Notes under the pieces: generated by a model
The model's database searches: none
What the model was told of the DNA's origin: nothing
Seen by the model: only the letters and a program-made list of their open reading frames with translations
Assembly (NCBI RefSeq): GCF_015207005.2
Contig: NZ_JADEXS020000001.1
Coordinates: forward strand, 2,790,001 to 2,854,000
Source: Desmonostoc muscorum LEGE 12446
GTDB taxonomy: Bacteria > Cyanobacteriota > Cyanobacteriia > Cyanobacteriales > Nostocaceae
Direction: 5' to 3'
DNA: 64,000 nt
Program-made: the position numbers and the translations under genes
Part shown: piece by piece, positions 1 to 64,000 of the stretch
How the letters are laid out: each line of letters starts with the position of its first letter
How positions within the stretch are numbered: position 1 is the first letter of the stretch

Positions 1-3000
1 CAGTGATGTCGGTGTCGTTAATCGCAGATATATCGAATCCAACAGCATTATCAATCTTGGCATTACGAATGTAAGCTTCAGTAGTATCGGTAATCGTGTT
101 GATAGAAACATCGCCAGAAATTGAGATTCCCCACTTAGCTTTTCCTGCTTCCTCTGAGGGTGCCTCAACGCCAACTGAAGGAAGTGAAACTTCTGGAACT
201 TTTGGAGTTTCTGGACCCGTTACTGCTGCTGCCAAACTGCCACTACCAATCAAACCATTATTCAAGGCGACAATTTTAACTTTACCGCCGGCAGTTAAAG
301 AACCCGCATCATCCGACTCTGTACCTTTATTACCAATTAATGCTTTTGTATCGCGGGTAATGTCATTAAATCCTAAAGATGCACCAACACCAACGTTGTC
401 TGCAACTGCAATACCCCCAACAAATTTAAACAGTTGTACTTCATCTTCAGCAATCACTAACTGATTTAGATTAGTCTTGTAGGCGTTATTTTCAACAGCC
501 AATATACCATCATCGTCTATTGTTAATTTGCCATCTTTGTTACTATCTAAACCGAGTATATATTGCTCTACTTCAACATCTAATAAATCTCGTTCTTTTG
601 CTACAAAATAATGTTCTTTCCCTGTAGCAAGTGTTGGATTTAAGTTGATGACATTGCCAGCAAATGCGTCGGCTTTGGTGGTGGCAAGCTGAATTTTCTT
701 AGGATCTTCCGTAGCTATCACATAGTAAGTTTCGTTATTTAACAATCCACCGACGGGATTGTTACCGCTAGTGTTGTATGTAAAAACATCTCCTGTTTTT
801 AAGACGGGGAAAATATATTGTGGCTGCAGATAGGGAGGCCCGTACTGAGGCTCTAACGGCTCTATATGAATTGCCTTACCGTCTTGTGCGTCGGCTTTAG
901 TTTGAGCTAGCTTGATTTTTTTAGGGTTCTTACTGTCTACGATAACATAGTAAAGTTGACCATCAGACAATCCACTAACGGGGAGAAGAATAGCAGAGGG
1001 TACGTCATATATGATCGCATCTCCAGTTTCTAAACCAAGTTCGCTTCCCACAGTGATGGTATCCGTAGCCCCATCCACATCAAATTTGGGAGAGAATGTA
1101 ATAGGACTGCGAGTTGGATATTTGTTGAATGTGATTGTTTCATCATCCCCATTGACATCGGTAGAGGGGTTAAAAGTAGCAGCATCATCCGGATATAATA
1201 ATTTTTGGAAACCGTTTTGTAGATTGTCTTGTCCAAAAGGCTGGCGAAAATCTTTATCGATTTGGATGAAACCATCTCCTGTAACAATAGTTGCTCCATC
1301 ATCAATCTGAGATATAGTGTGATTATTAACAGTAGCAATGGAAACACTGGCATTAACTGCTGCCTCTTCTGCCTTACCACCTGACTGTGTAAAAGAAATC
1401 TGTCGCTGCGCCGTGTCGCCTCTAACAAACAATGTCTCGCCGTAAACACTAGCACCTTTTTCGATCAGCGCCGTTGTATTGTTGTTGTAAACTGTCTGTA
1501 GATATGAACCTCCAACACCTTTTGCTGACTCTGTACCAAAGAAGAGAATGTCAGCGTTGCCGGACAGATCCACCGTCTCAACATCAGTTTTTGCCTGTAT
1601 CTTAACGTGCTGTTCTTCAGAGCGATAAGTTTCCTGCTGATTTATCTTCGCATTCTCATGAATAATGGCGTTGGTAGTATTGTTTAACTCAAAATAATTA
1701 CCCGAACCCGCACCGGCAAATTTATTGCCTACTGCTGCACTTTGCGCCCAAGATGAAAATAACCCATTTTGCAGACCAAAGTTGGTATTCAGTTTCTCAA
1801 TGATATCTGCAGCTCCTGTTAGCTGAAACCACTGAAGATCGTAAGGAACTCTTGTTTCAGCCGTTACGGAAAGAGACTTCTTCGCATCAACAATTGTATT
1901 GTCGCCAATAAAGGCGCTAGAGTTATTATTAAACCTGCCAATAGTAATGGCACCACTAACGGAGTTGTTGCTATTGTTGCCCGAAGAACTGGGTGTTACT
2001 TTTTCAGAATCAACAACACTAATAGCGGCTATTTCGGGAACGAATGAAAGTGAGGAGTTAACTTTGAGATTCCCTGTTTTGGATACAACGTAGGCGGAAT
2101 TAGCAATATTAGCTGTGGTATTGTTAGTATCATCTGCATAAGCAAATGCTCCTCCTAGCTTGAACGCTCCAGTAGCCCCACTTCGTGCATCCAGGAGATT
2201 AAGACCCTTGGCTTTATAGAAATTACCAATTGCTTTCAGAGGAGCCAAATTAGTAATTATCTTACCTACAAGACCGCTACCGACATCTGCATCAGCTTGC
2301 GTATCGTTCTTAGGTGTATTGGATTGTGCCTCAATGTTAATATCACCTCCAACTGTGATATTTCCACCGATAGTAGCTGTCACATTACTGTCATACAAAG
2401 AGACAGCTGCACTCAACGCCACTGAACCATCGTTATAGGCAGCCGCAGTAGATAAAACTCTGTGTTCTTTATCCATCCGCGCTTTGACATCCAGCCTGCC
2501 ACCAACATTAATATTGGTATTATTACCAGCAATACTAGAAGTGGCTTCAATGTCAGAAAAACCAAGTGCTAGTGTGATGTCACTTGCGGCTTGGGCATCA
2601 ATAGGTATTAGTAACTGCCTAGCACTAGCATACAATACACTATCAGCACGAGAATCGATTGTTAAGTCACCTGCTGTATTAATGGTTACGTTATCTTCGA
2701 CAATAACTTTAGCTTTAGGGCTGGTTTGGGCATAAGCAATTGCGATTTCGCTTGATAATGTATTAACGATCGCCTCAGCTTCAGCTGTAGATTTGAGTGT
2801 CACCGATGAAGCATCGATGTTACTACCCTGACCAATTGTAACTGTGGACTCAGCTTTAGATAATGCCCCTCCACCTAAAAAGCTTATGCTCCCTAGAAAA
2901 TCAATAGCAGGTTCAAATGTACCTGCAACACTATCTCCATCAAATGTATTAGCAGCATTTGAGTTCGTTTCTAATAGAATATTCTTACCCTTTAGTGTTG

Positions 3001-4156
3001 CACCAGTAAGAGTGATGTCTGTATAGGCATACCTAACCCGTATAACTGGTGTTATCAGCGCACTATCATCCCTGGCATTTAAAGTAATGTCACCAGCTGT
3101 ATAGGTGCTACCATTCTCTACTTGAGTGAGAATTTTTGCTCCATTACCAACATTGATAATTGGAGCGCCAAACTCTAAATTTCCCGAATTACCTATAGAA
3201 TTCGCTGTTAAATAATCCGTACCGTTAATTTGGCGAGTTGATACAATTACGTTATTTTTAACAGTAATTTTATCTGCTTGAATTACCAAATTGGGAAGAC
3301 CACCACTACCTAAAAATCCCTCTATGTTAACGTTATCATCAGCAATTAAAGTGAGCTTGTCGGCGATGTTATCTCCATTACCTCTAATTTGTAAATTATT
3401 AATATTGACGCTACCATCAATCTTTAATTTTCTATCACCACTAACAACTATTTCTTCATTAATATAGTTAGTATCGCCATTGATTTCTTGGTCGCTTGTA
3501 AGATTGATCAGCAATACAGAATTAAAATTGCTTACAGATTGAAATAATGAGCTTGTCTCAATTCGTCCTACAGTAGATTCTAACTGCCAATTACCGCCCA
3601 AGGCAGCACTACCTGTCAAATCATTAGATGCAGCAACATCAGCATCTGTAAGTTTGCTTATATCTTGAATAAACTCAAGACCTTGCTCTCCTTGTGCGAC
3701 ATCACAACCATAGAGAAGAATATCAGCATCTGCTGTGAGAGAGTTAGCCCAACCGAGTAAACTATCTTGATAATTTTCAAGATTGTTCTTATTCAAAACT
3801 CCTGAGCCAAGTTGTAGGCTACCAGAACTACCATGAGAAACAATATGAATAGAGGATATACCTTGATGTTGTGCTAACGCATCAGTTATTTGTTGTACTC
3901 CATCCCGCTTTGCATCCAAAAAAATAATTTCTGCCAAAGGATCTATAGCTGAGATTAAGGTTTGATAATTCTGAACACTGGCAGAATCAATAAATACTAA
4001 ATCGTGTGATTGAGTGGAAATTTGACTATTTTTATATGTAATAGGGTTGTTAACAGTGTTATTTAATTTGAGATCAAGCTGAGAACTAAGAATGTCGCTA
4101 GATGTATTACTCAGACTAAATTGTTGGCTACTACTTTTATCTTCTGGAAGAAGCAT
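1..4156 (-). CDS. Large DUF4347-domain surface/secreted repeat protein (partial, C-terminus beyond window)
   Basis: An open frame runs from ATG at 4156 to the left edge without a stop, about 1385 codons. Residues about 51-205 match the DUF4347 domain of cyanobacterial giant proteins. Hallmarks are SHGSSGSLQLG with His108 and LLYGCDVA with Cys151, an arrangement like the His/Cys dyad of clan CD (gingipain/CHAT-like) peptidases. The rest is low-complexity, Asn/Asp/Thr/Gly-rich beta-repeat sequence, like filamentous adhesins. It includes two copies of a module with TGD-YYVI-KKI-LA-TKADA spacing and a DxNxDGxLTxDD calcium-type loop. No Sec signal is visible, so type I export is possible but not shown. 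Function unknown; a cell-surface or exoprotein role is inferred. Shorter open frames on the opposite strand here are shadows. Confidence 0.85.
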   Translation of the reverse strand, partial: MLLPEDKSSSQQFSLSNTSSDILSSQLDLKLNNTVNNPITYKNSQISTQSHDLVFIDSASVQNYQTLISAIDPLAEIIFLDAKRDGVQQITDALAQHQGISSIHIVSHGSSGSLQLGSGVLNKNNLENYQDSLLGWANSLTADADILLYGCDVAQGEQGLEFIQDISKLTDADVAASNDLTGSAALGGNWQLESTVGRIETSSLFQSVSNFNSVLLINLTSDQEINGDTNYINEEIVVSGDRKLKIDGSVNINNLQIRGNGDNIADKLTLIADDNVNIEGFLGSGGLPNLVIQADKITVKNNVIVSTRQINGTDYLTANSIGNSGNLEFGAPIINVGNGAKILTQVENGSTYTAGDITLNARDDSALITPVIRVRYAYTDITLTGATLKGKNILLETNSNAANTFDGDSVAGTFEPAIDFLGSISFLGGGALSKAESTVTIGQGSNIDASSVTLKSTAEAEAIVNTLSSEIAIAYAQTSPKAKVIVEDNVTINTAGDLTIDSRADSVLYASARQLLIPIDAQAASDITLALGFSDIEATSSIAGNNTNINVGGRLDVKARMDKEHRVLSTAAAYNDGSVALSAAVSLYDSNVTATIGGNITVGGDINIEAQSNTPKNDTQADADVGSGLVGKIITNLAPLKAIGNFYKAKGLNLLDARSGATGAFKLGGAFAYADDTNNTTANIANSAYVVSKTGNLKVNSSLSFVPEIAAISVVDSEKVTPSSSGNNSNNSVSGAITIGRFNNNSSAFIGDNTIVDAKKSLSVTAETRVPYDLQWFQLTGAADIIEKLNTNFGLQNGLFSSWAQSAAVGNKFAGAGSGNYFELNNTTNAIIHENAKINQQETYRSEEQHVKIQAKTDVETVDLSGNADILFFGTESAKGVGGSYLQTVYNNNTTALIEKGASVYGETLFVRGDTAQRQISFTQSGGKAEEAAVNASVSIATVNNHTISQIDDGATIVTGDGFIQIDKDFRQPFGQDNLQNGFQKLLYPDDAATFNPSTDVNGDDETITFNKYPTRSPITFSPKFDVDGATDTITVGSELGLETGDAIIYDVPSAILLPVSGLSDGQLYYVIVDSKNPKKIKLAQTKADAQDGKAIHIEPLEPQYGPPYLQPQYIFPVLKTGDVFTYNTSGNNPVGGLLNNETYYVIATEDPKKIQLATTKADAFAGNVINLNPTLATGKEHYFVAKERDLLDVEVEQYILGLDSNKDGKLTIDDDGILAVENNAYKTNLNQLVIAEDEVQLFKFVGGIAVADNVGVGASLGFNDITRDTKALIGNKGTESDDAGSLTAGGKVKIVALNNGLIGSGSLAAAVTGPETPKVPEVSLPSVGVEAPSEEAGKAKWGISISGDVSINTITDTTEAYIRNAKIDNAVGFDISAINDTDIT

Positions 4157-4302
4157 ATTTTTTATTACTAAAAATTTACAGTCAATTACATTGAGAAGGC
4201 TGACCAGCAATAATCATGTCAGTCAGCTTAGTTAACTCTTGAGAGGTTGTTGAAAAAGTTCTTAGCGGTCTGTAAAGACTTATTATTTTCTCTTATGTCC
4301 CC

Positions 4303-4327
4303 TTAAAAAGTGGAGAAAACTTTTTAA
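4303..4327 (-). terminator. AT-rich hairpin downstream of the 4403-5149 gene
   Basis: A perfect 9-bp inverted repeat (TTAAAAAGT / ACTTTTTAA) with a 7-nt loop lies about 75 nt after the stop of the minus-strand gene that ends at 4403 and before the start of the DUF4347 gene. The arms are AT-rich and no clean U-tract follows, so a terminator role is only suggested. Confidence 0.35.
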
Positions 4328-4402
4328 AGCCCAAATTATTAAGGAGAAGTAGATAATTTAAAATATTTTGCTATCATCAAGAAGCTTTGACAACCTCATT
4401 TT

Positions 4403-5149
4403 TTAGCTTTGGCTTACCAATAATTGAGGAAAAACATCTTCAGTTGCTGGTGCATCATTTATAATCTGTCCAGATGACAAAAACTTACTATTAATTATGT
4501 TTTGATATAGTTCTGTATCTGTTTGCCAATTATCTAATAAAGTATGGAGCGAATGCAGACGTTCTTCTTTACTATTACCCTTAACTCCATAGCTGAAGTT
4601 ACCTTCAAACAATATTATGGAAACAGTTTCTTCTTCAGTTAGATAGAGCTTACCTTCATTGATATTTAGGTTTAGCTGTCCTGCTTCTAATGTAAAAGCT
4701 AGTTGAATAACAGATTTGACTGGTGCAATACCTACTTCTTGCCAAGGTGCTGGCGCTAAGAGAGAGCGCATATAACTTTCAACGGATGCCTCTTGATTTA
4801 AGTGATTTGCAGTAATGTAGCCTCTCAGGTCAATACCTACTGCTTGATATTCTAAATTTGGCAAAGCTCTGACGTAATTGTGAGCGATTTCTGCTACTTG
4901 TATTTCGTAAACTTCTTTTGAAGTTACAGCTTCTACAAAACTAAGAATATTCTGTTGTGCAGTCAAGCTTATACCGTTACGGAAAACCACTTGTGAACCT
5001 TGCGTACCCATAATTGGCTGTCGAGCTAGTTCCCAATCGTCAGGGACAATATTACTGTATTTGAGAAAGTCATAATTGAGAAGATTAGAATTATGATTTT
5101 TTACGGCAATAGCAATACCTATATTTTGCAGCACTAAAGTTTTGTTCAT
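4403..5149 (-). CDS. Hypothetical protein, about 248 aa
   Basis: The frame opens at 5158, but AAAGAG directly abuts that ATG. The second ATG, at 5149, has the purine-rich site at a usable distance and gives a protein starting MNKTLVLQNIG. There is no signal peptide or membrane segment; it appears cytoplasmic, with mixed alpha/beta character. A Glu-rich central stretch (LTEEETVSIILFEGNFSYGV) and a C-terminal 40 residues of low conservation appearance are the only notable parts. I do not recognise the family. It sits alone between the DUF4347 gene and a 620-bp gap, on the same strand as both neighbours. Confidence 0.7.
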   Translation of the reverse strand: MNKTLVLQNIGIAIAVKNHNSNLLNYDFLKYSNIVPDDWELARQPIMGTQGSQVVFRNGISLTAQQNILSFVEAVTSKEVYEIQVAEIAHNYVRALPNLEYQAVGIDLRGYITANHLNQEASVESYMRSLLAPAPWQEVGIAPVKSVIQLAFTLEAGQLNLNINEGKLYLTEEETVSIILFEGNFSYGVKGNSKEERLHSLHTLLDNWQTDTELYQNIINSKFLSSGQIINDAPATEDVFPQLLVSQS

Positions 5150-5772
5150 TTGATACATCTCTTTAAATTTATGCCAAACGGGATTTAGGACGATTTGCGT
5201 AACCGTCTAATGCACAGCCTTGAATATTTATTTATCAAGTGTGGCATTTCTGGCACTTTGCAGATTTACCTTGGACTAAAATAAAATCCAAATTCTTGCT
5301 AGTGTGATCGCCTAATGTGCCGGAGGCGATTATTGTTTCCATCCTTGTTTTGCTGTGTTCTTTCCAGAGAACTAAGCAGTATGTTAATGATAATTGCATT
5401 GTTCAGTAATCACCGCAATCCCAAGTTTAAGAAGTTACTTTCAACTTAAGAGATATGATGGCAACTTAAGAGAAGACATTGTAAGTTAAGACCTTACAGT
5501 ACATTCTTGCCAAAGTCTAAAAGTTTTTCTGGGTAAGACTTTTAAGATTTTACTGGACTTTTTTAACTTGCAATTTGAGAAAAATGAAGTTTTTTGTATT
5601 TAAAGTTATATAAAATAAATCTTAATTTTATATAAAGAAAACCTGTATATAATAAAATTATAGACATAGCCACACCCTTGAGGACATACTCAAAGCTTGA
5701 AAGCCAGGAATAGTAAGACTTTACCTCCTGCCTCCTGCCTTTTGCCTGTAGTAGCAAATTTAAGGCTGATTA
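5150..5772. other. Gene-poor interval upstream of the 248-aa gene
   Basis: About 620 bp without a convincing gene. It holds two direct copies of AACTTAAGAGA 22 bp apart (about 5441 and 5463), and a short CTCCTGC-type tandem repeat near 5725-5745. The 64-codon minus-strand frame at 5563-5757 starts inside that repeat and has no ribosome-binding site, so I do not call it. Confidence 0.5.
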
Positions 5773-8700
5773 TTATTTGCACAGATGTCTATGTTGCACA
5801 TCAACGTTAGTTGCAAGATAGTCATGCACCCACTCACAACCCACCATCAGCACAGTATTCAAATTTACATCGCGTTCCAAATCCCAAATGATTAAAGTCT
5901 TATCTAGTGATGTTGAAATTAAGCGATCGCCTTCGGGAGTAAATGCTAGTCCAGTTACACCACTTTGATGTCCTTCCAAGGTGACAATTGGCGTTCCGTC
6001 TCGTTGCCAGAGCCGCACAGTGCCATCAATACTTGAGGAGGCAAGTAGTTTTCCATCTGGGCTAAAAGTCACGTACATCACCATTCCCTGATCACCTTTG
6101 AGGGTTTTTAGCAGTGTGCCATCACGCCTCCAGAGTTTGATAGTGCTATCTGCACTAGCCGATGCTATGGTTTGACCATCTGGACTAAAAGTAACGCTCC
6201 AGACTGAACCTAGATGTCCTTTGAGGGTCTTAAGGAATTTACCCTCCAATGTCCACAATTTAATAGTGCTGTCAATACTTGATGTAGCGATTGTTTTACC
6301 GTCGGGACTAAAAGCTACTCCCCAAACTGGCTCCTGATGTCCTGCTAATGTGTGCAGTAATTTACCGTCAACACTCCAGAGCTTCGCTGTATTATCTGCA
6401 CTAGCAGAGGCAAATTTACTACCATCAGGACTAAATGCAATCTCATATACCTCGCTGTCGTGGGCGGCAATCGTGCGAATCAAAGTACCATCTAATTTCC
6501 ACAACTTGATAGTACGATCTGCACTCCCCGATGCCAACATTTTACCATCAGGGCTAATAGCAATGCCGATCACAGAAGAACGATGCCCCCTCAAGGTTTT
6601 TAGGGGTACGCCATCCCGACTCCAAAATCGAATTGTTTTGTCTTCGCTGGATGAGGCAATAATCCAGCTATCACGACTTACGGCTACTCGAATCACAGGA
6701 CTACTGTGTCCCCTCAAGGAAGTTAGCAAAGGGTTTTGCAATTGCCAAAGTCGAACGGTTTCGTCTTGACTTGTCGATGCCAATATTTTCCCATCAGGGC
6801 TAAAAGCTACTTCCCGCACACGATCATGATGCCCTAACAAGTTAAGAACTAAGGTTCCATCCACTCTCCATAGTTTTACTGTTTTATCCCAACTACCAGA
6901 TGCTAGAAATTGACCATCAAGACTAAAGGCGATACTCCACACCCAATCAGTGTGTCCTCGGAGAATGGCAATCTCACTGCCATCAAGTTGCCACAATTTG
7001 ATTGTATTGTCGGCAGAGGCAGAAGCCAGCATCTGCCCATCGGGGCTAAAAGCAACAGCATTGACGCGATCGCTGTGTGCTGGGATTGTCCGAATCAGTG
7101 TGCCATCGAGTTGCCACAATTTGATAGTACCATCCCAACTACCGGATGCTAGTATCTGACCATCAGGGCTAAAGGCAATTCCCCAAACCTCATCGTTATG
7201 CCCAGATAAGGTGCGAATTTCAGTACCATCAGTCCGCCATAGTTTAATGGTGCGATCAGCAGAAACCGAGGCAATGATTTGACCATTAGGGCTAATTGCT
7301 ACATTATTAACTCTGCCATTGTGTTTAGTAAACTTTGTTAACATAGTGCCATCTTGTCGCCAAAGTCTAGCAGTTTTGTCCCAAGAGGCCGAAGCGATTA
7401 GTTGACCATCTCGGCTGATATCAATACCCCAAACATCACTATTGTGTCCGGTTAGAGTTTTCCATAATTTACCGTTGCGTTTCCAAAGTTTTATCGTTTT
7501 GTCAGCTGAAGATGTAGCAACAAATGTAGCATCCGGGCTAAAAACGATTCCGCGAACTTCTTCTGTATGCCCAGATAAACGGTTGTACTCAATAGCCCCA
7601 TAAACTGTTCGTCTCAAGACAGTTTCTACCTGATTGGTTGTGTCTGCATCGCCTCGACCTAGCTGTTGTAGCTTGCGTTTGGCTGCAAGTGCAGCAACTA
7701 AGGCATCTAACTTTTGATAGGAAGCAAACAGAGATTCCGAGGAAGTAGAAATCGCTCTAACTTCACTGATAGTTGCCTGCCGATATTGAAACCAAGTGAT
7801 GCTTCCCAAGATCATAGAAATCAGCAGGGCAATACTGACTAATATTAATAGTAAACGTTGTTGTTTAGCGCTCTTTCTTTCTTGTATCAGCTGTTTATGC
7901 TCGGCTGCTAGTCTTGCTTGTGTCTCTATTGCTCGTTGGGCTTCTAAGTTTTTTTGAATTTCTCGGCGATCAAGTTCTTGGCTAGCCGTAAGAAATCTGT
8001 AGTCTAGATCGCTGAGGCTTTTACCCTGCGCCCAATTTAAAATGTCTTGCAGCGCTTGCCCCCTGAGTAAGCGTGACTCGTCTTGGTAGCCAGAAATAAT
8101 CCAAGCATTTAACCCTTGGGAATAAGGACGCAGGTAACTTAGCTGTTTAGCAACCCAATCAAGATTGAACACAGCTTGGTAAATAGCGTTCTTTACTCGC
8201 AGTCTTCCGTCATGCTTCTCGACTAAACCGGACAGCAATAATTCAGTTTGCTCACGACTATTATTTACAGGGATGCCTTCTCCTTCACTACCAACAGAAG
8301 ATTGTAAGAGAATTTGTTGATAGAATGCTAGTAAACGTCCTGCTCTTTGTTCATTGTGCAGTAGGCGATCGCGAATTGTCTTCAAATGTTCTGGCTCATC
8401 TTGAGATTCCCAGTTATCAATAATGTGAGTATGAACTAGGTAATCAATTGTTTGGTAATTAGAGTCAAGATTTTTTTGATTACCCATCTCCACTACCAAC
8501 TGACAGAGTTTCTGCGTTAAAAACGGTTGTCCTCCAGTCCAGAATAAAATCTGACGCAGCAATACTTCGGGATTACTGCTAACTTGATTTAATCCAGGTA
8601 ACAAAGGCGTTGCTTCAGATAAGCTAAATCCCTGTAATGCAATGGCTCTCCCGATATTAAAGGGAGTACGGCTTTTATCGGCAATTAAATCAGATGGTGT

Positions 8701-9261
8701 AGCTACACCTAAAAGGGCAAAGCTGAGACGACAATAGATAGGTTTTTCTGCACGTTTGTTGTAACAAGCACGAATCAGAGCAAAAAAATCATCGATAGGA
8801 AACTTTAAACCTAGAACACTATCGATTTCGTCGATAAAAATTACAATTGGCTCATTACTAATCTTTAATAACAGCGTTTCTAAAAATTGACTAAAGCGAC
8901 TAACCAAGGATAAATCTGTACGTTCACGCCACCAAGTACGTAAGTTTAAATCTATTTGAAAGCTATCAACTAAACTACCTACGGCACTAATATACCATTG
9001 CTCTGGGGACACCTGTTGCGTGCCGATGCCTGTAATGTCCAATCCGCCACAGCGCACTCCGGTGGCTTGCAGACGAGACATAGTTTGTACTCTTAGGCTA
9101 GACTTGCCCATTTGTCGAGCATTGAGTACATAACAAAATTCACCATTTAATAATGCTTGATAAAGTTCATCATCTGCTTGACGTTTTACATAGGTGATAG
9201 CGTTATGGGGTAGGCTGCCACCAACTTGATACTCGTAAGCTGGATTCTTACCACTTTGCAT
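5773..9261 (-). CDS. AAA-like NTPase fused to membrane helix and 14 WD40 repeats
   Basis: A 1162-aa protein. Residues 1 to about 390 are an AAA-like (AAA_35 type) NTPase: a P-loop-like [10 protein letters not shown] at 47-56 and a Walker [12 protein letters not shown] at 139-149. A charged coiled-coil-like stretch (about 430-468) precedes one hydrophobic helix (470-491). From about 560 to 1140 there are fourteen WD40 blades, each ending close to KLWxxDG, enough for two seven-bladed propellers. The blades are very alike, which suggests recent internal duplication. The architecture resembles STAND/NLR-like cyanobacterial WD40 NTPases, which may act as sensors or scaffolds; the actual role is unknown. 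It starts 9 bp after the paralogous NTPase gene, so the two are probably co-transcribed. Confidence 0.85.
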
Positions 9262-9270
9262 TGAATATAG

Positions 9271-10644
9271 TTAAGAGTTATCAGAGTTTGATGCTCGTTC
9301 AATTTGAGGTAAAATCGCCCTAAAGTACTGGCGATATAGTTCACAACTAGGGGTGACGAATTGGTTGTGTATTTGTACTAACCCCATGCTTTGCAATTTG
9401 AAAGACTGCATTAATTCCATCTCGACTGGTGTAGATGATGTTATCACTTGCATTAATGCCTTCAGCAAGTCAGGATACTGTTGCAGATATCTCAGTTGTC
9501 TTTGGAGATGTTCGCTGTAAATATTATTTGGAGAGATCGCCTGCTGCATAAGTTGCTCTAGGGTAATTGTTTGATGTTTGATCTGCTCCAATCCCATTTG
9601 GACTAAATAAGGATTACCTCCAACTAAGGTAATTAGTTGATTTGCTTGCTCTACATTCCAATCTAGTCCATGTCTTTGAGCTAAATCCTTTACCTGTAAA
9701 GGAGTTAGCTCAGGTAACTTGATGGACAGTCCGACACTAAAAGGTGATTGGTGAATATTCAATGGAATATAAACTTCAGTCGAATGAGCTACAACAAGTC
9801 GTAACTTTTGCCAAATATAACTGCTACTATCTCCATACTTGGCTTTTTCATACCATACACGCAATAAACCAAAGAAGTCATTGGCGATCGCTGGATACTG
9901 AAATAAAACATCAACATCATCTAATGCTACTACTAGGGGACTGTCGATCTCAGCCAGCACATACTTTTCAAAGTAGTGGGTACAGTTGTAATTAGCCCCA
10001 AACAATTCGTCCCAATATTCTGGTAAATGATTGTGTAATCCTAAACCACGGGTGACAACTGCACAATACCAATGCAACAATCGGTCAAGATTGGAGAATA
10101 AAGAAGTATCGGCTAGTCGCATACTCAGCATCAGTGTCTGTAAACCAGATTTCCTTGCTTGATGAAGTATGCGAGTAATTAATGATGTCTTCCCCATTTG
10201 CCAAGGGGCCTTGATCCGAATCAACGCCCCTGGTTTCAATATCGCCTCATAACACTGGTTTTCATTCAACAATCGCTCAATATAGATTGGCGAATCAAGC
10301 GGTACTGGTCCTTGAGGACTTGCTTGTAACAATTTTACTTTATTGTCTAGGCCTACATTAACTATATGTCTAATATAATCATTCGGCTCTAACTTGAGTC
10401 CGAAGCCTTGAAAGTAAGCTTCTAAAGTACCACGATCTACAGTAACTTCACGACGATGTACTTTAATTAAAGTGTTGTAACTGAGTCCTGTGCGTTTACT
10501 AATCTCTTCTAGCGTATAAGGCTGGTCAACTGCATTTTGAAGATGAAATTGATGTTTAGCTCTCTGCAACCTTTCCCAGCCGTAATCAGTTATGATAACT
10601 CCTCTCAAACGTTTCAATGACACAGAATTTCCAAACATTAACAA
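9271..10644 (-). CDS. AAA-like NTPase with N-terminal HTH-like region
   Basis: A 457-aa protein, paralogous to the NTPase half of the next gene downstream. Residues about 40-70 (YTLEEISKRTGLSYNTLIKVHRRE) look like a helix-turn-helix, similar to the N-terminal domain of vWA-MoxR-associated-type proteins. The P-loop is KAPWQMGKTSL (145-155) and Walker B LVVALDDVDVL (237-247). No membrane segment is seen. It is the first gene of a two-gene unit with the WD40 protein. The HTH suggests DNA binding or an adaptor role; the substrate is unknown. It could be part of a conflict or signalling system, but nothing in the window proves that. Confidence 0.75.
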   Translation of the reverse strand: MLMFGNSVSLKRLRGVIITDYGWERLQRAKHQFHLQNAVDQPYTLEEISKRTGLSYNTLIKVHRREVTVDRGTLEAYFQGFGLKLEPNDYIRHIVNVGLDNKVKLLQASPQGPVPLDSPIYIERLLNENQCYEAILKPGALIRIKAPWQMGKTSLITRILHQARKSGLQTLMLSMRLADTSLFSNLDRLLHWYCAVVTRGLGLHNHLPEYWDELFGANYNCTHYFEKYVLAEIDSPLVVALDDVDVLFQYPAIANDFFGLLRVWYEKAKYGDSSSYIWQKLRLVVAHSTEVYIPLNIHQSPFSVGLSIKLPELTPLQVKDLAQRHGLDWNVEQANQLITLVGGNPYLVQMGLEQIKHQTITLEQLMQQAISPNNIYSEHLQRQLRYLQQYPDLLKALMQVITSSTPVEMELMQSFKLQSMGLVQIHNQFVTPSCELYRQYFRAILPQIERASNSDNS

Positions 10645-10864
10645 TATTTTAAATTTAATTAGAATCTATTGAATTACAAGAATTTTTAATAATTTATCCA
10701 TTACATTAGGCATATATTCATTTAGTTCTTTAAAAAGTAAACTTAAACTTATTAATAAAATTTATACGTTGCATAGCTCAGTATGTTATTTGAATTATTA
10801 GAGACTTGTACATCTTTCTTTAGGATGATGTTGTTAATGATAACATCATTTATGTATGGCGTTG

Positions 10865-11935
10865 GGCGTTGTTGCGTGAATAGGCAAAATGGTAAATTTT
10901 ACCTATCTCCTATGTTCGCTCGCCACCTAGCCCTGCATATGAAGACAAAAACCCAGTACAAAGTTAAGAATTGGAACGCTTATGATGCTGCCCTCAAGCA
11001 ACGAGGCAGTATAACTTTCTGGGTGAACGAAGAGATCATCGAGCAGTGGCGCAATCAGCAAAAAACCGGGAAAAAGGGAGCATCGAATTATTACAGTGAT
11101 GTGGCGATAGCCACAATGGGAACGATTCAATCTGTATTTCATTTACCAGGGCGGCAAGCAGAAGGTTTTTTAGAATCGCTGTTTACGCTGATGGGGATTG
11201 AGCTAGCAGTGCCAGATCACTCTACCTTATCAAGACGTTTAAGCAAGTTGTCGGTAGAACTGCCAGTAATTCCGAAGAACAAGGCAGTCCATGTAGTCGT
11301 AGATTCAACTGGGGTGAAAGTTTATGGTGAAGGCGAATGGAAAGTGCGTACACATGGGGTTGGTAAAAGGCGGACATGGCGTAAGTTGCATCTAGGAGTT
11401 GATGAGGGAAGTGGCGAAATTTTGGCTGCTGTAGTTACTACTAATGATTTAGCGGATTGTGAGGTGCTGCCCGACTTATTGGAGCAGATTGATTACCCGA
11501 TAGAGCAACTATCTGGTGATGGTGGCTATGACACATTTGACTGTTACGATGCGACGCAGGAGCGAGGTGCCACAGCAACTATTCCTCCGCGCAGTAACGC
11601 CAAAATCCAACAACACCCACAAGAGATAGCACAGCCACATCCTAGAGATGAAAACCTGCGTCGAGTGAATCAAGTCGGGCGTAAGCAATGGAAACTTGAG
11701 AGTGGATACCATCGACGTTCATTATCCGAAACCGCAATATTTCGACTTAAAACCATTTTTGGCGGTAAGTTAAGACGACGCTTTTTTGATAATCAAGCTG
11801 TCGAGTTGTTCTTGCAATGTGCTGCCCTTAATCGCATGATCCAGTTGGGCAAGCCGGACAGTTACAAAGTCGAAGCCTAATTACTGCTCCAACCCAGGAA
11901 AAGTATATCTTTTTTTCCTTTCATGCAACAAAGCC
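10865..11935 (+). mobile_element. IS5-family insertion sequence
   Basis: Imperfect terminal inverted repeats bracket one transposase gene. The left end reads GGCGTTGTTGCGTGAA from 10865; the right end, read on the other strand from 11935, is GGCTTTGTTGCATGAAA. Such GGCTTTGTTG ends are typical of IS5-type elements. The length is about 1.07 kb, normal for the family. I could not see a convincing target duplication, so the end points may be a few bases off. Confidence 0.7.
10939..11880 (+). CDS. IS5-family DDE transposase
   Basis: A 313-aa protein from ATG at 10939. The open frame extends upstream to 10783, but that part crosses the terminal repeat and lacks transposase character. DDE residues are visible in context: VVVDSTGVK (first Asp), LSGDGGYD (second Asp) and the C-terminal SETAIFRLK (Glu). 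The gene is intact, so the element may be active. It separates the AAA/WD40 genes from the RiPP exporter genes. Confidence 0.85.
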   Translation: MKTKTQYKVKNWNAYDAALKQRGSITFWVNEEIIEQWRNQQKTGKKGASNYYSDVAIATMGTIQSVFHLPGRQAEGFLESLFTLMGIELAVPDHSTLSRRLSKLSVELPVIPKNKAVHVVVDSTGVKVYGEGEWKVRTHGVGKRRTWRKLHLGVDEGSGEILAAVVTTNDLADCEVLPDLLEQIDYPIEQLSGDGGYDTFDCYDATQERGATATIPPRSNAKIQQHPQEIAQPHPRDENLRRVNQVGRKQWKLESGYHRRSLSETAIFRLKTIFGGKLRRRFFDNQAVELFLQCAALNRMIQLGKPDSYKVEA

Positions 11936-11966
11936 GTAGATCTGTGGTGTGCGATTGGTTGGTGGG
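11936..11966. repeat. 30-bp dispersed repeat, copy 1
   Basis: GTAGATCTGTGGTGTGCGAT and the following ten bases recur at 42218-42247 with about three differences. This copy touches the right end of the IS5 element. Confidence 0.5.
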
Positions 11967-12017
11967 GGTGTAGGGCAAATCATGTATCCATCCACAGCTT
12001 TCATAAATCTCAAGTAG

Positions 12018-14894
12018 CTAGCCCATTTGCCGAGCCATTAACTGGGCAAATAGACCTTCAACAGCGGCTAGCTCCTGAAAAGTTCCCTGTTGGACAACTC
12101 TACCTGCTTGGAGTACATAGATGCGGTGAGCGTTACGGATGGTACTAAGTCGATGAGCGATCGCAATTCTGGTAACTTGTAATTTATCTAAGCTTTCACT
12201 CACAATAGCCTGAGTTTTATTATCAAGGGCGCTGGTAGCTTCATCAAAAAATAAAACTCGTGGTTTTAATGCCAAAGCACGAGCAATCAACAATCTTTGG
12301 CGTTGTCCTCCAGAAAGATTACTACCCCCTTCACTCACCACAGTATGCATTTGCATGGGCATGGCGGTAATATCGTCAGCAAACCCAGACATCCGCGCCG
12401 CTTCCCAAGCTTCATCTAAGGTCATCTGTGCGCCACCTGCAATATTCTCGAAAATGGAAGCTGAATTTAGCTGACCATTTTGTAAAACTACGCCCAATTG
12501 TCGGCGCACTGCATCCACATCTAACCCAGACAAATCTTGACCATCGTAGTAAATACCGCCTGCTTGGGGAGTTTCAAATCCCAGTAGTAATCGCAGTAAC
12601 GTCGATTTACCACTGCCAGAAGCGCCTACCAGAGCAATAAATTCTCCTGCTTCCGCAGAGATACTCACGTCATCTAATATTAGTGCGCCATCATTGCGAT
12701 AACAAAAGGTCACATGGTCTACAGTAATTTTCCCAATGAGCTTACCAGGATCGGCTTTGTACAAATCTACCTCTGGGATAGTTGCCAAAATTGGCTGTGT
12801 GCGTCGCCATTGGGGGATGACTTGCAAAATTTCTGTAACTGTGTTGCTGAGGTTTGTAGTGCCTCTGGTAAAGTTACCAAAAGCTGTGTTAAAAGCCAGG
12901 AATGTGCCAAGAGATAATTCCACGTTTTCTGAAGTTTGCGGAGCTTCCAGCAGTTTGATCGTAAACCAGAACAATATTCCAGAAGTCAGTATGGGCATGA
13001 CTGTATTGAACAGTAAAACGGCATCTTCCACACGTTGAGTACTCAGTTCCAGTTTAATTTGCCGAGTGTAATTTTTACTCCAAGCGGCAAAGGCGCGTTC
13101 TTGTGCGCCAGCAATATGCAGTTTAGAAATACCATTGATTAGCTGCACTGTCTGCCCAAAAATACTACCCCGGATTTCCAGCAACGGACGCACTTTGGTT
13201 AACAGCAGCATACCAGAGAGTGTGGTGACTGCGATCGCAACTACTGCCACTCCAACGGCAATAAAAGCTAATTTGTAGTTGTAATAAAATAACTGCGCCA
13301 AGTAGAACAGCGCAAACAAACTGGTAATTAAATTAATTAGAGTTCTACCGCTGAGTTGGCGACGAATTGTACTCACCGAGGTGATGCGGGAGAGTAGATC
13401 CCCGGTTGTGTATTGTCGGAAAAACGACACTGGCAAATTTAGCAGCCGATCCCATACCGCCGCTTGGGTGGAAGCATCGCCAGCCGATTCCATCCGCAAC
13501 AGAGCAAACCCCTGTGCTAGCTGAAATAAAGCTGTACCCAAAGTTGCAACCAGCAAACCTAATCCGATTTGCAGCAATAAACCGCGATCGCTATCGGGAA
13601 TTGCATTATCTATAATAATTGACGTGGCATAAGGTGTAATCATCCCCAGCAGCGTCACAGCAATGCCACTAAATATAATTAACAGCAGACCTTGGTTATG
13701 TCCTTGAAGTGTGAACTGGATTATATCAATAGCTTGGAGCGCTTTATCCGGTAAAGAGCGATAAAACATATAAGCAACGGGAGCCAAGCTTGCAGCTATC
13801 TGTTCATCCACTCCGACACGGGTACGTTCAACCGGGTCAAAAATTTCATAACGAGTTGCAGAAATCGGCAGTAGCGCTACTGGGCGATTATCTTGGGTGT
13901 AGGCTATTAAAGGCCCAGAATCCTTTTCCCACCAGTTATCTCGCAACAACACCCGCCGCATCCGAACGCGTGAAGCTCGAACAATTGCTTCCAAAGGTTC
14001 CTTGAGCCGCTTCAGGTTTTCCGAACGAGACGGAGGGCGAATTTTTATACCCATCGCTCTACCAACTGCACCAGCCGCCACCAGCAAAGGTGTACCTTCT
14101 AAGAAAAAGTCCCCGTCTTGGGAATTCAACGTTGATGCTAGTTCACCTAAAGCTTCCATCGTGACTTGACGATTTAGGCGTTGGCGATCGCGCAAACGGA
14201 TTATTTCTGTTTCTGCTTCTTGCTCATCTATAATATTGATGCATTGCAAGAGTTGAGTATGCAACTGAGATAACCCAGCCAGCAGTGTATCTGGATTTGA
14301 GAATTCCCTGGTTGTGTTAGTTGTCAGTTGAACTCCCTCCACAGCTGACAACCACATTTTCTCAGTCAGGGGAAAAATTGCAGTGGTTGGCGTTAAGGTG
14401 ATTTCCTCAAACCCCAAAAAGCGGACAGTTCCTTCGTGAAGCCGTACCCAACAGGTGACACCCGCTTCTGGTTGAAAAGTCTGAGCATTATTTAAAGAAA
14501 ATCGTAGTTGTTCTTTAGCCTTCACCTGAATTTTTGGCATGGTAACTTGAGAGAATACACCACCGAGTTGCAACAGCCAGCTTTCTATCCAAGTGAAGAC
14601 TCTTGCATCTGCATTGGCTACTAACTCCCGAAAACATTCTTGATGCACTTGTAATAATTCAGTTTCGCCAATTGGAACTGCTAAAATCTGATGCTGTTGA
14701 TTAGCAATTCCAAAAAGTGCTTCACCTTGATTAATACTGCATAGATAACGGCGAGTTCCTTCAACAACCCCATCTTTGAGTGTGACAGCAAACAAAGCTA
14801 TAGAGCCAGACTGAACCACCCAAACTTTAGAAGGGTCATTCAATAGAATCGGTTCATTACCATTAATTATGTAAACCTGACCGTGCATTAGCAT
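12018..14894 (-). CDS. NHLP-type bacteriocin ABC exporter, permease/ATPase (second transporter)
   Basis: The protein is about 958 aa if it starts at ATG 14894 (MLMHGQVYIINGNEP). The frame stays open further upstream only because it enters a 21-bp tandem repeat, so the longer start is unlikely. The first 400 or so residues form the poorly defined N-terminal region typical of the NHLM_micro_ABC2 family. The membrane domain follows with about six helices. The ATPase domain has Walker A GASGSGKST, signature [15 protein letters not shown], Walker [14 protein letters not shown] and the IAHRLST switch. Unlike its partner it has no C39 peptidase. In NHLP systems two such ABC proteins plus an HlyD-like adaptor export Nif11- or nitrile hydratase-leader peptides. 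Confidence 0.9.
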   Translation of the reverse strand: MLMHGQVYIINGNEPILLNDPSKVWVVQSGSIALFAVTLKDGVVEGTRRYLCSINQGEALFGIANQQHQILAVPIGETELLQVHQECFRELVANADARVFTWIESWLLQLGGVFSQVTMPKIQVKAKEQLRFSLNNAQTFQPEAGVTCWVRLHEGTVRFLGFEEITLTPTTAIFPLTEKMWLSAVEGVQLTTNTTREFSNPDTLLAGLSQLHTQLLQCINIIDEQEAETEIIRLRDRQRLNRQVTMEALGELASTLNSQDGDFFLEGTPLLVAAGAVGRAMGIKIRPPSRSENLKRLKEPLEAIVRASRVRMRRVLLRDNWWEKDSGPLIAYTQDNRPVALLPISATRYEIFDPVERTRVGVDEQIAASLAPVAYMFYRSLPDKALQAIDIIQFTLQGHNQGLLLIIFSGIAVTLLGMITPYATSIIIDNAIPDSDRGLLLQIGLGLLVATLGTALFQLAQGFALLRMESAGDASTQAAVWDRLLNLPVSFFRQYTTGDLLSRITSVSTIRRQLSGRTLINLITSLFALFYLAQLFYYNYKLAFIAVGVAVVAIAVTTLSGMLLLTKVRPLLEIRGSIFGQTVQLINGISKLHIAGAQERAFAAWSKNYTRQIKLELSTQRVEDAVLLFNTVMPILTSGILFWFTIKLLEAPQTSENVELSLGTFLAFNTAFGNFTRGTTNLSNTVTEILQVIPQWRRTQPILATIPEVDLYKADPGKLIGKITVDHVTFCYRNDGALILDDVSISAEAGEFIALVGASGSGKSTLLRLLLGFETPQAGGIYYDGQDLSGLDVDAVRRQLGVVLQNGQLNSASIFENIAGGAQMTLDEAWEAARMSGFADDITAMPMQMHTVVSEGGSNLSGGQRQRLLIARALALKPRVLFFDEATSALDNKTQAIVSESLDKLQVTRIAIAHRLSTIRNAHRIYVLQAGRVVQQGTFQELAAVEGLFAQLMARQMG

Positions 14895-14946
14895 TTTGGA
14901 GTAGAGAGTGGGGAATGGAAATGGGGAGTGGGAGATAAGGAAGTTT

Positions 14947-15345
14947 GAGCCTTTGAACCTGAATGTTGAGCCTTTGAACCTGAACGTTGAGCCTTTGAAC
15001 CTGAACATTGAGCCTTTGAACCTGAACGTTGAGCCTTTGAACCTGAACATTGAGCCTTTGAACCTGAACATTGAGCCTTTGAACCTGAACGTTGAGCCTT
15101 TAAACCTGAACGTTGAGCCTTTGAACCTGAACGTTGAGCCTTTAAACCTGAACGTTGAGCCTTTGAACCTGAACGTTGAGCCTTTGAACCTGAACGTTGA
15201 GCCTTTGAACCTGAACGTTGAGCCTTTGAACCTGAACGTTGAGCCTTTGAACCTGAACGTTGCACCTTTGAACCTGAACGTTGCACTTTTAAACCTGAAC
15301 GTTGAGTCTTTGAACCTGAACGTTGCACCTTTGAACCTGAAACAT
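14947..15345. repeat. 19-copy 21-bp tandem repeat between the two exporter genes
   Basis: Nineteen head-to-tail copies of GAGCCTTTGAACCTGAACGT(T) with few substitutions; the last four copies vary most. The unit is divisible by three and free of stops, so both strands stay open over the whole array. That creates spurious frames, and an in-frame extension of the exporter gene that starts at 14894. It fills the gap between the stop of the first exporter's ATPase part and the start of the second exporter. Confidence 0.95.
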
Positions 15346-15351
15346 TAAGTC

Positions 15352-16089
15352 CTAACTCTCTACCACTTCCCCTTCAGTGCGAATTAACCGCGAATATACA
15401 CCGTCAACTTGCCACAATTCTTGATGAGTGCCTTGTTGTACAACCTTTCCGCGTTCTAGAACAATGATTTGATCGCAATCGCGGATAGTGCTTAATCGGT
15501 GGGCGACAATTATGCAGGTGCATCCCCGGCGACGGAGATTTTGGTCAATGATTTGTTCTGTTTCTGCATCTAGGGCGCTGGTGGCTTCATCCATGACGAG
15601 TATTGAAGGATTATTCACCAAAGCGCGAGCGATTTCTAAGCGTTGTCGCTGACCGCCACTTAAATTAGCAGCACCTTCTATAAGTTCGGCATCAAATCCT
15701 CCAGACATAGAAAGAATTACATCAGCGATCGCTGCATCTTGACAAGCGCGCATCAGGTTCTTATCTGGTACAGTAGTATCCCAGAGGGTCAAATTGTCTC
15801 GAACCGTACCGCCAAACAGCAAAATTTCCTGCTCTACCATTGCAACAGAATTTGTAAGCAGTTGTTGGGAAATCTCCTTTCTCGGTTTACCATCAAAGCA
15901 AACTTCACCCGCCCAAGATTCATAAAGTCCGCTCACCAGTTTTGCAATAGTAGACTTCCCGGAACCACTTCCACCGACCAAAGCTACTCGCTGTCCCGGC
16001 TTAATTGACATATTAAAGTTTTCAATTAATGGCGCTTCCAGGCGGCTATAACCAAAAGTGATATTCTGCAACTCCACATATCCCTGCAA
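15352..16089 (-). CDS. C39-peptidase ABC exporter, ATPase portion (separate frame)
   Basis: This is the nucleotide-binding domain of the NHLP peptidase/ABC transporter, displaced into another frame from its membrane part. The natural sequence resumes at [15 protein letters not shown]. Walker A is GGSGSGKST (39-47); then signature [15 protein letters not shown], Walker [13 protein letters not shown] and the VAHRLST switch, so the domain looks functional. The apparent TTG start at 16089 is only where the frame becomes recognisable. See the upstream part at 16026-17600 and the heptamer tract at 16116-16151. Confidence 0.8.
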
Positions 16090-17600
16090 TTTGGGAAGAA
16101 GATAGGGAGAATTTGCTCCCCCTGCCCCCTGCCCCCTGCCCCTGCCTCCCCAATGGGATTATCCAGTACGTCATCCAGCCGAATCAAATTCCCCTCCAAT
16201 TCCTGGAGAGTAGTACCAAAGTTGACGAGATTGTTAACAGGTTGCTGGAAACCTAACATTAAACCTTGAAAAGCAATGAGCATCCCGATGCTGAGATGTC
16301 CATCCATTACCCGTAAACCACCAACTACCAACAAAAATATCGAAGAAAGAGCGGATAAGAGCGTGGGTAATACAGAGAATGTCTGGTTTGTTACTCCTAA
16401 CTCCTGCTGAGAATTGAGAGCTTTGGTATAATAACCCGACCACCGGGAAAAAAAATCTGACTCCAACCCCGATGCTTTAAGTGTTTCGATACTTTGAAGT
16501 GCAGCAATGGATAACCCAGCCGCTTTACCATACTCTTGTATCAATCTTTGATTAGCATCTACCCGTTGTCGAGAAATCCACTGCAAAGTTAAGACGTTTA
16601 CAGCAGCAAAGCTGACCACCATTAAGGTCAGCACCCAGTCATATTGCACCATGACTAAGGCATAAAAAACCACCATCAAAGTATCAATAATTGTAGTTGC
16701 CAAGCGTCCCGCCAAAACATCAGCAACTTGGTCATTGAGAGTAGTTCGGTTACTAATTTCTCCAGCGAAACGTTGTGCATAAAAGCTCACAGGTAGCCGC
16801 AGGATATGCCAGAGAAAACGGCTGGACATACCTACACCCAGTTTGATTTTCAAACGGCGCAAATAGCGCAACCGTAATAGTGTTAGCGATCCTTGGAGTA
16901 TAGCAGCGATCGCCATTCCCACAAGCAAAGGACGCAGCCATAATTGCCGCCCCTGCACCAAGATGTCATCTACAAACACCTGGCTGAACACAGGCACCAC
17001 CAACCCAACCACCGTTAAGAAAAATCCCGCAACCATAGAGTAAACTAAAGCATCTCCAGCACCCTGTAGCCGTGACCACAGAGATAAAATCATGCTGGGT
17101 TTGCGACCACCTTTAGTAAACTCCGCCCCTGGCTCAATCACCAGCACAACTCCCGTATACCCCTCGTCAAATTCCTGTAGAGATACATGACGCGGCCCCG
17201 TAGCGGGGTCATTGAGAAAAACTCGCTGTTTATTCCATCCCTCTAGGACAACGAAGTGGTTGAAGTTCCAAAAAACAATATAGGGAGGACGCAGTTCTTG
17301 CAGTTTTTTTAGTTCTTTTTTAAAGCCTTTGGCTTCGAGTCCATAACTTCTGGCAGCTTTAAGCATATTAGATGCCTTACTACCATCGCGGGAAACCCCG
17401 CAATCTCGCCGCAGTTGTGGCAGTGGTACAATGCGATCGTAGTAACCCAGAATAATTCCCAAAGCCGCAGCACCACATTCCACAGCTTCCATTTGCAAAA
17501 GCGTAGGTGTTTTTACCCGAATGCTTCGGCGTGGCAGTAATTTTTGTAAATACTGCCAAGGATTAAACGGTGTTACTAAAGTAGATTTAGTAGATACCAC
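16026..17600 (-). CDS. C39-peptidase ABC exporter, peptidase and membrane portion (frameshifted end)
   Basis: The N-terminal C39 peptidase has catalytic Cys42 ([12 protein letters not shown]), His115 ([10 protein letters not shown]) and Asp131 (LNDPATGPR). It cleaves after Gly-Gly in the leader, matching both precursors in this cluster. About six membrane helices follow. The normal product of about 710-750 aa is broken near residue 484: after [11 protein letters not shown] the frame enters a G-rich heptamer repeat and ends in about 40 out-of-frame residues. One extra G in the tract would join this frame to the ATPase portion. The start overlaps the end of the HlyD gene by 14 bp, so the genes are coupled. 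It is a pseudogene, a phase-variable gene or a sequencing error. Confidence 0.85.
16116..16151. repeat. CCCCCTG heptamer tract at the exporter frameshift
   Basis: Three CCCCCTG units are followed by a six-base CCCCTG unit and CCTCCCC. The short unit lacks one C, and that single missing base accounts for the shift between the membrane and ATPase frames of the exporter. Confidence 0.85.
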
Positions 17601-19032
17601 TGACCGACCTCAAGATAGGTAAAACGAAAGTGATAGGAGCGCGTTCTTCCACGTTCACTCGCACAACAGTAGTAGTTCCCGAAGAAATTTTCAGGTGTGG
17701 CCCTGTAGAAGAAGACCACTTGTAGCCACTCGGTGTATTGGTATCTAAATCGAGGTCAGAAAAAACTTGTATTAAACCTTGTTGTTGAGATACTAAACCT
17801 TCCAGCACTTCTGAATTGCCCACCTCATTAGCCGCTGCTTCTTTGGTAATGGGAAAGCGTGAGATACTCGTAACATTACCCACAATGCCACCAAACCGTT
17901 CCCGCTTCACAGTTTGGGGAGTAATTTGTATTTTCATCCCCGGTTGAATTTTCTTCCCATCAGCAACAGGAAAATAGGTAACGCCAACCAGCTTGCTTTT
18001 AGGATTTTCCGCCTCAATGGTTGCGAGGCGAGTTCCGGCGTTGACAACTTGTCCTGGTGTCAGCGTAATTTCTAAAATGCGTCCGCTGTATTGACTAATA
18101 ATCTGGCTATCATTGCCTAACTGCACTTCTAATTGGGCAATTTCTCGCTTAACATCTTGAATCTCTTTTCTTCGGGCAGTTACACTTTCCAGGTCTTGTT
18201 GAGCCACAGAAGCCTGTTTGCTGTCCAATTCTTTCAGTTGAGCTTGCAGGTCAGAAATCGTATTCAGGTTTTGACGATAGTTTCGTTCTGTTTCTGTCTC
18301 CTTCACATCCAGTTCTTTCAACTGAGCTTGGATATCAGCAATTTTTTCCAGATTTTGCAAATATTCTTGTTCAGCCGTGAGAGCTTCATCACCGGAAATC
18401 GCCCCTTCTTTTTTGAATAGCTGTCTGCGGATTTCCATTCTCTGGAGGAAAACAGGAGTTAGAGCTTGAGCTTGCTTGAGGCGCTGTTCTAAACCTTGGC
18501 GTTGCTGTCCAATAGAGGTATTGCCTTTGGTTTTGAGGAGAGGCGTTGTAGCTCGCAGTTCCAGTATACGTTGCTGTAGGTATTGGCTTTGTTGGGATTG
18601 CGACCTTTGTTCTTGTTCCAGTCTTTGCCCTTGTAGCGAACCAACTGCCTGGTTTTGTGATTCTAATTCCGTTAGTTTAGCTTGTTGCTGTTGCAATTGC
18701 TTGCGGAGTTCAGCCTGGTCAATGGTCGCTAATACCTGCCCCTTTTTGACGACATCTCCAACTTTGACATTGAGAGCCATTAATTGCCCAGAGCTTTTTG
18801 ATTGCAACGGTACAACATTGCTGGGATAAATCAGTACCCCTTGACCTTCGACAGTGATAGGAATGCGACCGTAAATACTCCAGATAACAGCTACTCCGAC
18901 GATGGAACCCAAGGCGACAAGAGGTAGCCAACTTCTGGGGCTAACTACCTGCATCAACTGGTCTAGTCTTTCTGGAGAAGATAGACGCTCTAGAGATTCT
19001 TTGCGGAATATACTGCGCTTTTGGTTTAACAT
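17587..19032 (-). CDS. NHLP-type HlyD-family secretion adaptor
   Basis: A 481-aa membrane-fusion protein. One N-terminal membrane helix (about 36-54, LPLVALGSIVGVAVIWSIYG) is followed by a lipoyl/barrel-sandwich half (GVLIYPSNVVPLQSKSSGQL, VKVGDVVKKGQVLATID), a long Gln/Glu-rich coiled coil (about 108-300), and the second barrel half (GRILEITLTPGQVVNAGTRLATIEAE). The layout matches the HlyD-like component of NHLP systems. It would join the two ABC proteins to the cell envelope for peptide export. It overlaps the C39 exporter gene by 14 bp and lies about 180 bp downstream of the YcaO gene. Confidence 0.9.
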   Translation of the reverse strand: MLNQKRSIFRKESLERLSSPERLDQLMQVVSPRSWLPLVALGSIVGVAVIWSIYGRIPITVEGQGVLIYPSNVVPLQSKSSGQLMALNVKVGDVVKKGQVLATIDQAELRKQLQQQQAKLTELESQNQAVGSLQGQRLEQEQRSQSQQSQYLQQRILELRATTPLLKTKGNTSIGQQRQGLEQRLKQAQALTPVFLQRMEIRRQLFKKEGAISGDEALTAEQEYLQNLEKIADIQAQLKELDVKETETERNYRQNLNTISDLQAQLKELDSKQASVAQQDLESVTARRKEIQDVKREIAQLEVQLGNDSQIISQYSGRILEITLTPGQVVNAGTRLATIEAENPKSKLVGVTYFPVADGKKIQPGMKIQITPQTVKRERFGGIVGNVTSISRFPITKEAAANEVGNSEVLEGLVSQQQGLIQVFSDLDLDTNTPSGYKWSSSTGPHLKISSGTTTVVRVNVEERAPITFVLPILRSVSGIY

Positions 19033-19210
19033 CTGGTTGTGAGTGTAAAAGATACGCCTTTCTACTTACATAGCGTTATATTTTATTTGAACTACGTTAC
19101 CTATAGCCATGAACTCATATTCTGAGGGTAGGACTTGCTTTTTAGGTCTTTTTCATAAGACAAGAGGTATAATAATCTTGCATAAGTTTTATGACACTGG
19201 ATCCACTTAA

Positions 19211-20395
19211 TTAAAACAAGCGATCATTCATTTTCAAACCAGATACGAAAACCTTTACTACCGGAATATTAAATGGTGGTTGCGTTAGATTGACACGAAA
19301 AATGTTTTTATTATCAGTTTGAGATAGGCTTTCCAAAATCTGGGTATAGTCCTGGAGTAAACTATCTCCTGCCATGTCGCTTAACGTCCGCCAGTTGGTA
19401 TTACTTTCTATTAGATTAAAATAAGCATAAACTTTAGAAGCCACATTACTCGATGTATAGCAAGCTTTGACTGCTAGATCCTCACGAGAACCATGTATAA
19501 AGGTTAGGCGTGACTGAGCTGCCTCGGTAATTGCCCTAGTAGCTGCTACAGAAACATTAAGATGTGAGCCATAACCAATGTTGACCATTGAAGAGTGACT
19601 GAAAGGATTTCTATCAAGAAGAACAGCCCAGAAAGTGTGGAATGATGGTATGCAGCTTTTCACCCAGATCAAGACAAGTTTAATATCAGCCTGTAGAAGC
19701 ATCTCATACAATCCTTTAACAGATTCATCGTCCACAGTACTTAGATCAATACATTTGCAGCGCTCTTGAGTGAGACATATGCGACCATTAGCACTTAAAC
19801 GTGAGATCGCATCCCGTTCGATTACCTCATAAAGTCCATGAAGCGTCGCCTCTAACAGATGATTTCCACTGGCAAGACCGTTAGTATCAAAGGGATACAG
19901 CATTGGTGAACATATATAAACAGCGCTAGCTGGGAGCCATACTTCTTCACCTGTAAGCAAGTCTTCTGCTTTAATCCAGTCAATAATAAAATCACTGCTA
20001 AAGAAGTTCTTAGCCTTGTATTCAGGGAGAATTTCGGGTTGAACAACACGTTGACCAGTCCCTTGCATTAATTTCAAGCTACCGCGTTTGAGATCGCTGC
20101 TGGGATTTTCAGCATGAAAAATTTCAAGTGCTTCCATTAATGCCGAAACTTTAGCATCGATATGCCGCAGTCCTTTGCCATTAGTAACTTGAATAACACG
20201 ACCCCATGGCCGGATGGCACAGTAAACAGGAATACCTATACGATCTAATCCTGTAACATCAGCACACCGGGTAACACCCATCGTAGCCAAATGAGGCTTT
20301 AACCTGGCAAAGGTGCATTCTGGTTCTATCAAACGGTGTGTTCCACTAGTGTAGCCCTTGGTAAGGGGCTCCATGCTTCTTACTATATTAGGCAT
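19211..20395 (-). CDS. YcaO-domain protein (RiPP backbone-modifying)
   Basis: A 394-aa YcaO protein. The ATP-binding motif groups are present: SALMEALE (Glu88/Glu91), GLYEVIERD (Glu190, Glu193, Arg194) and TEAAQ (Glu291/Gln294). YcaO enzymes activate a backbone amide with ATP, giving azolines, thioamides or amidines depending on partners. The C-terminus (VKVFVSGLKMNDRLF) lacks the Pro-rich tail of azoline-forming YcaOs, and there is no E1-like partner; the partner is TfuA. TfuA-dependent YcaOs are known from thioamide formation (thioamitides, McrA thioglycine). The start overlaps the TfuA end by 8 bp. Substrate inferred: the Nif11-type precursor at 22565. Confidence 0.9.
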   Translation of the reverse strand: MPNIVRSMEPLTKGYTSGTHRLIEPECTFARLKPHLATMGVTRCADVTGLDRIGIPVYCAIRPWGRVIQVTNGKGLRHIDAKVSALMEALEIFHAENPSSDLKRGSLKLMQGTGQRVVQPEILPEYKAKNFFSSDFIIDWIKAEDLLTGEEVWLPASAVYICSPMLYPFDTNGLASGNHLLEATLHGLYEVIERDAISRLSANGRICLTQERCKCIDLSTVDDESVKGLYEMLLQADIKLVLIWVKSCIPSFHTFWAVLLDRNPFSHSSMVNIGYGSHLNVSVAATRAITEAAQSRLTFIHGSREDLAVKACYTSSNVASKVYAYFNLIESNTNWRTLSDMAGDSLLQDYTQILESLSQTDNKNIFRVNLTQPPFNIPVVKVFVSGLKMNDRLF

Positions 20396-22031
20396 AGTTC
20401 TTTTCTACCAGTTGTGTGACTCTACCAGTAATCTGCAATTCTCTGATTAAGGCTACTTTAAAATTCCAGACACGACCAAAGTAACTTGGCCTTTGTTCCA
20501 CAATCCACTCTGCAAGAGCACGTTCTGCCAATAATGCTCTGTAAGATTTCAAATTCAAGCCTGTAGCTTGTAACCAATTAGCATCGTCAGTAATACCATG
20601 TGCTACCTCCCACTGCTTTACGTAACTGTTCAAGCAATCTGGTGGATATGAAACTCCATTTTGTCTAGCCCATTCTAGGAGAAATCGACGTTGTGATAGC
20701 TCTAACCAAATATCGGCTAGTTCAGCAGACCATTCGTTCTGCACATCAACTTTAAATAGCCTAATAAATTCGATTCCAGTACTTTCGTCAATAATAGGAC
20801 TACTCTTGGAAGAAGCAACTAAAAACGCAGGATCATCTTGGGACTCTTGCTTGCACTCTTTCCAACTAACCATTCTTAGTGGTTTGATTTTAAAATATGC
20901 TTGCTCTTTAGAAGACAGTTGAATAGCGCTTCCTATAAGCTGCAATTCTTCCTCAAGAGCTTGTTGAAAACTCCAATTCAGTCCAAAATAGTCAGGTCCT
21001 TGTCTGATTATCCAATCGAGGAAGGCGTGTTCTTCCAGCAGCATCTTGAAGGTTATGGACGTCAAGCCATTAGCTCGCAACCAGTCTCCGTCTTCAATCC
21101 CGTGTTTTTGTTTCCACTGCTCGACATAGGCATCTAAGTTTTCCGTATAGCATACGCTATTTTGTCTAGCCCAATCCAGAACAAAGTATTGCTTTGATAA
21201 GGTTTTATACATAGCACTCACCAAGAGCGGATCCTTTTGTGCTTCTTGCAAAACCTTTTCTCCAGTGATCAAACCCTGGGAACTCATAAAGCCATGAACG
21301 AGAAGTTGGTCACCTTGCCAAATTGCACTTGTTGAGGATAAAGAGTTAAGGTATTTTTCTGGCTTTCGTTTCCCTTTAAGACTAGCGCAGTGATTAAGCA
21401 CTCCAATGGCATCAAGCCTTTTAAGGTCAATGGATTTTGTACGGAAGTATTGCTCAAGCTTTATCAAGTCGTCCTGAGACCAGTTCTTTAAGACTGGACT
21501 ATTTAGAAGCTGGCGATAGGAGCGATCTGGATAGTAGGTTCGTTTGGCATATTCGGTCAGTTGTTGTGCTTGCTCACTTGTGAGGTAATGGTCTTCAATC
21601 GCTTTGAGTAAGGTGTAGCGGATATTAACCAACGGCTCGGAAAGGGGACGAAAGTCAGCTTCTTGAGGAGCATGTAAGAGGGCTACTTCATCATCACCAT
21701 CAATAACACCATCACGATACCATTCAAAGATCGTGCCATAACCAATCATGCCGAAATTGTGTAACTCCGCAGCTCGCAATGCTCCCATGCTTGACGCACC
21801 AAGTACCTGAATACCTTCTTCTATAGCAGCGAGGAGTTCACGCTGCCAGACAGACGGTGTGCTATGAAAAAGTCCATCCACTAAAACGATAGTTTCTACA
21901 CCAAGCGCCATAATACGGTAAACATCGCCTTGACGAGCTGGAGGGTAGTAGTCCGCATCAAGTACCTCACGAGCCTGATTCTGTGGTAATGAAGAACCCA
22001 GGAATACAGCTATAGATTTGAATGCATTCAC
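20388..22031 (-). CDS. TfuA-like protein with duplicated C-terminal module
   Basis: A 547-aa protein. Residues about 1-165 are the TfuA core, with the hallmark LGASSMGALRAAEL near 77-90. TfuA proteins assist YcaO in thioamide formation, probably by supplying or handling the sulfur donor. The usual TfuA is much shorter. Here residues about 281-372 and 448-541 form two copies of an unrecognised, probably helical module. Each copy contains [FL]xL[DE]WARQN, QW-HGI-D, WL-A-GL, W[FI]-YFG and an EL[Q]L-like end. TfuA-core size and the repeats suggest an added substrate-binding function, which is inference. It precedes and overlaps the YcaO gene. Confidence 0.85.
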   Translation of the reverse strand: MNAFKSIAVFLGSSLPQNQAREVLDADYYPPARQGDVYRIMALGVETIVLVDGLFHSTPSVWQRELLAAIEEGIQVLGASSMGALRAAELHNFGMIGYGTIFEWYRDGVIDGDDEVALLHAPQEADFRPLSEPLVNIRYTLLKAIEDHYLTSEQAQQLTEYAKRTYYPDRSYRQLLNSPVLKNWSQDDLIKLEQYFRTKSIDLKRLDAIGVLNHCASLKGKRKPEKYLNSLSSTSAIWQGDQLLVHGFMSSQGLITGEKVLQEAQKDPLLVSAMYKTLSKQYFVLDWARQNSVCYTENLDAYVEQWKQKHGIEDGDWLRANGLTSITFKMLLEEHAFLDWIIRQGPDYFGLNWSFQQALEEELQLIGSAIQLSSKEQAYFKIKPLRMVSWKECKQESQDDPAFLVASSKSSPIIDESTGIEFIRLFKVDVQNEWSAELADIWLELSQRRFLLEWARQNGVSYPPDCLNSYVKQWEVAHGITDDANWLQATGLNLKSYRALLAERALAEWIVEQRPSYFGRVWNFKVALIRELQITGRVTQLVEKNYA

Positions 22032-22564
22032 TGTTTCATCTGCCCATTTCCAAAAGTTTATTCGTTAATTTCTCAATGGCATTGATTTAAAAATGTTCTA
22101 TTCCCAAATCGGAACAGTAATTTATTCATTATTGCTATTATTGGCGATCGCATCGCATTGCCTCAGCACTGTATGTTAATAAACAATACAACCACTACTA
22201 AGCCGGCTAAAAAATTTTGTGTCCACTTTATAGTAATTTTTCTTTTTACAGAATCTACTGAATATCCCTAGTAAATACAACTACTATGATATTCATACCT
22301 TACAGATAAAATCACTATTGGCGGCTTTACCAATAGTTATTATGGAAAGAGTTGAAAGTAAAAACAGCCAGCAACTTTTGCCGCGTTAACAAGCTGCTTA
22401 CTGGCTGGTTTCAAAGTAAACTGGTCTACAAGCAAAAAATACCCTAGATTTGAAATCTTAACTTGAGATTTTTGGATTTTAGATTTAGTTTTGCTGAACT
22501 CCTAAATTACAACTAGTTTAGTGTATGCAAGACTTTATCCAGTTTATCTAGCATATTTTATTGC
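22032..22564. other. Intergenic region between TfuA gene and first precursor
   Basis: About 530 bp with no gene seen in any frame. It contains the intrinsic terminator at 22360-22407, a HIP1-like GGCGATCGC near 22143, and the likely promoter region of the TfuA-YcaO-exporter genes, without a convincing -35/-10 pair that I would defend. Confidence 0.6.
22360..22407 (-). terminator. Intrinsic terminator after the first Nif11 precursor
   Basis: Read on the minus strand, arms CAGCCAG and CTGGCTG (with weaker inner pairing) are followed by TTTTTA. It lies about 150 nt after the precursor stop and more than 300 nt before TfuA. It would let the precursor be transcribed in excess over the modification and export genes. 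Confidence 0.55.
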
Positions 22565-22816
22565 TCACTCTACCACAATGTGAATCTTAATTTTCAATCC
22601 GCCTGCTACAGCCTCCAATTCATCCTCAGACAGTTCTGCATCTGCTGCAGTAACTTCTTGCATAAAAACTTGTAGTTCCTCTGTAGTAAACTGATAGCCC
22701 CGTTCATTGGCCATCTGAATTATGCTTGTTGAGCTATTGCCAGCTTTGAGCTTCTCTTGCAGTACTTCATCATTTTCAGCGACTTTAAAAAAGCCTCTTA
22801 CTGTTTCTTTTGACAT
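22565..22816 (-). CDS. Nif11-type RiPP precursor 1 (core lacks Cys/Ser/Thr)
   Basis: An 83-aa peptide with a Nif11-like leader (MSKETVRGFFKVAENDEV..., then GYQFTTEELQVFM) and the classic acidic end DELEAVAGG. Cleavage after Gly-Gly by the C39 exporter would release a ten-residue core, LKIKIHIVVE. The core alternates hydrophobic and polar residues and has no Cys, Ser or Thr. Azoline formation and lanthionine chemistry are therefore impossible on it, whereas backbone thioamidation (YcaO/TfuA next door) or radical epimerisation would be possible. The start has only a weak Shine-Dalgarno. It is the gene nearest TfuA-YcaO, so it is the probable substrate. Confidence 0.9.
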   Translation of the reverse strand: MSKETVRGFFKVAENDEVLQEKLKAGNSSTSIIQMANERGYQFTTEELQVFMQEVTAADAELSEDELEAVAGGLKIKIHIVVE

Positions 22817-23151
22817 AACTTTAATTAACCTTTTCTAACCGCTCATAACACCAACATCTTTAAATTGGTGAGGAAGCAAAGCGGGATATTTATGCTTCCT
22901 TATTTCTATATTTGATAATACAACCACTCGCAAAATTGATAAATAATATTCTGTATGCTCTACAGTATTTTTTTATTGGCAAGCTGACAACTTGAGAAAA
23001 ATCACCCATAAGCTTAGGTAGCTTTGCAGGGGAAACGCATCTAAATTACTCTTGATCACAACGAAGGTTAAGAACCAACTAAAAAAGCAGCATTTACCCT
23101 TTAGTTTAGTTTCCCAGATTTGAAGGCAAAGTTTATCGCAAATTTATTACT
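22817..23151. other. Intergenic region upstream of precursor 1
   Basis: About 335 AT-rich bases between the precursor and the MBL-fold gene. I see no further precursor-like frame with a Gly-Gly leader end and no clear promoter consensus. Confidence 0.5.
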
Positions 23152-24588
23152 TTATTTACTTAGTCTGACAAGAGTATTTCCTATCTTCATCATCAAAGTC
23201 TTGCTTTCATCCAAAAATGAACTATTTTCAATAGGTTGTTTCCATTTTTCCACTTCTTTATGCCGAATAACATCGAAAATTTCTTTGTAAGGAAATCTGA
23301 AAATAAGAGGGTCTTCTATTTCTCCTTCATTTGGTTTAATAATTCCATGATTAGTTGCTAAATATATTTTTTTAAATCGGCGATAATAGCCACTTATATA
23401 AACATAATCCCATCCTTTAATTTGTTTTAAAAGTCCATAAAAACTTGAAGCTGTGATAATGGTAAATAAATTAGCAAAAGTATTACGCCCTAAGCAAGCT
23501 TGAATGTTATCTTTTGAAAAGTCAAATGACCATTTATAAGAGGAATCGGGAAAAACAACCTCTAGTTGATAAATCACATTCCAGTGGCAATGTTCTAGAA
23601 ATAGAGAATCTTTATTATCTTGAAGAAATTTAGTTAGATTTATGTTGACTTCTTGTTCTATTGCTTCTTTCATCTCATTAAGATTATAATTATCGTGATT
23701 TTTGTCGATGAGATTAGCTCCCACCTTCACAGGAGAAAAATCCAAGCTTTCTCTATTATCGTCCATCTTATTTACAAACTGAGACATTTCTTTTAAGTAG
23801 CTAAATTCGCCATTTTTAAATGCGAGGATGTCACCTGGATCTAGAGTAAATACGTTTTCTTTTATTTCTGGGCAAACCATCCTTACATCTCTACAAAATT
23901 GTTCTCGCGTTACAGGAAATAAAATCTGATTCAGCCAAGATGATTCATTGATAAGTTTGAAACCATTAGAGCCAGGAGCGATCGCTCTTGGTTTAATCCT
24001 GCTAATGTTCCTAAGTAACTTATTATATGAAGAGTAAGGAAAGGATAAACTCTCATTACATTGGTAGTTGCTCTCTAACATTGGTTGCCAGAGTGCCAAT
24101 AAGAAATCAACTTGGGGATAGCGAGATTTTACAAAACGAATTGTATCTGTGCTAACATCTGAATCTACTTGATTCCAGAAAACGCCTGATTTATCGGCAA
24201 ATACTATGCCATATTCAGGTAAGCGGTATTCTGAGCGAGTGGTAAGGATATTGGTAGAGCCAATTTTAACTTCACTGAAATCTCCCAAAGGATAGATTTG
24301 CGAATACCCCAATTTACGAAGACAGGTTTCTAATATTTTGTCTTTAGGAATTAAGACATCAACTGTTTTTGGTAAATAAGCCAGAGAACGAACATCAAAG
24401 TGATCCAAATGTCTATGAGATATGATTAGCAAATCAAATTCTGGAATTCGTTCATGAATCACTTCCCGCGTTGGAAATACTTCTTCCATTCCTTCGCAGT
24501 GTGGATCCCATAACACGGGATCCATAAGAATCTTGCAATCCTGCGTTTCGACAAATATTGAAGCATGTCCAATCATGTGAATTTCCAT
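23152..24588 (-). CDS. Metallo-beta-lactamase-fold protein with C-terminal extension
   Basis: A 478-aa protein. The N-terminal 260 or so residues have an MBL fold with the metal motif SHRHLDHFD (His58, His60, Asp62, His63), the early MIGHASIFVE strand and an LMDPVLWDPH segment, like the UlaG/CMP-NeuAc-hydroxylase group. The C-terminal 200 residues, ending MKIGNTLVRLSK, are not recognised. It lies between two RiPP precursors in a same-strand run, so a tailoring or peptide-hydrolysing role is plausible but unproven. The DNA is noticeably AT-richer than the exporter genes, which may point to separate acquisition. Confidence 0.8.
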   Translation of the reverse strand: MEIHMIGHASIFVETQDCKILMDPVLWDPHCEGMEEVFPTREVIHERIPEFDLLIISHRHLDHFDVRSLAYLPKTVDVLIPKDKILETCLRKLGYSQIYPLGDFSEVKIGSTNILTTRSEYRLPEYGIVFADKSGVFWNQVDSDVSTDTIRFVKSRYPQVDFLLALWQPMLESNYQCNESLSFPYSSYNKLLRNISRIKPRAIAPGSNGFKLINESSWLNQILFPVTREQFCRDVRMVCPEIKENVFTLDPGDILAFKNGEFSYLKEMSQFVNKMDDNRESLDFSPVKVGANLIDKNHDNYNLNEMKEAIEQEVNINLTKFLQDNKDSLFLEHCHWNVIYQLEVVFPDSSYKWSFDFSKDNIQACLGRNTFANLFTIITASSFYGLLKQIKGWDYVYISGYYRRFKKIYLATNHGIIKPNEGEIEDPLIFRFPYKEIFDVIRHKEVEKWKQPIENSSFLDESKTLMMKIGNTLVRLSK

Positions 24589-24750
24589 AGCTCACCTCTG
24601 TTGTTACTAAGTTTTTAGCTAGAGTGGAAGTAGCAAGAAAAATTAGCCGCTTCCTTATTAAAGATTGAGATTAAAACATAACCCTATTCAAACTGGCTTA
24701 ACACTTTTTGTTACAGGATCTAATATTTAGTATTTAAAAGTAAAAATAAA

Positions 24751-25284
24751 TCACTTAAACTCTAAGCAGTGTAAAAGTTCTACTAATAAATCTTCGTTTG
24801 ATCCAGCAATATTCAAGGTAATAGCCCTTAAACTATCAACATAGCTAAGATATGTTTCATACTGTTCGCGTTTATCTGAAGGGATTTTGTCAAACTCAAC
24901 TCCTTTCCCCCATCGGTGAACAGTATTTGGTTTAATTTTTAATACTTTTGCAATTAATTTGATGCATTTCTCCCTATAACCGTGTTCTGACTCTATTGCT
25001 AAAATAAGTTTTTCTGTATAATATGGTTGCCGATTATCATCCAAGTCTTCTAGTCCAAACCACCGACGGCAAAATTTTCTTGGGTGTATACCTTTTCCTT
25101 GAAAAACACACGTTTTCAAAATTTTATCAACCTCCAATACTGATTGAGAATTTCTAATTTTTGGTAGCAAATATTCTGTGTTATGCACATCTTGAAGACC
25201 TGCATTGCGTTTAGCTACTTCTATGACTTTGAAGCCATGAAAATGTTCATAAATCTCTGACTTAAGATTTCCTGTCTGTAACAT
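24751..25284 (-). CDS. HTH-containing protein of unknown function in the RiPP operon
   Basis: A 177-aa protein starting 9 nt after the stop of the small coupled protein. Residues near 121-150 (IKLIAKVLKIKPNTVHRWGKG) look like a helix-turn-helix of the XRE type. A basic region with GIHPRKFCRRWFGLED precedes it. No membrane segment. I do not recognise the family. Its place behind the maturase suggests a cluster regulator or an accessory protein. It is AT-rich, like the MBL gene next to it. Confidence 0.7.
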   Translation of the reverse strand: MLQTGNLKSEIYEHFHGFKVIEVAKRNAGLQDVHNTEYLLPKIRNSQSVLEVDKILKTCVFQGKGIHPRKFCRRWFGLEDLDDNRQPYYTEKLILAIESEHGYREKCIKLIAKVLKIKPNTVHRWGKGVEFDKIPSDKREQYETYLSYVDSLRAITLNIAGSNEDLLVELLHCLEFK

Positions 25285-25293
25285 AATAATTTA

Positions 25294-25509
25294 TTAACTG
25301 ATGTCAATTCTTCCTTTTAAATATGTGCAATAAGTTTTTGGTTGCCAAAGAATGGCAGTCAATTCTGCCATGTCCAAAGCTTGTTTAGCCCTAATTATTG
25401 CTTTTAAAAAAGCTTGTTCATCTTGCCAGCCAGAGCGAGGTAAGAGGGGCTGAGAAATTAACAGCTCTTCAGATAAACGTTCATCAGTTTCTTCGTTTAA
25501 ATGATTCAT
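25294..25509 (-). CDS. Small protein (71 aa) translationally coupled to the radical SAM maturase
   Basis: ATG at 25509 overlaps the maturase stop in an ATGA, so the upstream extension of this frame to 25560 is not needed. The product starts MNHLNEETDERLSEEL and contains PLLPRSGWQDEQAFLKAI and a Cys-Thr-Tyr-Leu near the end. It is acidic, soluble and probably helical. Position and size fit the accessory protein that accompanies spliceotide radical SAM enzymes (PlpY with PlpX), but I recognise it by context, not by sequence. Confidence 0.7.
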   Translation of the reverse strand: MNHLNEETDERLSEELLISQPLLPRSGWQDEQAFLKAIIRAKQALDMAELTAILWQPKTYCTYLKGRIDIS

Positions 25510-26768
25510 ATTGCTACAGAATAAGAAACTTCGAGTTTGTCTTGCCAAGTTTCTGGCCATTGGATGGAGTCAGCAGTAAAGTGAAGTGGATCATTCTCCG
25601 GCCAAGGCACGTCAAGGGGTTCTTCAATAATGCTAAACTCGCCGTTGTCGAAGGGAATCCCTGGTGCTGACACTTTTGGATAAACCCGTTCCCGGATGCT
25701 GCGTTTTGCCAATTCGAGAGCGCGGTGGTGGCAGTAAGGATTATTGCCTCTGCGATTGAAAAATACATGTGCTGTCCAAGTGCAGCCTCCGCGACACAAC
25801 TCAGCAAACTTGCAAGTCTTACAGAATCCCCATAAGTGAGCTGTTCCTTCAGGCGTACCAGCATTAAGATTAAACTGCAATTCTTCAGCTTGTTCAATGA
25901 CTTCTTGCAAAGAGCGATCGCGGATATTACCACCTGCATAAGCAGCTGTAGGCAATGAAGGACAACCTTTAATCGTACCGTCTGCCTCCAACCCTAGAGT
26001 AGACAGTCCAGCACCGCAACCCCGCCAAAATCCCCATTCATCACCTTGTCCCCGCAGCAAACGTTCGTAGGGACCGTAGTAACCAATGTTGTTACCAGCC
26101 GCAACTTTTACTCCTTCAGTGTTAGCCTGTCGAACGACACGAGCCACCATAGGGTAGAGGTCTAATAGTTCGCTGGGTTGGAGAAGAATATCCGCATTGT
26201 CTGCGGCATTTCCCATCGGCACAGTCAGTTGAATTTGCCATGCTCGCGCACCTGCATCGCGGATATGCTCGTAGATGCGAGGGAATTCTGGGGCAGACAG
26301 ACGGTTGATTTGCGTATTACAGCCGAAGGGGATTCCGACTTCCTTTAGGTAACTCATGGTTCTTAGTCCAGATTTCCAAGAGCCTTTTCGTCCCCGGAGG
26401 CGATCGTGAGTTTCTTCCATTCCATCCGTAGAAACGGAAACTTTAGCAATTCCGGCTTCTTTCATCTGGTACGCCATTTCCAGAGAGATGCCGTAACCCC
26501 CGGTAGTCATACCGCAGAGCATACCAGCCTGGGTAATGGCTTTTGCAATTACCAACCAATCGGGGCGCAGAAAAGCTTCTCCTCCAATGAGAGTTACTTC
26601 TTTAATCCCGACATCAGCTAACTGCTGAACAAGATTAAGGGCTTCTTCAGTGGAGAGTTCTTTATGCCGTGCCTGTCCTGCCCGCGAACCACAATGACTA
26701 CAAGCAAGGTTGCATTTCAAAGTGATTTCCCAAACAGCATAACTGGTTCGATGGTACTTTTCAGACAT
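25506..26768 (-). CDS. Radical SAM/SPASM maturase for the Nif11-type peptide (spliceotide-like)
   Basis: A 420-aa protein. The radical SAM cluster motif is CNLACSHC (Cys19, Cys23, Cys26), with LIGGEAFLRPDW as the following SAM-binding strand. The C-terminal SPASM region is Cys-rich: GFWRGCGAGLS, IKGCPSLPT, FCKTCKFAELCRGGC and NPYCHH, enough for two auxiliary [4Fe-4S] clusters. It belongs to the Nif11-associated peptide maturases, the group that includes PlpX. It lies 50 bp downstream of a precursor with a Leu-Tyr-Gly motif and is coupled to a small partner. The likely reaction is radical excision of the tyrosine-derived segment to leave an alpha-keto-beta-amino acid. Epimerisation or a cross-link is the alternative. 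Confidence 0.85.
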   Translation of the reverse strand: MSEKYHRTSYAVWEITLKCNLACSHCGSRAGQARHKELSTEEALNLVQQLADVGIKEVTLIGGEAFLRPDWLVIAKAITQAGMLCGMTTGGYGISLEMAYQMKEAGIAKVSVSTDGMEETHDRLRGRKGSWKSGLRTMSYLKEVGIPFGCNTQINRLSAPEFPRIYEHIRDAGARAWQIQLTVPMGNAADNADILLQPSELLDLYPMVARVVRQANTEGVKVAAGNNIGYYGPYERLLRGQGDEWGFWRGCGAGLSTLGLEADGTIKGCPSLPTAAYAGGNIRDRSLQEVIEQAEELQFNLNAGTPEGTAHLWGFCKTCKFAELCRGGCTWTAHVFFNRRGNNPYCHHRALELAKRSIRERVYPKVSAPGIPFDNGEFSIIEEPLDVPWPENDPLHFTADSIQWPETWQDKLEVSYSVAI

Positions 26769-26818
26769 TGTTTTGCCCAGGTTTTGGTATTGGCTTGGTA
26801 ATAGCAGTGCAATAAGTA

Positions 26819-27112
26819 TTAAATTGTGTCGTATGGGGCTGGAAATATACCGTACAAAGCTACAGGACCTGGATAGCAGCTTTTTTTTATCCCACCTGCG
26901 ATCGCCTCTAATTCAGCTTCGTCTAGTTCCTCGGTGGAAGTTGCCTCTAACATTTCAGCACTAGTAGTTTCCCATTCTTCTTCAGTGAAAGCATATCCTT
27001 CTGCTTGTAAGAAAGTTCCACGTTCTTCAATCGGATAGCTTTCAACTTGAGTACGGAAAGCTTCATCTGTTGTGACTCTCTGATAAAAAGCTTTTGCACT
27101 TTCAATAGACAT
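26819..27112 (-). CDS. Nif11-type RiPP precursor 2 (Leu-Tyr-Gly core)
   Basis: A 97-aa peptide with strong Shine-Dalgarno AGGAGG seven bases before ATG. The Nif11-type leader (SAKAFYQRVTTDEAFR, GYAFTEEEWE) ends in AELEAIAGG. The 23-residue core begins IKKSCYPGP and continues VALYGIFPAP. The Leu-Tyr-Gly in it fits the X-Tyr-Gly motif cut out by spliceotide radical SAM enzymes; the maturase gene follows directly. One Cys, one Ser and one Thr are present too. Removal of the leader is presumably done by the C39 exporter. First gene of its transcription unit, with a 170-bp promoter region upstream. Confidence 0.9.
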   Translation of the reverse strand: MSIESAKAFYQRVTTDEAFRTQVESYPIEERGTFLQAEGYAFTEEEWETTSAEMLEATSTEELDEAELEAIAGGIKKSCYPGPVALYGIFPAPYDTI

Positions 27113-27165
27113 ATAATTTCCTCCTATTAATATCTAAAACATTAGGAAAAACAAGATAAAACTAC

Positions 27166-27206
27166 AATGCACAATTTTTGGGTAAGACTATGATTTTTTT
27201 CGTTTT
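27166..27206 (-). promoter_or_regulatory. 41-bp element upstream of precursor 2, shared with 36832-36872
   Basis: The stretch beginning AATGCACAATTTTTGGG (plus-strand reading) matches 36832-36872 at 34 of 41 positions in the same orientation. Each copy lies upstream of a minus-strand gene: 54 nt before this precursor and about 125 nt before the Cache-HAMP gene. Shared regulation is possible, but it could also be a scattered repeat. Confidence 0.4.
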
Positions 27207-27282
27207 GCTTCGTGCCACTATGAATTCACTGTAGTTTATCTAAACTAGGAGATTTGTTCAGCGAGCTTTTTATATCCAGGAA

Positions 27283-28377
27283 TTAACTTACTTTTAACCG
27301 TCTTACCATCCACTCAAATCTTTTTGCTGCGATCGCCACACGATCTAAAACGTTATCATTCAATTCATCCTCATATTCTACATCTTTCACCAACGGTGAA
27401 CCTTTACTATAAACGCGTCTACCATAACCAAGTTGACTCAGCATTCCTTGCAATCTTTGAGAAAGCAAAGTTGCAATAACCTGATAAAAACGAGATGCAA
27501 ATCCTATATCTTGCTGTAACTTTGCTGCTAATTGCTGTCGGTCAATTGACAACACAATTGAATCTTCAATAGCTTTAACTGTTGCCAAAGGTAGGCGGCC
27601 ATCAATGAAGGGTGTTTCGCCGATGATTTCGCCTTTGGACAATCTTGCTAGTTCTTTACCAGAAACTTCACTACCTTCTATAGCAGCAAAAGCACGAGCT
27701 AAGGGGTTACGCTCATTTTCATCAATAGATAAAGACATTGCTCCATCTAAAAGAATATACAGCCCATCCACAAGCCCTCTTTCACGGATAAGTACTGTAT
27801 TAGCAAGAATTTTTTGCACTTTACCACAAGTCGTCATCCAATCGATGTCACTATCATGTAATCCTCCTAAGACAAATAGTACATCCCTCAAAGGTTGACT
27901 TTGTGCGAAGTTACTACGTCCCTGTTGATTAATGGTGCTTTGAATTCTATCGGAAAGTATAATTGCGATCGCTCGATAAAAACGCGAAGCAAAACCAACA
28001 TCTTGCTGCAACTTTGCTGCCAATTTCTGTTGGGAAATCGACATTACTAGAGATTTTTCTACAGCTTTTATAGTTGTGGCTGTAAGACGAGTTCCTACAA
28101 ATGGAAGTTCTCCTACTACCTCGCCACTAGATAATCTCGCAATCTCTCGACTGAAGACTTCATCTCCTTCGATAGCTGCGAAAGCACGAGTTAAAGGATT
28201 ATTATCTGGTTGAGAAATACTAACTGTTAAAATGCCATCTAGTAAAATGTACAAACAATCGGTAGCTTTTCCTTCTTCGATAAGTATAGTGCCAGCAGCT
28301 ATTTCTCGTTTATGACCTGTTGCAATCATCCAATCAATGTCACTGGTAGTTAATTCTTTGAGTAGAACTTCTGTCAT
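27283..28377 (-). CDS. Protein with two cyclic-nucleotide-binding domains
   Basis: A 364-aa protein with a duplicated module. Each copy has a cNMP-type beta-roll (GTILIEEGKATDCLYILLDG and NTVLIRERGLVDGLYILLDG), a GEVVGELPF/GEIIGETPF phosphate-cassette-like loop, then KLAAKLQQDxGFASRFY. The key Arg of cAMP-binding cassettes is not evident (ELPFVGTRLTATT / ETPFIDGRLPLAT), so ligand binding is uncertain. No HTH, so it is not a CRP-type regulator. It is the last gene of the 33307-27283 run. Such proteins accompany NHLP clusters in cyanobacteria; role unknown. Confidence 0.8.
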   Translation of the reverse strand: MTEVLLKELTTSDIDWMIATGHKREIAAGTILIEEGKATDCLYILLDGILTVSISQPDNNPLTRAFAAIEGDEVFSREIARLSSGEVVGELPFVGTRLTATTIKAVEKSLVMSISQQKLAAKLQQDVGFASRFYRAIAIILSDRIQSTINQQGRSNFAQSQPLRDVLFVLGGLHDSDIDWMTTCGKVQKILANTVLIRERGLVDGLYILLDGAMSLSIDENERNPLARAFAAIEGSEVSGKELARLSKGEIIGETPFIDGRLPLATVKAIEDSIVLSIDRQQLAAKLQQDIGFASRFYQVIATLLSQRLQGMLSQLGYGRRVYSKGSPLVKDVEYEDELNDNVLDRVAIAAKRFEWMVRRLKVS

Positions 28378-28403
28378 AACTAATACCTATTTTTAATTTT
28401 ATC

Positions 28404-28494
28404 AGAACTTACGCAAAAACTCTCTGCAACTCTTATTCCTTGGCGCACTTGGCGTACTTGGCGGTTCGTTTTTTGATGATTTTGCATAAGTTCT
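28404..28494. repeat. MITE-like palindromic element (91 bp)
   Basis: Terminal inverted repeats AGAACTTACGCAAAA and, reversed, AGAACTTATGCAAAA match at 14 of 15 bases. The inside carries AACTCTCTGCAACTCTTA and a GGCG-x-ACTTGGCG-type direct repeat. A related left end occurs at 51354 and a shorter one at 40733. It directly follows the metallopeptidase gene. Confidence 0.75.
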
Positions 28495-28496
28495 AT

Positions 28497-29741
28497 TTAT
28501 ATTTTGGATTGTTCTAGAGACACGTTAGCGTTCGCGCAGCGTCTCGTAGAGAAGCGGGACGAAGTGCAATTTTGCGTCTCTACACACGAAGTATTCAGCA
28601 ATCTATCTAAGTTTTGTTGAATAAGTGAGTTCGCCTCTTTTGAAGCTAATTCTTCCAATGTTAAATAAGTCAATGCCATTAACATCAAAGGTTGAATATT
28701 AGTATCAGTTAATTTCTGTGCATACTCAGTGTGAAAACGCTGCAAATTTTCGGCGGCTGCTTTCACTAATGCCTGTAGAGTCCTAAAAGCCCCACCGGAG
28801 AGTGGTGGATTACCCTGATAATTTTGCAGTCTACCTCCCTCGCGGTAATCAGGAAACGACTCTAAGCCCAGAAATCGCAAACACCAGTCGGCTCGGTAAT
28901 ACCCTCTAGCGGCTACAATGCCCCTGTAGTCAGCAATTAGCTCATCAAGTATATTGTTCCGCATGGAGTTAAACAAGCGGCGTGTAAAGTAATGCGTACA
29001 TTCATGTTCCAGCCGAATTGTTAGTGATAGCTGCTGCCATTGGGACTCTTCAAGTCCCATATCGCTGGCTGAAACGTTGCTATAAGCGCCATCACTCAAA
29101 ATAACAAACTTATCCTGATAAAGTTGCTTTTGTGGTATCAACCTTTGAAATTCTTTTGCCCAATTAATTTCTGAGCGAGCAAAATTTTCTGCCTCCCATT
29201 TTTGGCGATACTGACGAATCCGATCCCAGTTATTAAATCCGCTAATTATGCAGGCTCCCATTGAGTTAGGGACTGGCTGGGGTTCATTTCGCTTTGTCAA
29301 GGCTTGTACTAAAGAAAGAAAGTCCTCTCGGTTTCCAGGTAATAATACTGGTATGATGCCAGCCAAGCTTTGATGCAGTATTAATTGGAGTTTTTCAGGT
29401 TGTTGTAAAACTAAACCAGTTGCTTCAGGCATTCCATCGGTAGTAGCGCCCCTACGAGTGGCAGACAGATAAGCTTCAGTTTGGCTGATACCCTCTTCAA
29501 TGGGGAATCGTAACTGAACCAGTCGTTGTTTGAGTTCTTCAAATACTCCTACGACTCTGGCTTCAACGGCGTATTCTTGCCAAGCAGCCACAAAAAATTC
29601 AGGAGTAAGGGGAAACTTGAGAGGATGAGTTAATGTGTTGTGATCAAAAACGTTTTGATTGTATACCAATAATTCTTCCGTCTCTGTAGCATTAGCTCCA
29701 AAGTAGGCGAGGACATCGGTACGGAATGATTGTTGAATCAT
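28497..29741 (-). CDS. HExxH putative metallopeptidase (DUF7005-like)
   Basis: About 414 aa from ATG at 29741 (MIQQSFRTDVLAYFG); the frame is open to 29813, but that part is a C-rich tandem repeat. Residues 246-250 read HECTH, an HExxH zinc motif. DELIADYRG follows with Glu267, spaced as in gluzincin peptidases. No signal peptide, so cytoplasmic. The last 30 or so residues are encoded by a dispersed GCGTCTCGTAGAGAAG repeat, so the original C-terminus was probably replaced. Its operon neighbours are a MinD-like ATPase and a membrane transporter-like protein. It may process peptides of the adjacent RiPP cluster; that is inference. Confidence 0.7.
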   Translation of the reverse strand: MIQQSFRTDVLAYFGANATETEELLVYNQNVFDHNTLTHPLKFPLTPEFFVAAWQEYAVEARVVGVFEELKQRLVQLRFPIEEGISQTEAYLSATRRGATTDGMPEATGLVLQQPEKLQLILHQSLAGIIPVLLPGNREDFLSLVQALTKRNEPQPVPNSMGACIISGFNNWDRIRQYRQKWEAENFARSEINWAKEFQRLIPQKQLYQDKFVILSDGAYSNVSASDMGLEESQWQQLSLTIRLEHECTHYFTRRLFNSMRNNILDELIADYRGIVAARGYYRADWCLRFLGLESFPDYREGGRLQNYQGNPPLSGGAFRTLQALVKAAAENLQRFHTEYAQKLTDTNIQPLMLMALTYLTLEELASKEANSLIQQNLDRLLNTSCVETQNCTSSRFSTRRCANANVSLEQSKI

Positions 29742-29816
29742 AGGCGAGTGGGGGAGATGAGGAAGCAGGGGGAGCAGGGGAAGAAATACTATTGATGATT
29801 GACCAATGCCCAATAA

Positions 29817-30605
29817 CTAACGAGTAACGGCTAAATCAGCAATCTCGTCGGTAATCCCTGCAATTGTTTGACTGATGGGATGTTCAGAGTGACGTAGGGA
29901 GAAAATACCAATGCTTGCTAGCTGCATCATTTCTTCGGAAAGGGGCAAAATCCCGGCTACTGGGACGTTGTAGATTTTCTCAACCTGTTGTTGCAAGTCT
30001 GCAAAGTTCAAGCTTGGTAGCGCCTTATTGATTACCAACAACATTTTTGGCACTCTGAGCTTGCGAGCTACATCCACTGTTACCGCAGTACCTTGGAAGT
30101 CTTGATTATCTGGACGTAAGAGAATTATTAGAACATTGGAAATACCAATGGAAAGTAAGGTTTCTTCATTCAACCCTGGATGTGTATCAATTAATAGGTA
30201 GTCTAATTTAAGGCTGCGAATAAGTTGCTGAAAACCATCGTTAAGTCGGATTACATCATACCCTTCACGGAGAATTCTGGCGATTTCACCAGCTTTAATA
30301 CTAGAAGGTACTAAGTAAAGTTTACCCTTGACTGTACCTGCATTTCCTTGTTCTGCAATTAGAGTATCAGTCACGTCATAGGCAGCGTCTTTAATATCGC
30401 ATTGTCCCCATAAATAATCATTGAGTGCGCGTTCTATTTTATTCTCGTTAAGTCCGAAAATAACGTGAATTCCTGGTGATTGGATGTCAGTATCAATAAT
30501 ACCTACACGCTGTCCTTGAAGCGCCATAATCGCTGCTATGTTGGCAATCAAGTTTGATTTCCCAGTACCGCCACGGAATGAATGAACTGCGATAATTTGT
30601 GCCAT
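29817..30605 (-). CDS. MinD/ParA-like P-loop ATPase
   Basis: A 262-aa protein. It has the deviant Walker A FRGGTGKSN (residues about 9-17), the switch I region IIDTDIQSPGIH and Walker B YLLIDTHPGLNEE. The Asp-Thr-His in place of the usual Asp-Thr-Pro is a variant seen in MinD relatives. AGAGG precedes the start. The family positions proteins or cell components on membranes or DNA. Here it stands between a putative peptidase and an APC-like membrane protein in one run, not near parB or minE. So it may place or gate that membrane protein. Confidence 0.85.
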   Translation of the reverse strand: MAQIIAVHSFRGGTGKSNLIANIAAIMALQGQRVGIIDTDIQSPGIHVIFGLNENKIERALNDYLWGQCDIKDAAYDVTDTLIAEQGNAGTVKGKLYLVPSSIKAGEIARILREGYDVIRLNDGFQQLIRSLKLDYLLIDTHPGLNEETLLSIGISNVLIILLRPDNQDFQGTAVTVDVARKLRVPKMLLVINKALPSLNFADLQQQVEKIYNVPVAGILPLSEEMMQLASIGIFSLRHSEHPISQTIAGITDEIADLAVTR

Positions 30606-30706
30606 ATATTACCTCTTAATTAATATTTATTGGACATTGGGCAATTCAATTTTGGATTTTGGATTTTGGATTAAATTTCAATCTAAAATCTAAAATTCCT
30701 GCTCCC

Positions 30707-33307
30707 TCATTTTTCAGACAGTAAGACCTCTGGGAAGGTAAATTTTAACCAGTAGCGATCGCCCCCCAAGGGTAACAAAACTCGTCCGTTTGATAGCTGC
30801 AAGTTAAACTGCATATTCTTGTCTCCATTTTGGACTTCTACAAGTGCAGGCAAACTTTTGGAGTCAACTTTTGAGTTGCTCGTGTGCGCCCACACTCTAA
30901 GTTCTTTTTCTTGCTTTTTTGGGAACTGAAAGGTGGCATAGCGCAGGGCTGAGAGTGATGGAATCTCAATAGTGGCTGCTTGGTGATGTTGCTCACCATC
31001 GGCATATCCCAGCAGCACTTGGGCAATTTTTGGTTGTCCGCCTGCTGTGATTGTGAATACGGAACTACCTCCCAAATGTTTATCTTCTCGTAGTTCTACA
31101 ACCACACGAGAAGCGAAGGCTCCATAGTTTTTCATCACCAGAGTTGCTCCCAAGGAGAGTGCAGCAATGGACAATGCAGTGAGCCGCGCCAGGGAATTTT
31201 CCCAGATAACCAAACCGTGGATGAGCAGGATGGCTAAGAATAAACTGTATACACCCACGCTGAACAATGGATGGTTGAGAATCTGCAAGACTACTCCGGG
31301 TATAAGCTCACCTTTGCGCCGACTAGAAACCAATAATAAAACTGGGAAAATACCACCAACAAGAGAGTTGCCAAGTATACCGGCAAAGGCGAGGATATTG
31401 GTAAAGGATTGGACACCAGCTAGGAAAAGCCACTCTGTCAACAGAAAAACTAACAGTAACGGGCTGATGGATAAGAAGAAGCGACGTTGGTTGAGCAAGG
31501 TTGTCCAAAATTTTCTCGTCTGACTCTGATGCTCAAAAGCAAAATTTCCGGCATCAGCTTTCAAGCCTCCTTCATAAACTAAGAGCATGGGTGAAATGAC
31601 TTGTAGACAAGCTCTATCGTGGTTAGCTGACTTGACCTCTAGAGCCAAGCGGGTATCCCACTTGCGTAAGTCGGGGAATTCATTGCATAGCTCTTTAATG
31701 TCCCAATGTTCAGCAATTGCAATTTCTACAGAGTCAACTTTGCCGCTTAACTGAATATCTACACGAAACTTAGATTTAGTGTTTTCTTGTCCCAAGTAGG
31801 TTAAACCAATATGGGGAATCTGGCTAGATTCTCCAGAGGGATGTAATATTAACATTCCTTGCTGGCGAGGTAAGCTTAATAGAGATTTCGGTCGGGGTGG
31901 CAACCACTCTTTAGCTAAGTTGACTAGGAGACTGGAACTACGTAGCCAAGCCATTCCCAAAAGTAGGGTGACTAAAACTGCACCCAAAACTGTGACGATG
32001 GAACCTACTTCTCGTGCTAGTGGTTCTAAAGCGGTGCCTGATTGTCCTGCTAGCAATTGGGGGGCGATCGCTCCATTGACTGCTAACACCCAAATGCAAA
32101 ACAATATAGTCAAAAAAGCAGTTCCCGCGATGCTACCCCAAATCAAGGAGGTGGCGCTAGAGTCACGCGGAAGTATGAGTTTGCCACATTCGCCTACATA
32201 CACATGGCCAAAGTAAAGCATCAGGCTGACACCGAAAATCCTCTGTAGTATCCCCGGCTGGAAATGACCATCAACAAAGGATAAGTTTACATATAATAAA
32301 TTTTCTAGTTGAACATGACCCAATGCCAGCAGTGAAAGGATCAGCAGCAAACTTACGTTGACTACTGCCAAAAATACCATTAAGGCAACGGTGAAGTTCA
32401 AAGATTTACGCGATCGCAAATACAATCCTGCACCAAAGAGCAATGCTGCCCATAATGCTGCCGGTATGGGTGTAAAGCTGGCCATAGTGACCGACAAACC
32501 AATATAACAAGCTAATGCAATCAGAAAAACTCGGATACCAACTGCAATAGAAAGTATAAATGAACCTGCATTTCCTAAATAATTAGAGACTAATTGTTTG
32601 ATAAAAGAATTCCCATAACGGAAGTCACCACTGCGCCCAACGGCTTCTGCCATACAAGCCATCGTCAGGATGTTGATAGTACCGATAATCAGCAAAAAGG
32701 CAATGGTAACTAATGGCCCAACATCAGCGACAGCAATGGGTAAGGCTAAAAACGCTTGGGGAAGACCTAACGCAACGGTGAGGATCGAGGCTAGCCAGAA
32801 GGGTGGCAGAGATTCCAAACTTTGGGCGATCGCTGCACTCATCCAGCGCCACTGTTCAATGAGTGGCAATTGGGATGCAAAAATAGTCAACAGTTGTTTT
32901 CTGTAAAAGCGGGAATAAGCCACCTGTACGGTTTTTTCATCCAAACCCAAAGCGGCGCGGATGTGAGGCACTGTTTTCTCAGTGAAAGTGTATTTCTGTC
33001 CCAAAGCATGGGCGATCGCAGCTTTCAGTTTGGGGTTTTCTGGTACTAGGGATGCCCACTGACTGGCGTAGCGTTCTAAGTGCTGAATAGTGGGGTGGAG
33101 TGGTGGGGCATTTCCTAAAGCAAAGGCTTCTAAGAAAGCTAAATCGCGCTCATTGGTGGCTTGCTCTGTTAAGGAAAATTCCACCAGCGATCGCGCCACT
33201 ATTTGCGCCGTCCGACTCTCGATCAAAAACAGTAGCGTATTCGCTCGTCTCGCAGGTAAACCCGCCAGCACTTCCTCCCGTGATATCAGTTCGTCGTCGG
33301 ATGACAT
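30707..33307 (-). CDS. APC-superfamily-like multi-pass membrane protein
   Basis: An 866-aa protein. About 150 hydrophilic residues come first (MSSDDELISREEVLAG...), then about eleven membrane helices (170 to about 480) resembling the amino acid/polyamine (APC) fold, for example ASILTVALGLPQAFLALPIAVADVG. A soluble segment with a Trp- and Asp-rich stretch (WDIKELCNEFPDLRKWD) follows, then three or more extra helices (about 625-730) and a C-terminal beta-rich soluble domain. Ordinary amino acid permeases are about half this size. It is the first gene of the operon ending at 27283. Substrate unknown. Confidence 0.75.
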   Translation of the reverse strand: MSSDDELISREEVLAGLPARRANTLLFLIESRTAQIVARSLVEFSLTEQATNERDLAFLEAFALGNAPPLHPTIQHLERYASQWASLVPENPKLKAAIAHALGQKYTFTEKTVPHIRAALGLDEKTVQVAYSRFYRKQLLTIFASQLPLIEQWRWMSAAIAQSLESLPPFWLASILTVALGLPQAFLALPIAVADVGPLVTIAFLLIIGTINILTMACMAEAVGRSGDFRYGNSFIKQLVSNYLGNAGSFILSIAVGIRVFLIALACYIGLSVTMASFTPIPAALWAALLFGAGLYLRSRKSLNFTVALMVFLAVVNVSLLLILSLLALGHVQLENLLYVNLSFVDGHFQPGILQRIFGVSLMLYFGHVYVGECGKLILPRDSSATSLIWGSIAGTAFLTILFCIWVLAVNGAIAPQLLAGQSGTALEPLAREVGSIVTVLGAVLVTLLLGMAWLRSSSLLVNLAKEWLPPRPKSLLSLPRQQGMLILHPSGESSQIPHIGLTYLGQENTKSKFRVDIQLSGKVDSVEIAIAEHWDIKELCNEFPDLRKWDTRLALEVKSANHDRACLQVISPMLLVYEGGLKADAGNFAFEHQSQTRKFWTTLLNQRRFFLSISPLLLVFLLTEWLFLAGVQSFTNILAFAGILGNSLVGGIFPVLLLVSSRRKGELIPGVVLQILNHPLFSVGVYSLFLAILLIHGLVIWENSLARLTALSIAALSLGATLVMKNYGAFASRVVVELREDKHLGGSSVFTITAGGQPKIAQVLLGYADGEQHHQAATIEIPSLSALRYATFQFPKKQEKELRVWAHTSNSKVDSKSLPALVEVQNGDKNMQFNLQLSNGRVLLPLGGDRYWLKFTFPEVLLSEK

Positions 33308-33398
33308 GATTTATACCTCAGTATTTAGCGATCGCTCTTTCAAAGATTGGACTTTACTCTGCAATCTCTGGTAATACTCCGTCTCAGTTTCACTAATA

Positions 33399-35360
33399 GT
33401 TACTGGGGAGCAATGCGATTTTGTGAGATGACCCCACCTGGAGAGCGATCGCTAATAAACTCTTACGTATATATTTAGTATTTTATACAAAAGTTGCAGC
33501 AATATTGCTTAGAAGATACAACCTGCTACCAAAAACAAAGTTTCTGTACATTGTTGCTACTAGAAAAAAAGGTAAAATTTCCTTTCAGGAATAGTTTTGA
33601 AATAGGAAGTATCTACCTTTATGAAAAAAAATATATCTGCAAATTTAAATTTTGCCGATTCATTATCAGATTTTCAAAAGGATGTGACTAACCTTTTAGA
33701 TTTGAAAAATATCGAGGAGTGGTCTGGAAAAATAGTTAAAGAAAGAGAAGAAAAAATTAGACAGGCTGCCTTAGTTTTAGCGGGTCAATGTATCGCCATA
33801 TTATTGCATAAGCTTTCTCAATCAGAGTCGGCTCATCAAACAGCAATTAATCAAACCAAAGGATGGTGGCATACCGACACACAAAGACACGGTTATACGA
33901 AGAGGGAAATATTAACAGTAGGTAATGTTGTAGTAAATCTTAAATTACCATACGTTGTTCAAAAAAGAGAAAAGAAAGCGAAGAATAAATCTACTAATGT
34001 TGGATTCTGCCCCTTGCTAAAATGGTTAGGAATGTCAGAAGGCTTGACCCCATTAGTTTGGTCAGATATTACAAAATATGGTGCCATAGCTAGTTCTTTT
34101 GAAGCCGCACATACAATCCTGGGTGATTGGGGAATTAATATTAGTCTTAAACGAATTGAACGATTGACATATAAATTTGGTCAAATCAGCATTGATTTAC
34201 GTCAAACTAAAATATCTAACTTGCAACAAGGTAAATTACCTGGTGGGAATATACTTAAAGACCAGAGAGTTGTGATTGCTGTAGATGGTGGCAGGAGTAG
34301 AATTAGGATTAATAAAAAAGGTAGAAAAAATCTCAAAACAAACAAGCACGGCTTTACAGGGGAATGGGTTGAGCCAAAATTATTAACAATTTATGTGGTT
34401 GATGAACAGGGTAAAAAAGTTAAAAATGGCGAAATAAACATTGTAAATGATGGCACTTATGAAGACTATAAAGGCTTTTTGCCAATTTTAGAAATGCATC
34501 TGATTAGTTTGGGAATTAGTCAAGCAAAACAAGTTTTATTAGTTGCTGACGGTGCTGAATGGATTTGGAAGCATATTCCCCCTCTTTTAAAGAAATTGAA
34601 ATCTCCCGATGCGACTTATCAATTATTTGATTTTTACCATGTTACTGAACGGCTACAGAAATTTGCTGATGTAGCGTTTAGTGATGATAAGGAGCGGAAT
34701 AATTGGTTTAAAAAAGCACGGAGAACTTTAAAAAAAAGTAATGCCATGACCATAATTAGGCAGATGGATGAATTTATATCTGAAGCTACGGGAGAGCGTT
34801 GTAAAACTATGGTCACACAGAGAAATTACCTTTTACGTGCCTATCGTGAAAGGCGTTTAAATTACGCTAAGATACTAGACCAAAAACTACCAATAGGTAG
34901 TGGAGCAATTGAGAGTTTAATTCGTCAAGTTGTCAACTTAAGAATCAAGGGTAACAGTAAATTTTGGTTGAAAGAAAATGCAGAAATTATCTTACATCTG
35001 CGTTGTCAATGGATGGCTGGAAGTTGGGATAATTTTTGTGGTTCTATCTTTAATTCTTTTATCAAACCCCAAGCTGCTTGATAAATTTTATACTTTAATC
35101 TTGCCTTTAATTTACTTTTTGACATAATTCATACTAAGTATGAAAGGCTGATTGCAGATATTTTTATAAAAAATCGTCAAATGACTTGCTATTAATCTTT
35201 TTGAGATATTTCATCAAGATGAATTTTTGTGCAAACCAGTATTTTATTTGCAAATAAAATCACCTTGTACCTAAATATAATTTTTAGCGATGGCTACGCC
35301 CGCCGCAGGCATCGCTTGTTTTTGACCAGACCTCACAAAATCGCATTGCTCCCTAGTTAC
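33399..35360 (+). mobile_element. Candidate insertion element bounded by 29-bp inverted repeats
   Basis: Sequences at 33399-33427 and 35332-35360 are inverted copies matching at 27 of 29 bases (core GGAGCAATGCGATTTTGTGAG). They enclose an AT-rich transposase gene. The right copy lies inside the 3' end of the Cache-HAMP gene, whose last codons are read from it. The total of 1962 bp fits an IS. No target duplication is visible, so the copies might instead be unrelated repeats. Confidence 0.5.
33621..35081 (+). CDS. DDE transposase (ISKra4/ISLre2-like)
   Basis: A 486-aa, Lys-rich, AT-rich protein. Candidate catalytic positions are VIAVDGGRSRI (Asp), LLVADGAEWIW (Asp) and PIGSGAIESLIRQ (Glu), with the FDFYHVTERL stretch between them as in ISKra4/ISLre2-type transposases. 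A His-containing N-terminal region (GWWHTDTQRHGYTKRE) precedes. The family assignment is by motif spacing only. Its codon use is much more AT-biased than the neighbours, which fits a mobile gene. Confidence 0.75.
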   Translation: MKKNISANLNFADSLSDFQKDVTNLLDLKNIEEWSGKIVKEREEKIRQAALVLAGQCIAILLHKLSQSESAHQTAINQTKGWWHTDTQRHGYTKREILTVGNVVVNLKLPYVVQKREKKAKNKSTNVGFCPLLKWLGMSEGLTPLVWSDITKYGAIASSFEAAHTILGDWGINISLKRIERLTYKFGQISIDLRQTKISNLQQGKLPGGNILKDQRVVIAVDGGRSRIRINKKGRKNLKTNKHGFTGEWVEPKLLTIYVVDEQGKKVKNGEINIVNDGTYEDYKGFLPILEMHLISLGISQAKQVLLVADGAEWIWKHIPPLLKKLKSPDATYQLFDFYHVTERLQKFADVAFSDDKERNNWFKKARRTLKKSNAMTIIRQMDEFISEATGERCKTMVTQRNYLLRAYRERRLNYAKILDQKLPIGSGAIESLIRQVVNLRIKGNSKFWLKENAEIILHLRCQWMAGSWDNFCGSIFNSFIKPQAA

Positions 35361-36707
35361 TGTCTGTTCTCTCAGCTTTTGGATTTTCATTTGTAACTGC
35401 TGAAAGTGCTCATTTTCCGTAATTTCCGCAACGTGGTTAGCTCTTTTGGTTTCGTCAATTTCAATGCGAAGTTCTTGGACTTGCATTTTCAACTTTTGGT
35501 CTCGCATTCTGACTTGTTCAGCCATCTTCAAAAAAACACGCACCAATTGGCCGATATCATCTTGGCTATGAGTTGATTTCGCCAAATTCTGATGCAGTTC
35601 CAATACATGAGAATCAAAGTCATCATGTTCTAGTGCTTGAGCTGCTTCTGTGAGGGCATGAATCGGTCGAGAAATTCTTCTGGCTAAGAGTAGCGCCATT
35701 ATCGCTGTGATACCGCCCACAACTACCACACTGCTACCGTGCAGCCAAATCAGACGGTTCAAGGGTGCAGCAAACTGTTCCTTGGGTTGGCTGATTCCTA
35801 ACACCCAAGGTTGTTCTGCTAAAGGTGCAAAACCGACTATTCGGGGCATCTCTTGGGGTGGAAAGCGATAGGTTGCGTGACCTATTTGTTTGGCTTTCAC
35901 CATCACTTTTAACTCTGCAATGTTTAAGCTCTGAATCTGCGCCAGTCCATAACGTCTATCGGCGGCAATCTGCTTTAAAATATCGGGGGGCAGAGGGATG
36001 AGGCCATGGTACAGCAGAGATTGATCGGTATGACTGATGATTACCCCCTGTTGGTCAATTAAAAATGCGTTGCTTTGGGAGCCTACTTGCAACGTATTGA
36101 CCATCGCCCAAATATCTGCTCCCCTGATTTTGAGTACTAATACTCCGACGATTTCACCACTAGGCGATCGCACTGGGTGAGAGAGAAACATTCCTGGTCG
36201 TTTCGTCGTTTTACCCACCAGAATACTAGATATATAAGAGTTACCCTGGATGCTAGAGCGGAAATACTCACGGAAAGCGTAATTTTGACCAAGAAATGTG
36301 GGATCGGTCGCTGCAACAGCACGCCCCTGTTTATCCATGATAAAAATAGCATCAAAGTCTGGATTAGAGCGGAAGACATTTTCTAGGGCTTGTTGCATAT
36401 CATTACGCAAGCCTGCTCGTTCTCCAGAGGAAGTAGCAGCGAGGAAATTTACCACATTGCGATCGCTACTAACTTGAACCACAATCCGCTGAATATCAAT
36501 AATTAATTGGTCAAGGCGACTAGCAACACTAGTAGCTAATAGTTCTAACTTGCGGTATTCTCCAGCCTCTACACTATCTAAGCTTTGTCGCAGATTGTAA
36601 TAGGAAATGAAGCTCATCGGTATCAGCGCCGCCGCAACCAATGCCGCCGAAATCTTAGCAGCGATCGGCCAAGCTGGAGGGTAAAAAAAGCGATGAAAAT
36701 GCTTCAT
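35271..36707 (-). CDS. Cache-HAMP sensory protein without output domain
   Basis: A 478-aa protein. N-terminal membrane helix (about 16-36), an extracytoplasmic Cache-type sensor (about 40-325, with VNFLAATSSGERA, DAIFIMDKQGRAVAATDP and FLIDQQGVIISH), a second helix (about 328-345), a HAMP domain (RRISRPIHALTEAAQAL) and a coiled-coil tail. No kinase, cyclase or methyl-accepting region follows. The last 20 or so residues come from the inverted repeat at 35332 and a GCGATGGCTACGCC-type palindrome, so the original 3' end was probably altered. It may signal through the response regulators upstream at 37107-38369. Confidence 0.8.
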   Translation of the reverse strand: MKHFHRFFYPPAWPIAAKISAALVAAALIPMSFISYYNLRQSLDSVEAGEYRKLELLATSVASRLDQLIIDIQRIVVQVSSDRNVVNFLAATSSGERAGLRNDMQQALENVFRSNPDFDAIFIMDKQGRAVAATDPTFLGQNYAFREYFRSSIQGNSYISSILVGKTTKRPGMFLSHPVRSPSGEIVGVLVLKIRGADIWAMVNTLQVGSQSNAFLIDQQGVIISHTDQSLLYHGLIPLPPDILKQIAADRRYGLAQIQSLNIAELKVMVKAKQIGHATYRFPPQEMPRIVGFAPLAEQPWVLGISQPKEQFAAPLNRLIWLHGSSVVVVGGITAIMALLLARRISRPIHALTEAAQALEHDDFDSHVLELHQNLAKSTHSQDDIGQLVRVFLKMAEQVRMRDQKLKMQVQELRIEIDETKRANHVAEITENEHFQQLQMKIQKLREQTVTREQCDFVRSGQKQAMPAAGVAIAKNYI

Positions 36708-37106
36708 TTTAAAATCTAATACCTGTTGAGCTAAAATTTTTTTACATAACCGTATAAATAGGAAGCTTTAATCCCAAAATTTTTTACTGCTTCTCATCTT
36801 TAGCAGCTTAGAAAAGGTAACTAACTACTTCAATGCACAATCTTTGTATAAGACTCACATTTTTTTAGTTTTTACCAAAACACAATTCAGCAGTCAGAAT
36901 TCAGAATGGATTCTGACCGAAAAAGCGGATAGCGCTCAATACAGTTCAGATAAGACCAAAACATTTGTAGAGACGCCGATTTATCGCATATCGAAAACCC
37001 AAAATTTCGTACCAGTAGCCTTTAACTGAACCGTATTGGGATAACGTTAGCGAGTCCGCTTACCCCTACGGGGAAGCCAGCTACACGTAGCGTCTCGTAG
37101 AGAGCA
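36708..37106. other. Repeat-rich interval upstream of the Cache-HAMP gene
   Basis: No gene seen. It holds the 41-bp element at 36832-36872, and at about 37040-37105 a dispersed repeat (AACGTTAGCG, CCCCTACGGGG palindrome, GCGTCTCGTAGAGAG). Pieces of that repeat also occur at 28527-28560 and 47156-47185. Confidence 0.6.
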
Positions 37107-37913
37107 TCATTTTGAATTTTTAATTGTTAATAATTCTGCCTTTCTCCAAGCTTGGGGAGTAGTCTTGTGATACTGGCGAAACTGGCGGAAAAAATGGCCT
37201 TCGTGCTGATAACCTACTGTTTCAGCAATCTGATTCACGCACAAATTACTTTCAAGTAATAAGGTACGTGCTGCTACCATCCGACGTTCCACAATCCAAT
37301 GATTCACTGTTTGTCCCGTATGACGGCGTACTAAATCGGTTAAGTAAGCAGGACAGTAACCAACAGCAATAGCCACATCTTGCAAGCTAATTGGTTGATG
37401 ATAATTTGCTTCAATGTACTCAAAGACTTGGCTCAGATGAGAGTCAGAAGGAAATATCGATTGCGAATTTACCGATTTTGGAGTTTCAGATAAAGGTGAA
37501 ACTAGAGTTTGTGGGAAATGTGCAGCATAATACTCTTTCATTGCTGCTTGTTTTTGCAGTCGAGTTGCGATCGCTCCCAATAATTCCTCTACCGTCGAGG
37601 GTTTAGTAAGATAGTCATCAGCTCCCAAATCCATCCCTTGACGAAGTTCAGCCTTCGTAGCTTTAGCAGTCAGAAAAATAAAGGGGATCATAGCTGTAGT
37701 AGGATCTTGGCGCAGAGTGGATAGAACACCGTAACCATCAAGTTCTGGCATCATAATGTCACAAAGCACCAAATCTGGTAAGTTTTCTAGCGCCTTCTGC
37801 ACACCGATAACACCATTTTTTGCACCGATGGCTTCAAAACCTTCTGCCTCTAAGCTATCTAGAAAGATATCTCTGGTTTCTGCCTCATCTTCAATCACCA
37901 AAACTTTTGTCAT
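37107..37913 (-). CDS. Response regulator with AraC-type HTH
   Basis: A 268-aa protein. The receiver domain (1-120) has the acidic pair IEDEAE, phospho-acceptor Asp in LVLCDIMMPELDG, Thr in FLTAKA and Lys in LTKPS. The C-terminal 100 residues are an AraC/XylS double HTH (ISLQDVAIAVGYCPAYLTDLV and NQIAETVGYQHEGHFFRQF). It binds DNA and regulates transcription when phosphorylated. It is paralogous to the receiver-only protein encoded 70 bp upstream. The probable cognate kinase is the PAS histidine kinase at 38532. Confidence 0.92.
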   Translation of the reverse strand: MTKVLVIEDEAETRDIFLDSLEAEGFEAIGAKNGVIGVQKALENLPDLVLCDIMMPELDGYGVLSTLRQDPTTAMIPFIFLTAKATKAELRQGMDLGADDYLTKPSTVEELLGAIATRLQKQAAMKEYYAAHFPQTLVSPLSETPKSVNSQSIFPSDSHLSQVFEYIEANYHQPISLQDVAIAVGYCPAYLTDLVRRHTGQTVNHWIVERRMVAARTLLLESNLCVNQIAETVGYQHEGHFFRQFRQYHKTTPQAWRKAELLTIKNSK

Positions 37914-37985
37914 AATTGGCTCTGATGTTCACTGATGAATTATTAGTCAATCAAAATGATCCAAATTATGCAAAAAAAATACATT

Positions 37986-38369
37986 TTAATTAGACCGCGT
38001 GTAAAGTTTACAAACTTTAGCGATCGCTGCTAGCAAACCCTCGACTGTACAAGGCTTAGTAACATAGGCATTTGCTCCTAGATCCATACCATAGGATCGT
38101 TCCACATCAGTAGTCCTACCCGTCAAAAAAATTAACGGAATCTTGGCTGTCAAAAAGTTCTGACGCAGCGTAGTCAGAACACCGTAACCATCAAGTTCTG
38201 GCATTATAATGTCGCAAATCACTAAGTCAGGCAAGTACTCTTGTGCTTTATTGACACCAACACGACCATTTTCTGCACAAATGGTATCAAAACCTTCTGT
38301 TTGCAAACTTTCTACTAATATGTCTCGCGTTTGCGCCTCATCTTCAATTACTAAGATTTTTTTCATCAT
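37986..38369 (-). CDS. Single-domain response regulator
   Basis: A 127-aa receiver: IEDEAQ, Asp in LVICDIIMPELDG, Thr in FLTGRT and Lys in VTKPC. It closely resembles the receiver half of the AraC-type regulator next door but ends after the fold, so it arose by duplication with loss, or without, the HTH. Such proteins relay phosphate or act by protein contacts. Confidence 0.92.
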   Translation of the reverse strand: MMKKILVIEDEAQTRDILVESLQTEGFDTICAENGRVGVNKAQEYLPDLVICDIIMPELDGYGVLTTLRQNFLTAKIPLIFLTGRTTDVERSYGMDLGANAYVTKPCTVEGLLAAIAKVCKLYTRSN

Positions 38370-38531
38370 TTAGCAGTCCATCGGTCTTTTTACATTAGCG
38401 GATGCCAAACTCAATGACAATGCTTTTTCTTTAAACGAGACTAGCGCTTTTTTAGCTTCCTTAGCAGAAGTCTCGTACTGTAGTCATTACTCTTTTCAGT
38501 TTTTTACTCTCTCACAAATGATTTGGCATTG

Positions 38532-40184
38532 CTATAGTGGTTGTTTTAAGAGTAATGTAACTGTAAAAATAGTACCTTTCCCAACTTGACTCACCACGTC
38601 AATTTGACTATGATGCAAGTCTACAAGCTTTTTGACAATTGCCAGCCCTAATCCATTACCTGGTACGTCACCTACATTCCCACCTCGATAAAATGGCTTA
38701 AACAACTGTTGTTGATCTTCTAGCGAAATGCCAATTCCCTTATCCTTAATTTGAAAAATGACTTTTTCATCTTGATAAGACAATATCAAATCAACCTTAC
38801 TACTTGTTGGAGAATATTTAACAGCATTTGAAAGTAAATTCATTAGAACTGGTTGTAGCAACTTTTTATCTACCCAAACTGGTTTACAATTACCTTTGCT
38901 AACGAAGTTAACTGCACTTAGGCTATTTGTTTGTAGGTTTATTTCTGCCAATATCTCACGGCAGAATAAGTTTAAATCAAGCGGTTTTAGCTCACACTGT
39001 AGCTTTCCGGCTTCCGCACTGCCAATCAGGAGAACTTCATCCATTAAGTGACTAATCTGTTCAGTTGCTGTTTGAAGACGCTGCAAATACTGGAGTTTTT
39101 TCTCATCACTCCAGTGGTGACTATGACGTTTCAATAAACTAGTGGAATACGAAATTACATTCAGGGGACTGCGGAATTCATGAGAAACCATAGAGACAAA
39201 CTGCGCTCTACCTTCAGCAAGTTGTTTTTCTTGTTCTAGAATTCGGCGATTTTCTGATTCTGCTTGTTGACGTTCAGTGATGTCTCGAAAACTCCATACT
39301 ATCCCAATAATTTCTTCACTGAGCCGTAGAGGCTTACTACATCGCTCGAAAAACCTGCCATCTTTCAATTCCAGAATATCATAGCTTTCAAAATCCTTTT
39401 GGCTATTGAGTTTTTGGATATCTCTGCACAATATTTCTGGATTGTTAATTTGGTTTATGTAAAAAGTTATATATTGCTGATAGTTACATGAACTAATAAT
39501 AGAATTTGGAACCTGCCACATTTGAGCAAACTTTCCATTAGAGCTAATAATATCTCCGTCACATCCAATAGCAATAACACCGCAATCGATAGATTCTAGA
39601 GTTGCTTGAAGTAAGGAAAGGGAATTCTCTAGTTTTGCTTTTACCCACTTGCATTCAGCCCTTTCATGAGATAATATCTGATTAACGTATTTTATTTCGG
39701 TTAAAAGCTCCTGTACCCTGTACTCTAGTACCTGATTAGCTTTAGATAAGACGAATGAAACATGCTTGCGTTTACTGATATCTCGGATCAAGATACAACC
39801 ATACTCTCTGCTTTCATATTCCATATAGCTAGCAGTGATTTCCACTGTTAAGCGCTGGTTTTCTTGAGTCTGATGTATAGATTCAAAGTATAAGGAACCC
39901 TGTTGTTTAATAGTTTTCCAGCAGTTGGGCCATACTTCTAGTGAAAAGTCTAGTATTACATCATGTATGGTCATAGAAAGTAATTCGTCGTAGGAATCAC
40001 CTACAAAATTACAAGCTGCGTGATTGACATATATAATCCGTGCATCTGAACTGATCCAGAAAACTGGATCTGTTAAACGTTCCATTAAAAACTTGCTAAA
40101 TTGCAACTCTTCTTCTAATTGCAATGTGTCGGCTTGAGAATTGTGTAGCTCAGAAAACTTGTTTGTGAAAATCATAAGTTTCAA
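38532..40184 (-). CDS. PAS-PAS sensor histidine kinase
   Basis: A 550-aa soluble kinase. PAS domains at about 30-137 and 190-305, the latter ending SFRDITERQQAE. The H-box is FVSMVSHEFRSPLNVI with His335. ATPase boxes follow: NLLSNAVKYSP (N), DKGIGIS (G1) and GNGLGLAIVKKL (G2). No membrane helices, so it senses an intracellular signal. It lies upstream of, and in line with, two response regulators, which are its likely partners. Confidence 0.92.
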   Translation of the reverse strand: MKLMIFTNKFSELHNSQADTLQLEEELQFSKFLMERLTDPVFWISSDARIIYVNHAACNFVGDSYDELLSMTIHDVILDFSLEVWPNCWKTIKQQGSLYFESIHQTQENQRLTVEITASYMEYESREYGCILIRDISKRKHVSFVLSKANQVLEYRVQELLTEIKYVNQILSHERAECKWVKAKLENSLSLLQATLESIDCGVIAIGCDGDIISSNGKFAQMWQVPNSIISSCNYQQYITFYINQINNPEILCRDIQKLNSQKDFESYDILELKDGRFFERCSKPLRLSEEIIGIVWSFRDITERQQAESENRRILEQEKQLAEGRAQFVSMVSHEFRSPLNVISYSTSLLKRHSHHWSDEKKLQYLQRLQTATEQISHLMDEVLLIGSAEAGKLQCELKPLDLNLFCREILAEINLQTNSLSAVNFVSKGNCKPVWVDKKLLQPVLMNLLSNAVKYSPTSSKVDLILSYQDEKVIFQIKDKGIGISLEDQQQLFKPFYRGGNVGDVPGNGLGLAIVKKLVDLHHSQIDVVSQVGKGTIFTVTLLLKQPL

Positions 40185-40879
40185 TGCTAATCATTTATAA
40201 TTAACCGAATTTATTTGATGACACAAAAAACTTCTTGGCACTCTACCTACTCAATGTATTCCTTAATTCAGTTGATGTAATAGAGAGTATTTTCCAAAAC
40301 TTAGAAATACTCAAAATATAGAATTTGGAGGTTTAAAAGTGCGAACAATTCATCATGAAAACATTAATTTTCGTTGACTATAGATTTAAGTTTTGAAAAA
40401 ACTAACTTGTTTTTTGATAATCTTTAGCTGTTTTATGGTAATTAAGATAAAATCTGTTAAACCTATATATTTAGTAACAAGATACAACAAACTACCGCCA
40501 ATTAATCATAGGCTTTGGGACACTCAAATTTAGTTGCTTCAAATCAGAAAATAATCATATCGCTCTGCCAAGTTCGTTCGACAGAACAATACTTTTTTCA
40601 ATACACTAAAAATTTGTTTGACTTGGGCTTTCTAGAAAATTCAATTCTAACCATACAGCTATTCGATTGTTAACGCAATACTATTACAGTAATATTACAC
40701 TTTGCAAACAATATCAGGACTTACGCAACTGTCACAAGCAATGGCGCGGCGTAGCCACGCCGCGCGCGAAGCAACTACACGATAAACATAGGAACAGCCG
40801 GACGTTTTAGTTGCTGAACTAAATAATTTGATAACAATCCATGCTTAATTTGGTAGATTGTTTGACCTAACTTTTCCCG
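40185..40879. other. Gene-poor, AT-rich interval with repeat remnants
   Basis: Nearly 700 bp with no credible gene. It contains AGGACTTACGCAA at 40733 (the left end of the MITE-like family at 28404) and a GC-rich palindrome GGCGCGGCGTAGCCACGCCG near 40745. The right part leads into the IS4 remnant. Confidence 0.6.
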
Positions 40880-41308
40880 TTAAGTCTCTCTTGCAAGCTG
40901 CCAACCCTCACACAGGTCGTGCAATTTTAACCAACCTCGCCACAGTACCTGGATACCAATAGGAGTTTTATGTCGATGTTCAAGATAACCACCTAAACGA
41001 GCGATCGCTTCCACAGCCCAATTAACTGTCAATAACTTAGGTGGTTTGGGGGATTTAGCTTTCAAAATCCGAAGTTGAAGAGGATTAAGAATCTCAATAG
41101 CGGGGGCTTGATGCTGAGTGCGGTGTAGATAAGTTAACTGCAAAAGCTCAACAGCAATCACACTCAAGAAACCAATTAAAGCTTTCATACCGTCAGCAGC
41201 AAGTCTGTATCGTTCCACTTGACATCCTGACTTGAGAATTTTGTGATATTCTTCCACATGCCAACGATAAGAATAGCAACGTAAAATCGTAGCAGCCATC
41301 TGGATATC
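40880..41308 (-). pseudogene. IS4-family (Tn5-like) transposase fragment, C-terminal
   Basis: About 140 residues remain. YSYRWHVEEYHKILK shows the Y-(2)-R-(3)-E-(6)-K signature of IS4 transposases, with the catalytic Glu and the Tn5-type C-terminal region behind it. The N-terminal two thirds, with both catalytic Asp residues, are missing. The fragment joins directly to a truncated DUF4336 gene near 41308. Confidence 0.85.
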
Positions 41309-41946
41309 TTGTAACTGATTCTATCCTTTGTGTTCCAGTTGACCCACCAGAAATCCTCCAATTAGATCCTTATCCCTTACTGTTTCATGCAAGGGACAAT
41401 GCCTTGGAGACTTGCGACGACAATGAAGACAACCGCCGCAAGGGATGGCAACGCATTTCATTGTTTGCACTTTACTTCCGTCCAAGTGCGCTGGAACTTA
41501 CTCCAATCGGACAGATGTTTCGTGATGCTCTCAAAGCACCACAGCGAACCCTAAAAACGTACTTTGGTTTATTTCCTTTCCGCTGGCGAGAAACTTGGAA
41601 GCAGGCATTCGATGCTCTACAAGGTCAGGGGCGGCCATTTGTCGCACCGATTCTGCAAATCCTTATTTTTCCACAAGCACCAAGACAAGTCCTCAACTGG
41701 GCTGATACAGTTGCAAGTTGGGATTTTCAGCAGATTATCCCCTGTCACTTTGACTCGCTAATTTTTACAAATCCGCGTCAATTTCGGCAAGCTTTTGCTT
41801 TTCTTGAAAAAAATCCCTCTGTAAGTAATGACTTTTCTTCTAGCAAAAGCCAGCCTCTATTGGAGGAAGACTTAAGATTTATTAAGCAACTGGAAGCGAG
41901 TCTAGTTAAGCGCGGTATCGCAACTCCAGCTAAAGAGAAGGTCTAA
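41309..41946 (+). pseudogene. DUF4336 protein gene, 5' end lost
   Basis: The frame is open from the IS4 junction (LVTDSILCVPVDPPEILQLD) through GWQRISLFALYFRPS and ADTVASWDFQQIIPCHFDS to TAKEKV. These are the later strands of DUF4336, a metallo-beta-lactamase-like family common in cyanobacteria and plants. The N-terminal half with the metal ligands is absent. TTG at 41404 gives a nominal start with no ribosome-binding site. Probably non-functional. Confidence 0.75.
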
Positions 41947-42289
41947 TCAATACCCTAGCTGTAGAAACACACAGTTGTGCATTAGTACCAACTTATAAGT
42001 ACTCAGACAAAAGACAAGTTTGGTCAGATGATGGCATATTCTTATTGGATAAAATTATACCTTTATTTCAAAATCTCTCCTAATCTGGCTTTTAGCCTAT
42101 TTTAAGACAATCGATCTCAAAAGAATTGACTTTTCTGTTGGTATTCCTGATGGTGAGCCTTACACAGAACGCATACCTGGGGCAGTGGCTCCTTTGGGTT
42201 AACAATGGATCGCGGGTGTAGGTCTGTGGTGTGCGATTGGCTAGTGGTAGTTAACTGAAATCACACTTTCGACCAAGTTAATTTTGAGT
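41947..42289. other. Degraded interval with dispersed repeat, copy 2
   Basis: Two short open tails look like the C-termini of lost genes: one ending LLDKIIPLFQNLS at about 42082 and one ending RIPGAVAPLG at about 42202. The 30-bp repeat shared with 11936-11966 lies at 42218-42247. No intact gene. Confidence 0.5.
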
Positions 42290-44425
42290 CTAAACCAGAA
42301 TCGGTAAGGTAATCACAAATTCTGTTCCAACGCCTGGGGTAGAATTCACATCCAAAGTTCCACCATGTTTTTCTACAACAATAGATTGAGCGATCGCTAA
42401 TCCTAATCCTGTTCCTTTACCAACACCTTTGGTAGTAAACAAGTCGTCAAATACTTTTTGTTTAATTGATTCACTCATCCCTTGACCATTATCAGCAATC
42501 TTCACTTCAACCTGTTTGTTTTTCAATGAGGTGGTAATCATTATCTGATTAGGATTGGCTTTAATCTCCCTAAAACTCCGGTCTGTATTTGATTCATCCA
42601 AGGCATCAATAGCATTCGCTAGTATGTTCATAAATACCTGATTTAATTGCCCTGGAAAGCATTCTACTTCAGGTAATTTCCCGTAGTTTGTGATAACTTC
42701 AATCTTCGGACGTTGCTCATTTGCTTTCAGACGATGTTTGAGAATTAGAATGGTACTATCAATGCCTTGGTGGATATTGAAAGGTATTTTGTAGTCTTGA
42801 TCGGCACGGGTGAAAGTGCGGAGACTGGTACTGATATCTTTGAGTCTGTCACAGGCTATCGTTATTGAATCAATCATTTCTGGTAAATCTGATAAGCTAT
42901 ATTCCAAGTCAATTTCTTCGGCATGGATGAGAATTTCATCTCCCGGAGCGGGAAACTTTTTCTGATAAAGCTTTAAGTGGTCAACAATATCAGCAAAGCT
43001 AGGTTTAGCTTGTTTTACACTGGCAGCAATAAAGCCCAAAGGATTATTCATTTCGTGAGCTACTCCAGCAACCAATTGACCAATAGAGGACATTTTTTCG
43101 CTTTGGAGCAAATGAGCTTGGGTGCTTTGAAGTTCTTTAAGAGTGCGCTCTAAATCTTCCGCTTTTTGCACCAAAGTTTCTTCCGCAGCTTTGAGTTGGC
43201 TGATATCCCTTGCGATCGTCGAGAAATATTCAACTTCCCCCTCAGGTGATTTGTGAGCAATAATCAGTTGGGATATGGGAATTTCTCGTCCATCAGCTTT
43301 TAAAACAGCAGTTTCCCCAACCCAATCACCGACTCTAACTGATTCTGGTAATCCTTGATTCTGGATAATCTCATTTGCCCATTTCGGATGATTTTGGGAC
43401 AAATTTCTCTTATGAAGCGATTCTTCTTCCCCTAGCTCCAACATTCTACGAGCTGCTTTATTAAAGTAAAGAACCTGCCCAGTTAAGTCAGCAGTGCTGA
43501 TAAAGTCTGGTGCTGCTTCTAGAATTGCTAACAACTTCGCCTGTTCTTTCTGAGCTTGTTTATGCTCACTAATATCACGAGATACGCCAACAGTCATTAT
43601 CACTTGACCTAGTTCGTTACGGATCGCAGATTTGATTGTATGGAATAAGCGTACTTCGCCATCGTACCGATTTACTGGCTCTTGGGGAATTTCTAGTGTC
43701 TGTCCACTTTCAAATACGTAAGCATCATCTTTGATATATTGCAGGGTATGATCTGGTTCGCTGAAAGGTGCATCAATCATATTTTGAAGCTGTGACTCAC
43801 TCATCCCGTAATAATCACGAAACGCCTTATTTGCCCAAATAATTCGAGATTTAGCACCTTTAACCAGTACCATATCTGTAATTGCATCAAGAATTTGCTG
43901 ATAGGTCTTTTCGTTTTCGTGCAGAGTGCTTTCAAAAGACTTTACTTTTGTAATATCCTGTACTGTTGAGACAATACTAATTACCTTGCCATCCACATTA
44001 GTTATCGGAGTGTGACACCAATCACAAATAATCACTATTCCATGTTTTGTCAGGTTCTTACTGAGATTATTACCTTCCACTTTCTCTTTAATTAATAACT
44101 CCATTATTTTGATGGCTTGTACTCTCTCAATTTCTGGCACAATTATTTCTGATAGCTGACAACCAAGTACTTCGCTTTTGCTGTATCCAAATAGTTGTTC
44201 AGCAGCCAGATTCCATTCTATTACTTGAAACGCTGTATCCCACTCAATTAAAGGCAAAGGATTTCGTTCTATAAGTAATAAAAGTTTATCTTGCAACTGT
44301 TTCAAATCTGGCTCTGCTAATTGATTTTCAATCTCCTGACCATTTCTACTGACTTCATCAACTTTTAGCACTTGGTTGACAGAAAAATTGTTACCGGATT
44401 GAATGCCCTGCTGTTGAAAGTTCAT
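42290..44425 (-). CDS. Three-PAS sensor histidine kinase
   Basis: A 711-aa soluble protein with PAS domains at about 45-165, 170-290 and 295-410, a short coiled coil, then the kinase. The H-box is LVAGVAHEMNNPLGFI with His457. The ATPase part has NILANAIDAL (N), DNGQGMS (G1), TTKGVGKGTGLGLAIAQSI (G2 region) and a C-terminal VITLPILV. No receiver and no membrane helix. No response regulator lies next to it; it could feed the pair at 37107-38369. Confidence 0.92.
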   Translation of the reverse strand: MNFQQQGIQSGNNFSVNQVLKVDEVSRNGQEIENQLAEPDLKQLQDKLLLLIERNPLPLIEWDTAFQVIEWNLAAEQLFGYSKSEVLGCQLSEIIVPEIERVQAIKIMELLIKEKVEGNNLSKNLTKHGIVIICDWCHTPITNVDGKVISIVSTVQDITKVKSFESTLHENEKTYQQILDAITDMVLVKGAKSRIIWANKAFRDYYGMSESQLQNMIDAPFSEPDHTLQYIKDDAYVFESGQTLEIPQEPVNRYDGEVRLFHTIKSAIRNELGQVIMTVGVSRDISEHKQAQKEQAKLLAILEAAPDFISTADLTGQVLYFNKAARRMLELGEEESLHKRNLSQNHPKWANEIIQNQGLPESVRVGDWVGETAVLKADGREIPISQLIIAHKSPEGEVEYFSTIARDISQLKAAEETLVQKAEDLERTLKELQSTQAHLLQSEKMSSIGQLVAGVAHEMNNPLGFIAASVKQAKPSFADIVDHLKLYQKKFPAPGDEILIHAEEIDLEYSLSDLPEMIDSITIACDRLKDISTSLRTFTRADQDYKIPFNIHQGIDSTILILKHRLKANEQRPKIEVITNYGKLPEVECFPGQLNQVFMNILANAIDALDESNTDRSFREIKANPNQIMITTSLKNKQVEVKIADNGQGMSESIKQKVFDDLFTTKGVGKGTGLGLAIAQSIVVEKHGGTLDVNSTPGVGTEFVITLPILV

Positions 44426-45350
44426 CCTGTCTAACTGACTAATAGATTTGCTTGCTACTTAAATCTAGGATTCCCTATTCTTTAGATAATGTAACATTCC
44501 TGTTTCTAATAATATTCATCTGTTGGAAATCGTAGTAAAAAGAGAACAATTATAAAATCCCTAATAATCTGATACTACAATTCTCCAAGTCAATTGACTC
44601 AAATAGGTTTTGTCTTCCTGTAACTTTATCCTTTAAGGTATATGTATTGAGGCTGTGGCGAGATATACAAGACACTTTTGCGATGAGCGTAACCTCGCAA
44701 CCGGGTCAGATCCAGGTGATCCCCCAAAATTAAGTTTACGCAGCTGATGAACGGCTGGTTTCGGCGCAATATGATGGCTGTACTCGTACTTACTTGAAGA
44801 CTGAGCGCGATCGCTATGGTTGGTATCTCAATCGCCCTCCGGTAGCAATGCCACTGCCGATGTTACGCGATGCTTTACGTAATTGGGGGCAACCGACTTG
44901 GCGCAAAGTTAACCAGAGTATACATCCCGAAGATGAGCGTAGAGCAATAGACTTCTTGCATAAGTCGGGAAAAGGGGAAGGGGGAAGGGGAAAAAGTTCT
45001 GTATTGTCCCCTTCCCCTTTAACCTTTACCCTTTTCCCACCTCTTGCAAAAAGCACTTTTGCAAGAGGTCTAATGCAAAACTCTCTATTAATTCAGCTCT
45101 TTGGGTGGGGCTATGCCTACCCAGCTTGTTGACTCAAGACATTTACATACCCAAACGTATTGTCAGATCCAGACTGATCCCTCCAATTAATCGGTGCTGA
45201 AAATTTTTTCTGTAATTGCAATTATCTCCCCTATTTCTCCCCTATTTATCTTTAAATTCAAATCACTTGAGCAGAGAACACCATTCAAAACAGGCGGACA
45301 CTCTCTGTCGGATTAATAAGTTAACAAAAATAGAATTGCAGGAGCTTAAA
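44426..45350. other. Interval with gene remnant and G/C-rich hairpins
   Basis: Apart from the remnant at 44734-44960 it holds opposed AAGGGGAAGGGG and CCCCTTCCCC tracts (44975-45035). A perfect 12-bp hairpin (CCTCTTGCAAAA / TTTTGCAAGAGG) lies at about 45042-45070. The region ahead of 45351 carries the Shine-Dalgarno of the next gene. Confidence 0.5.
44734..44960 (+). pseudogene. Remnant of an unrecognised protein gene
   Basis: After an in-frame stop at 44731, about 75 codons read like real protein: VYAADERLVSAQYDGC, then ERDRYGWYLNRPPVAMP, LRDALRNWGQPTWRK and HPEDERRAIDFL. It then runs into a CTTGCATAAGTC repeat and a G-rich tract. No start with a ribosome-binding site. I do not recognise the family. 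Confidence 0.4.
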
Positions 45351-46160
45351 TTGTCTTATAATTTCTCTCGCCGCCAAATTCTCAAGACAGGTGGCTTTAT
45401 TACTGGCGCTGCTTCAGTAGGGAGTACACCGCTACTAGGCAATTTTATTACTGGTTCTAATACTGATAGTTCGGCACAAGCTGAAGAACCCAACAAGCTT
45501 GCAGCCCCGCAGATGGTTATTAATAGTCGAATGTTATATTTCGGCTGGATTCCGGAAGATTCTACCGCTGTGAAGTCCTTAGTTCCAAATCGTTTCACAC
45601 CAAACTACAGGGGCGCAGTCTTCATGAACCAATATGTAGTCGATACTGATGAACAGACTTCTGGCTTTGGTGCGTACTCGCTGACTTATCTTGGTGCCGA
45701 TCTCCAAAACCTCGATGCCCCTGGCGGTGTAAACCCCGGTAGATGGTGGACTCATTACTTTAACTCCAGTTCTACCGTAATCAAATATGTTTTAGAGCGT
45801 GGCGTCCCTGCAACACCGGGACGTACAACTCTGAGCCTTAATGGCAATACCTTAATCGCTACAACCGAATCTAACGGTATTCCCATCATCCGCACTACTG
45901 CTAGGGTCAGTAACACCATTGCTAATGTGGCTAGCGGTCAATTGCGATACATTACTAAAAAAGCCAATGGTTCATTCTCCAGTGGTGTTTATCCTTATGT
46001 TGCAGAGATCGTTACCCCTTGGCAAATTGTTGATTTGGAGTTCCTTCAACCAAGCCATCCTGTCTATGCTTTACGACCAAGACGACCGCTTGAAATTACC
46101 TTTGGCTTCTATGCTCCCCGTTCTTCCTTCTGTTATCCCGGTGGCGAACAGGTACTTTAA
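45351..46160 (+). CDS. Tat-exported acetoacetate decarboxylase-like protein
   Basis: I choose TTG at 45351: AGGAG ends six bases before it, and it makes an N-terminus with a twin-arginine signal (FSRRQILKTGGFITGAASVG). An earlier frame start at 45216 would bury this signal. The mature part (about 230 aa) has SGFGAYSLTYLGADL, GGVNPGRWWTHYFNSSS and GNTLIATTESNGIPIIRTTARV, which resembles the acetoacetate decarboxylase superfamily. I cannot point to the Schiff-base lysine with confidence, so it may be a non-catalytic relative. Isolated gene; periplasmic or thylakoid-lumen location inferred. Confidence 0.55.
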   Translation: MSYNFSRRQILKTGGFITGAASVGSTPLLGNFITGSNTDSSAQAEEPNKLAAPQMVINSRMLYFGWIPEDSTAVKSLVPNRFTPNYRGAVFMNQYVVDTDEQTSGFGAYSLTYLGADLQNLDAPGGVNPGRWWTHYFNSSSTVIKYVLERGVPATPGRTTLSLNGNTLIATTESNGIPIIRTTARVSNTIANVASGQLRYITKKANGSFSSGVYPYVAEIVTPWQIVDLEFLQPSHPVYALRPRRPLEITFGFYAPRSSFCYPGGEQVL

Positions 46161-46558
46161 CTGTAACAGATGATGCTGTCGTCTGTGAGCGGGGATGTGG
46201 TTATAAACCGAATGTCACTAAGAAAAGATGAAACGTCGTCAGGGCAGGGTGTAGGGTGTAGGGGGTTGGGTGTAGTGGTATAATACAATTGAATTTTAGT
46301 GCGTCAAACAAAACAATATCCAATTTATTCCCTACACCCTACACCCTACACCCTACACCCAGAAGGCTTATAAATACTGGGTTTAGCGTTATCTTAGTGC
46401 CATTCGGTTTTAAATCCCTTACCCTTTCCCCAGCCCTGACAAGCGCATTTTTGGGTTGATAGACTACTACTGAAAACCTTACATGGCTCCCGTCTGTGAT
46501 TTACTTCATCCATGTCGAAACCTAATTTTAGTTTTTCAATTTTTTGGAGGAGAGGATA
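46161..46558. repeat. Opposed GTGTAGG / CCTACAC heptamer arrays
   Basis: GTGTAGG repeats (about 46247-46272) face CCCTACA repeats (about 46331-46362), so the transcript could fold into a long hairpin. No gene between the flanking ones. GGAGGAGAGG at the right end is the ribosome-binding site of the next gene. Confidence 0.7.
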
Positions 46559-46960
46559 ATGTTGAAGTTGACCTGTTTGATGATTGTCGGGGCAGTATTG
46601 TCGATTAGTGCGCCCGCTGTGGCTGAAAGTCGTGCGGTTAATATTCGTGCGGTTAATATTCGTGCGGTTAATATCAGTATTGGCAGTATTGGTGGTTCCT
46701 TAGATAATGCCGCTTTGCGAACAATTCGCCAGGTTATCGGGTTTGCAGTTGGTACTAGCACCGTCGATAAATTCATTGTATATAGTCCCAGGGTCGGTTC
46801 TCCTATTCCCATCGAAGTAGGTTTATCTGCTTGTGCTGAAGCTGGCTTCGGCATCAGCAATACAAGATTTAATGCTTTTATCCAGGAGTTGCGTTCAATT
46901 AATCCCAAACCAGGGACTTTCTACAATCTAGAACTTACCGCAACCTGCAAACCGAGATAA
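46559..46960 (+). CDS. Small secreted protein with RAVNI repeats
   Basis: A 133-aa protein from ATG 46559, with GGAGGA eight bases ahead. It has a clear Sec signal peptide (MLKLTCLMIVGAVLSISAPAVA). The mature N-terminus has three RAVNI units encoded by identical 15-bp repeats, then SIGSIGG. The rest (about 95 aa, two Cys) has no recognised domain. It is probably periplasmic or secreted. The 15-bp repeat could change copy number without breaking the frame. Confidence 0.65.
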   Translation: MLKLTCLMIVGAVLSISAPAVAESRAVNIRAVNIRAVNISIGSIGGSLDNAALRTIRQVIGFAVGTSTVDKFIVYSPRVGSPIPIEVGLSACAEAGFGISNTRFNAFIQELRSINPKPGTFYNLELTATCKPR

Positions 46961-47221
46961 GAATGTCGCTTGCCAAAAAGCGCGGTAGGATGGGCTTCAT
47001 ACCTCAGCCCATCCATCGAGTTACACGTAAGCTTGATGACACTTTCTTTGTCTAAACGCCATTTAATTTGTCACTGTACAGCACTATAACCCTTAAACAA
47101 AATTTCCAGTTCCCATGAGCAAAAAATCAATTTACTACAAATACCAACTCATTGCAAGACGCTCTCTACGAGATGCTACGAACACAGTAATTCGTAATTA
47201 TTTGCTCACAGGAACATTTAA

Positions 47222-47805
47222 CTAAATCGCCATCCCTCTAGACTTCACATTGGATAAACTTTTGTCAAGTTTCGTATTAGCTTCTTCAAAAAATTGAAAT
47301 ATTTTATTGTTAAGCTGATTAGTTTTTATCTGACCAGATTGAATATCAAGAACTACTTCCCCATTTTTCTGAGCAATGGTTAAATCTTTCTGCTCAGGAT
47401 TGAAATAAATATCGTACACTTGACCCTGAACCTGAGTAGAACCATCTTCAGTTATGTCACCCAAGACTGTACCAATTTTCTGAGCAATTTTAGTCAACCG
47501 GCGAATAGAATGCAATTCTTCCCTATCCAAATTCATAGCTGTCAACGCTTTTGATGACAACTGTTGACCAGATTTAAATTGATTGGCTACCTCCACAATC
47601 CGTTTTTTGTATTCATCGGGCTTACCCAACTTGTCAGCAGTAGTATACCAATCCCTCAAGTTGTCAATAGTCACTGGTTGTTGTTCAAGGAGAGAAGGAT
47701 TTAATGCTACTTGGATTTTTGCTTCCGGGAACGGAACAATTTTACCGCCGATATAATTTTCGACTTTGGTTTGTGTCTCATTTATTATGGGTGGTTTTTC
47801 TCCCT
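47222..47805 (-). pseudogene. Unknown protein fragment, 5' end cut by IS701 remnant
   Basis: About 190 residues. They include DNLRDWYTTADKLGKPDEYKKRIV, LTAMNLDREELHSIRRLTKIAQK and a beta-rich GQVYDIYFNPEQKDLTIAQK segment; no known domain. The apparent TTG start lies in the IS701 piece, so the upstream part of the gene is missing. It looks like the C-terminal end of a larger protein, possibly plasmid-type, but that is a guess. Confidence 0.5.
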
Positions 47806-47809
47806 TTAT

Positions 47810-48118
47810 CAACGAAATTGGGTAGAAGTTTTTTATCGAGAAGCTAAGGGATGGTTAGGACTCAAAGAATATCAAGTCAGAGAGAAAAGGAGTCTAGTGA
47901 GGCACTTTATCTTGGTATTCTGTGCCTATACTTTTATTCTTTGGCATCAGATGACAGGCGGCTTGAGACGCAGGTGGGCAAACAAACCTTTGAACACTTT
48001 TACTGAAGCTTTAGAGGCTTTTAGAACAGCTATGTCTTATCGATTTTTCGATTGGTTGACCCTTAACCGTGACGTGTTTGCTGCTTATAAAGCCAGTTTA
48101 GGCTTTATTTGGGCTTAG
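47810..48118 (+). pseudogene. IS701-family transposase fragment, C-terminal
   Basis: About 100 residues beginning QRNWVEVFYREAKGWLGL, with the catalytic Glu region of IS701 transposases. They continue RHFILVFCAYTFILWHQMTGG and end in SLGFIWA. The N-terminal two thirds are missing. It abuts a truncated gene on the other strand. Confidence 0.8.
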
Positions 48119-48670
48119 TTTTTGTTTAAGTCCCAATAAATCACCTGCCAACAAGCCTTTCACGTATCAATTATGAAAATTTAAGCAAAAAATAATTACC
48201 AACCGGTCAAAATTTCCGGTTTTTTTGGCTTTGTGATGATAAATAAAAATAATAACGTTGAAAGTCATGCTTCGTACCCCGAAGAATTGCTGAAATTCTT
48301 CGCTGCTTTCAGGATGACTACTTACAACATCTGCCGCCAATCAGTTTTTTGCTGGGGATGCTAATCCGCTACAAACAAAGGAGACAGAGCTGCATCAAAA
48401 GGCTCTACCACAAAACTTACTCTAGATGTGTCTAAGTAACTATGCTGAGCAAGTGTAAAGATGTCACGGAGTCATGGAGGCAATTTTAAAGCAATTATAA
48501 AGAGCTTGGTGCCATTTTGGCAGGTTTTAATCGGAAATATGCGATATTAGTAGATTGTACAAATCTTTATTCTTATTCGCACACTAGTTACTATCTACCC
48601 AAAATTGCTAAGACTAAGCTAATTCTGACACGGATGAATTTACGGTAGTTTACGAAGTAGGAAATAATAC
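48119..48670. other. Interval between IS701 fragment and kinase gene
   Basis: About 550 bp without a gene. ACCGG-N9-CCGGT followed by six T (about 48207-48231, plus strand) could terminate transcription from the IS fragment. The rest probably contains the promoter of the kinase gene, but I see no defensible consensus. Confidence 0.45.
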
Positions 48671-49909
48671 ATGGTATTATCACTGTCTTCTCACAACGTT
48701 ATCCAGTATCTGCAAGATGTAGGTCTGTATAACTCAGAAGGTGGCAGATTGGATGAATCTGACTTGCCAAGGAGTAGCAACAAAAATTTCAATTTACTTG
48801 TAACTTTAGCTGATAATCGCAAACTGCTCGTTAAACAAGAACGTAAGATTAACAGTGAAGGCCTGCCCCATGAGTTATTTAAAGAGTGGCTGTTTCATCA
48901 GTTGCTCCAGCAGTTTCCAGTTTTCGGCAATGTTTCGGCTATCGCACCATTGGTAGTGCATTTTGACGAAGAAAATTCCATTCTTGTCCGCAACTACTTG
49001 AGTGATTACCTGGATATTGGGACATTATACCACAATAATGAAATTTTTCCACCAGAAATTGCCTATGCGATCGGCACTACTTTGGCAGGACTACATCGTG
49101 CAACCTTCCAACGTCGGGAATATAGGGATTTTATGGCAACTGCTCCCCAAGGAGAGTTTCGCTATGGCTTTTACAATCCGGCTCAAGGGATAGGGTCAAT
49201 TAGTCCAGAGATTTTTGGTACTGTTCCCACCGATGCCTTGAAATTTTATGTTCTTTATCAACAGTACGAGAGTTTGGAATCTGCGATCGCAGATTTGGCA
49301 TATGAGTGGAACCCTTGCTGCTTGACTCATAACGACTTGAAATTGAACAACATTTTAGTTCATTCTCGCTGGCAGCAACTAGACAATTGCCTAGTGCGAC
49401 TAATTGATTGGGAAGCCTGTGCTTGGGGAGATCCAGCTTTTGATTTAGGAACTTTACTAGCAAGCTATTTAGGAATTTGGCTCAAGAGCTTGGTAGTAGA
49501 TCCTACCATCGAGTTAGAAGAATCTCTACATCTGGCGTTGATACCGTTAGAGATTTTACAGCCTTCAATTATTGCTCTCATCAGGTCTTATCTCAATGCT
49601 TTCCCGATGATTTTGGAATACCGTAGTGACTTTATTTCGCGGGTTATCCAATTTGCGGGACTGGCACTAATTCATCAAATTCAGGATATGATTACCTGCC
49701 GGAAATACTTTAGCAATGCTGATATCTGTATGCTGCAAGTAGCTAAAAGTTTACTCACTATGCCGGAGCAAGCTGTGCTGACTATTTTCGGGATCTCAGA
49801 ATCAGAAATTGTCAACCCTGTGGCCAAAATCCATAAACTTCCTCAGCCTCAAAAGGAGCAGCAGTTACTTCGCATTTATTACGAAAAAACTCGGCTCCGT
49901 GGTTGTTAA
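48671..49909 (+). CDS. APH-like kinase (RiPP dehydratase-type phosphotransferase)
   Basis: A 412-aa protein with the aminoglycoside-phosphotransferase fold. Lys55 in KLLVKQE is a candidate ATP lysine. LTHNDLKLNNILV gives catalytic Asp222 and Asn227, and LIDWEACAWGDPAFDLG gives the metal-binding Asp246. Alone it would pass as a generic phosphotransferase, but the next gene is HopA1-like. The same pairing (LxmK/LxmY in class V lanthipeptides, and TvaC/TvaD-type proteins in thioamitides) phosphorylates Ser/Thr of a precursor and then eliminates phosphate. No precursor is visible beside it; the substrate is open. Confidence 0.8.
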   Translation: MVLSLSSHNVIQYLQDVGLYNSEGGRLDESDLPRSSNKNFNLLVTLADNRKLLVKQERKINSEGLPHELFKEWLFHQLLQQFPVFGNVSAIAPLVVHFDEENSILVRNYLSDYLDIGTLYHNNEIFPPEIAYAIGTTLAGLHRATFQRREYRDFMATAPQGEFRYGFYNPAQGIGSISPEIFGTVPTDALKFYVLYQQYESLESAIADLAYEWNPCCLTHNDLKLNNILVHSRWQQLDNCLVRLIDWEACAWGDPAFDLGTLLASYLGIWLKSLVVDPTIELEESLHLALIPLEILQPSIIALIRSYLNAFPMILEYRSDFISRVIQFAGLALIHQIQDMITCRKYFSNADICMLQVAKSLLTMPEQAVLTIFGISESEIVNPVAKIHKLPQPQKEQQLLRIYYEKTRLRGC

Positions 49910-50247
49910 TGGTAGGGACTAGAACAAGAATCAGAATTCAGAATTCAGAATTCAGAATTCAGGAGTCAGAATAATTAAAGAATCAGGAAAATATCCGACC
50001 AATGAATATAGCAATCATACTGTATTTTTTCTGAATTTTGAATTCTCAATTTTGAATTCTGGGTATTGAATTTTTATGAAATTTTAAATTGTTCTGCATA
50101 TTATTTACCATATGATAAATCTCAGAGTATTTTGCCCCATAGTATTTTTATAAACAAGAATAAAAATGTCAGTTTCTTCATCAATTCTGAATTCTGACTC
50201 CTGTTTTATGATTTTGAATTTTCTTTCTTTGAGTTCTAAATGGATTA
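49910..50247. repeat. TCAGAAT heptamer repeats between kinase and HopA1-like genes
   Basis: Four TCAGAAT units at 49931-49958, followed by CAGGAGTCAGAAT, are mirrored in inverted form at about 50186-50206 (AATTCTGACTCCTG). The 338-bp gap has no precursor-like frame. The repeats could fold into a hairpin between the genes. Confidence 0.65.
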
Positions 50248-51345
50248 ATGCTATATTCTGCCAATCAACCGCTGACTTCTCTGTTGGACATTGCTAGGAA
50301 TATCCAGATTGAGTCAAATTTTTGTATTTACCATCCCAACTATCAACCCTTTGCTCTGCCGACTAAAGTAGCGGATAGATTTCAACAAACCCCGGCAGAT
50401 TTACAACAAAAGTATCTGGCTCTACTACTGCGAAATTTTCTCTATGGGATCTATTACAATGGCTCCCTACAAACTACTTTGGCAGTCAATGCTGATACTA
50501 TTAATCACACATCAAAGCATCATTTAGAAGATAGTTCCATTTCCGAGATTGATTGGGACTTCTACAAACAACTGCACGAAAGTAATCATGGTGTAGGTTA
50601 CTTAGACTCAAAATGGCAGGTCTTGCGGCAAGAACCTGATGGTACTATGGCGGTGACAAAAGGCGGTTTAACACTTTATATTGAGCCAGACTGTCACTTA
50701 GAATCCAGTAAGAAATCTACCAAAGTGGGTGATATGGTAGCAATCTGGATGCCTAAAAATCGCCTGCAAAACGGTTGTTACATGGCAGTCAGTAATGTGG
50801 GACAGGAACAGCAAAGTAATCCAGACAGTGATTTGGGAGCAGGGCGAATTTACTTTAATTTAACGCCATCTGGTGCGATCGCTCTGATGGATAGCCTAAC
50901 ACTGCAATTGAATGCAGCCTCGATTCCCTTTAGCTTTCAGGTTCTCCACAATCCCTGTGCATACGGACGCTATGATTCGGGGATACTCTACTTTGAACTC
51001 CAGGACTATCCAGCAATTCGCACCATTCTTCAGGCTATTTATCCAAAAAATCAATTTCATTTCCAGCCCGAAATTCCCTTGTTTACCAAATTTTTAGCAC
51101 CAGGGTTAGGTTTAGCTGAAGAACCAAGCCAAAAATTTGCCGCACAAGAAAGTTTTGGTATGAACCGTTGTCAAATCGTTGCTAATGCTTTGTTGGAAGC
51201 TTGGCACAAAGGCAAGAATGCGATGGAAGAACGGATGAGGGTGATTGACCAACATTTTACACGCCATACCATTGACTTGCAGCGTCCCTACCTGAACCCT
51301 AATTCTCAAGATATCTATATTCCCCTGAAGTTAAGTAGCATTTAA
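50248..51345 (+). CDS. HopA1-like protein (candidate phospho-Ser/Thr lyase)
   Basis: A 365-aa protein resembling the T3SS effector HopA1 family. Recognisable stretches are LLLRNFLYGIYYNGSL, GRIYFNLTPSGAIALMDSL, PFSFQVLHNPCAYGRYDSGILYFE and TKFLAPGLGLAEEP near the C-terminal third. HopA1-like proteins in class V lanthipeptide (LxmY) and thioamitide pathways remove phosphate from phospho-Ser/Thr to give dehydroamino acids, working with an APH-like kinase as encoded immediately upstream. Soluble, no signal peptide. Ends 8 bp before a MITE-like repeat. Confidence 0.8.
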   Translation: MLYSANQPLTSLLDIARNIQIESNFCIYHPNYQPFALPTKVADRFQQTPADLQQKYLALLLRNFLYGIYYNGSLQTTLAVNADTINHTSKHHLEDSSISEIDWDFYKQLHESNHGVGYLDSKWQVLRQEPDGTMAVTKGGLTLYIEPDCHLESSKKSTKVGDMVAIWMPKNRLQNGCYMAVSNVGQEQQSNPDSDLGAGRIYFNLTPSGAIALMDSLTLQLNAASIPFSFQVLHNPCAYGRYDSGILYFELQDYPAIRTILQAIYPKNQFHFQPEIPLFTKFLAPGLGLAEEPSQKFAAQESFGMNRCQIVANALLEAWHKGKNAMEERMRVIDQHFTRHTIDLQRPYLNPNSQDIYIPLKLSSI

Positions 51346-51644
51346 GTAGCATGTAGGACTTACGCAATAACTCTCTGAAACTCTTATTTCTCTGTGTTGC
51401 GCCAGTTACTTCTCCTGTGGTCGCCGCTGCGCGAACAAGTCGGGGAACCCGGACGCCAGCGCACTGGCTTCTCTGTGTCCTCTGCGGTTTGATTTTCCGT
51501 TACCTGTGCGTCAGTCTTAGCATGATTAAAAATCTGGACAGTTAGCATTTATAACGTTGAGATGTGTGTTTGGATGAATGAAAAAGCGATCGGCTCTCAG
51601 TTAGAATAAATGTACAAAATACCAAAAATGTACAAACTGTCAAA
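51346..51644. repeat. MITE-family left half and GC-rich remnants
   Basis: GGACTTACGCAATAACTCTC (51356 onward) matches the left half of the element at 28404 but the right inverted end is not found. A GC-rich stretch with CGCGAAC/GTCGGGGAACCCGG follows. The right 60 bases hold the toxin-antitoxin operator. Confidence 0.6.
51608..51636 (+). promoter_or_regulatory. Paired operator upstream of the toxin-antitoxin genes
   Basis: AAATGTACAAA occurs twice (51608-51618 and 51626-51636), centred on palindromic TGTACA, 18 bp apart, ending eight bases before the antitoxin start. Such paired palindromes are typical autorepression sites of Phd/YefM-type antitoxins. Confidence 0.6.
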
Positions 51645-51899
51645 ATGTCAGATACAATCAGCGCTACAGAAGCTCGCGCCAATTTTCAAGAGCTAATCAA
51701 TCGTGTTGAGTATAAAGGTGAGCGTATCGTCATTGAGCGACATGGCAAGGCTGTCGTCGCTATAGTTGGACTGGAAGACCTAAAACGCCTAGAAGCCCTA
51801 GAAGATGCCATTGACTCTGAACTATTACGCCGAGCCATTGCCGAGAATGATGGCTTTACAACTTTAGAGGCGATTATGCAAGAGCGTGAAAATGAGTGA
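51645..51899 (+). CDS. Phd/YefM-family antitoxin
   Basis: 84 aa. The N-terminal Phd/YefM DNA-binding fold is clear (SATEARANFQELINRVEYKGERIVIERHGKAVVAIVGLEDLKRLE), followed by an acidic C-terminal tail that would wrap the toxin. The stop overlaps the toxin start by 8 nt. It represses its own operon through the TGTACA pair upstream. Confidence 0.9.
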   Translation: MSDTISATEARANFQELINRVEYKGERIVIERHGKAVVAIVGLEDLKRLEALEDAIDSELLRRAIAENDGFTTLEAIMQERENE

Positions 51900-52167
51900 G
51901 CGCTACACTCTCAGGATTGCTAAAACTACAGAAAAGAACTTGCGGGATTTGCAAGCCAAACAATTTAAGCAGATCGTCTCTAAAATCCTTTCTCTTCAAG
52001 GTACTCCTAGATCCCAAGATTGTAAAGCTCTTAAGGCTTATGAAGGCGGTTATCGTGTTGATTCTGGAGAGTACAGAATTCTCTACACCATTGACGATGA
52101 AAACCAACTAGTTGACGTGTTCCGTGTTGGCAAACGGAACGATGATGAGGTATACGAAAACTTGTGA
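51892..52167 (+). CDS. RelE-type toxin
   Basis: 91 aa from ATG at 51892, overlapping the antitoxin stop. RelE/ParE fold: YTLRIAKTTEKNLRDL, ILSLQGTPRSQDCKALKAYEGGYRVDSGEYRILYTID, VDVFRVGKRND-EVY. The RVDSGEYRILY and GKRND stretches match the catalytic face of ribosome-dependent RelE endoribonucleases. The pair appears complete. Confidence 0.9.
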   Translation: MSERYTLRIAKTTEKNLRDLQAKQFKQIVSKILSLQGTPRSQDCKALKAYEGGYRVDSGEYRILYTIDDENQLVDVFRVGKRNDDEVYENL

Positions 52168-52191
52168 CAAATACCCAGTCCCCAGTCCCTT

Positions 52192-52974
52192 TTATAATTC
52201 CACAATCACCGGTACATGATCGCTGGGTTGGGTTAATTTTCTCGGTGCAGCATCGATGATGCAACTTTTTGCGCGTTCATACAGTACGGGTGTGAGATAG
52301 TGATGGTCAATCCGCCAACCTAAGTTGCGACGAAAGGCGGCGGCGCGATAATCCCACCAACTATAATTTCCGCCTTCGCTAGTAAATTTACGAAACGCAT
52401 CGGCAAATCCCAAGGCCAGAATATCCCGTAAGGCTTGGCGTTCTGTTTCTGTTGCCATAATGTGATTTTCTGTACTGACTTGCTCGTGAATATCTTTGGC
52501 TTCCAGGGCGATGTTGAAGTCGCCGCATACGCAAATATCAGGTTGTGACAATAGCAGCAATCGCAAGTACTCACGCAGGGCTGTCAACCAGCGCAGTTTA
52601 TATTCGTATTTTTCAGTTCCTACAGCTGCGCCGTTGGGAACGTATAAATTTACAATGCGAATACCATCAATTACACCTGTGATGACTCGCTTTTGATCAT
52701 CCCATTCGTGGTGTAGATCGGGCAAAATCGCCCTAAATCCGCTGCTTACGTCTAGAAGTGGTTGGCGGCTAATTAGGGCTACGCCGTTATAGGATTTTTG
52801 CCCTGATAGATCGAGATGATAGCCCATTTGCTCAAAGGGCGATCGCGGAAACTCAACATCCATCACTTTGGTTTCTTGCAAGCAGAGAACATCAACGGGA
52901 TTATGAGTTAACCAATCAGTAACCTGTTCTAGACGAATGCGAATTGAGTTGACGTTCCAAGTAGCGATTTTCAT
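52192..52974 (-). CDS. xth: Exodeoxyribonuclease III
   Basis: 260 aa, normal length. Family motifs: MKIATWNVNSIRIRL, VLCLQETKV (metal-binding Glu), LYVPNGA, CGDFNIA (catalytic Asp/Asn), WWDYRA, WRIDHHYLT and the final PSDHVPV with the catalytic His. It acts as an AP endonuclease and 3' exonuclease in base-excision repair. Monocistronic by appearance, with AT-rich sequence upstream. Confidence 0.95.
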   Translation of the reverse strand: MKIATWNVNSIRIRLEQVTDWLTHNPVDVLCLQETKVMDVEFPRSPFEQMGYHLDLSGQKSYNGVALISRQPLLDVSSGFRAILPDLHHEWDDQKRVITGVIDGIRIVNLYVPNGAAVGTEKYEYKLRWLTALREYLRLLLLSQPDICVCGDFNIALEAKDIHEQVSTENHIMATETERQALRDILALGFADAFRKFTSEGGNYSWWDYRAAAFRRNLGWRIDHHYLTPVLYERAKSCIIDAAPRKLTQPSDHVPVIVEL

Positions 52975-53431
52975 GAGTAGGCTATCAAAACTTTTGTAAA
53001 TTCATAATACAAATTATGTAATTTTTATACAATTATTTAATATTTATAATTTATATCCTATTTGCTCATTGCCTTTAAACCAAGCTGGAATAATTTGATC
53101 CCATTTAATAATTTAGTATTTTCAGCTACCAAATATTCTATTTTGTAAGTTCTGCTACAAAATATTCTACTCGATTATGATCCCCAAGACAGATGCAACA
53201 ACTAATTGATTGGCTATAGGTTATAAGTGTAACTCAGGGTTGAGTTTTAACGATAGTGCTGAGATTTGTCGGGAGAAAATTTCCAGTGCGGTTAACCGAA
53301 TATTGTGCCTTTGGTAGCCTGTTAGGTTAATTTAAATTTCAAAAAAGTAAGTACAAATGCTTTGTTCTCATAGAATAATGAGGTAATTCATTATATTGAG
53401 GACAATTTCACAGACTGAACCAAAACAATTT
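52975..53431. other. AT-rich divergent intergenic region
   Basis: About 450 bp between the divergent xth and glycosyltransferase genes, so it should contain both promoters. I see two loose AAATATTCTA copies near 53130-53165 but no strong consensus. The frame of the glycosyltransferase is open from 53396, but the ATG at 53432 is the family start. Confidence 0.5.
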
Positions 53432-54502
53432 ATGAAAATCGCTCAAGTTGCCCCCTTATGGGAAAGGGTTCCACCTCCTAGTTATGGAGGAATAGAACTG
53501 GTAGTAAGTCGCTTGACTGATGAACTTGTTCGTCGTGGTCATGAAGTAACTTTGTTTGCTTCTGGTGATTCTCAAACTCTGGCTCAATTAGAAGCAGTTT
53601 ATCCGCGTGCATTGCGCTCAGACTCAAATGTTAAAGAGTATGCAGTGTACGAAATGCTGGAACTGAGTCAAGTTTATCAAAGCGCTGCCCAGTTCGATAT
53701 TATCCATTCTCATGTAGGGATTTCGGCATTAGCTTTGGCGAGTTTGATAACAACAACTTCTACAGTGCATACACTGCACAATAATTTTACAAAGGACAAC
53801 CGTAACGGATTTAGCTACCACCAAAAGCAACCATATATCAGCATTAGTAATTCCCAGCGTGAAATCGATCTTAACTATATTGCCACGGTTTATAACGGAA
53901 TTGAGCTAACAGATTATCCATTTGTAGCCCAACCGTCACAGCCTGCATATTTGGCATTTTTAGGTCGTTTTTCGCCAGAGAAAGGGCCACAACATGCGAT
54001 CGCCATTGCTAAGGAAACTGGTTGGCGCTTAAAGATGGCTGGAAAAGTTGACTTAGGAGATTCTAAGTTTTTTGAACAAGAGATTGCCCCCCATATTGAT
54101 GGTCAGCAAATTGAATATTTAGGCGAAATCAACCACGCCGAAAAAACTGAACTTCTGGGCAATGCTGCCATTACTCTTTTCCCCATCGCTTGGCAAGAAC
54201 CTTTTGGTTTAGTAATGATCGAATCAATGGCAACTGGTACACCAGTAATTGCCACGAATTTAGGCTCTGTACCTGAAGTGATTGCTCACGGAAAAACAGG
54301 TTTTATCTGCAAAAACTATGCAGAAATGGCGGCAATGATTCCATTAGCAATGGAGCTCAATCGTCAAACCTGTCGAAAATATGTAGAAAACAATTTTAGC
54401 GTTAGCCAAATGGTTAACGGATATGAAGCTGTTTACAGACAAATTATTAAAGACCGCATAGAATCGAATGGCCGCATTCATGCGGGCAGTATCCGCTTTT
54501 AA
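53432..54502 (+). CDS. Glycosyltransferase family 4
   Basis: 356 aa from ATG 53432 (MKIAQVAPLWERVPPPSYGGIE), the typical GT4 N-terminus. The first Rossmann half accepts the acceptor (DIIHSHVG); the second holds the nucleotide sugar, with FLGRFSPEKGPQHAI and the E-x7-E element at EPFGLVMIESMATGTPVIATNLGSVPEV. It probably acts in polysaccharide or glycolipid synthesis; donor and acceptor unknown. Confidence 0.9.
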   Translation: MKIAQVAPLWERVPPPSYGGIELVVSRLTDELVRRGHEVTLFASGDSQTLAQLEAVYPRALRSDSNVKEYAVYEMLELSQVYQSAAQFDIIHSHVGISALALASLITTTSTVHTLHNNFTKDNRNGFSYHQKQPYISISNSQREIDLNYIATVYNGIELTDYPFVAQPSQPAYLAFLGRFSPEKGPQHAIAIAKETGWRLKMAGKVDLGDSKFFEQEIAPHIDGQQIEYLGEINHAEKTELLGNAAITLFPIAWQEPFGLVMIESMATGTPVIATNLGSVPEVIAHGKTGFICKNYAEMAAMIPLAMELNRQTCRKYVENNFSVSQMVNGYEAVYRQIIKDRIESNGRIHAGSIRF

Positions 54503-54560
54503 TCAACTGCTTTTTTTGCTTAGCTTAAACAACAACTTTTATTTCAAGGAGGACATTGGT

Positions 54561-54746
54561 ATGAGTACGAGAGCCAACACCTGCCCATGCTGCGGTGGTT
54601 CCCTCCTGCGTCATGTTCGTCATGGTGAACTGTATTGGTTTTGCCTGTCGTGCCGACAAGAAGTACCACTGTTAACTGTAATCCGCTTGCCGAATGCGGA
54701 AAGCCGAAATACCGGAGTCCTTCCCCAAACAGCTGCGAATTCGTAG
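54561..54746 (+). CDS. Small zinc-ribbon protein
   Basis: 61 aa. AAGGAGGAC ten bases before ATG fixes the start; the longer frame from 54468 runs through the upstream gene's end. CPCCGG and FCLSCRQE give a four-cysteine zinc ribbon (CxxC-x17-CxxC). It lies 58 bp after the glycosyltransferase. Function unknown. Confidence 0.8.
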   Translation: MSTRANTCPCCGGSLLRHVRHGELYWFCLSCRQEVPLLTVIRLPNAESRNTGVLPQTAANS

Positions 54747-54837
54747 TTTTTCAGCATTTAAGATTGATAAAAGTTTACTAAAAATCAAGACCAAATTTAG
54801 TTTAAACCTATCAAATAGGTTCAACTGGTAAAATCAG

Positions 54838-55887
54838 GTGGATCTAATTGATAGGTTTAAAACTTTGTTAGCAGCATTACTTTACGGGCAAGAAGATTTA
54901 CGCCTAGAGGAGGTTGCCGATCCCACTCCTGCGGCTGGCGAAGTTGTGATCCAAGTGGGAACAGCAACAACTTGTGGTACAGATTTGAAAGTCTGGCGGC
55001 GCGGTGGTCATGCCAAAATGTTGAAACCACCAACGCTGTTTGGGCATGAAGCTGCTGGGCGAATTGTTGCCTTGGGAGCAGGTGTTACAAATTGGCAGAT
55101 AGGCGATCGGGTTGTCGCTAATAATTCCGCTCCATGCATGAAATGCTTTTTTTGTCAACGTGAAGAATATTCATTGTGTCCCAATTTAACCTGGAATAAT
55201 GGGACTTTTGCCCAATATCTGAAAATTCCTGCACCCATAGTACAGCATAATTTATTGCAGATTCCCGATGACTTGCCGTGGGAATTGGCAGCCATGACAG
55301 AACCCCTTGCTTGTGTGTTGCATGGCGTAGGGCGTTCTCATATTCAGCCCAAAGATAAAGTAGTCGTTTTAGGAGATGGAGCGATCGGGCTGATGTTTGT
55401 AGCTGCTTTAGCGGATACTGCTGAAGTGTTGCTGTGGGGAGGTAATGACCACAGACTAGAAATTGGTAAGAAATTGGGTGCAGCCCAGACCTTTAATTAT
55501 CATCAAATCTCGGATATTCCCAGGGTGGTGAAAGAACTCACCCAAGGATGGGGTGCAGATGTGGTGATTGAAGCCACTGGAGTGCCTAGTGTGTGGGAAA
55601 CTGCGATCGCCTGCGCCCGTCCTGGTGCAACAGTCAATTTATTCGGCGGTTGTCCACGAGATACTAGCATTTCTGTGAATACACAACAACTACACTATAG
55701 CGAACTAACTATAAAAGGTGTGTTTCATAATACACCAGAGTATGTGCGATCGGCTTTATCACTAATAGCTAGTCGGAAAATTCCCTTTGAATTACTTATT
55801 AGTGAACAGCGGCCATTAAAAAATTTAGAACAGGTTTTTTATGAGATGAAAGCGCGTCAAGTAATTAAAGTAGCGATGATTCCTTAA
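54838..55887 (+). CDS. Zinc-dependent alcohol dehydrogenase (MDR family)
   Basis: 349 aa from GTG 54838 (a later start near codon 10 is possible). MDR features: TTCGTDLKVW (catalytic Cys), GHEAAGRI, structural zinc cysteines in CMKCFFCQREEYSLC, and the NAD-binding VVVLGDGAIGLMF. It resembles sorbitol/threonine dehydrogenases. Substrate not determinable. The DUF3303 gene follows after 34 bp and may share the transcript. Confidence 0.88.
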   Translation: MDLIDRFKTLLAALLYGQEDLRLEEVADPTPAAGEVVIQVGTATTCGTDLKVWRRGGHAKMLKPPTLFGHEAAGRIVALGAGVTNWQIGDRVVANNSAPCMKCFFCQREEYSLCPNLTWNNGTFAQYLKIPAPIVQHNLLQIPDDLPWELAAMTEPLACVLHGVGRSHIQPKDKVVVLGDGAIGLMFVAALADTAEVLLWGGNDHRLEIGKKLGAAQTFNYHQISDIPRVVKELTQGWGADVVIEATGVPSVWETAIACARPGATVNLFGGCPRDTSISVNTQQLHYSELTIKGVFHNTPEYVRSALSLIASRKIPFELLISEQRPLKNLEQVFYEMKARQVIKVAMIP

Positions 55888-55921
55888 ATTGTCTGAGTTA
55901 CAGTGTGAGCAAGGAGACAAA

Positions 55922-56194
55922 ATGTTATTTATGGTAGTCGAGCGATTTCAGGACGGTAAGGCAAAAGAAGTATACCGCCGACTTCAAGAGAAAGGGCGTA
56001 TGATGCCTGAAGGTTTAAAGTATGTAGATAGCTGGGTTGAAGTCAATTTTGATCGTTGCTTTCAACTGATGGAATGTGACGATCTATGTTTATTCCAGGA
56101 GTGGATATTCCAATGGCAGGATCTTGTTGAATTCGAGATAATTCCTATCCTTCCGTCGAAACATACAGCAGAGATAGTTAATAAGATGTTTTAG
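55922..56194 (+). CDS. DUF3303-family protein
   Basis: 90 aa from ATG 55922, with AGGAG seven bases ahead. It begins MLFMVVERFQDGKAKEVYRRLQ and has the conserved KGRMMPEGLKYVDSWVE and LFQEWIFQWQDLVEFEIIP of DUF3303, a small ferredoxin-like-fold family. Function unknown. Confidence 0.85.
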   Translation: MLFMVVERFQDGKAKEVYRRLQEKGRMMPEGLKYVDSWVEVNFDRCFQLMECDDLCLFQEWIFQWQDLVEFEIIPILPSKHTAEIVNKMF

Positions 56195-56211
56195 TACCAG
56201 GCAGATGCATA

Positions 56212-56301
56212 AGACATCTCCAAAAATGAATGTAGAGACGTAGCAATGCTAAGTCTCTACAAGGGTTTCGGGTAACGGATAATTAATTTCTGGAGATGTC
56301 T
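56212..56301. repeat. MITE-like element with AGACATCTCCA ends (90 bp)
   Basis: 11-bp perfect inverted ends (AGACATCTCCA / TGGAGATGTCT) flank an inner hairpin GTAGAGAC-N13-GTCTCTAC. No coding content. Confidence 0.75.
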
Positions 56302-56318
56302 ATCGTGATAGTATTTAA

Positions 56319-56352
56319 ACGAAAAGCTGATGCCTTGAGGTGGCTTCAGCTT
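56319..56352. terminator. Hairpin terminator between convergent genes
   Basis: AAGCTGATGCC and GGCTTCAGCTT pair at 10 of 11 positions with a 7-nt loop. A short T-run follows on the minus strand (CTTTTCGTTT). It could serve both the plus-strand DUF3303 gene and the minus-strand gene ending at 56399. Confidence 0.5.
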
Positions 56353-56398
56353 TGTTGGTTTAATAGCTGATTTGCCATCTTTGGCAACCTCAGTCTTT

Positions 56399-56851
56399 TT
56401 AATCTTCTTCTTCGACACAAGATCCGTAGTACTCCTTCATCCACTCCTTCTTTATAACTTCATTGGAAGGTGCATCAGGTGGTAGATTTCCTCTAGCCAA
56501 ATTCCAGGGTGCTTCGACATGAGTCATCTGCTCAAGTTCATAAGCATCGCAGGCGAAGTACTCTTGTGCAACTTCATCTAGAAACTCTTCAACCTCTTGG
56601 GACAATTGGGGGTTAGCATCCTCTAAAATTGGTTGCCATCCAAAAGGCTTGTACTTCTGGTACAACGCAGGTATTACGGGGCCATGTATCCAAGCTTCAA
56701 AATCCTCTTGGAATAAAGGAGTGTCATAGAGTGCAAGATGCCAAGCCTGAGCATAGTACACAAGCTTTTACAGCTTGAGATTACTGATGAAAGACCCTGT
56801 TTCATTTGCTAACCAGAGAAAGTAATCTGCTACCTTAAAACATGACAACAC
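56399..56851 (-). pseudogene. SocA-like (Panacea/DUF4065) gene with premature stop
   Basis: With GGAGG ahead, translation would start at GTG 56851 (LSCFKVADYFLWLANETG) and reach NLKL, then TAA at 56768-56770, then KLVYYAQAWHLAL in the same frame. Relatives have Gln at that place (NLKLQKLVYYAQAW), so one CAA to TAA change explains the break. The rest (WIHGPVIPALYQKY, acidic end) is the normal SocA-like/Panacea fold, associated with antitoxins and phage proteins. Re-initiation at GTG 56761 could give a 120-aa product. No toxin gene lies adjacent. Confidence 0.8.
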
Positions 56852-57268
56852 TATAACCACCTCCTTCGGTCTGCTACACAATACATCAACGTTATTACGC
56901 CAAGAGCTATCAACAATTTCCTTAATTCTTATATAGGAATCATATTTGATTTCTGAAAAAATCTAAGTATTTGTAGGGTGTGTTAGGCGTAAGCCGTAAC
57001 GCACCATTCTTAAGGCTTTGGTGCGTTACGCTGTCGCTAACGCACCCTACTGGCGTGACAAGACTAAAATAGTGCATTACAAAACTCTTGTGGGATGGGC
57101 GTCTCGCCCGTCCGGTGCGGACAAGATGTCCACACCACAAGAAAATTTATTGCAACATTTTAGCCTTGTCACGCTACTACGTATCTTTTCAAAAATCAAA
57201 TAATGGTCCTATAGTTTAATTGTACTACTTTAATCTTTTATCTGGGAAGTTATAAACTATCAATAACG
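56852..57268. other. Interval with inverted repeat element
   Basis: Contains the 78-bp element at 56973-57050 and a GGGATGGGCGTCTCGCCCGTC palindrome-like repeat near 57090-57112. No gene seen. Confidence 0.55.
56973..57050. repeat. Palindromic GTAGGGTGYGTTA element
   Basis: Outer ends GTAGGGTGTGTTA and TAACGCACCCTAC are inverted copies. The inside carries GTAACGCACC / GGTGCGTTACG as a second inverted pair. Elements of this pattern are widespread in cyanobacterial intergenic DNA. Confidence 0.75.
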
Positions 57269-57598
57269 TTAAACAGATGCAAAACCAGTGAACTGCCGGA
57301 CATAAGGCGATCTGAAACCTAAAACAATATCTGTTTTTGGCACACCTAATTCTACTAACTGATTACCTATTCCTTCTTCAGTAAAATCTCGCTGAATCCA
57401 AATTTTTCCATCTTTAATATCTACATGAATAACACAACCATAAACCCGTTCTTCATTTTCCCATCCTACATGAACTAAAAGATAGCGATTTCTCTGGCAA
57501 TCAAAAATTAACTCTTTTTCTGTATCTTCCGATAGATGATTTGCAGTATGTTTTTCTAAAACAGTTTGTACTAATTCTGAATAATTCATTCCTTCCAT
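57269..57598 (-). CDS. xisI: XisI-family protein
   Basis: 109 aa. Characteristic stretches: YSELVQTVLEKHTA, ELIFDCQRNRYLLVHVGWENEERVYGCVIHVDIKDGKIWIQRDFTEEGI and DIVLGFRSPYVRQFTGFASV. XisI is one of the fdxN-element excision controlling factors, but copies like this one occur widely with XisH outside that element. The start overlaps the xisH end by 13 bp. The excisase gene xisF is not in view. Confidence 0.92.
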   Translation of the reverse strand: MEGMNYSELVQTVLEKHTANHLSEDTEKELIFDCQRNRYLLVHVGWENEERVYGCVIHVDIKDGKIWIQRDFTEEGIGNQLVELGVPKTDIVLGFRSPYVRQFTGFASV

Positions 57599-58002
57599 AA
57601 GATAACCTCCTGCTTGCTTGGTTCAAATACAAGTAACTTTAATTTATGTTCGGCAATAACTTCTTGAATAAACTGGATCAGAAAAAATTCTCGGTACACT
57701 TCATAAGGAACTGCCAGATATAAAAGGCGATTGGGTTCTTTTCTTCTCAAGGCCGAGCGATAGTTAAGTGTTTGTCCTAAAGCTGTATGAAATTCGCTTA
57801 CCTCAGATTTACCTATGAAAGATTTGACTTCGACTGCTATTTTTTGCCCCTCCTTTTCTGCTGCTAAAAGCCTTTCTGCTCCCAAATCAATATAAAATTC
57901 GATACCGTCAATTGTAATAGACAAAGGATCGTGAGTGATATTCCAACTATCTTTTTCTAAAGCTAAACGAACTGCATGATGAAAGATATCTTTCGCTGAC
58001 AT
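57586..58002 (-). CDS. xisH: XisH-family protein (PD-(D/E)xK nuclease fold)
   Basis: 138 aa. AKDIFHHAVRLALEKDSWNITHDPL is the family start; IDLGAERLLAAEKEGQKIAVEVKSFIG supplies the Asp and the EVK of a PD-(D/E)xK-like active site. It is co-translated with XisI. In Anabaena, xisH and xisI were needed for excision of the fdxN element; the toxin-antitoxin-like widespread pairing has also been noted. Exact biochemical role unsettled. Confidence 0.92.
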   Translation of the reverse strand: MSAKDIFHHAVRLALEKDSWNITHDPLSITIDGIEFYIDLGAERLLAAEKEGQKIAVEVKSFIGKSEVSEFHTALGQTLNYRSALRRKEPNRLLYLAVPYEVYREFFLIQFIQEVIAEHKLKLLVFEPSKQEVILWKE

Positions 58003-58108
58003 TGAAAGTCAAAATAATATTTTTACTCTCATTTTACCTAATTTTGGAATTAAGCTGTTGCACTTTGTGTCTACTCTGTGGGAACGCTTCGGTAAAATGG
58101 GCGAAACA

Positions 58109-58139
58109 CAAAAAAGGGATAAGCTAAAACGCTTATCCC
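58109..58139 (-). terminator. Intrinsic terminator of ahcY
   Basis: On the minus strand a perfect nine-pair stem (GGGATAAGC / GCTTATCCC) with a 6-nt loop is followed by a run of six T. It lies 27 nt after the ahcY stop. Confidence 0.9.
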
Positions 58140-58165
58140 CAAAAAAATCAATTAATCAATTAAGA

Positions 58166-59835
<1,670 letters not shown>

Positions 59836-61674
59836 GTGCGCTTTCAATTTTTGGCGATCGCAAAGGAAGTTCTGTTACCCAGTTCTGCTAAAGGTTTAAA
59901 GGATCGGGGACGGGTATTTTCACCCAAAACATACCTCGGCAATATCGCCAAGCCTGTGGCACACTTGGAGGCTCCCAATCAAGCGTCCAACTTGTCTAAA
60001 ACGAGTGTGTTACCCAAAGGTCGCAAAGGTTTGGGTGTAATGATGGCGATCGCCGGTTCAATGGCTGTAACCGTTGTATCTGTGCCAAAAGCCACCGCCC
60101 AGATTCCTTTTTTCCCGGAATTGCAAGCTCCCAGCAGTGTGAGCAATGATTCCAATGACAGAGTTGTTTCCGGCTGGATTTATTTGGATGGTCGTCGCCT
60201 ATTTCAGATAGCAGGATCAAAAACCAACTTTCCTGAGCGTTCAGAAGACATCCAAAAGAAGTTGGAGGCAATTAGCCAAAATTACTTTCAGTCACCAGCA
60301 AACACGCCAGTCAAGGTAGAAGTTCGCGAAGTCAACAAATTACCAGTAATTTATGTCAACAACCAATATCTGATGACCATCACTTCTGAGGATGCTGGGC
60401 TGCGACAAGTAGATATCTCAACATCAGCAAATCAAATTGCTGACTCATTAAAAGAAGACTTGCAACAGGCAAAACAAGAGAGACAAACTCAATTTTTAAT
60501 CGACCAAGGTAAGATTGCTGGGGCTACGGCACTGGCAATGATTATCATCAGTTGGGGAGCATATAGCTGGCAGAGACGTTCCAGCAAAAATTCAGACTCC
60601 GTTACCTTTCAAGCCCAAAATGGACTCTTCACTTCTCCAACTCCAACAGCGGCTCAACCAATTACAACACAACTAAATCAACAGCAACACCGACATCTCC
60701 AAGAAGCCAAGAGGCGATTGTTCCAGCTAACTCAAGCCGGAATTTGGGGGGGTGGAAGTTTCTTTATTTTGGGTTTGTTTCCCTACACACGAGGATTTCA
60801 AGTAGCGATTCTCACCGCTGCCCAATTTCCTTTGCGATTAGCTTTTGTTGCACTGGTAACTTATGTAGCTGTGCGTCTCAGCTATGCTTTGATTGACCGT
60901 TTCGCCTCCACTCTCATCAGCAGTAGTGCTTTCCTCACCCCAGAAAGTTCGGCACGTCTGCAACTGCGAGTTTCCACATTTTCTGGTGTGACAAAAAGTA
61001 TTGCTACCGCTATCTGTGTGGGAGTAGGCTTTTTGCTAGGGTTGGTATCCTTGGGTATAGATATCGTTCCCTTGCTAGCCGGTGCCAGTTTGGTTGGTGT
61101 TGCCGTATCCTTAGCTTCGCAAAACTTGATTAAAGATGCGATTAACGGTTTCTTGATTATCCTAGAAGACCAGTACGCTTTGGGTGATGTGATTAATGTG
61201 GGAGATGTGGGAGGCTTAGTAGAAAATCTCAATCTGCGGATGACCCAGGTGCGAGATTCCGAAGGGCGCTTAATCACAATTCCCAATAGTGAAATTAAAG
61301 TTGTTGCCAATCTTTCTAGTCGTTGGTCACGAGCCGATTTGACGATTCCTATCGCTTACCAAGCCGATACAGATGAAGCTTTGAAGTTGATTAAAACCGT
61401 TGCAGACAAGATGAGTCAAGAACTGCAATGGCAGCGTCAAATTTTAGAACCGCCGCAAGTTTTGGGAATAGATCAATTTGGCGATCGCGGTTTGATTATT
61501 CGTGTCTGGATTAAAACACAGCCCCTTAAACAATGGGATGTAGCACGGGAGTTTCGCCGCCGCCTGAAAGTTGCTCTTGATGAAGCCGGAATTTCGATTT
61601 CTGTGCCTCAACAAGCAATTTGGGTGAATGATACTGATTCGTTAAATTTACAGAGTAATGGCAAATCTAATTAG
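59836..61674 (+). CDS. MscS-family mechanosensitive channel with N-terminal extension
   Basis: 612 aa from GTG 59836 with AAGGAGG ahead. A hydrophobic stretch with an Ala-x-Ala-like end (AIAGSMAVTVVSVPKATAQ, about residues 71-89) suggests export of the following 130-residue soluble part. Further helices follow near 210-230, 290-320, 325-345 and 375-400. The pore helix is LAGASLVGVAVSLASQNLIKD, followed by the MscS beta-domain (GDVINVGDVGGLVENLNLRMTQVRDSEGRLITIPNSEI). It releases solutes on osmotic downshift. Confidence 0.9.
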   Translation: MRFQFLAIAKEVLLPSSAKGLKDRGRVFSPKTYLGNIAKPVAHLEAPNQASNLSKTSVLPKGRKGLGVMMAIAGSMAVTVVSVPKATAQIPFFPELQAPSSVSNDSNDRVVSGWIYLDGRRLFQIAGSKTNFPERSEDIQKKLEAISQNYFQSPANTPVKVEVREVNKLPVIYVNNQYLMTITSEDAGLRQVDISTSANQIADSLKEDLQQAKQERQTQFLIDQGKIAGATALAMIIISWGAYSWQRRSSKNSDSVTFQAQNGLFTSPTPTAAQPITTQLNQQQHRHLQEAKRRLFQLTQAGIWGGGSFFILGLFPYTRGFQVAILTAAQFPLRLAFVALVTYVAVRLSYALIDRFASTLISSSAFLTPESSARLQLRVSTFSGVTKSIATAICVGVGFLLGLVSLGIDIVPLLAGASLVGVAVSLASQNLIKDAINGFLIILEDQYALGDVINVGDVGGLVENLNLRMTQVRDSEGRLITIPNSEIKVVANLSSRWSRADLTIPIAYQADTDEALKLIKTVADKMSQELQWQRQILEPPQVLGIDQFGDRGLIIRVWIKTQPLKQWDVAREFRRRLKVALDEAGISISVPQQAIWVNDTDSLNLQSNGKSN

Positions 61675-61802
61675 TTAGTTTCACCAAGAGTAGGGCATTG
61701 GGCATTGGGAAGAGGCTTCAGGCAGGGGGGAGAATGAAAAATTACCTCTTTCCCCCCTACTCCCCACTCCCTACTCCCCACTCCCCTAATTTAGTACAAA
61801 TA
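61675..61802. repeat. GGGCATT and CCCCACTCCCTA-type short tandem repeats
   Basis: TTGGGCA repeats and an opposed pair of GGGGGGAGA and TCCCCCC tracts, then CCCCACTCCC units up to 61795. Intergenic filler typical of this genome. Confidence 0.65.
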
Positions 61803-61921
61803 TACTATAATAGGGATAGCGTTCACAAAGCCTAGTCAAACGCACAACGGCTCTGTGAAAACCTTGTGGAAGATGGGTTAAAGGGTTAGTTCAATGATGA
61901 AGCATTATATTCTCAACCTCA
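61803..61921 (+). promoter_or_regulatory. Promoter and leader, copy A
   Basis: TACTATAATAG contains a near-perfect extended -10. It is followed by a leader with CTCTGTGAAAACCTTGTGG and GGGTTAGTT just before the start of the 87-aa gene. The whole 119 bp resembles 62293-62409, so promoter and leader were duplicated together. Confidence 0.6.
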
Positions 61922-62157
61922 ATCCGACTGCCAAGCATGAATGGGATCGGTGCATTTTACGTGACCCGTTGACAGCCAAGCGTCCGGATATTGCCAAATT
62001 AATTGCTGAAGCGGTTGGTGCAGATACAGGCAGTTATTTGGTGAGTGTAAATATCGAAGTTCAAGTGTTAGAACAAGCTGCGGTACCTCAAGCCGAACAA
62101 CTCTCGCTTTCGTTTCCAGAGGTGAATGTGCCGTCACAACTGCGAGAAGCGGCTTGA
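61894..62157 (+). CDS. Small conserved hypothetical protein (87 aa)
   Basis: Starts MMKHYILNLNPTAKHEWDRCI and ends SFPEVNVPSQLREAA. Cytoplasmic, mixed charge, no domain recognised. It follows a duplicated promoter/leader and precedes the 123-aa gene, possibly as a pair. Confidence 0.65.
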   Translation: MMKHYILNLNPTAKHEWDRCILRDPLTAKRPDIAKLIAEAVGADTGSYLVSVNIEVQVLEQAAVPQAEQLSLSFPEVNVPSQLREAA

Positions 62158-62292
62158 GGTAGATACAGGATTTCGCAAGAGACATTGTTGGGTTGCGTTA
62201 AACCAAACGCAACTTCAATTTTTTCTACAACCAAATCCAAGGTAAATCTGACCAAAACAGAGTCTTTGAGTCAGTTAAAATCAGTACGTTTT

Positions 62293-62409
62293 TACTATAA
62301 TAGATATATAGGTTTACAGACCTGATTAAGTATAAACTTCTCTGTGACAGCCTTTTGGGAAATGGATTCCGGGGTTAGTTTTATGCTTAAGCATTAAATT
62401 CTTGACCTT
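62293..62409 (+). promoter_or_regulatory. Promoter and leader, copy B, with aborted start
   Basis: TACTATAATAG, CTCTGTGACAGCCTTTTGG, GGGGTTAGTT and an ATG correspond to copy A. After ATG CTT AAG CAT comes TAA, whereas copy A reads ATG ATG AAG CAT TAT, so the reading frame closes after four codons. The similarity continues about 15 bp past it. It now serves as the leader of the 123-aa gene. Confidence 0.6.
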
Positions 62410-62425
62410 AGAGGAAAGTTATTAG

Positions 62426-62797
62426 ATGATGCAACTGAGTCATTATCCAGGTGCCATCGCTCAAGCTGCCCAACGGGCTAATGAAATAGATTCTCAGTTA
62501 ATGGCAGTGCAGCACCAGATTAACCGATTTGAAGGCAATGCGGATCGCGTCGCCGCCTTTGAGATGGATTTGAAAAATGATGCTCAACGGAAGGCGCGGC
62601 GTTTTGAAGTGCTGCTTGTGAATCAGGAATATCAAAAGGCAATGGATACTTTAATCCGCTTGACTGGGGAAAAGGCAAATGCCATCGGCCATTTAGAATA
62701 TCTGCGTAATCAGTTTAGTGTAGCAAAGTTGGAAGCTAGATTAGCGATCGCTCAACAACTCACTGATTTTGAATCGCGCGAATTAGTCGGTTTGTAA
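62426..62797 (+). CDS. Small conserved helical protein (123 aa)
   Basis: Starts MMQLSHYPGAIAQAAQRAN; almost entirely helical, with heptad-like pattern (EIDSQLMAVQHQINRFEGNADRV) and Ala/Glu/Arg-rich sequence. GAGGAAAG lies upstream at a usable distance. It looks like a coiled-coil phage- or plasmid-type protein, but I do not recognise the family. Confidence 0.65.
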   Translation: MMQLSHYPGAIAQAAQRANEIDSQLMAVQHQINRFEGNADRVAAFEMDLKNDAQRKARRFEVLLVNQEYQKAMDTLIRLTGEKANAIGHLEYLRNQFSVAKLEARLAIAQQLTDFESRELVGL

Positions 62798-62885
62798 TCA
62801 CATAGCAATTTGCAGTAAGGTAGCACAGCTGTGCTACCTTACAATGATTTAATTATAAAACTGAGATTGCAGATTAAGCGCGTCA

Positions 62886-64000
62886 CTATAATCTCTGGGA
62901 CAACAGTTGAGCAATTTGCTGATTAATAGTTGCAACATCAAAACGTTCACTAGCAGTAATTCTGGCATTCTTGGCTATAGTTGCAGTTATTTCCCTTTCT
63001 TGAAGACAGGTGATAATCGTTTGTGCAAGTTCCTGAGGTTCTCCTGGTGTTACAAGAAAACCATTCAGTCCGTGTTCTACTAATTCCATTGCACCCCCAG
63101 CTTTTGCTGCAATTACAGGTTTTTCACATAGCATTGCTTCGACAATCACTCTACCAAAAGGTTCTGGACAAGTCGAACTATGTGCTACTAAGTCACAAGC
63201 TGACATTAATTGGGGAATATCTGAACGAAATCCTAAAAATTTGACGCGGTTTTCTAATCCCAGTTTAGTGACTTGTTGGTGTAACTCTTGGACGTAATTT
63301 TGTTCGCCAAATAATGCATCACCGACTAAAATTGCTGTTACCTGTGGCGGACATAAAGCAAGGGCATCAATTAAAATATGCTGCCCTTTCCAAGGTGCAA
63401 GTCTGCTAAAATGTCCAACTACAAATTTTCCTGCTAATTCTAAATTTTGTTGCAATTGATTGATGTCAGAATCATCAATTTGATAATTTTTAGGTTCAAA
63501 GCCATTATAGACAACTTCGATGATGTCTCGGCGTCCTCCTGCTTCTAAAAAAGCTGATTTACTAGCTTGAGAATTAGCAATTACTAATGATGCAAAACCA
63601 TTAGCCAGGTTAACAGCTATGCGAAGATTAGTTTTGCTAAAATGTTCGGTGGAGAGAATATCATGTAAATGATAAACCAGAGGACGACGACTGAAAAGAC
63701 TTGCTATCGCTCCTACAACTAATGCTTTTTGGGTGTTGGCGTAGATTAAATCGTATTCACGCGCTTTTTTAACTACTTTAGTAATTAGAGGTAGCAGTTG
63801 TCCTAAGCTATTTAAACCTTGTATTAAACTGCTTTGTTTGCGAACTGCGATCGCTTGATTTGTAAGAACTTCTACCGGAATATTATTTTGTTGTAGTAAA
63901 TGTTTAAATGATCCGTCTGCAAATAAACCGACCAAAGCATCATGTCGATAGGGTTTAGCAATATCTATTAAACACAATTCTGCACCGCCTGGTTTACCAC
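62886..64000 (-). CDS. Glycosyltransferase family 4 (N-terminus beyond window)
   Basis: At least 371 residues; the frame stays open to the right edge, and GKPGGAELCLIDIAKPYRHD before the nominal TTG at 63977 is normal GT4 sequence, so the true start lies outside. HFSRLAPWKGQHILIDAL and PEPFGRVIVEAMLCEKPVIAAKAGGAMELV are the donor-binding elements. Probably polysaccharide synthesis; sugar unknown. Confidence 0.9.
   Translation of the reverse strand, partial: GKPGGAELCLIDIAKPYRHDALVGLFADGSFKHLLQQNNIPVEVLTNQAIAVRKQSSLIQGLNSLGQLLPLITKVVKKAREYDLIYANTQKALVVGAIASLFSRRPLVYHLHDILSTEHFSKTNLRIAVNLANGFASLVIANSQASKSAFLEAGGRRDIIEVVYNGFEPKNYQIDDSDINQLQQNLELAGKFVVGHFSRLAPWKGQHILIDALALCPPQVTAILVGDALFGEQNYVQELHQQVTKLGLENRVKFLGFRSDIPQLMSACDLVAHSSTCPEPFGRVIVEAMLCEKPVIAAKAGGAMELVEHGLNGFLVTPGEPQELAQTIITCLQEREITATIAKNARITASERFDVATINQQIAQLLSQRL

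Follow-up and report, generated by a model that had tools for sequence, protein, structure and literature searches.

The window, by which we mean the whole 64,000-nucleotide stretch of DNA analysed, carries a minus-strand run of genes in which an NHLP export locus lies beside two Nif11-led precursor peptides and candidate enzymes for each (Table 1). Precursor 1 and its TfuA and YcaO neighbours were found where the sequence-only reading had placed them, with PF07812 and PF02624 matches above cut-off for the pair and a TIGR03798-type leader that ends in GG before the core LKIKIHIVVE. Farther upstream in the same run are precursor 2 and a PlpX-type enzyme, which that reading did not mention.

Table 1. 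Features of the export locus and its two precursor modules (window positions).
Feature	Position	Strand	Basis or remark
NHLP exporter permease/ATPase	12018..15071	minus	TIGR03797, 1055.6 bits (cut-off 709), full profile
C39 peptidase/permease ORF (16026-17600) and ATPase-part ORF (15352-16089)	15352..17600	minus	PF03412, PF00664 (first ORF)
HlyD-type adaptor of NHLP exporter	17587..19032	minus	TIGR03794, 550.7 bits (cut-off 156)
YcaO, 394 aa, predicted thioamidation type	19211-20395	minus	PF02624; TIGR03266 best match
TfuA, 547 aa	20388-22031	minus	TfuA domain (about 1-222) and helical C-terminal extension with two repeats
Precursor 1, Nif11 leader, predicted core LKIKIHIVVE	22565..22816	minus	TIGR03798; PF07862, 48.3 bits
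Conserved upstream region of precursor 1, putative promoter or regulatory role	22817..22977	minus	blastn and alignment
Metallo-beta-lactamase (MBL)-fold protein, distantly CmlA-like	23152..24588	minus	PF13483
W177, 177 aa, family unassigned	24751..25284	minus	In several such export loci; no counterpart in G376
Small ORF 3′ of PlpX, 88 aa, candidate PlpY	25294..25560	minus	Position; G376 has a counterpart 3′ of its PlpX
PlpX-type radical SAM/SPASM enzyme, predicted splicease	25506-26768	minus	TIGR04103, 861.5 (cut-off 725)
Precursor 2, Nif11 leader, spliceotide-type core IKKSCYPGPVALYGIFPAPYDTI with LYG motif	26819..27112	minus	TIGR03798
Cyclic-nucleotide-binding, bacteriocin-transport-associated protein	27283..28377	minus	TIGR03896, 422 bits (cut-off 161)

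Two precursors and their candidate enzymes

Precursor 1 has both hallmarks of a Nif11-leader RiPP precursor: its residues 1-73 match the TIGR03798 leader model (57.1 bits; cut-off 32.3), and the GG site of ...AVAGG leaves LKIKIHIVVE as residues 74-83. Cys, Ser and Thr are all absent from this core, which bears out the claim that it offers no residue for azoline or lanthionine formation. On its own such a 10-mer is only mildly unusual, because 7 of the 49 distinct Nif11-like cores (delimited by script in the loci fetched to that point) likewise lack all three residues. Thioviridamide-like thioamitides are defined by an AviCys-type macrocycle formed from Cys and Ser/Thr, residues that the precursor 1 core lacks. 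The same composition separates precursor 1 from azol(in)e-forming (TOMM) YcaO systems, in which the core contains Cys, Ser or Thr; the SagD-type model TIGR03604 scored the YcaO at 99.9 against 219.25, and no leader-binding ThiF/RRE partner (TIGR03882/TIGR03603) was matched among the 10 proteins scanned at the locus. Azoline formation on precursor 1 was rejected on the basis of the core composition and the lack of a partner protein among those ten.

The TfuA and YcaO genes share 8 overlapping bases. TfuA matches PF07812 above cut-off (159.9 bits), and the predicted fold of its TfuA domain matches 6xp8, a chain of 217 aa that therefore does not cover the C-terminal extension. The YcaO matches PF02624 over residues 72-387 (210.7 bits; gathering threshold 25.7), aligns over residues 15-372 with its nearest solved sequence, MJ1094 (E 4.7e-32), and clusters with the YcaO of Hyella patelloides (support 97/99). 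For both proteins the closest named family is the McrA glycine thioamidation pair of methanogens, but neither reaches the equivalog cut-off: the YcaO scores 224.7 bits against TIGR03266, its best match (cut-off 365), and TfuA falls 1.8 bits short of NF033432 (233.4 vs 235.2), a cut-off that is reached by the Hyella TfuA (238.1) and by P0173 (238.8).

Precursor 1 is separated from TfuA by 533 bases, a spacing that had gone unremarked, and co-transcription across this gap is putative. Terminator-like sites between 18900 and 28600 were no more frequent than chance (9 found vs 6.5 ± 2.4 expected; fold z −1.33), and a promoter scan of the locus was likewise uninformative. No hidden precursor (a leader with a GG site) was seen by eye among the unannotated ORFs of at least 22 aa between 19000 and 28500.

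Precursor 2 also has a Nif11 leader (TIGR03798, 72.9 vs 32.3 bits), and its core contains Ser, Cys and Thr. Together with the PlpX-type radical SAM enzyme, its XYG motif (LYG) identifies a spliceotide (PlpXY) module; precursor 1 is therefore not the sole candidate substrate in this run. The PlpX-type enzyme was recognised by TIGR04103, which we take to be equivalent to IPR026482. It is to IPR026482 that PlpX is assigned in the available text of PMC11002830. The 88-aa candidate for PlpY, the small RRE partner in such modules, has no Pfam or NCBIfam match, nor has W177, which occurs in 18 of the 217 genomes of the family (E ≤ 1e-10). The resemblance of the MBL-fold protein to the CmlA diiron monooxygenase 4jo0 (E 1.2e-4) is confined to residues 4-116, about the N-terminal quarter of the protein. 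Its relatives adjoin Nif11 clusters of several sorts, among them LanM, UPF0489-type and azoline cassettes. Since these relatives accompany several classes, the gene was rejected as a marker of the precursor 1 class. The C39 transporter is two ORFs in the window and one in relatives (764 aa in the same-genus genome G376). Its ATPase part was identified by reading its sequence and may have a separate start at a TTG codon; the frame changes near a 7-base repeat (16118-16146), which could represent phase variation or an assembly slip.

Cassette differences within the export locus

Window and G376 DNA are 91% identical over the exporter (11936-14913 and 15359-19032), 89% over the splice module (25329-28461) and 80% over the MBL gene (23143-24610), and no DNA match was found over 19033-23142 (precursor 1, TfuA and YcaO) or 24611-25328 (W177). 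A search of the whole G376 genome found no TfuA. Its cassette instead holds a fused cyclodehydratase (TIGR03882, 173.8 bits; TIGR03604, 287.2 bits) and a SagB dehydrogenase (TIGR03605, 189.9 bits), all above cut-off, and a Nif11 precursor that differs throughout, beyond the core, which is VKKISLCTASVEF and contains Cys/Ser/Thr residues. Judged from the genes, predicted azoline machinery is thus paired with a Cys/Ser/Thr core in G376, and TfuA-YcaO with a predicted core free of these residues in the window. The splice module is shared (in G376 PlpX is 94% identical and the core is RGSIALYGLPPELF) and recurs at 86% in G686; both genomes lie outside the 13 of 217 family genomes with TfuA.

In G744 and G755, DNA related to the precursor 1 leader (68.5% and 65.8% identity) and to its upstream region (blastn matches extending to 22975 and 22977, respectively) is conserved, and the core is not (35.9% and 17.9% over 39 columns). 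The enzymes beside these leaders also differ; among the neighbouring proteins are one of the B12-type radical SAM kind and one fused to Nif11. In genomes of the same genus the exporter genes are found again next to different tailoring cassettes. On the reading that we favour, at slightly better than even odds, core and enzymes would form a cassette that can be exchanged within a conserved export locus, and this locus would also serve a separate spliceotide-type module. In the same-species genome G745 no TfuA match was found, and its single precursor 1 match is a 33% Nif11 match that is present elsewhere in the window's own genome too.

The nearest relative of precursor 1, P0002 (79%), has the tail LRIKIHIDIGKAVEEYTE, which ends in ...EYTE and contains Thr; the cores of P0003-P0005 also contain Ser or Thr. 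The P0002 core is 8 residues longer, and because both cores contain L-K/R-IKIHI, the start of the precursor 1 core looks kept. As the P0002 contig (5689 bases, perhaps just short) was absent among 120 of 545 YcaO and 120 of 1212 TfuA relatives, no second LKIKIHI-type core beside TfuA-YcaO was found among the matches listed. WRIRIRW-like cores (L096, L098) were dropped as kin of LKIKIHIVVE, the enzyme set beside them being different.

Of the 13 family genomes with TfuA, 12, the window's own genome included, have a Nif11 precursor near it; in the remaining genome, G809, the contig ends before any precursor. The stretches fetched from the 11 other genomes hold 12 precursors, and each of their cores contains Cys, Ser or Thr (11 of 12 contain Cys). 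Cores lacking all three residues beside TfuA in related genomes, for which the sequence-only reading suggested a search, thus numbered 0 of 12 in the other family genomes, which makes the precursor 1 core more unusual as a TfuA neighbour. The closest named pair is that of Hyella patelloides (L024; TfuA 57%, YcaO 73%), where the neighbouring genes encode a PlpX-type enzyme (77%) together with seven Nif11 precursors, each with a YG motif in its tail. No precursor-1-type peptide was seen in the 19 kb fetched of this 27-kb contig; directly 3′ of the Hyella YcaO are four short-leader GG peptides that could be its substrates. On one, improbable, reading of the locus, the same gene pairing in this other cyanobacterial family would be selected rather than accidental.

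Proposed product and competing explanations

We favour, at slightly better than even odds, a pathway in which precursor 1 would be made as a Nif11-led peptide, the YcaO (with ATP) and TfuA (delivering sulfur) would convert one or more backbone C=O groups of LKIKIHIVVE to C=S, and the shared NHLP exporter, through its C39 peptidase, would cut after GG to release the secreted peptide. A backbone-sulfur peptide is the likeliest product because the core lacks the side chains that such enzymes usually need to form rings. The thioamidation that had been proposed gains partial support: it is strengthened by the cassette difference in G376 and by precedents for YcaO-TfuA acting without Cys, Ser or Thr, and weakened by precursor 2 as a rival substrate.

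We counted against thioamidation of precursor 1 the Thr in the P0002 core, the sub-cut-off McrA scores, the split exporter ORF and the Hyella locus without a precursor-1-type peptide. The difference of the whole precursor in G376 and the same-species genome without TfuA were also counted against it.

The strongest alternative, though unlikely, is that TfuA-YcaO thioamidate precursor 2, alone or along with precursor 1. The product would then carry a thioamide and an alpha-keto-beta-amino acid, and precursor 1 would be a bystander or second substrate. The position of precursor 2 in the same minus-strand run and the Hyella arrangement are consistent with this explanation, but TfuA-YcaO adjoins precursor 1 rather than precursor 2, the splice module occurs without TfuA in G376 and G686, and the short-leader GG peptides provide alternative substrates in Hyella. 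Next in probability, and likewise unlikely, precursor 1 may be modified by another enzyme, such as the CmlA-like MBL-fold protein, or exported unmodified, with the target of TfuA-YcaO elsewhere in the genome. The MBL gene lies directly 5′ of precursor 1, its relatives accompany Nif11 precursors in many clusters, and the leaders closest to that of precursor 1 are accompanied by quite different enzymes; however, the MBL relatives track no single core type, the CmlA match is partial, and TfuA keeps company with Nif11 precursors across the family. Least probable is a decaying or inactive locus with a worn-down core and a broken exporter, as the split transporter, the shorter core and G745 might suggest, since the reading frames of YcaO (aligned with MJ1094 over residues 15-372), TfuA, PlpX and the two precursors are all open, the ATPase part has its possible start, the second NHLP transporter matches its full profile, the core start looks kept, and the 7-base repeat has the other readings given above.

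Relation to described YcaO-TfuA systems

According to the available text of the reports concerned, YcaO-TfuA systems act without Cys, Ser or Thr on Pro (thiovarsolin, PMC6511847), Asn (StdA, PMC13174530) and Gly (McrA, PMC5589413). In the thiovarsolin cluster of Streptomyces varsoviensis (varA; varY, YcaO; varT, TfuA), as described in the available part of PMC6511847, precursor, YcaO and TfuA suffice for a thioamide in the released APR peptide, which is free of Cys, Ser and Thr. The expectation that the product would be unlike described thioamitides holds for the AviCys-type residues but not for composition as such; what would be new is the predicted Nif11-led version. The thiovarsolin precursor has a repeating core, whereas the window has a single 10-residue core, a Nif11 leader and a cyanobacterial NHLP export locus. 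StdGH, the YcaO-TfuA pair of Streptomyces thermodiastaticus, likewise places a backbone thioamide at Asn (PMC13174530, available text), but its core motif is SNKEWQE and its partners are an MNIO and a carbamoyltransferase. The McrA system differs in having a large enzyme as its substrate.

Cyanobacterial TfuA-related clusters, including those of Anabaena, resemble the window in having TfuA-YcaO beside Nif11-like precursors (PMC8120280, available text); the window is set apart from the other family genomes fetched here, in which 12 of 12 cores contain Cys, Ser or Thr. The PlpXY system of Pleurocapsa sp. PCC 7319 shares precursor 2's Nif11 leader and LYG motif and the TIGR04103 enzyme; it corresponds to the neighbouring module, and the available text of PMC10533398 and PMC11002830 mentions no TfuA-YcaO pair for it. 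Titles and abstracts among the matches listed, a scope that left most subscription papers outside, reported neither a Nif11 core free of Cys, Ser and Thr beside TfuA-YcaO nor spliceotide genes with TfuA.

If the proposal is correct, a thioamidated peptide that derives from a Nif11-led precursor and has a plain core of hydrophobic and polar residues would widen the range of sequences that YcaO-TfuA accept. The locus also gives paired constructs for leader recognition by a TfuA-YcaO pair with no RRE partner recognised among the ten proteins scanned. Within one genus and one export locus, the azoline set with its Cys/Ser/Thr core and TfuA-YcaO with a core free of them amount to a natural experiment on how peptide pathways swap their chemistry along with their substrates.

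TfuA-YcaO neighbours and the core of precursor 1

Precursor 1 consists of a 73-residue Nif11 leader ending in AVAGG, followed by the core LKIKIHIVVE, which contains no Cys, Ser or Thr, as the sequence-only reading had claimed for this neighbour of a YcaO/TfuA pair. Because 7 of 49 distinct cores in a set of delimited Nif11 cores also lack all three residues, their absence alone is a mild oddity; among TfuA-neighbour cores, precursor 1 stands out. TfuA was found in 13 of the 217 genomes compared in this family. Besides the window's own genome, these comprise a Trp-halogenase type (PF04820; four genomes, cores mostly FYYG...C.QW), a type with cores ending in MCCW (seven) and one genome whose contig ends ahead of any precursor, leaving 11 genomes and 12 precursors for the core counts. 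Cys is present in 11 of these 12 cores and Cys, Ser or Thr in every one, so within this family the proposed search of related genomes for Nif11 cores free of the three residues beside TfuA-YcaO came up empty (0 of 12). The nearest relative of precursor 1 (P0002, 79%) shares L-R/K-IKIHI and continues to ...EYTE, with Thr; Ser or Thr is also present in the cores of P0003-P0005. No contig matching that of P0002 in length, which may be short, was seen among the 120 YcaO or 120 TfuA relatives listed.

One report describes 18 unique cyanobacterial TfuA-related BGCs, with Nif11-like precursors in Anabaena and others (PMC8120280), so TfuA-YcaO beside a Nif11 leader was already known; another lists four classes of YcaO-TfuA RiPPs that came earlier, chimeric lanthipeptides among them (PMC13174530). 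As far as the literature was searched, this case contributes a Nif11 core free of Cys, Ser and Thr, the cassette difference and the TfuA-spliceotide gene link.

Among fetched loci, a radical SAM protein (PF04055, 45.9 bits) also occurs in Trp-halogenase-type TfuA loci (L018:5017-6540, L049, L050, L051), and a cupin/JmjC protein lies near six of the seven MCCW-type loci of Nostocaceae (L019, L020, L054, L182-L185). Of the first 25 distinct TfuA loci retrieved, not counting the window, nine also hold a LanM-type protein near TfuA (L021, L023, L053, L055-L060), called by LANC_like and DUF4135 in L021 and by blastp to the L021 protein elsewhere; these loci are candidates for thioamidated lanthipeptides.

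Cassette differences within an export locus

Gene run around precursor 1, in order of transcription
Feature	Coordinates	Strand	Remark
cNMP-binding protein	27283-28377	-	
Nif11 precursor 2	26819-27112	-	carries LYG
PlpX-type radical SAM/SPASM enzyme	25506-26768	-	TIGR04103, 861.5 bits (cut-off 725)
88-aa ORF	25294-25560	-	
W177	24751-25284	-	177-aa protein without recognised family
MBL-fold protein	23152-24588	-	N-terminal part weakly similar to CmlA diiron monooxygenases
Nif11 precursor 1	22565-22816	-	
TfuA	20388-22031	-	
YcaO	19211-20395	-	
HlyD	17587-19032	-	
C39 peptidase/permease + separate ATPase-part ORF	15352-17600	-	
Second NHLP transporter	12018-15071	-	

The genes flanking the cassette make up an export locus, also seen in other genomes of the genus. 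DNA of genome G376 matches the window at 91% over 11936-14913 and 15359-19032, at 89% over 25329-28461 and, less closely, at 80% over 23143-24610. No match covers 19033-23142 (precursor 1, TfuA, YcaO) or 24611-25328 (W177). G376 carries a fused cyclodehydratase (TIGR03882 and TIGR03604 both above cut-off), a SagB dehydrogenase (TIGR03605 above cut-off) and a Nif11 precursor with core VKKISLCTASVEF that differs from precursor 1 throughout, leader included; its gene order also differs, the MBL gene adjoining HlyD. In genomes G744 and G755, the precursor 1 leader (identity 68.5% and 65.8%) and upstream DNA are kept, and core identity is 35.9% and 17.9%, over 39 columns only. The G744 core, VSKNNINNNIKGRSLSGAESLGDAESLGGAEILPNTGV, adjoins a radical SAM protein whose B12-binding match falls below threshold; the G755 core, VYHQDVDLPDGTHIHTHA, follows AVAGA and adjoins a 334-aa protein whose sole match is a sub-threshold Nif11 domain. 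Core and adjoining enzymes therefore differ together behind a shared leader and upstream region. This pattern, comparative rather than direct evidence and drawn from three genomes, is the chief argument that enzymes adjoining a precursor would act on it. At L094:8634-9638, the 334-aa protein has its sub-threshold Nif11 match at the N-terminus and no family match in the remainder; a hydroxylase role would be a guess.

The thioamidation claimed earlier is partly supported. Against it count the Thr in P0002, the Ser or Thr in P0003-P0005, a split C39 exporter gene and the absence of TfuA from a same-species genome (G745), where the sole precursor 1 match is a Nif11 hit (33%, 5.2e-7) of a kind also found elsewhere in the window's own genome (9.6 Mb, of which the window covers 64 kb). 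We hold the prediction that precursor 1 yields a thioamidated Nif11 peptide with little better than even confidence.

The C39-type NHLP transporter occupies two ORFs in different frames. The frame changes in a linker whose length varies among relatives, close to a 7-base repeat of the CCCCCTG type (16118-16146); the G376 counterpart is a single 764-aa ORF with a linker of another length. The split could be a frame change, phase variation or an assembly slip. Terminator-like sites in the gene run did not exceed chance level. A 21-base tandem repeat (~19 copies, 14945-15341) overlaps the second NHLP transporter ORF where that ORF starts, and an ISKra4-like transposase ORF lies at 33621-35081 (121.2 bits, under the cut-off of 205).

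The splice module and MBL-fold neighbours

Alternatively, YcaO-TfuA might cross-modify precursor 2, which together with PlpX makes up a predicted splice module in the same locus. Hyella patelloides (L024) has TfuA (57%), YcaO (73%), PlpX (77%) and W177 (65% over 124 residues) all together, and its seven Nif11 precursors all carry YG in the tail; LYG, the motif of precursor 2, is a natural PlpXY site according to PMC10533398. However, four short-leader GG peptides follow YcaO in Hyella, none matching an NCBIfam model and one, LPPLINGLFPLPNDPEIKNK, likewise free of Cys, Ser and Thr, and the splice module is separable from TfuA: it occurs in G376 (PlpX 94%) and G686 (PlpX 86%), neither of which is one of the 13 genomes with TfuA. 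We keep cross-modification as a rival, and an unlikely one, to thioamidation of precursor 1.

The MBL-fold protein lies beside many kinds of Nif11 cluster (LanM, UPF0489-type, azoline, splicease), in the window and at L096, L098, L119, L121 and L156-L170. In L096 (7543-8994), L098 and L160, the MBL gene accompanies a protein with a UPF0489 domain (30.9 bits against a cut-off of 27), of a kind that includes peptide arginases, and the Nif11 cores beside them have many alternating Arg residues (LFDNWRIRIRWGGGW and others).
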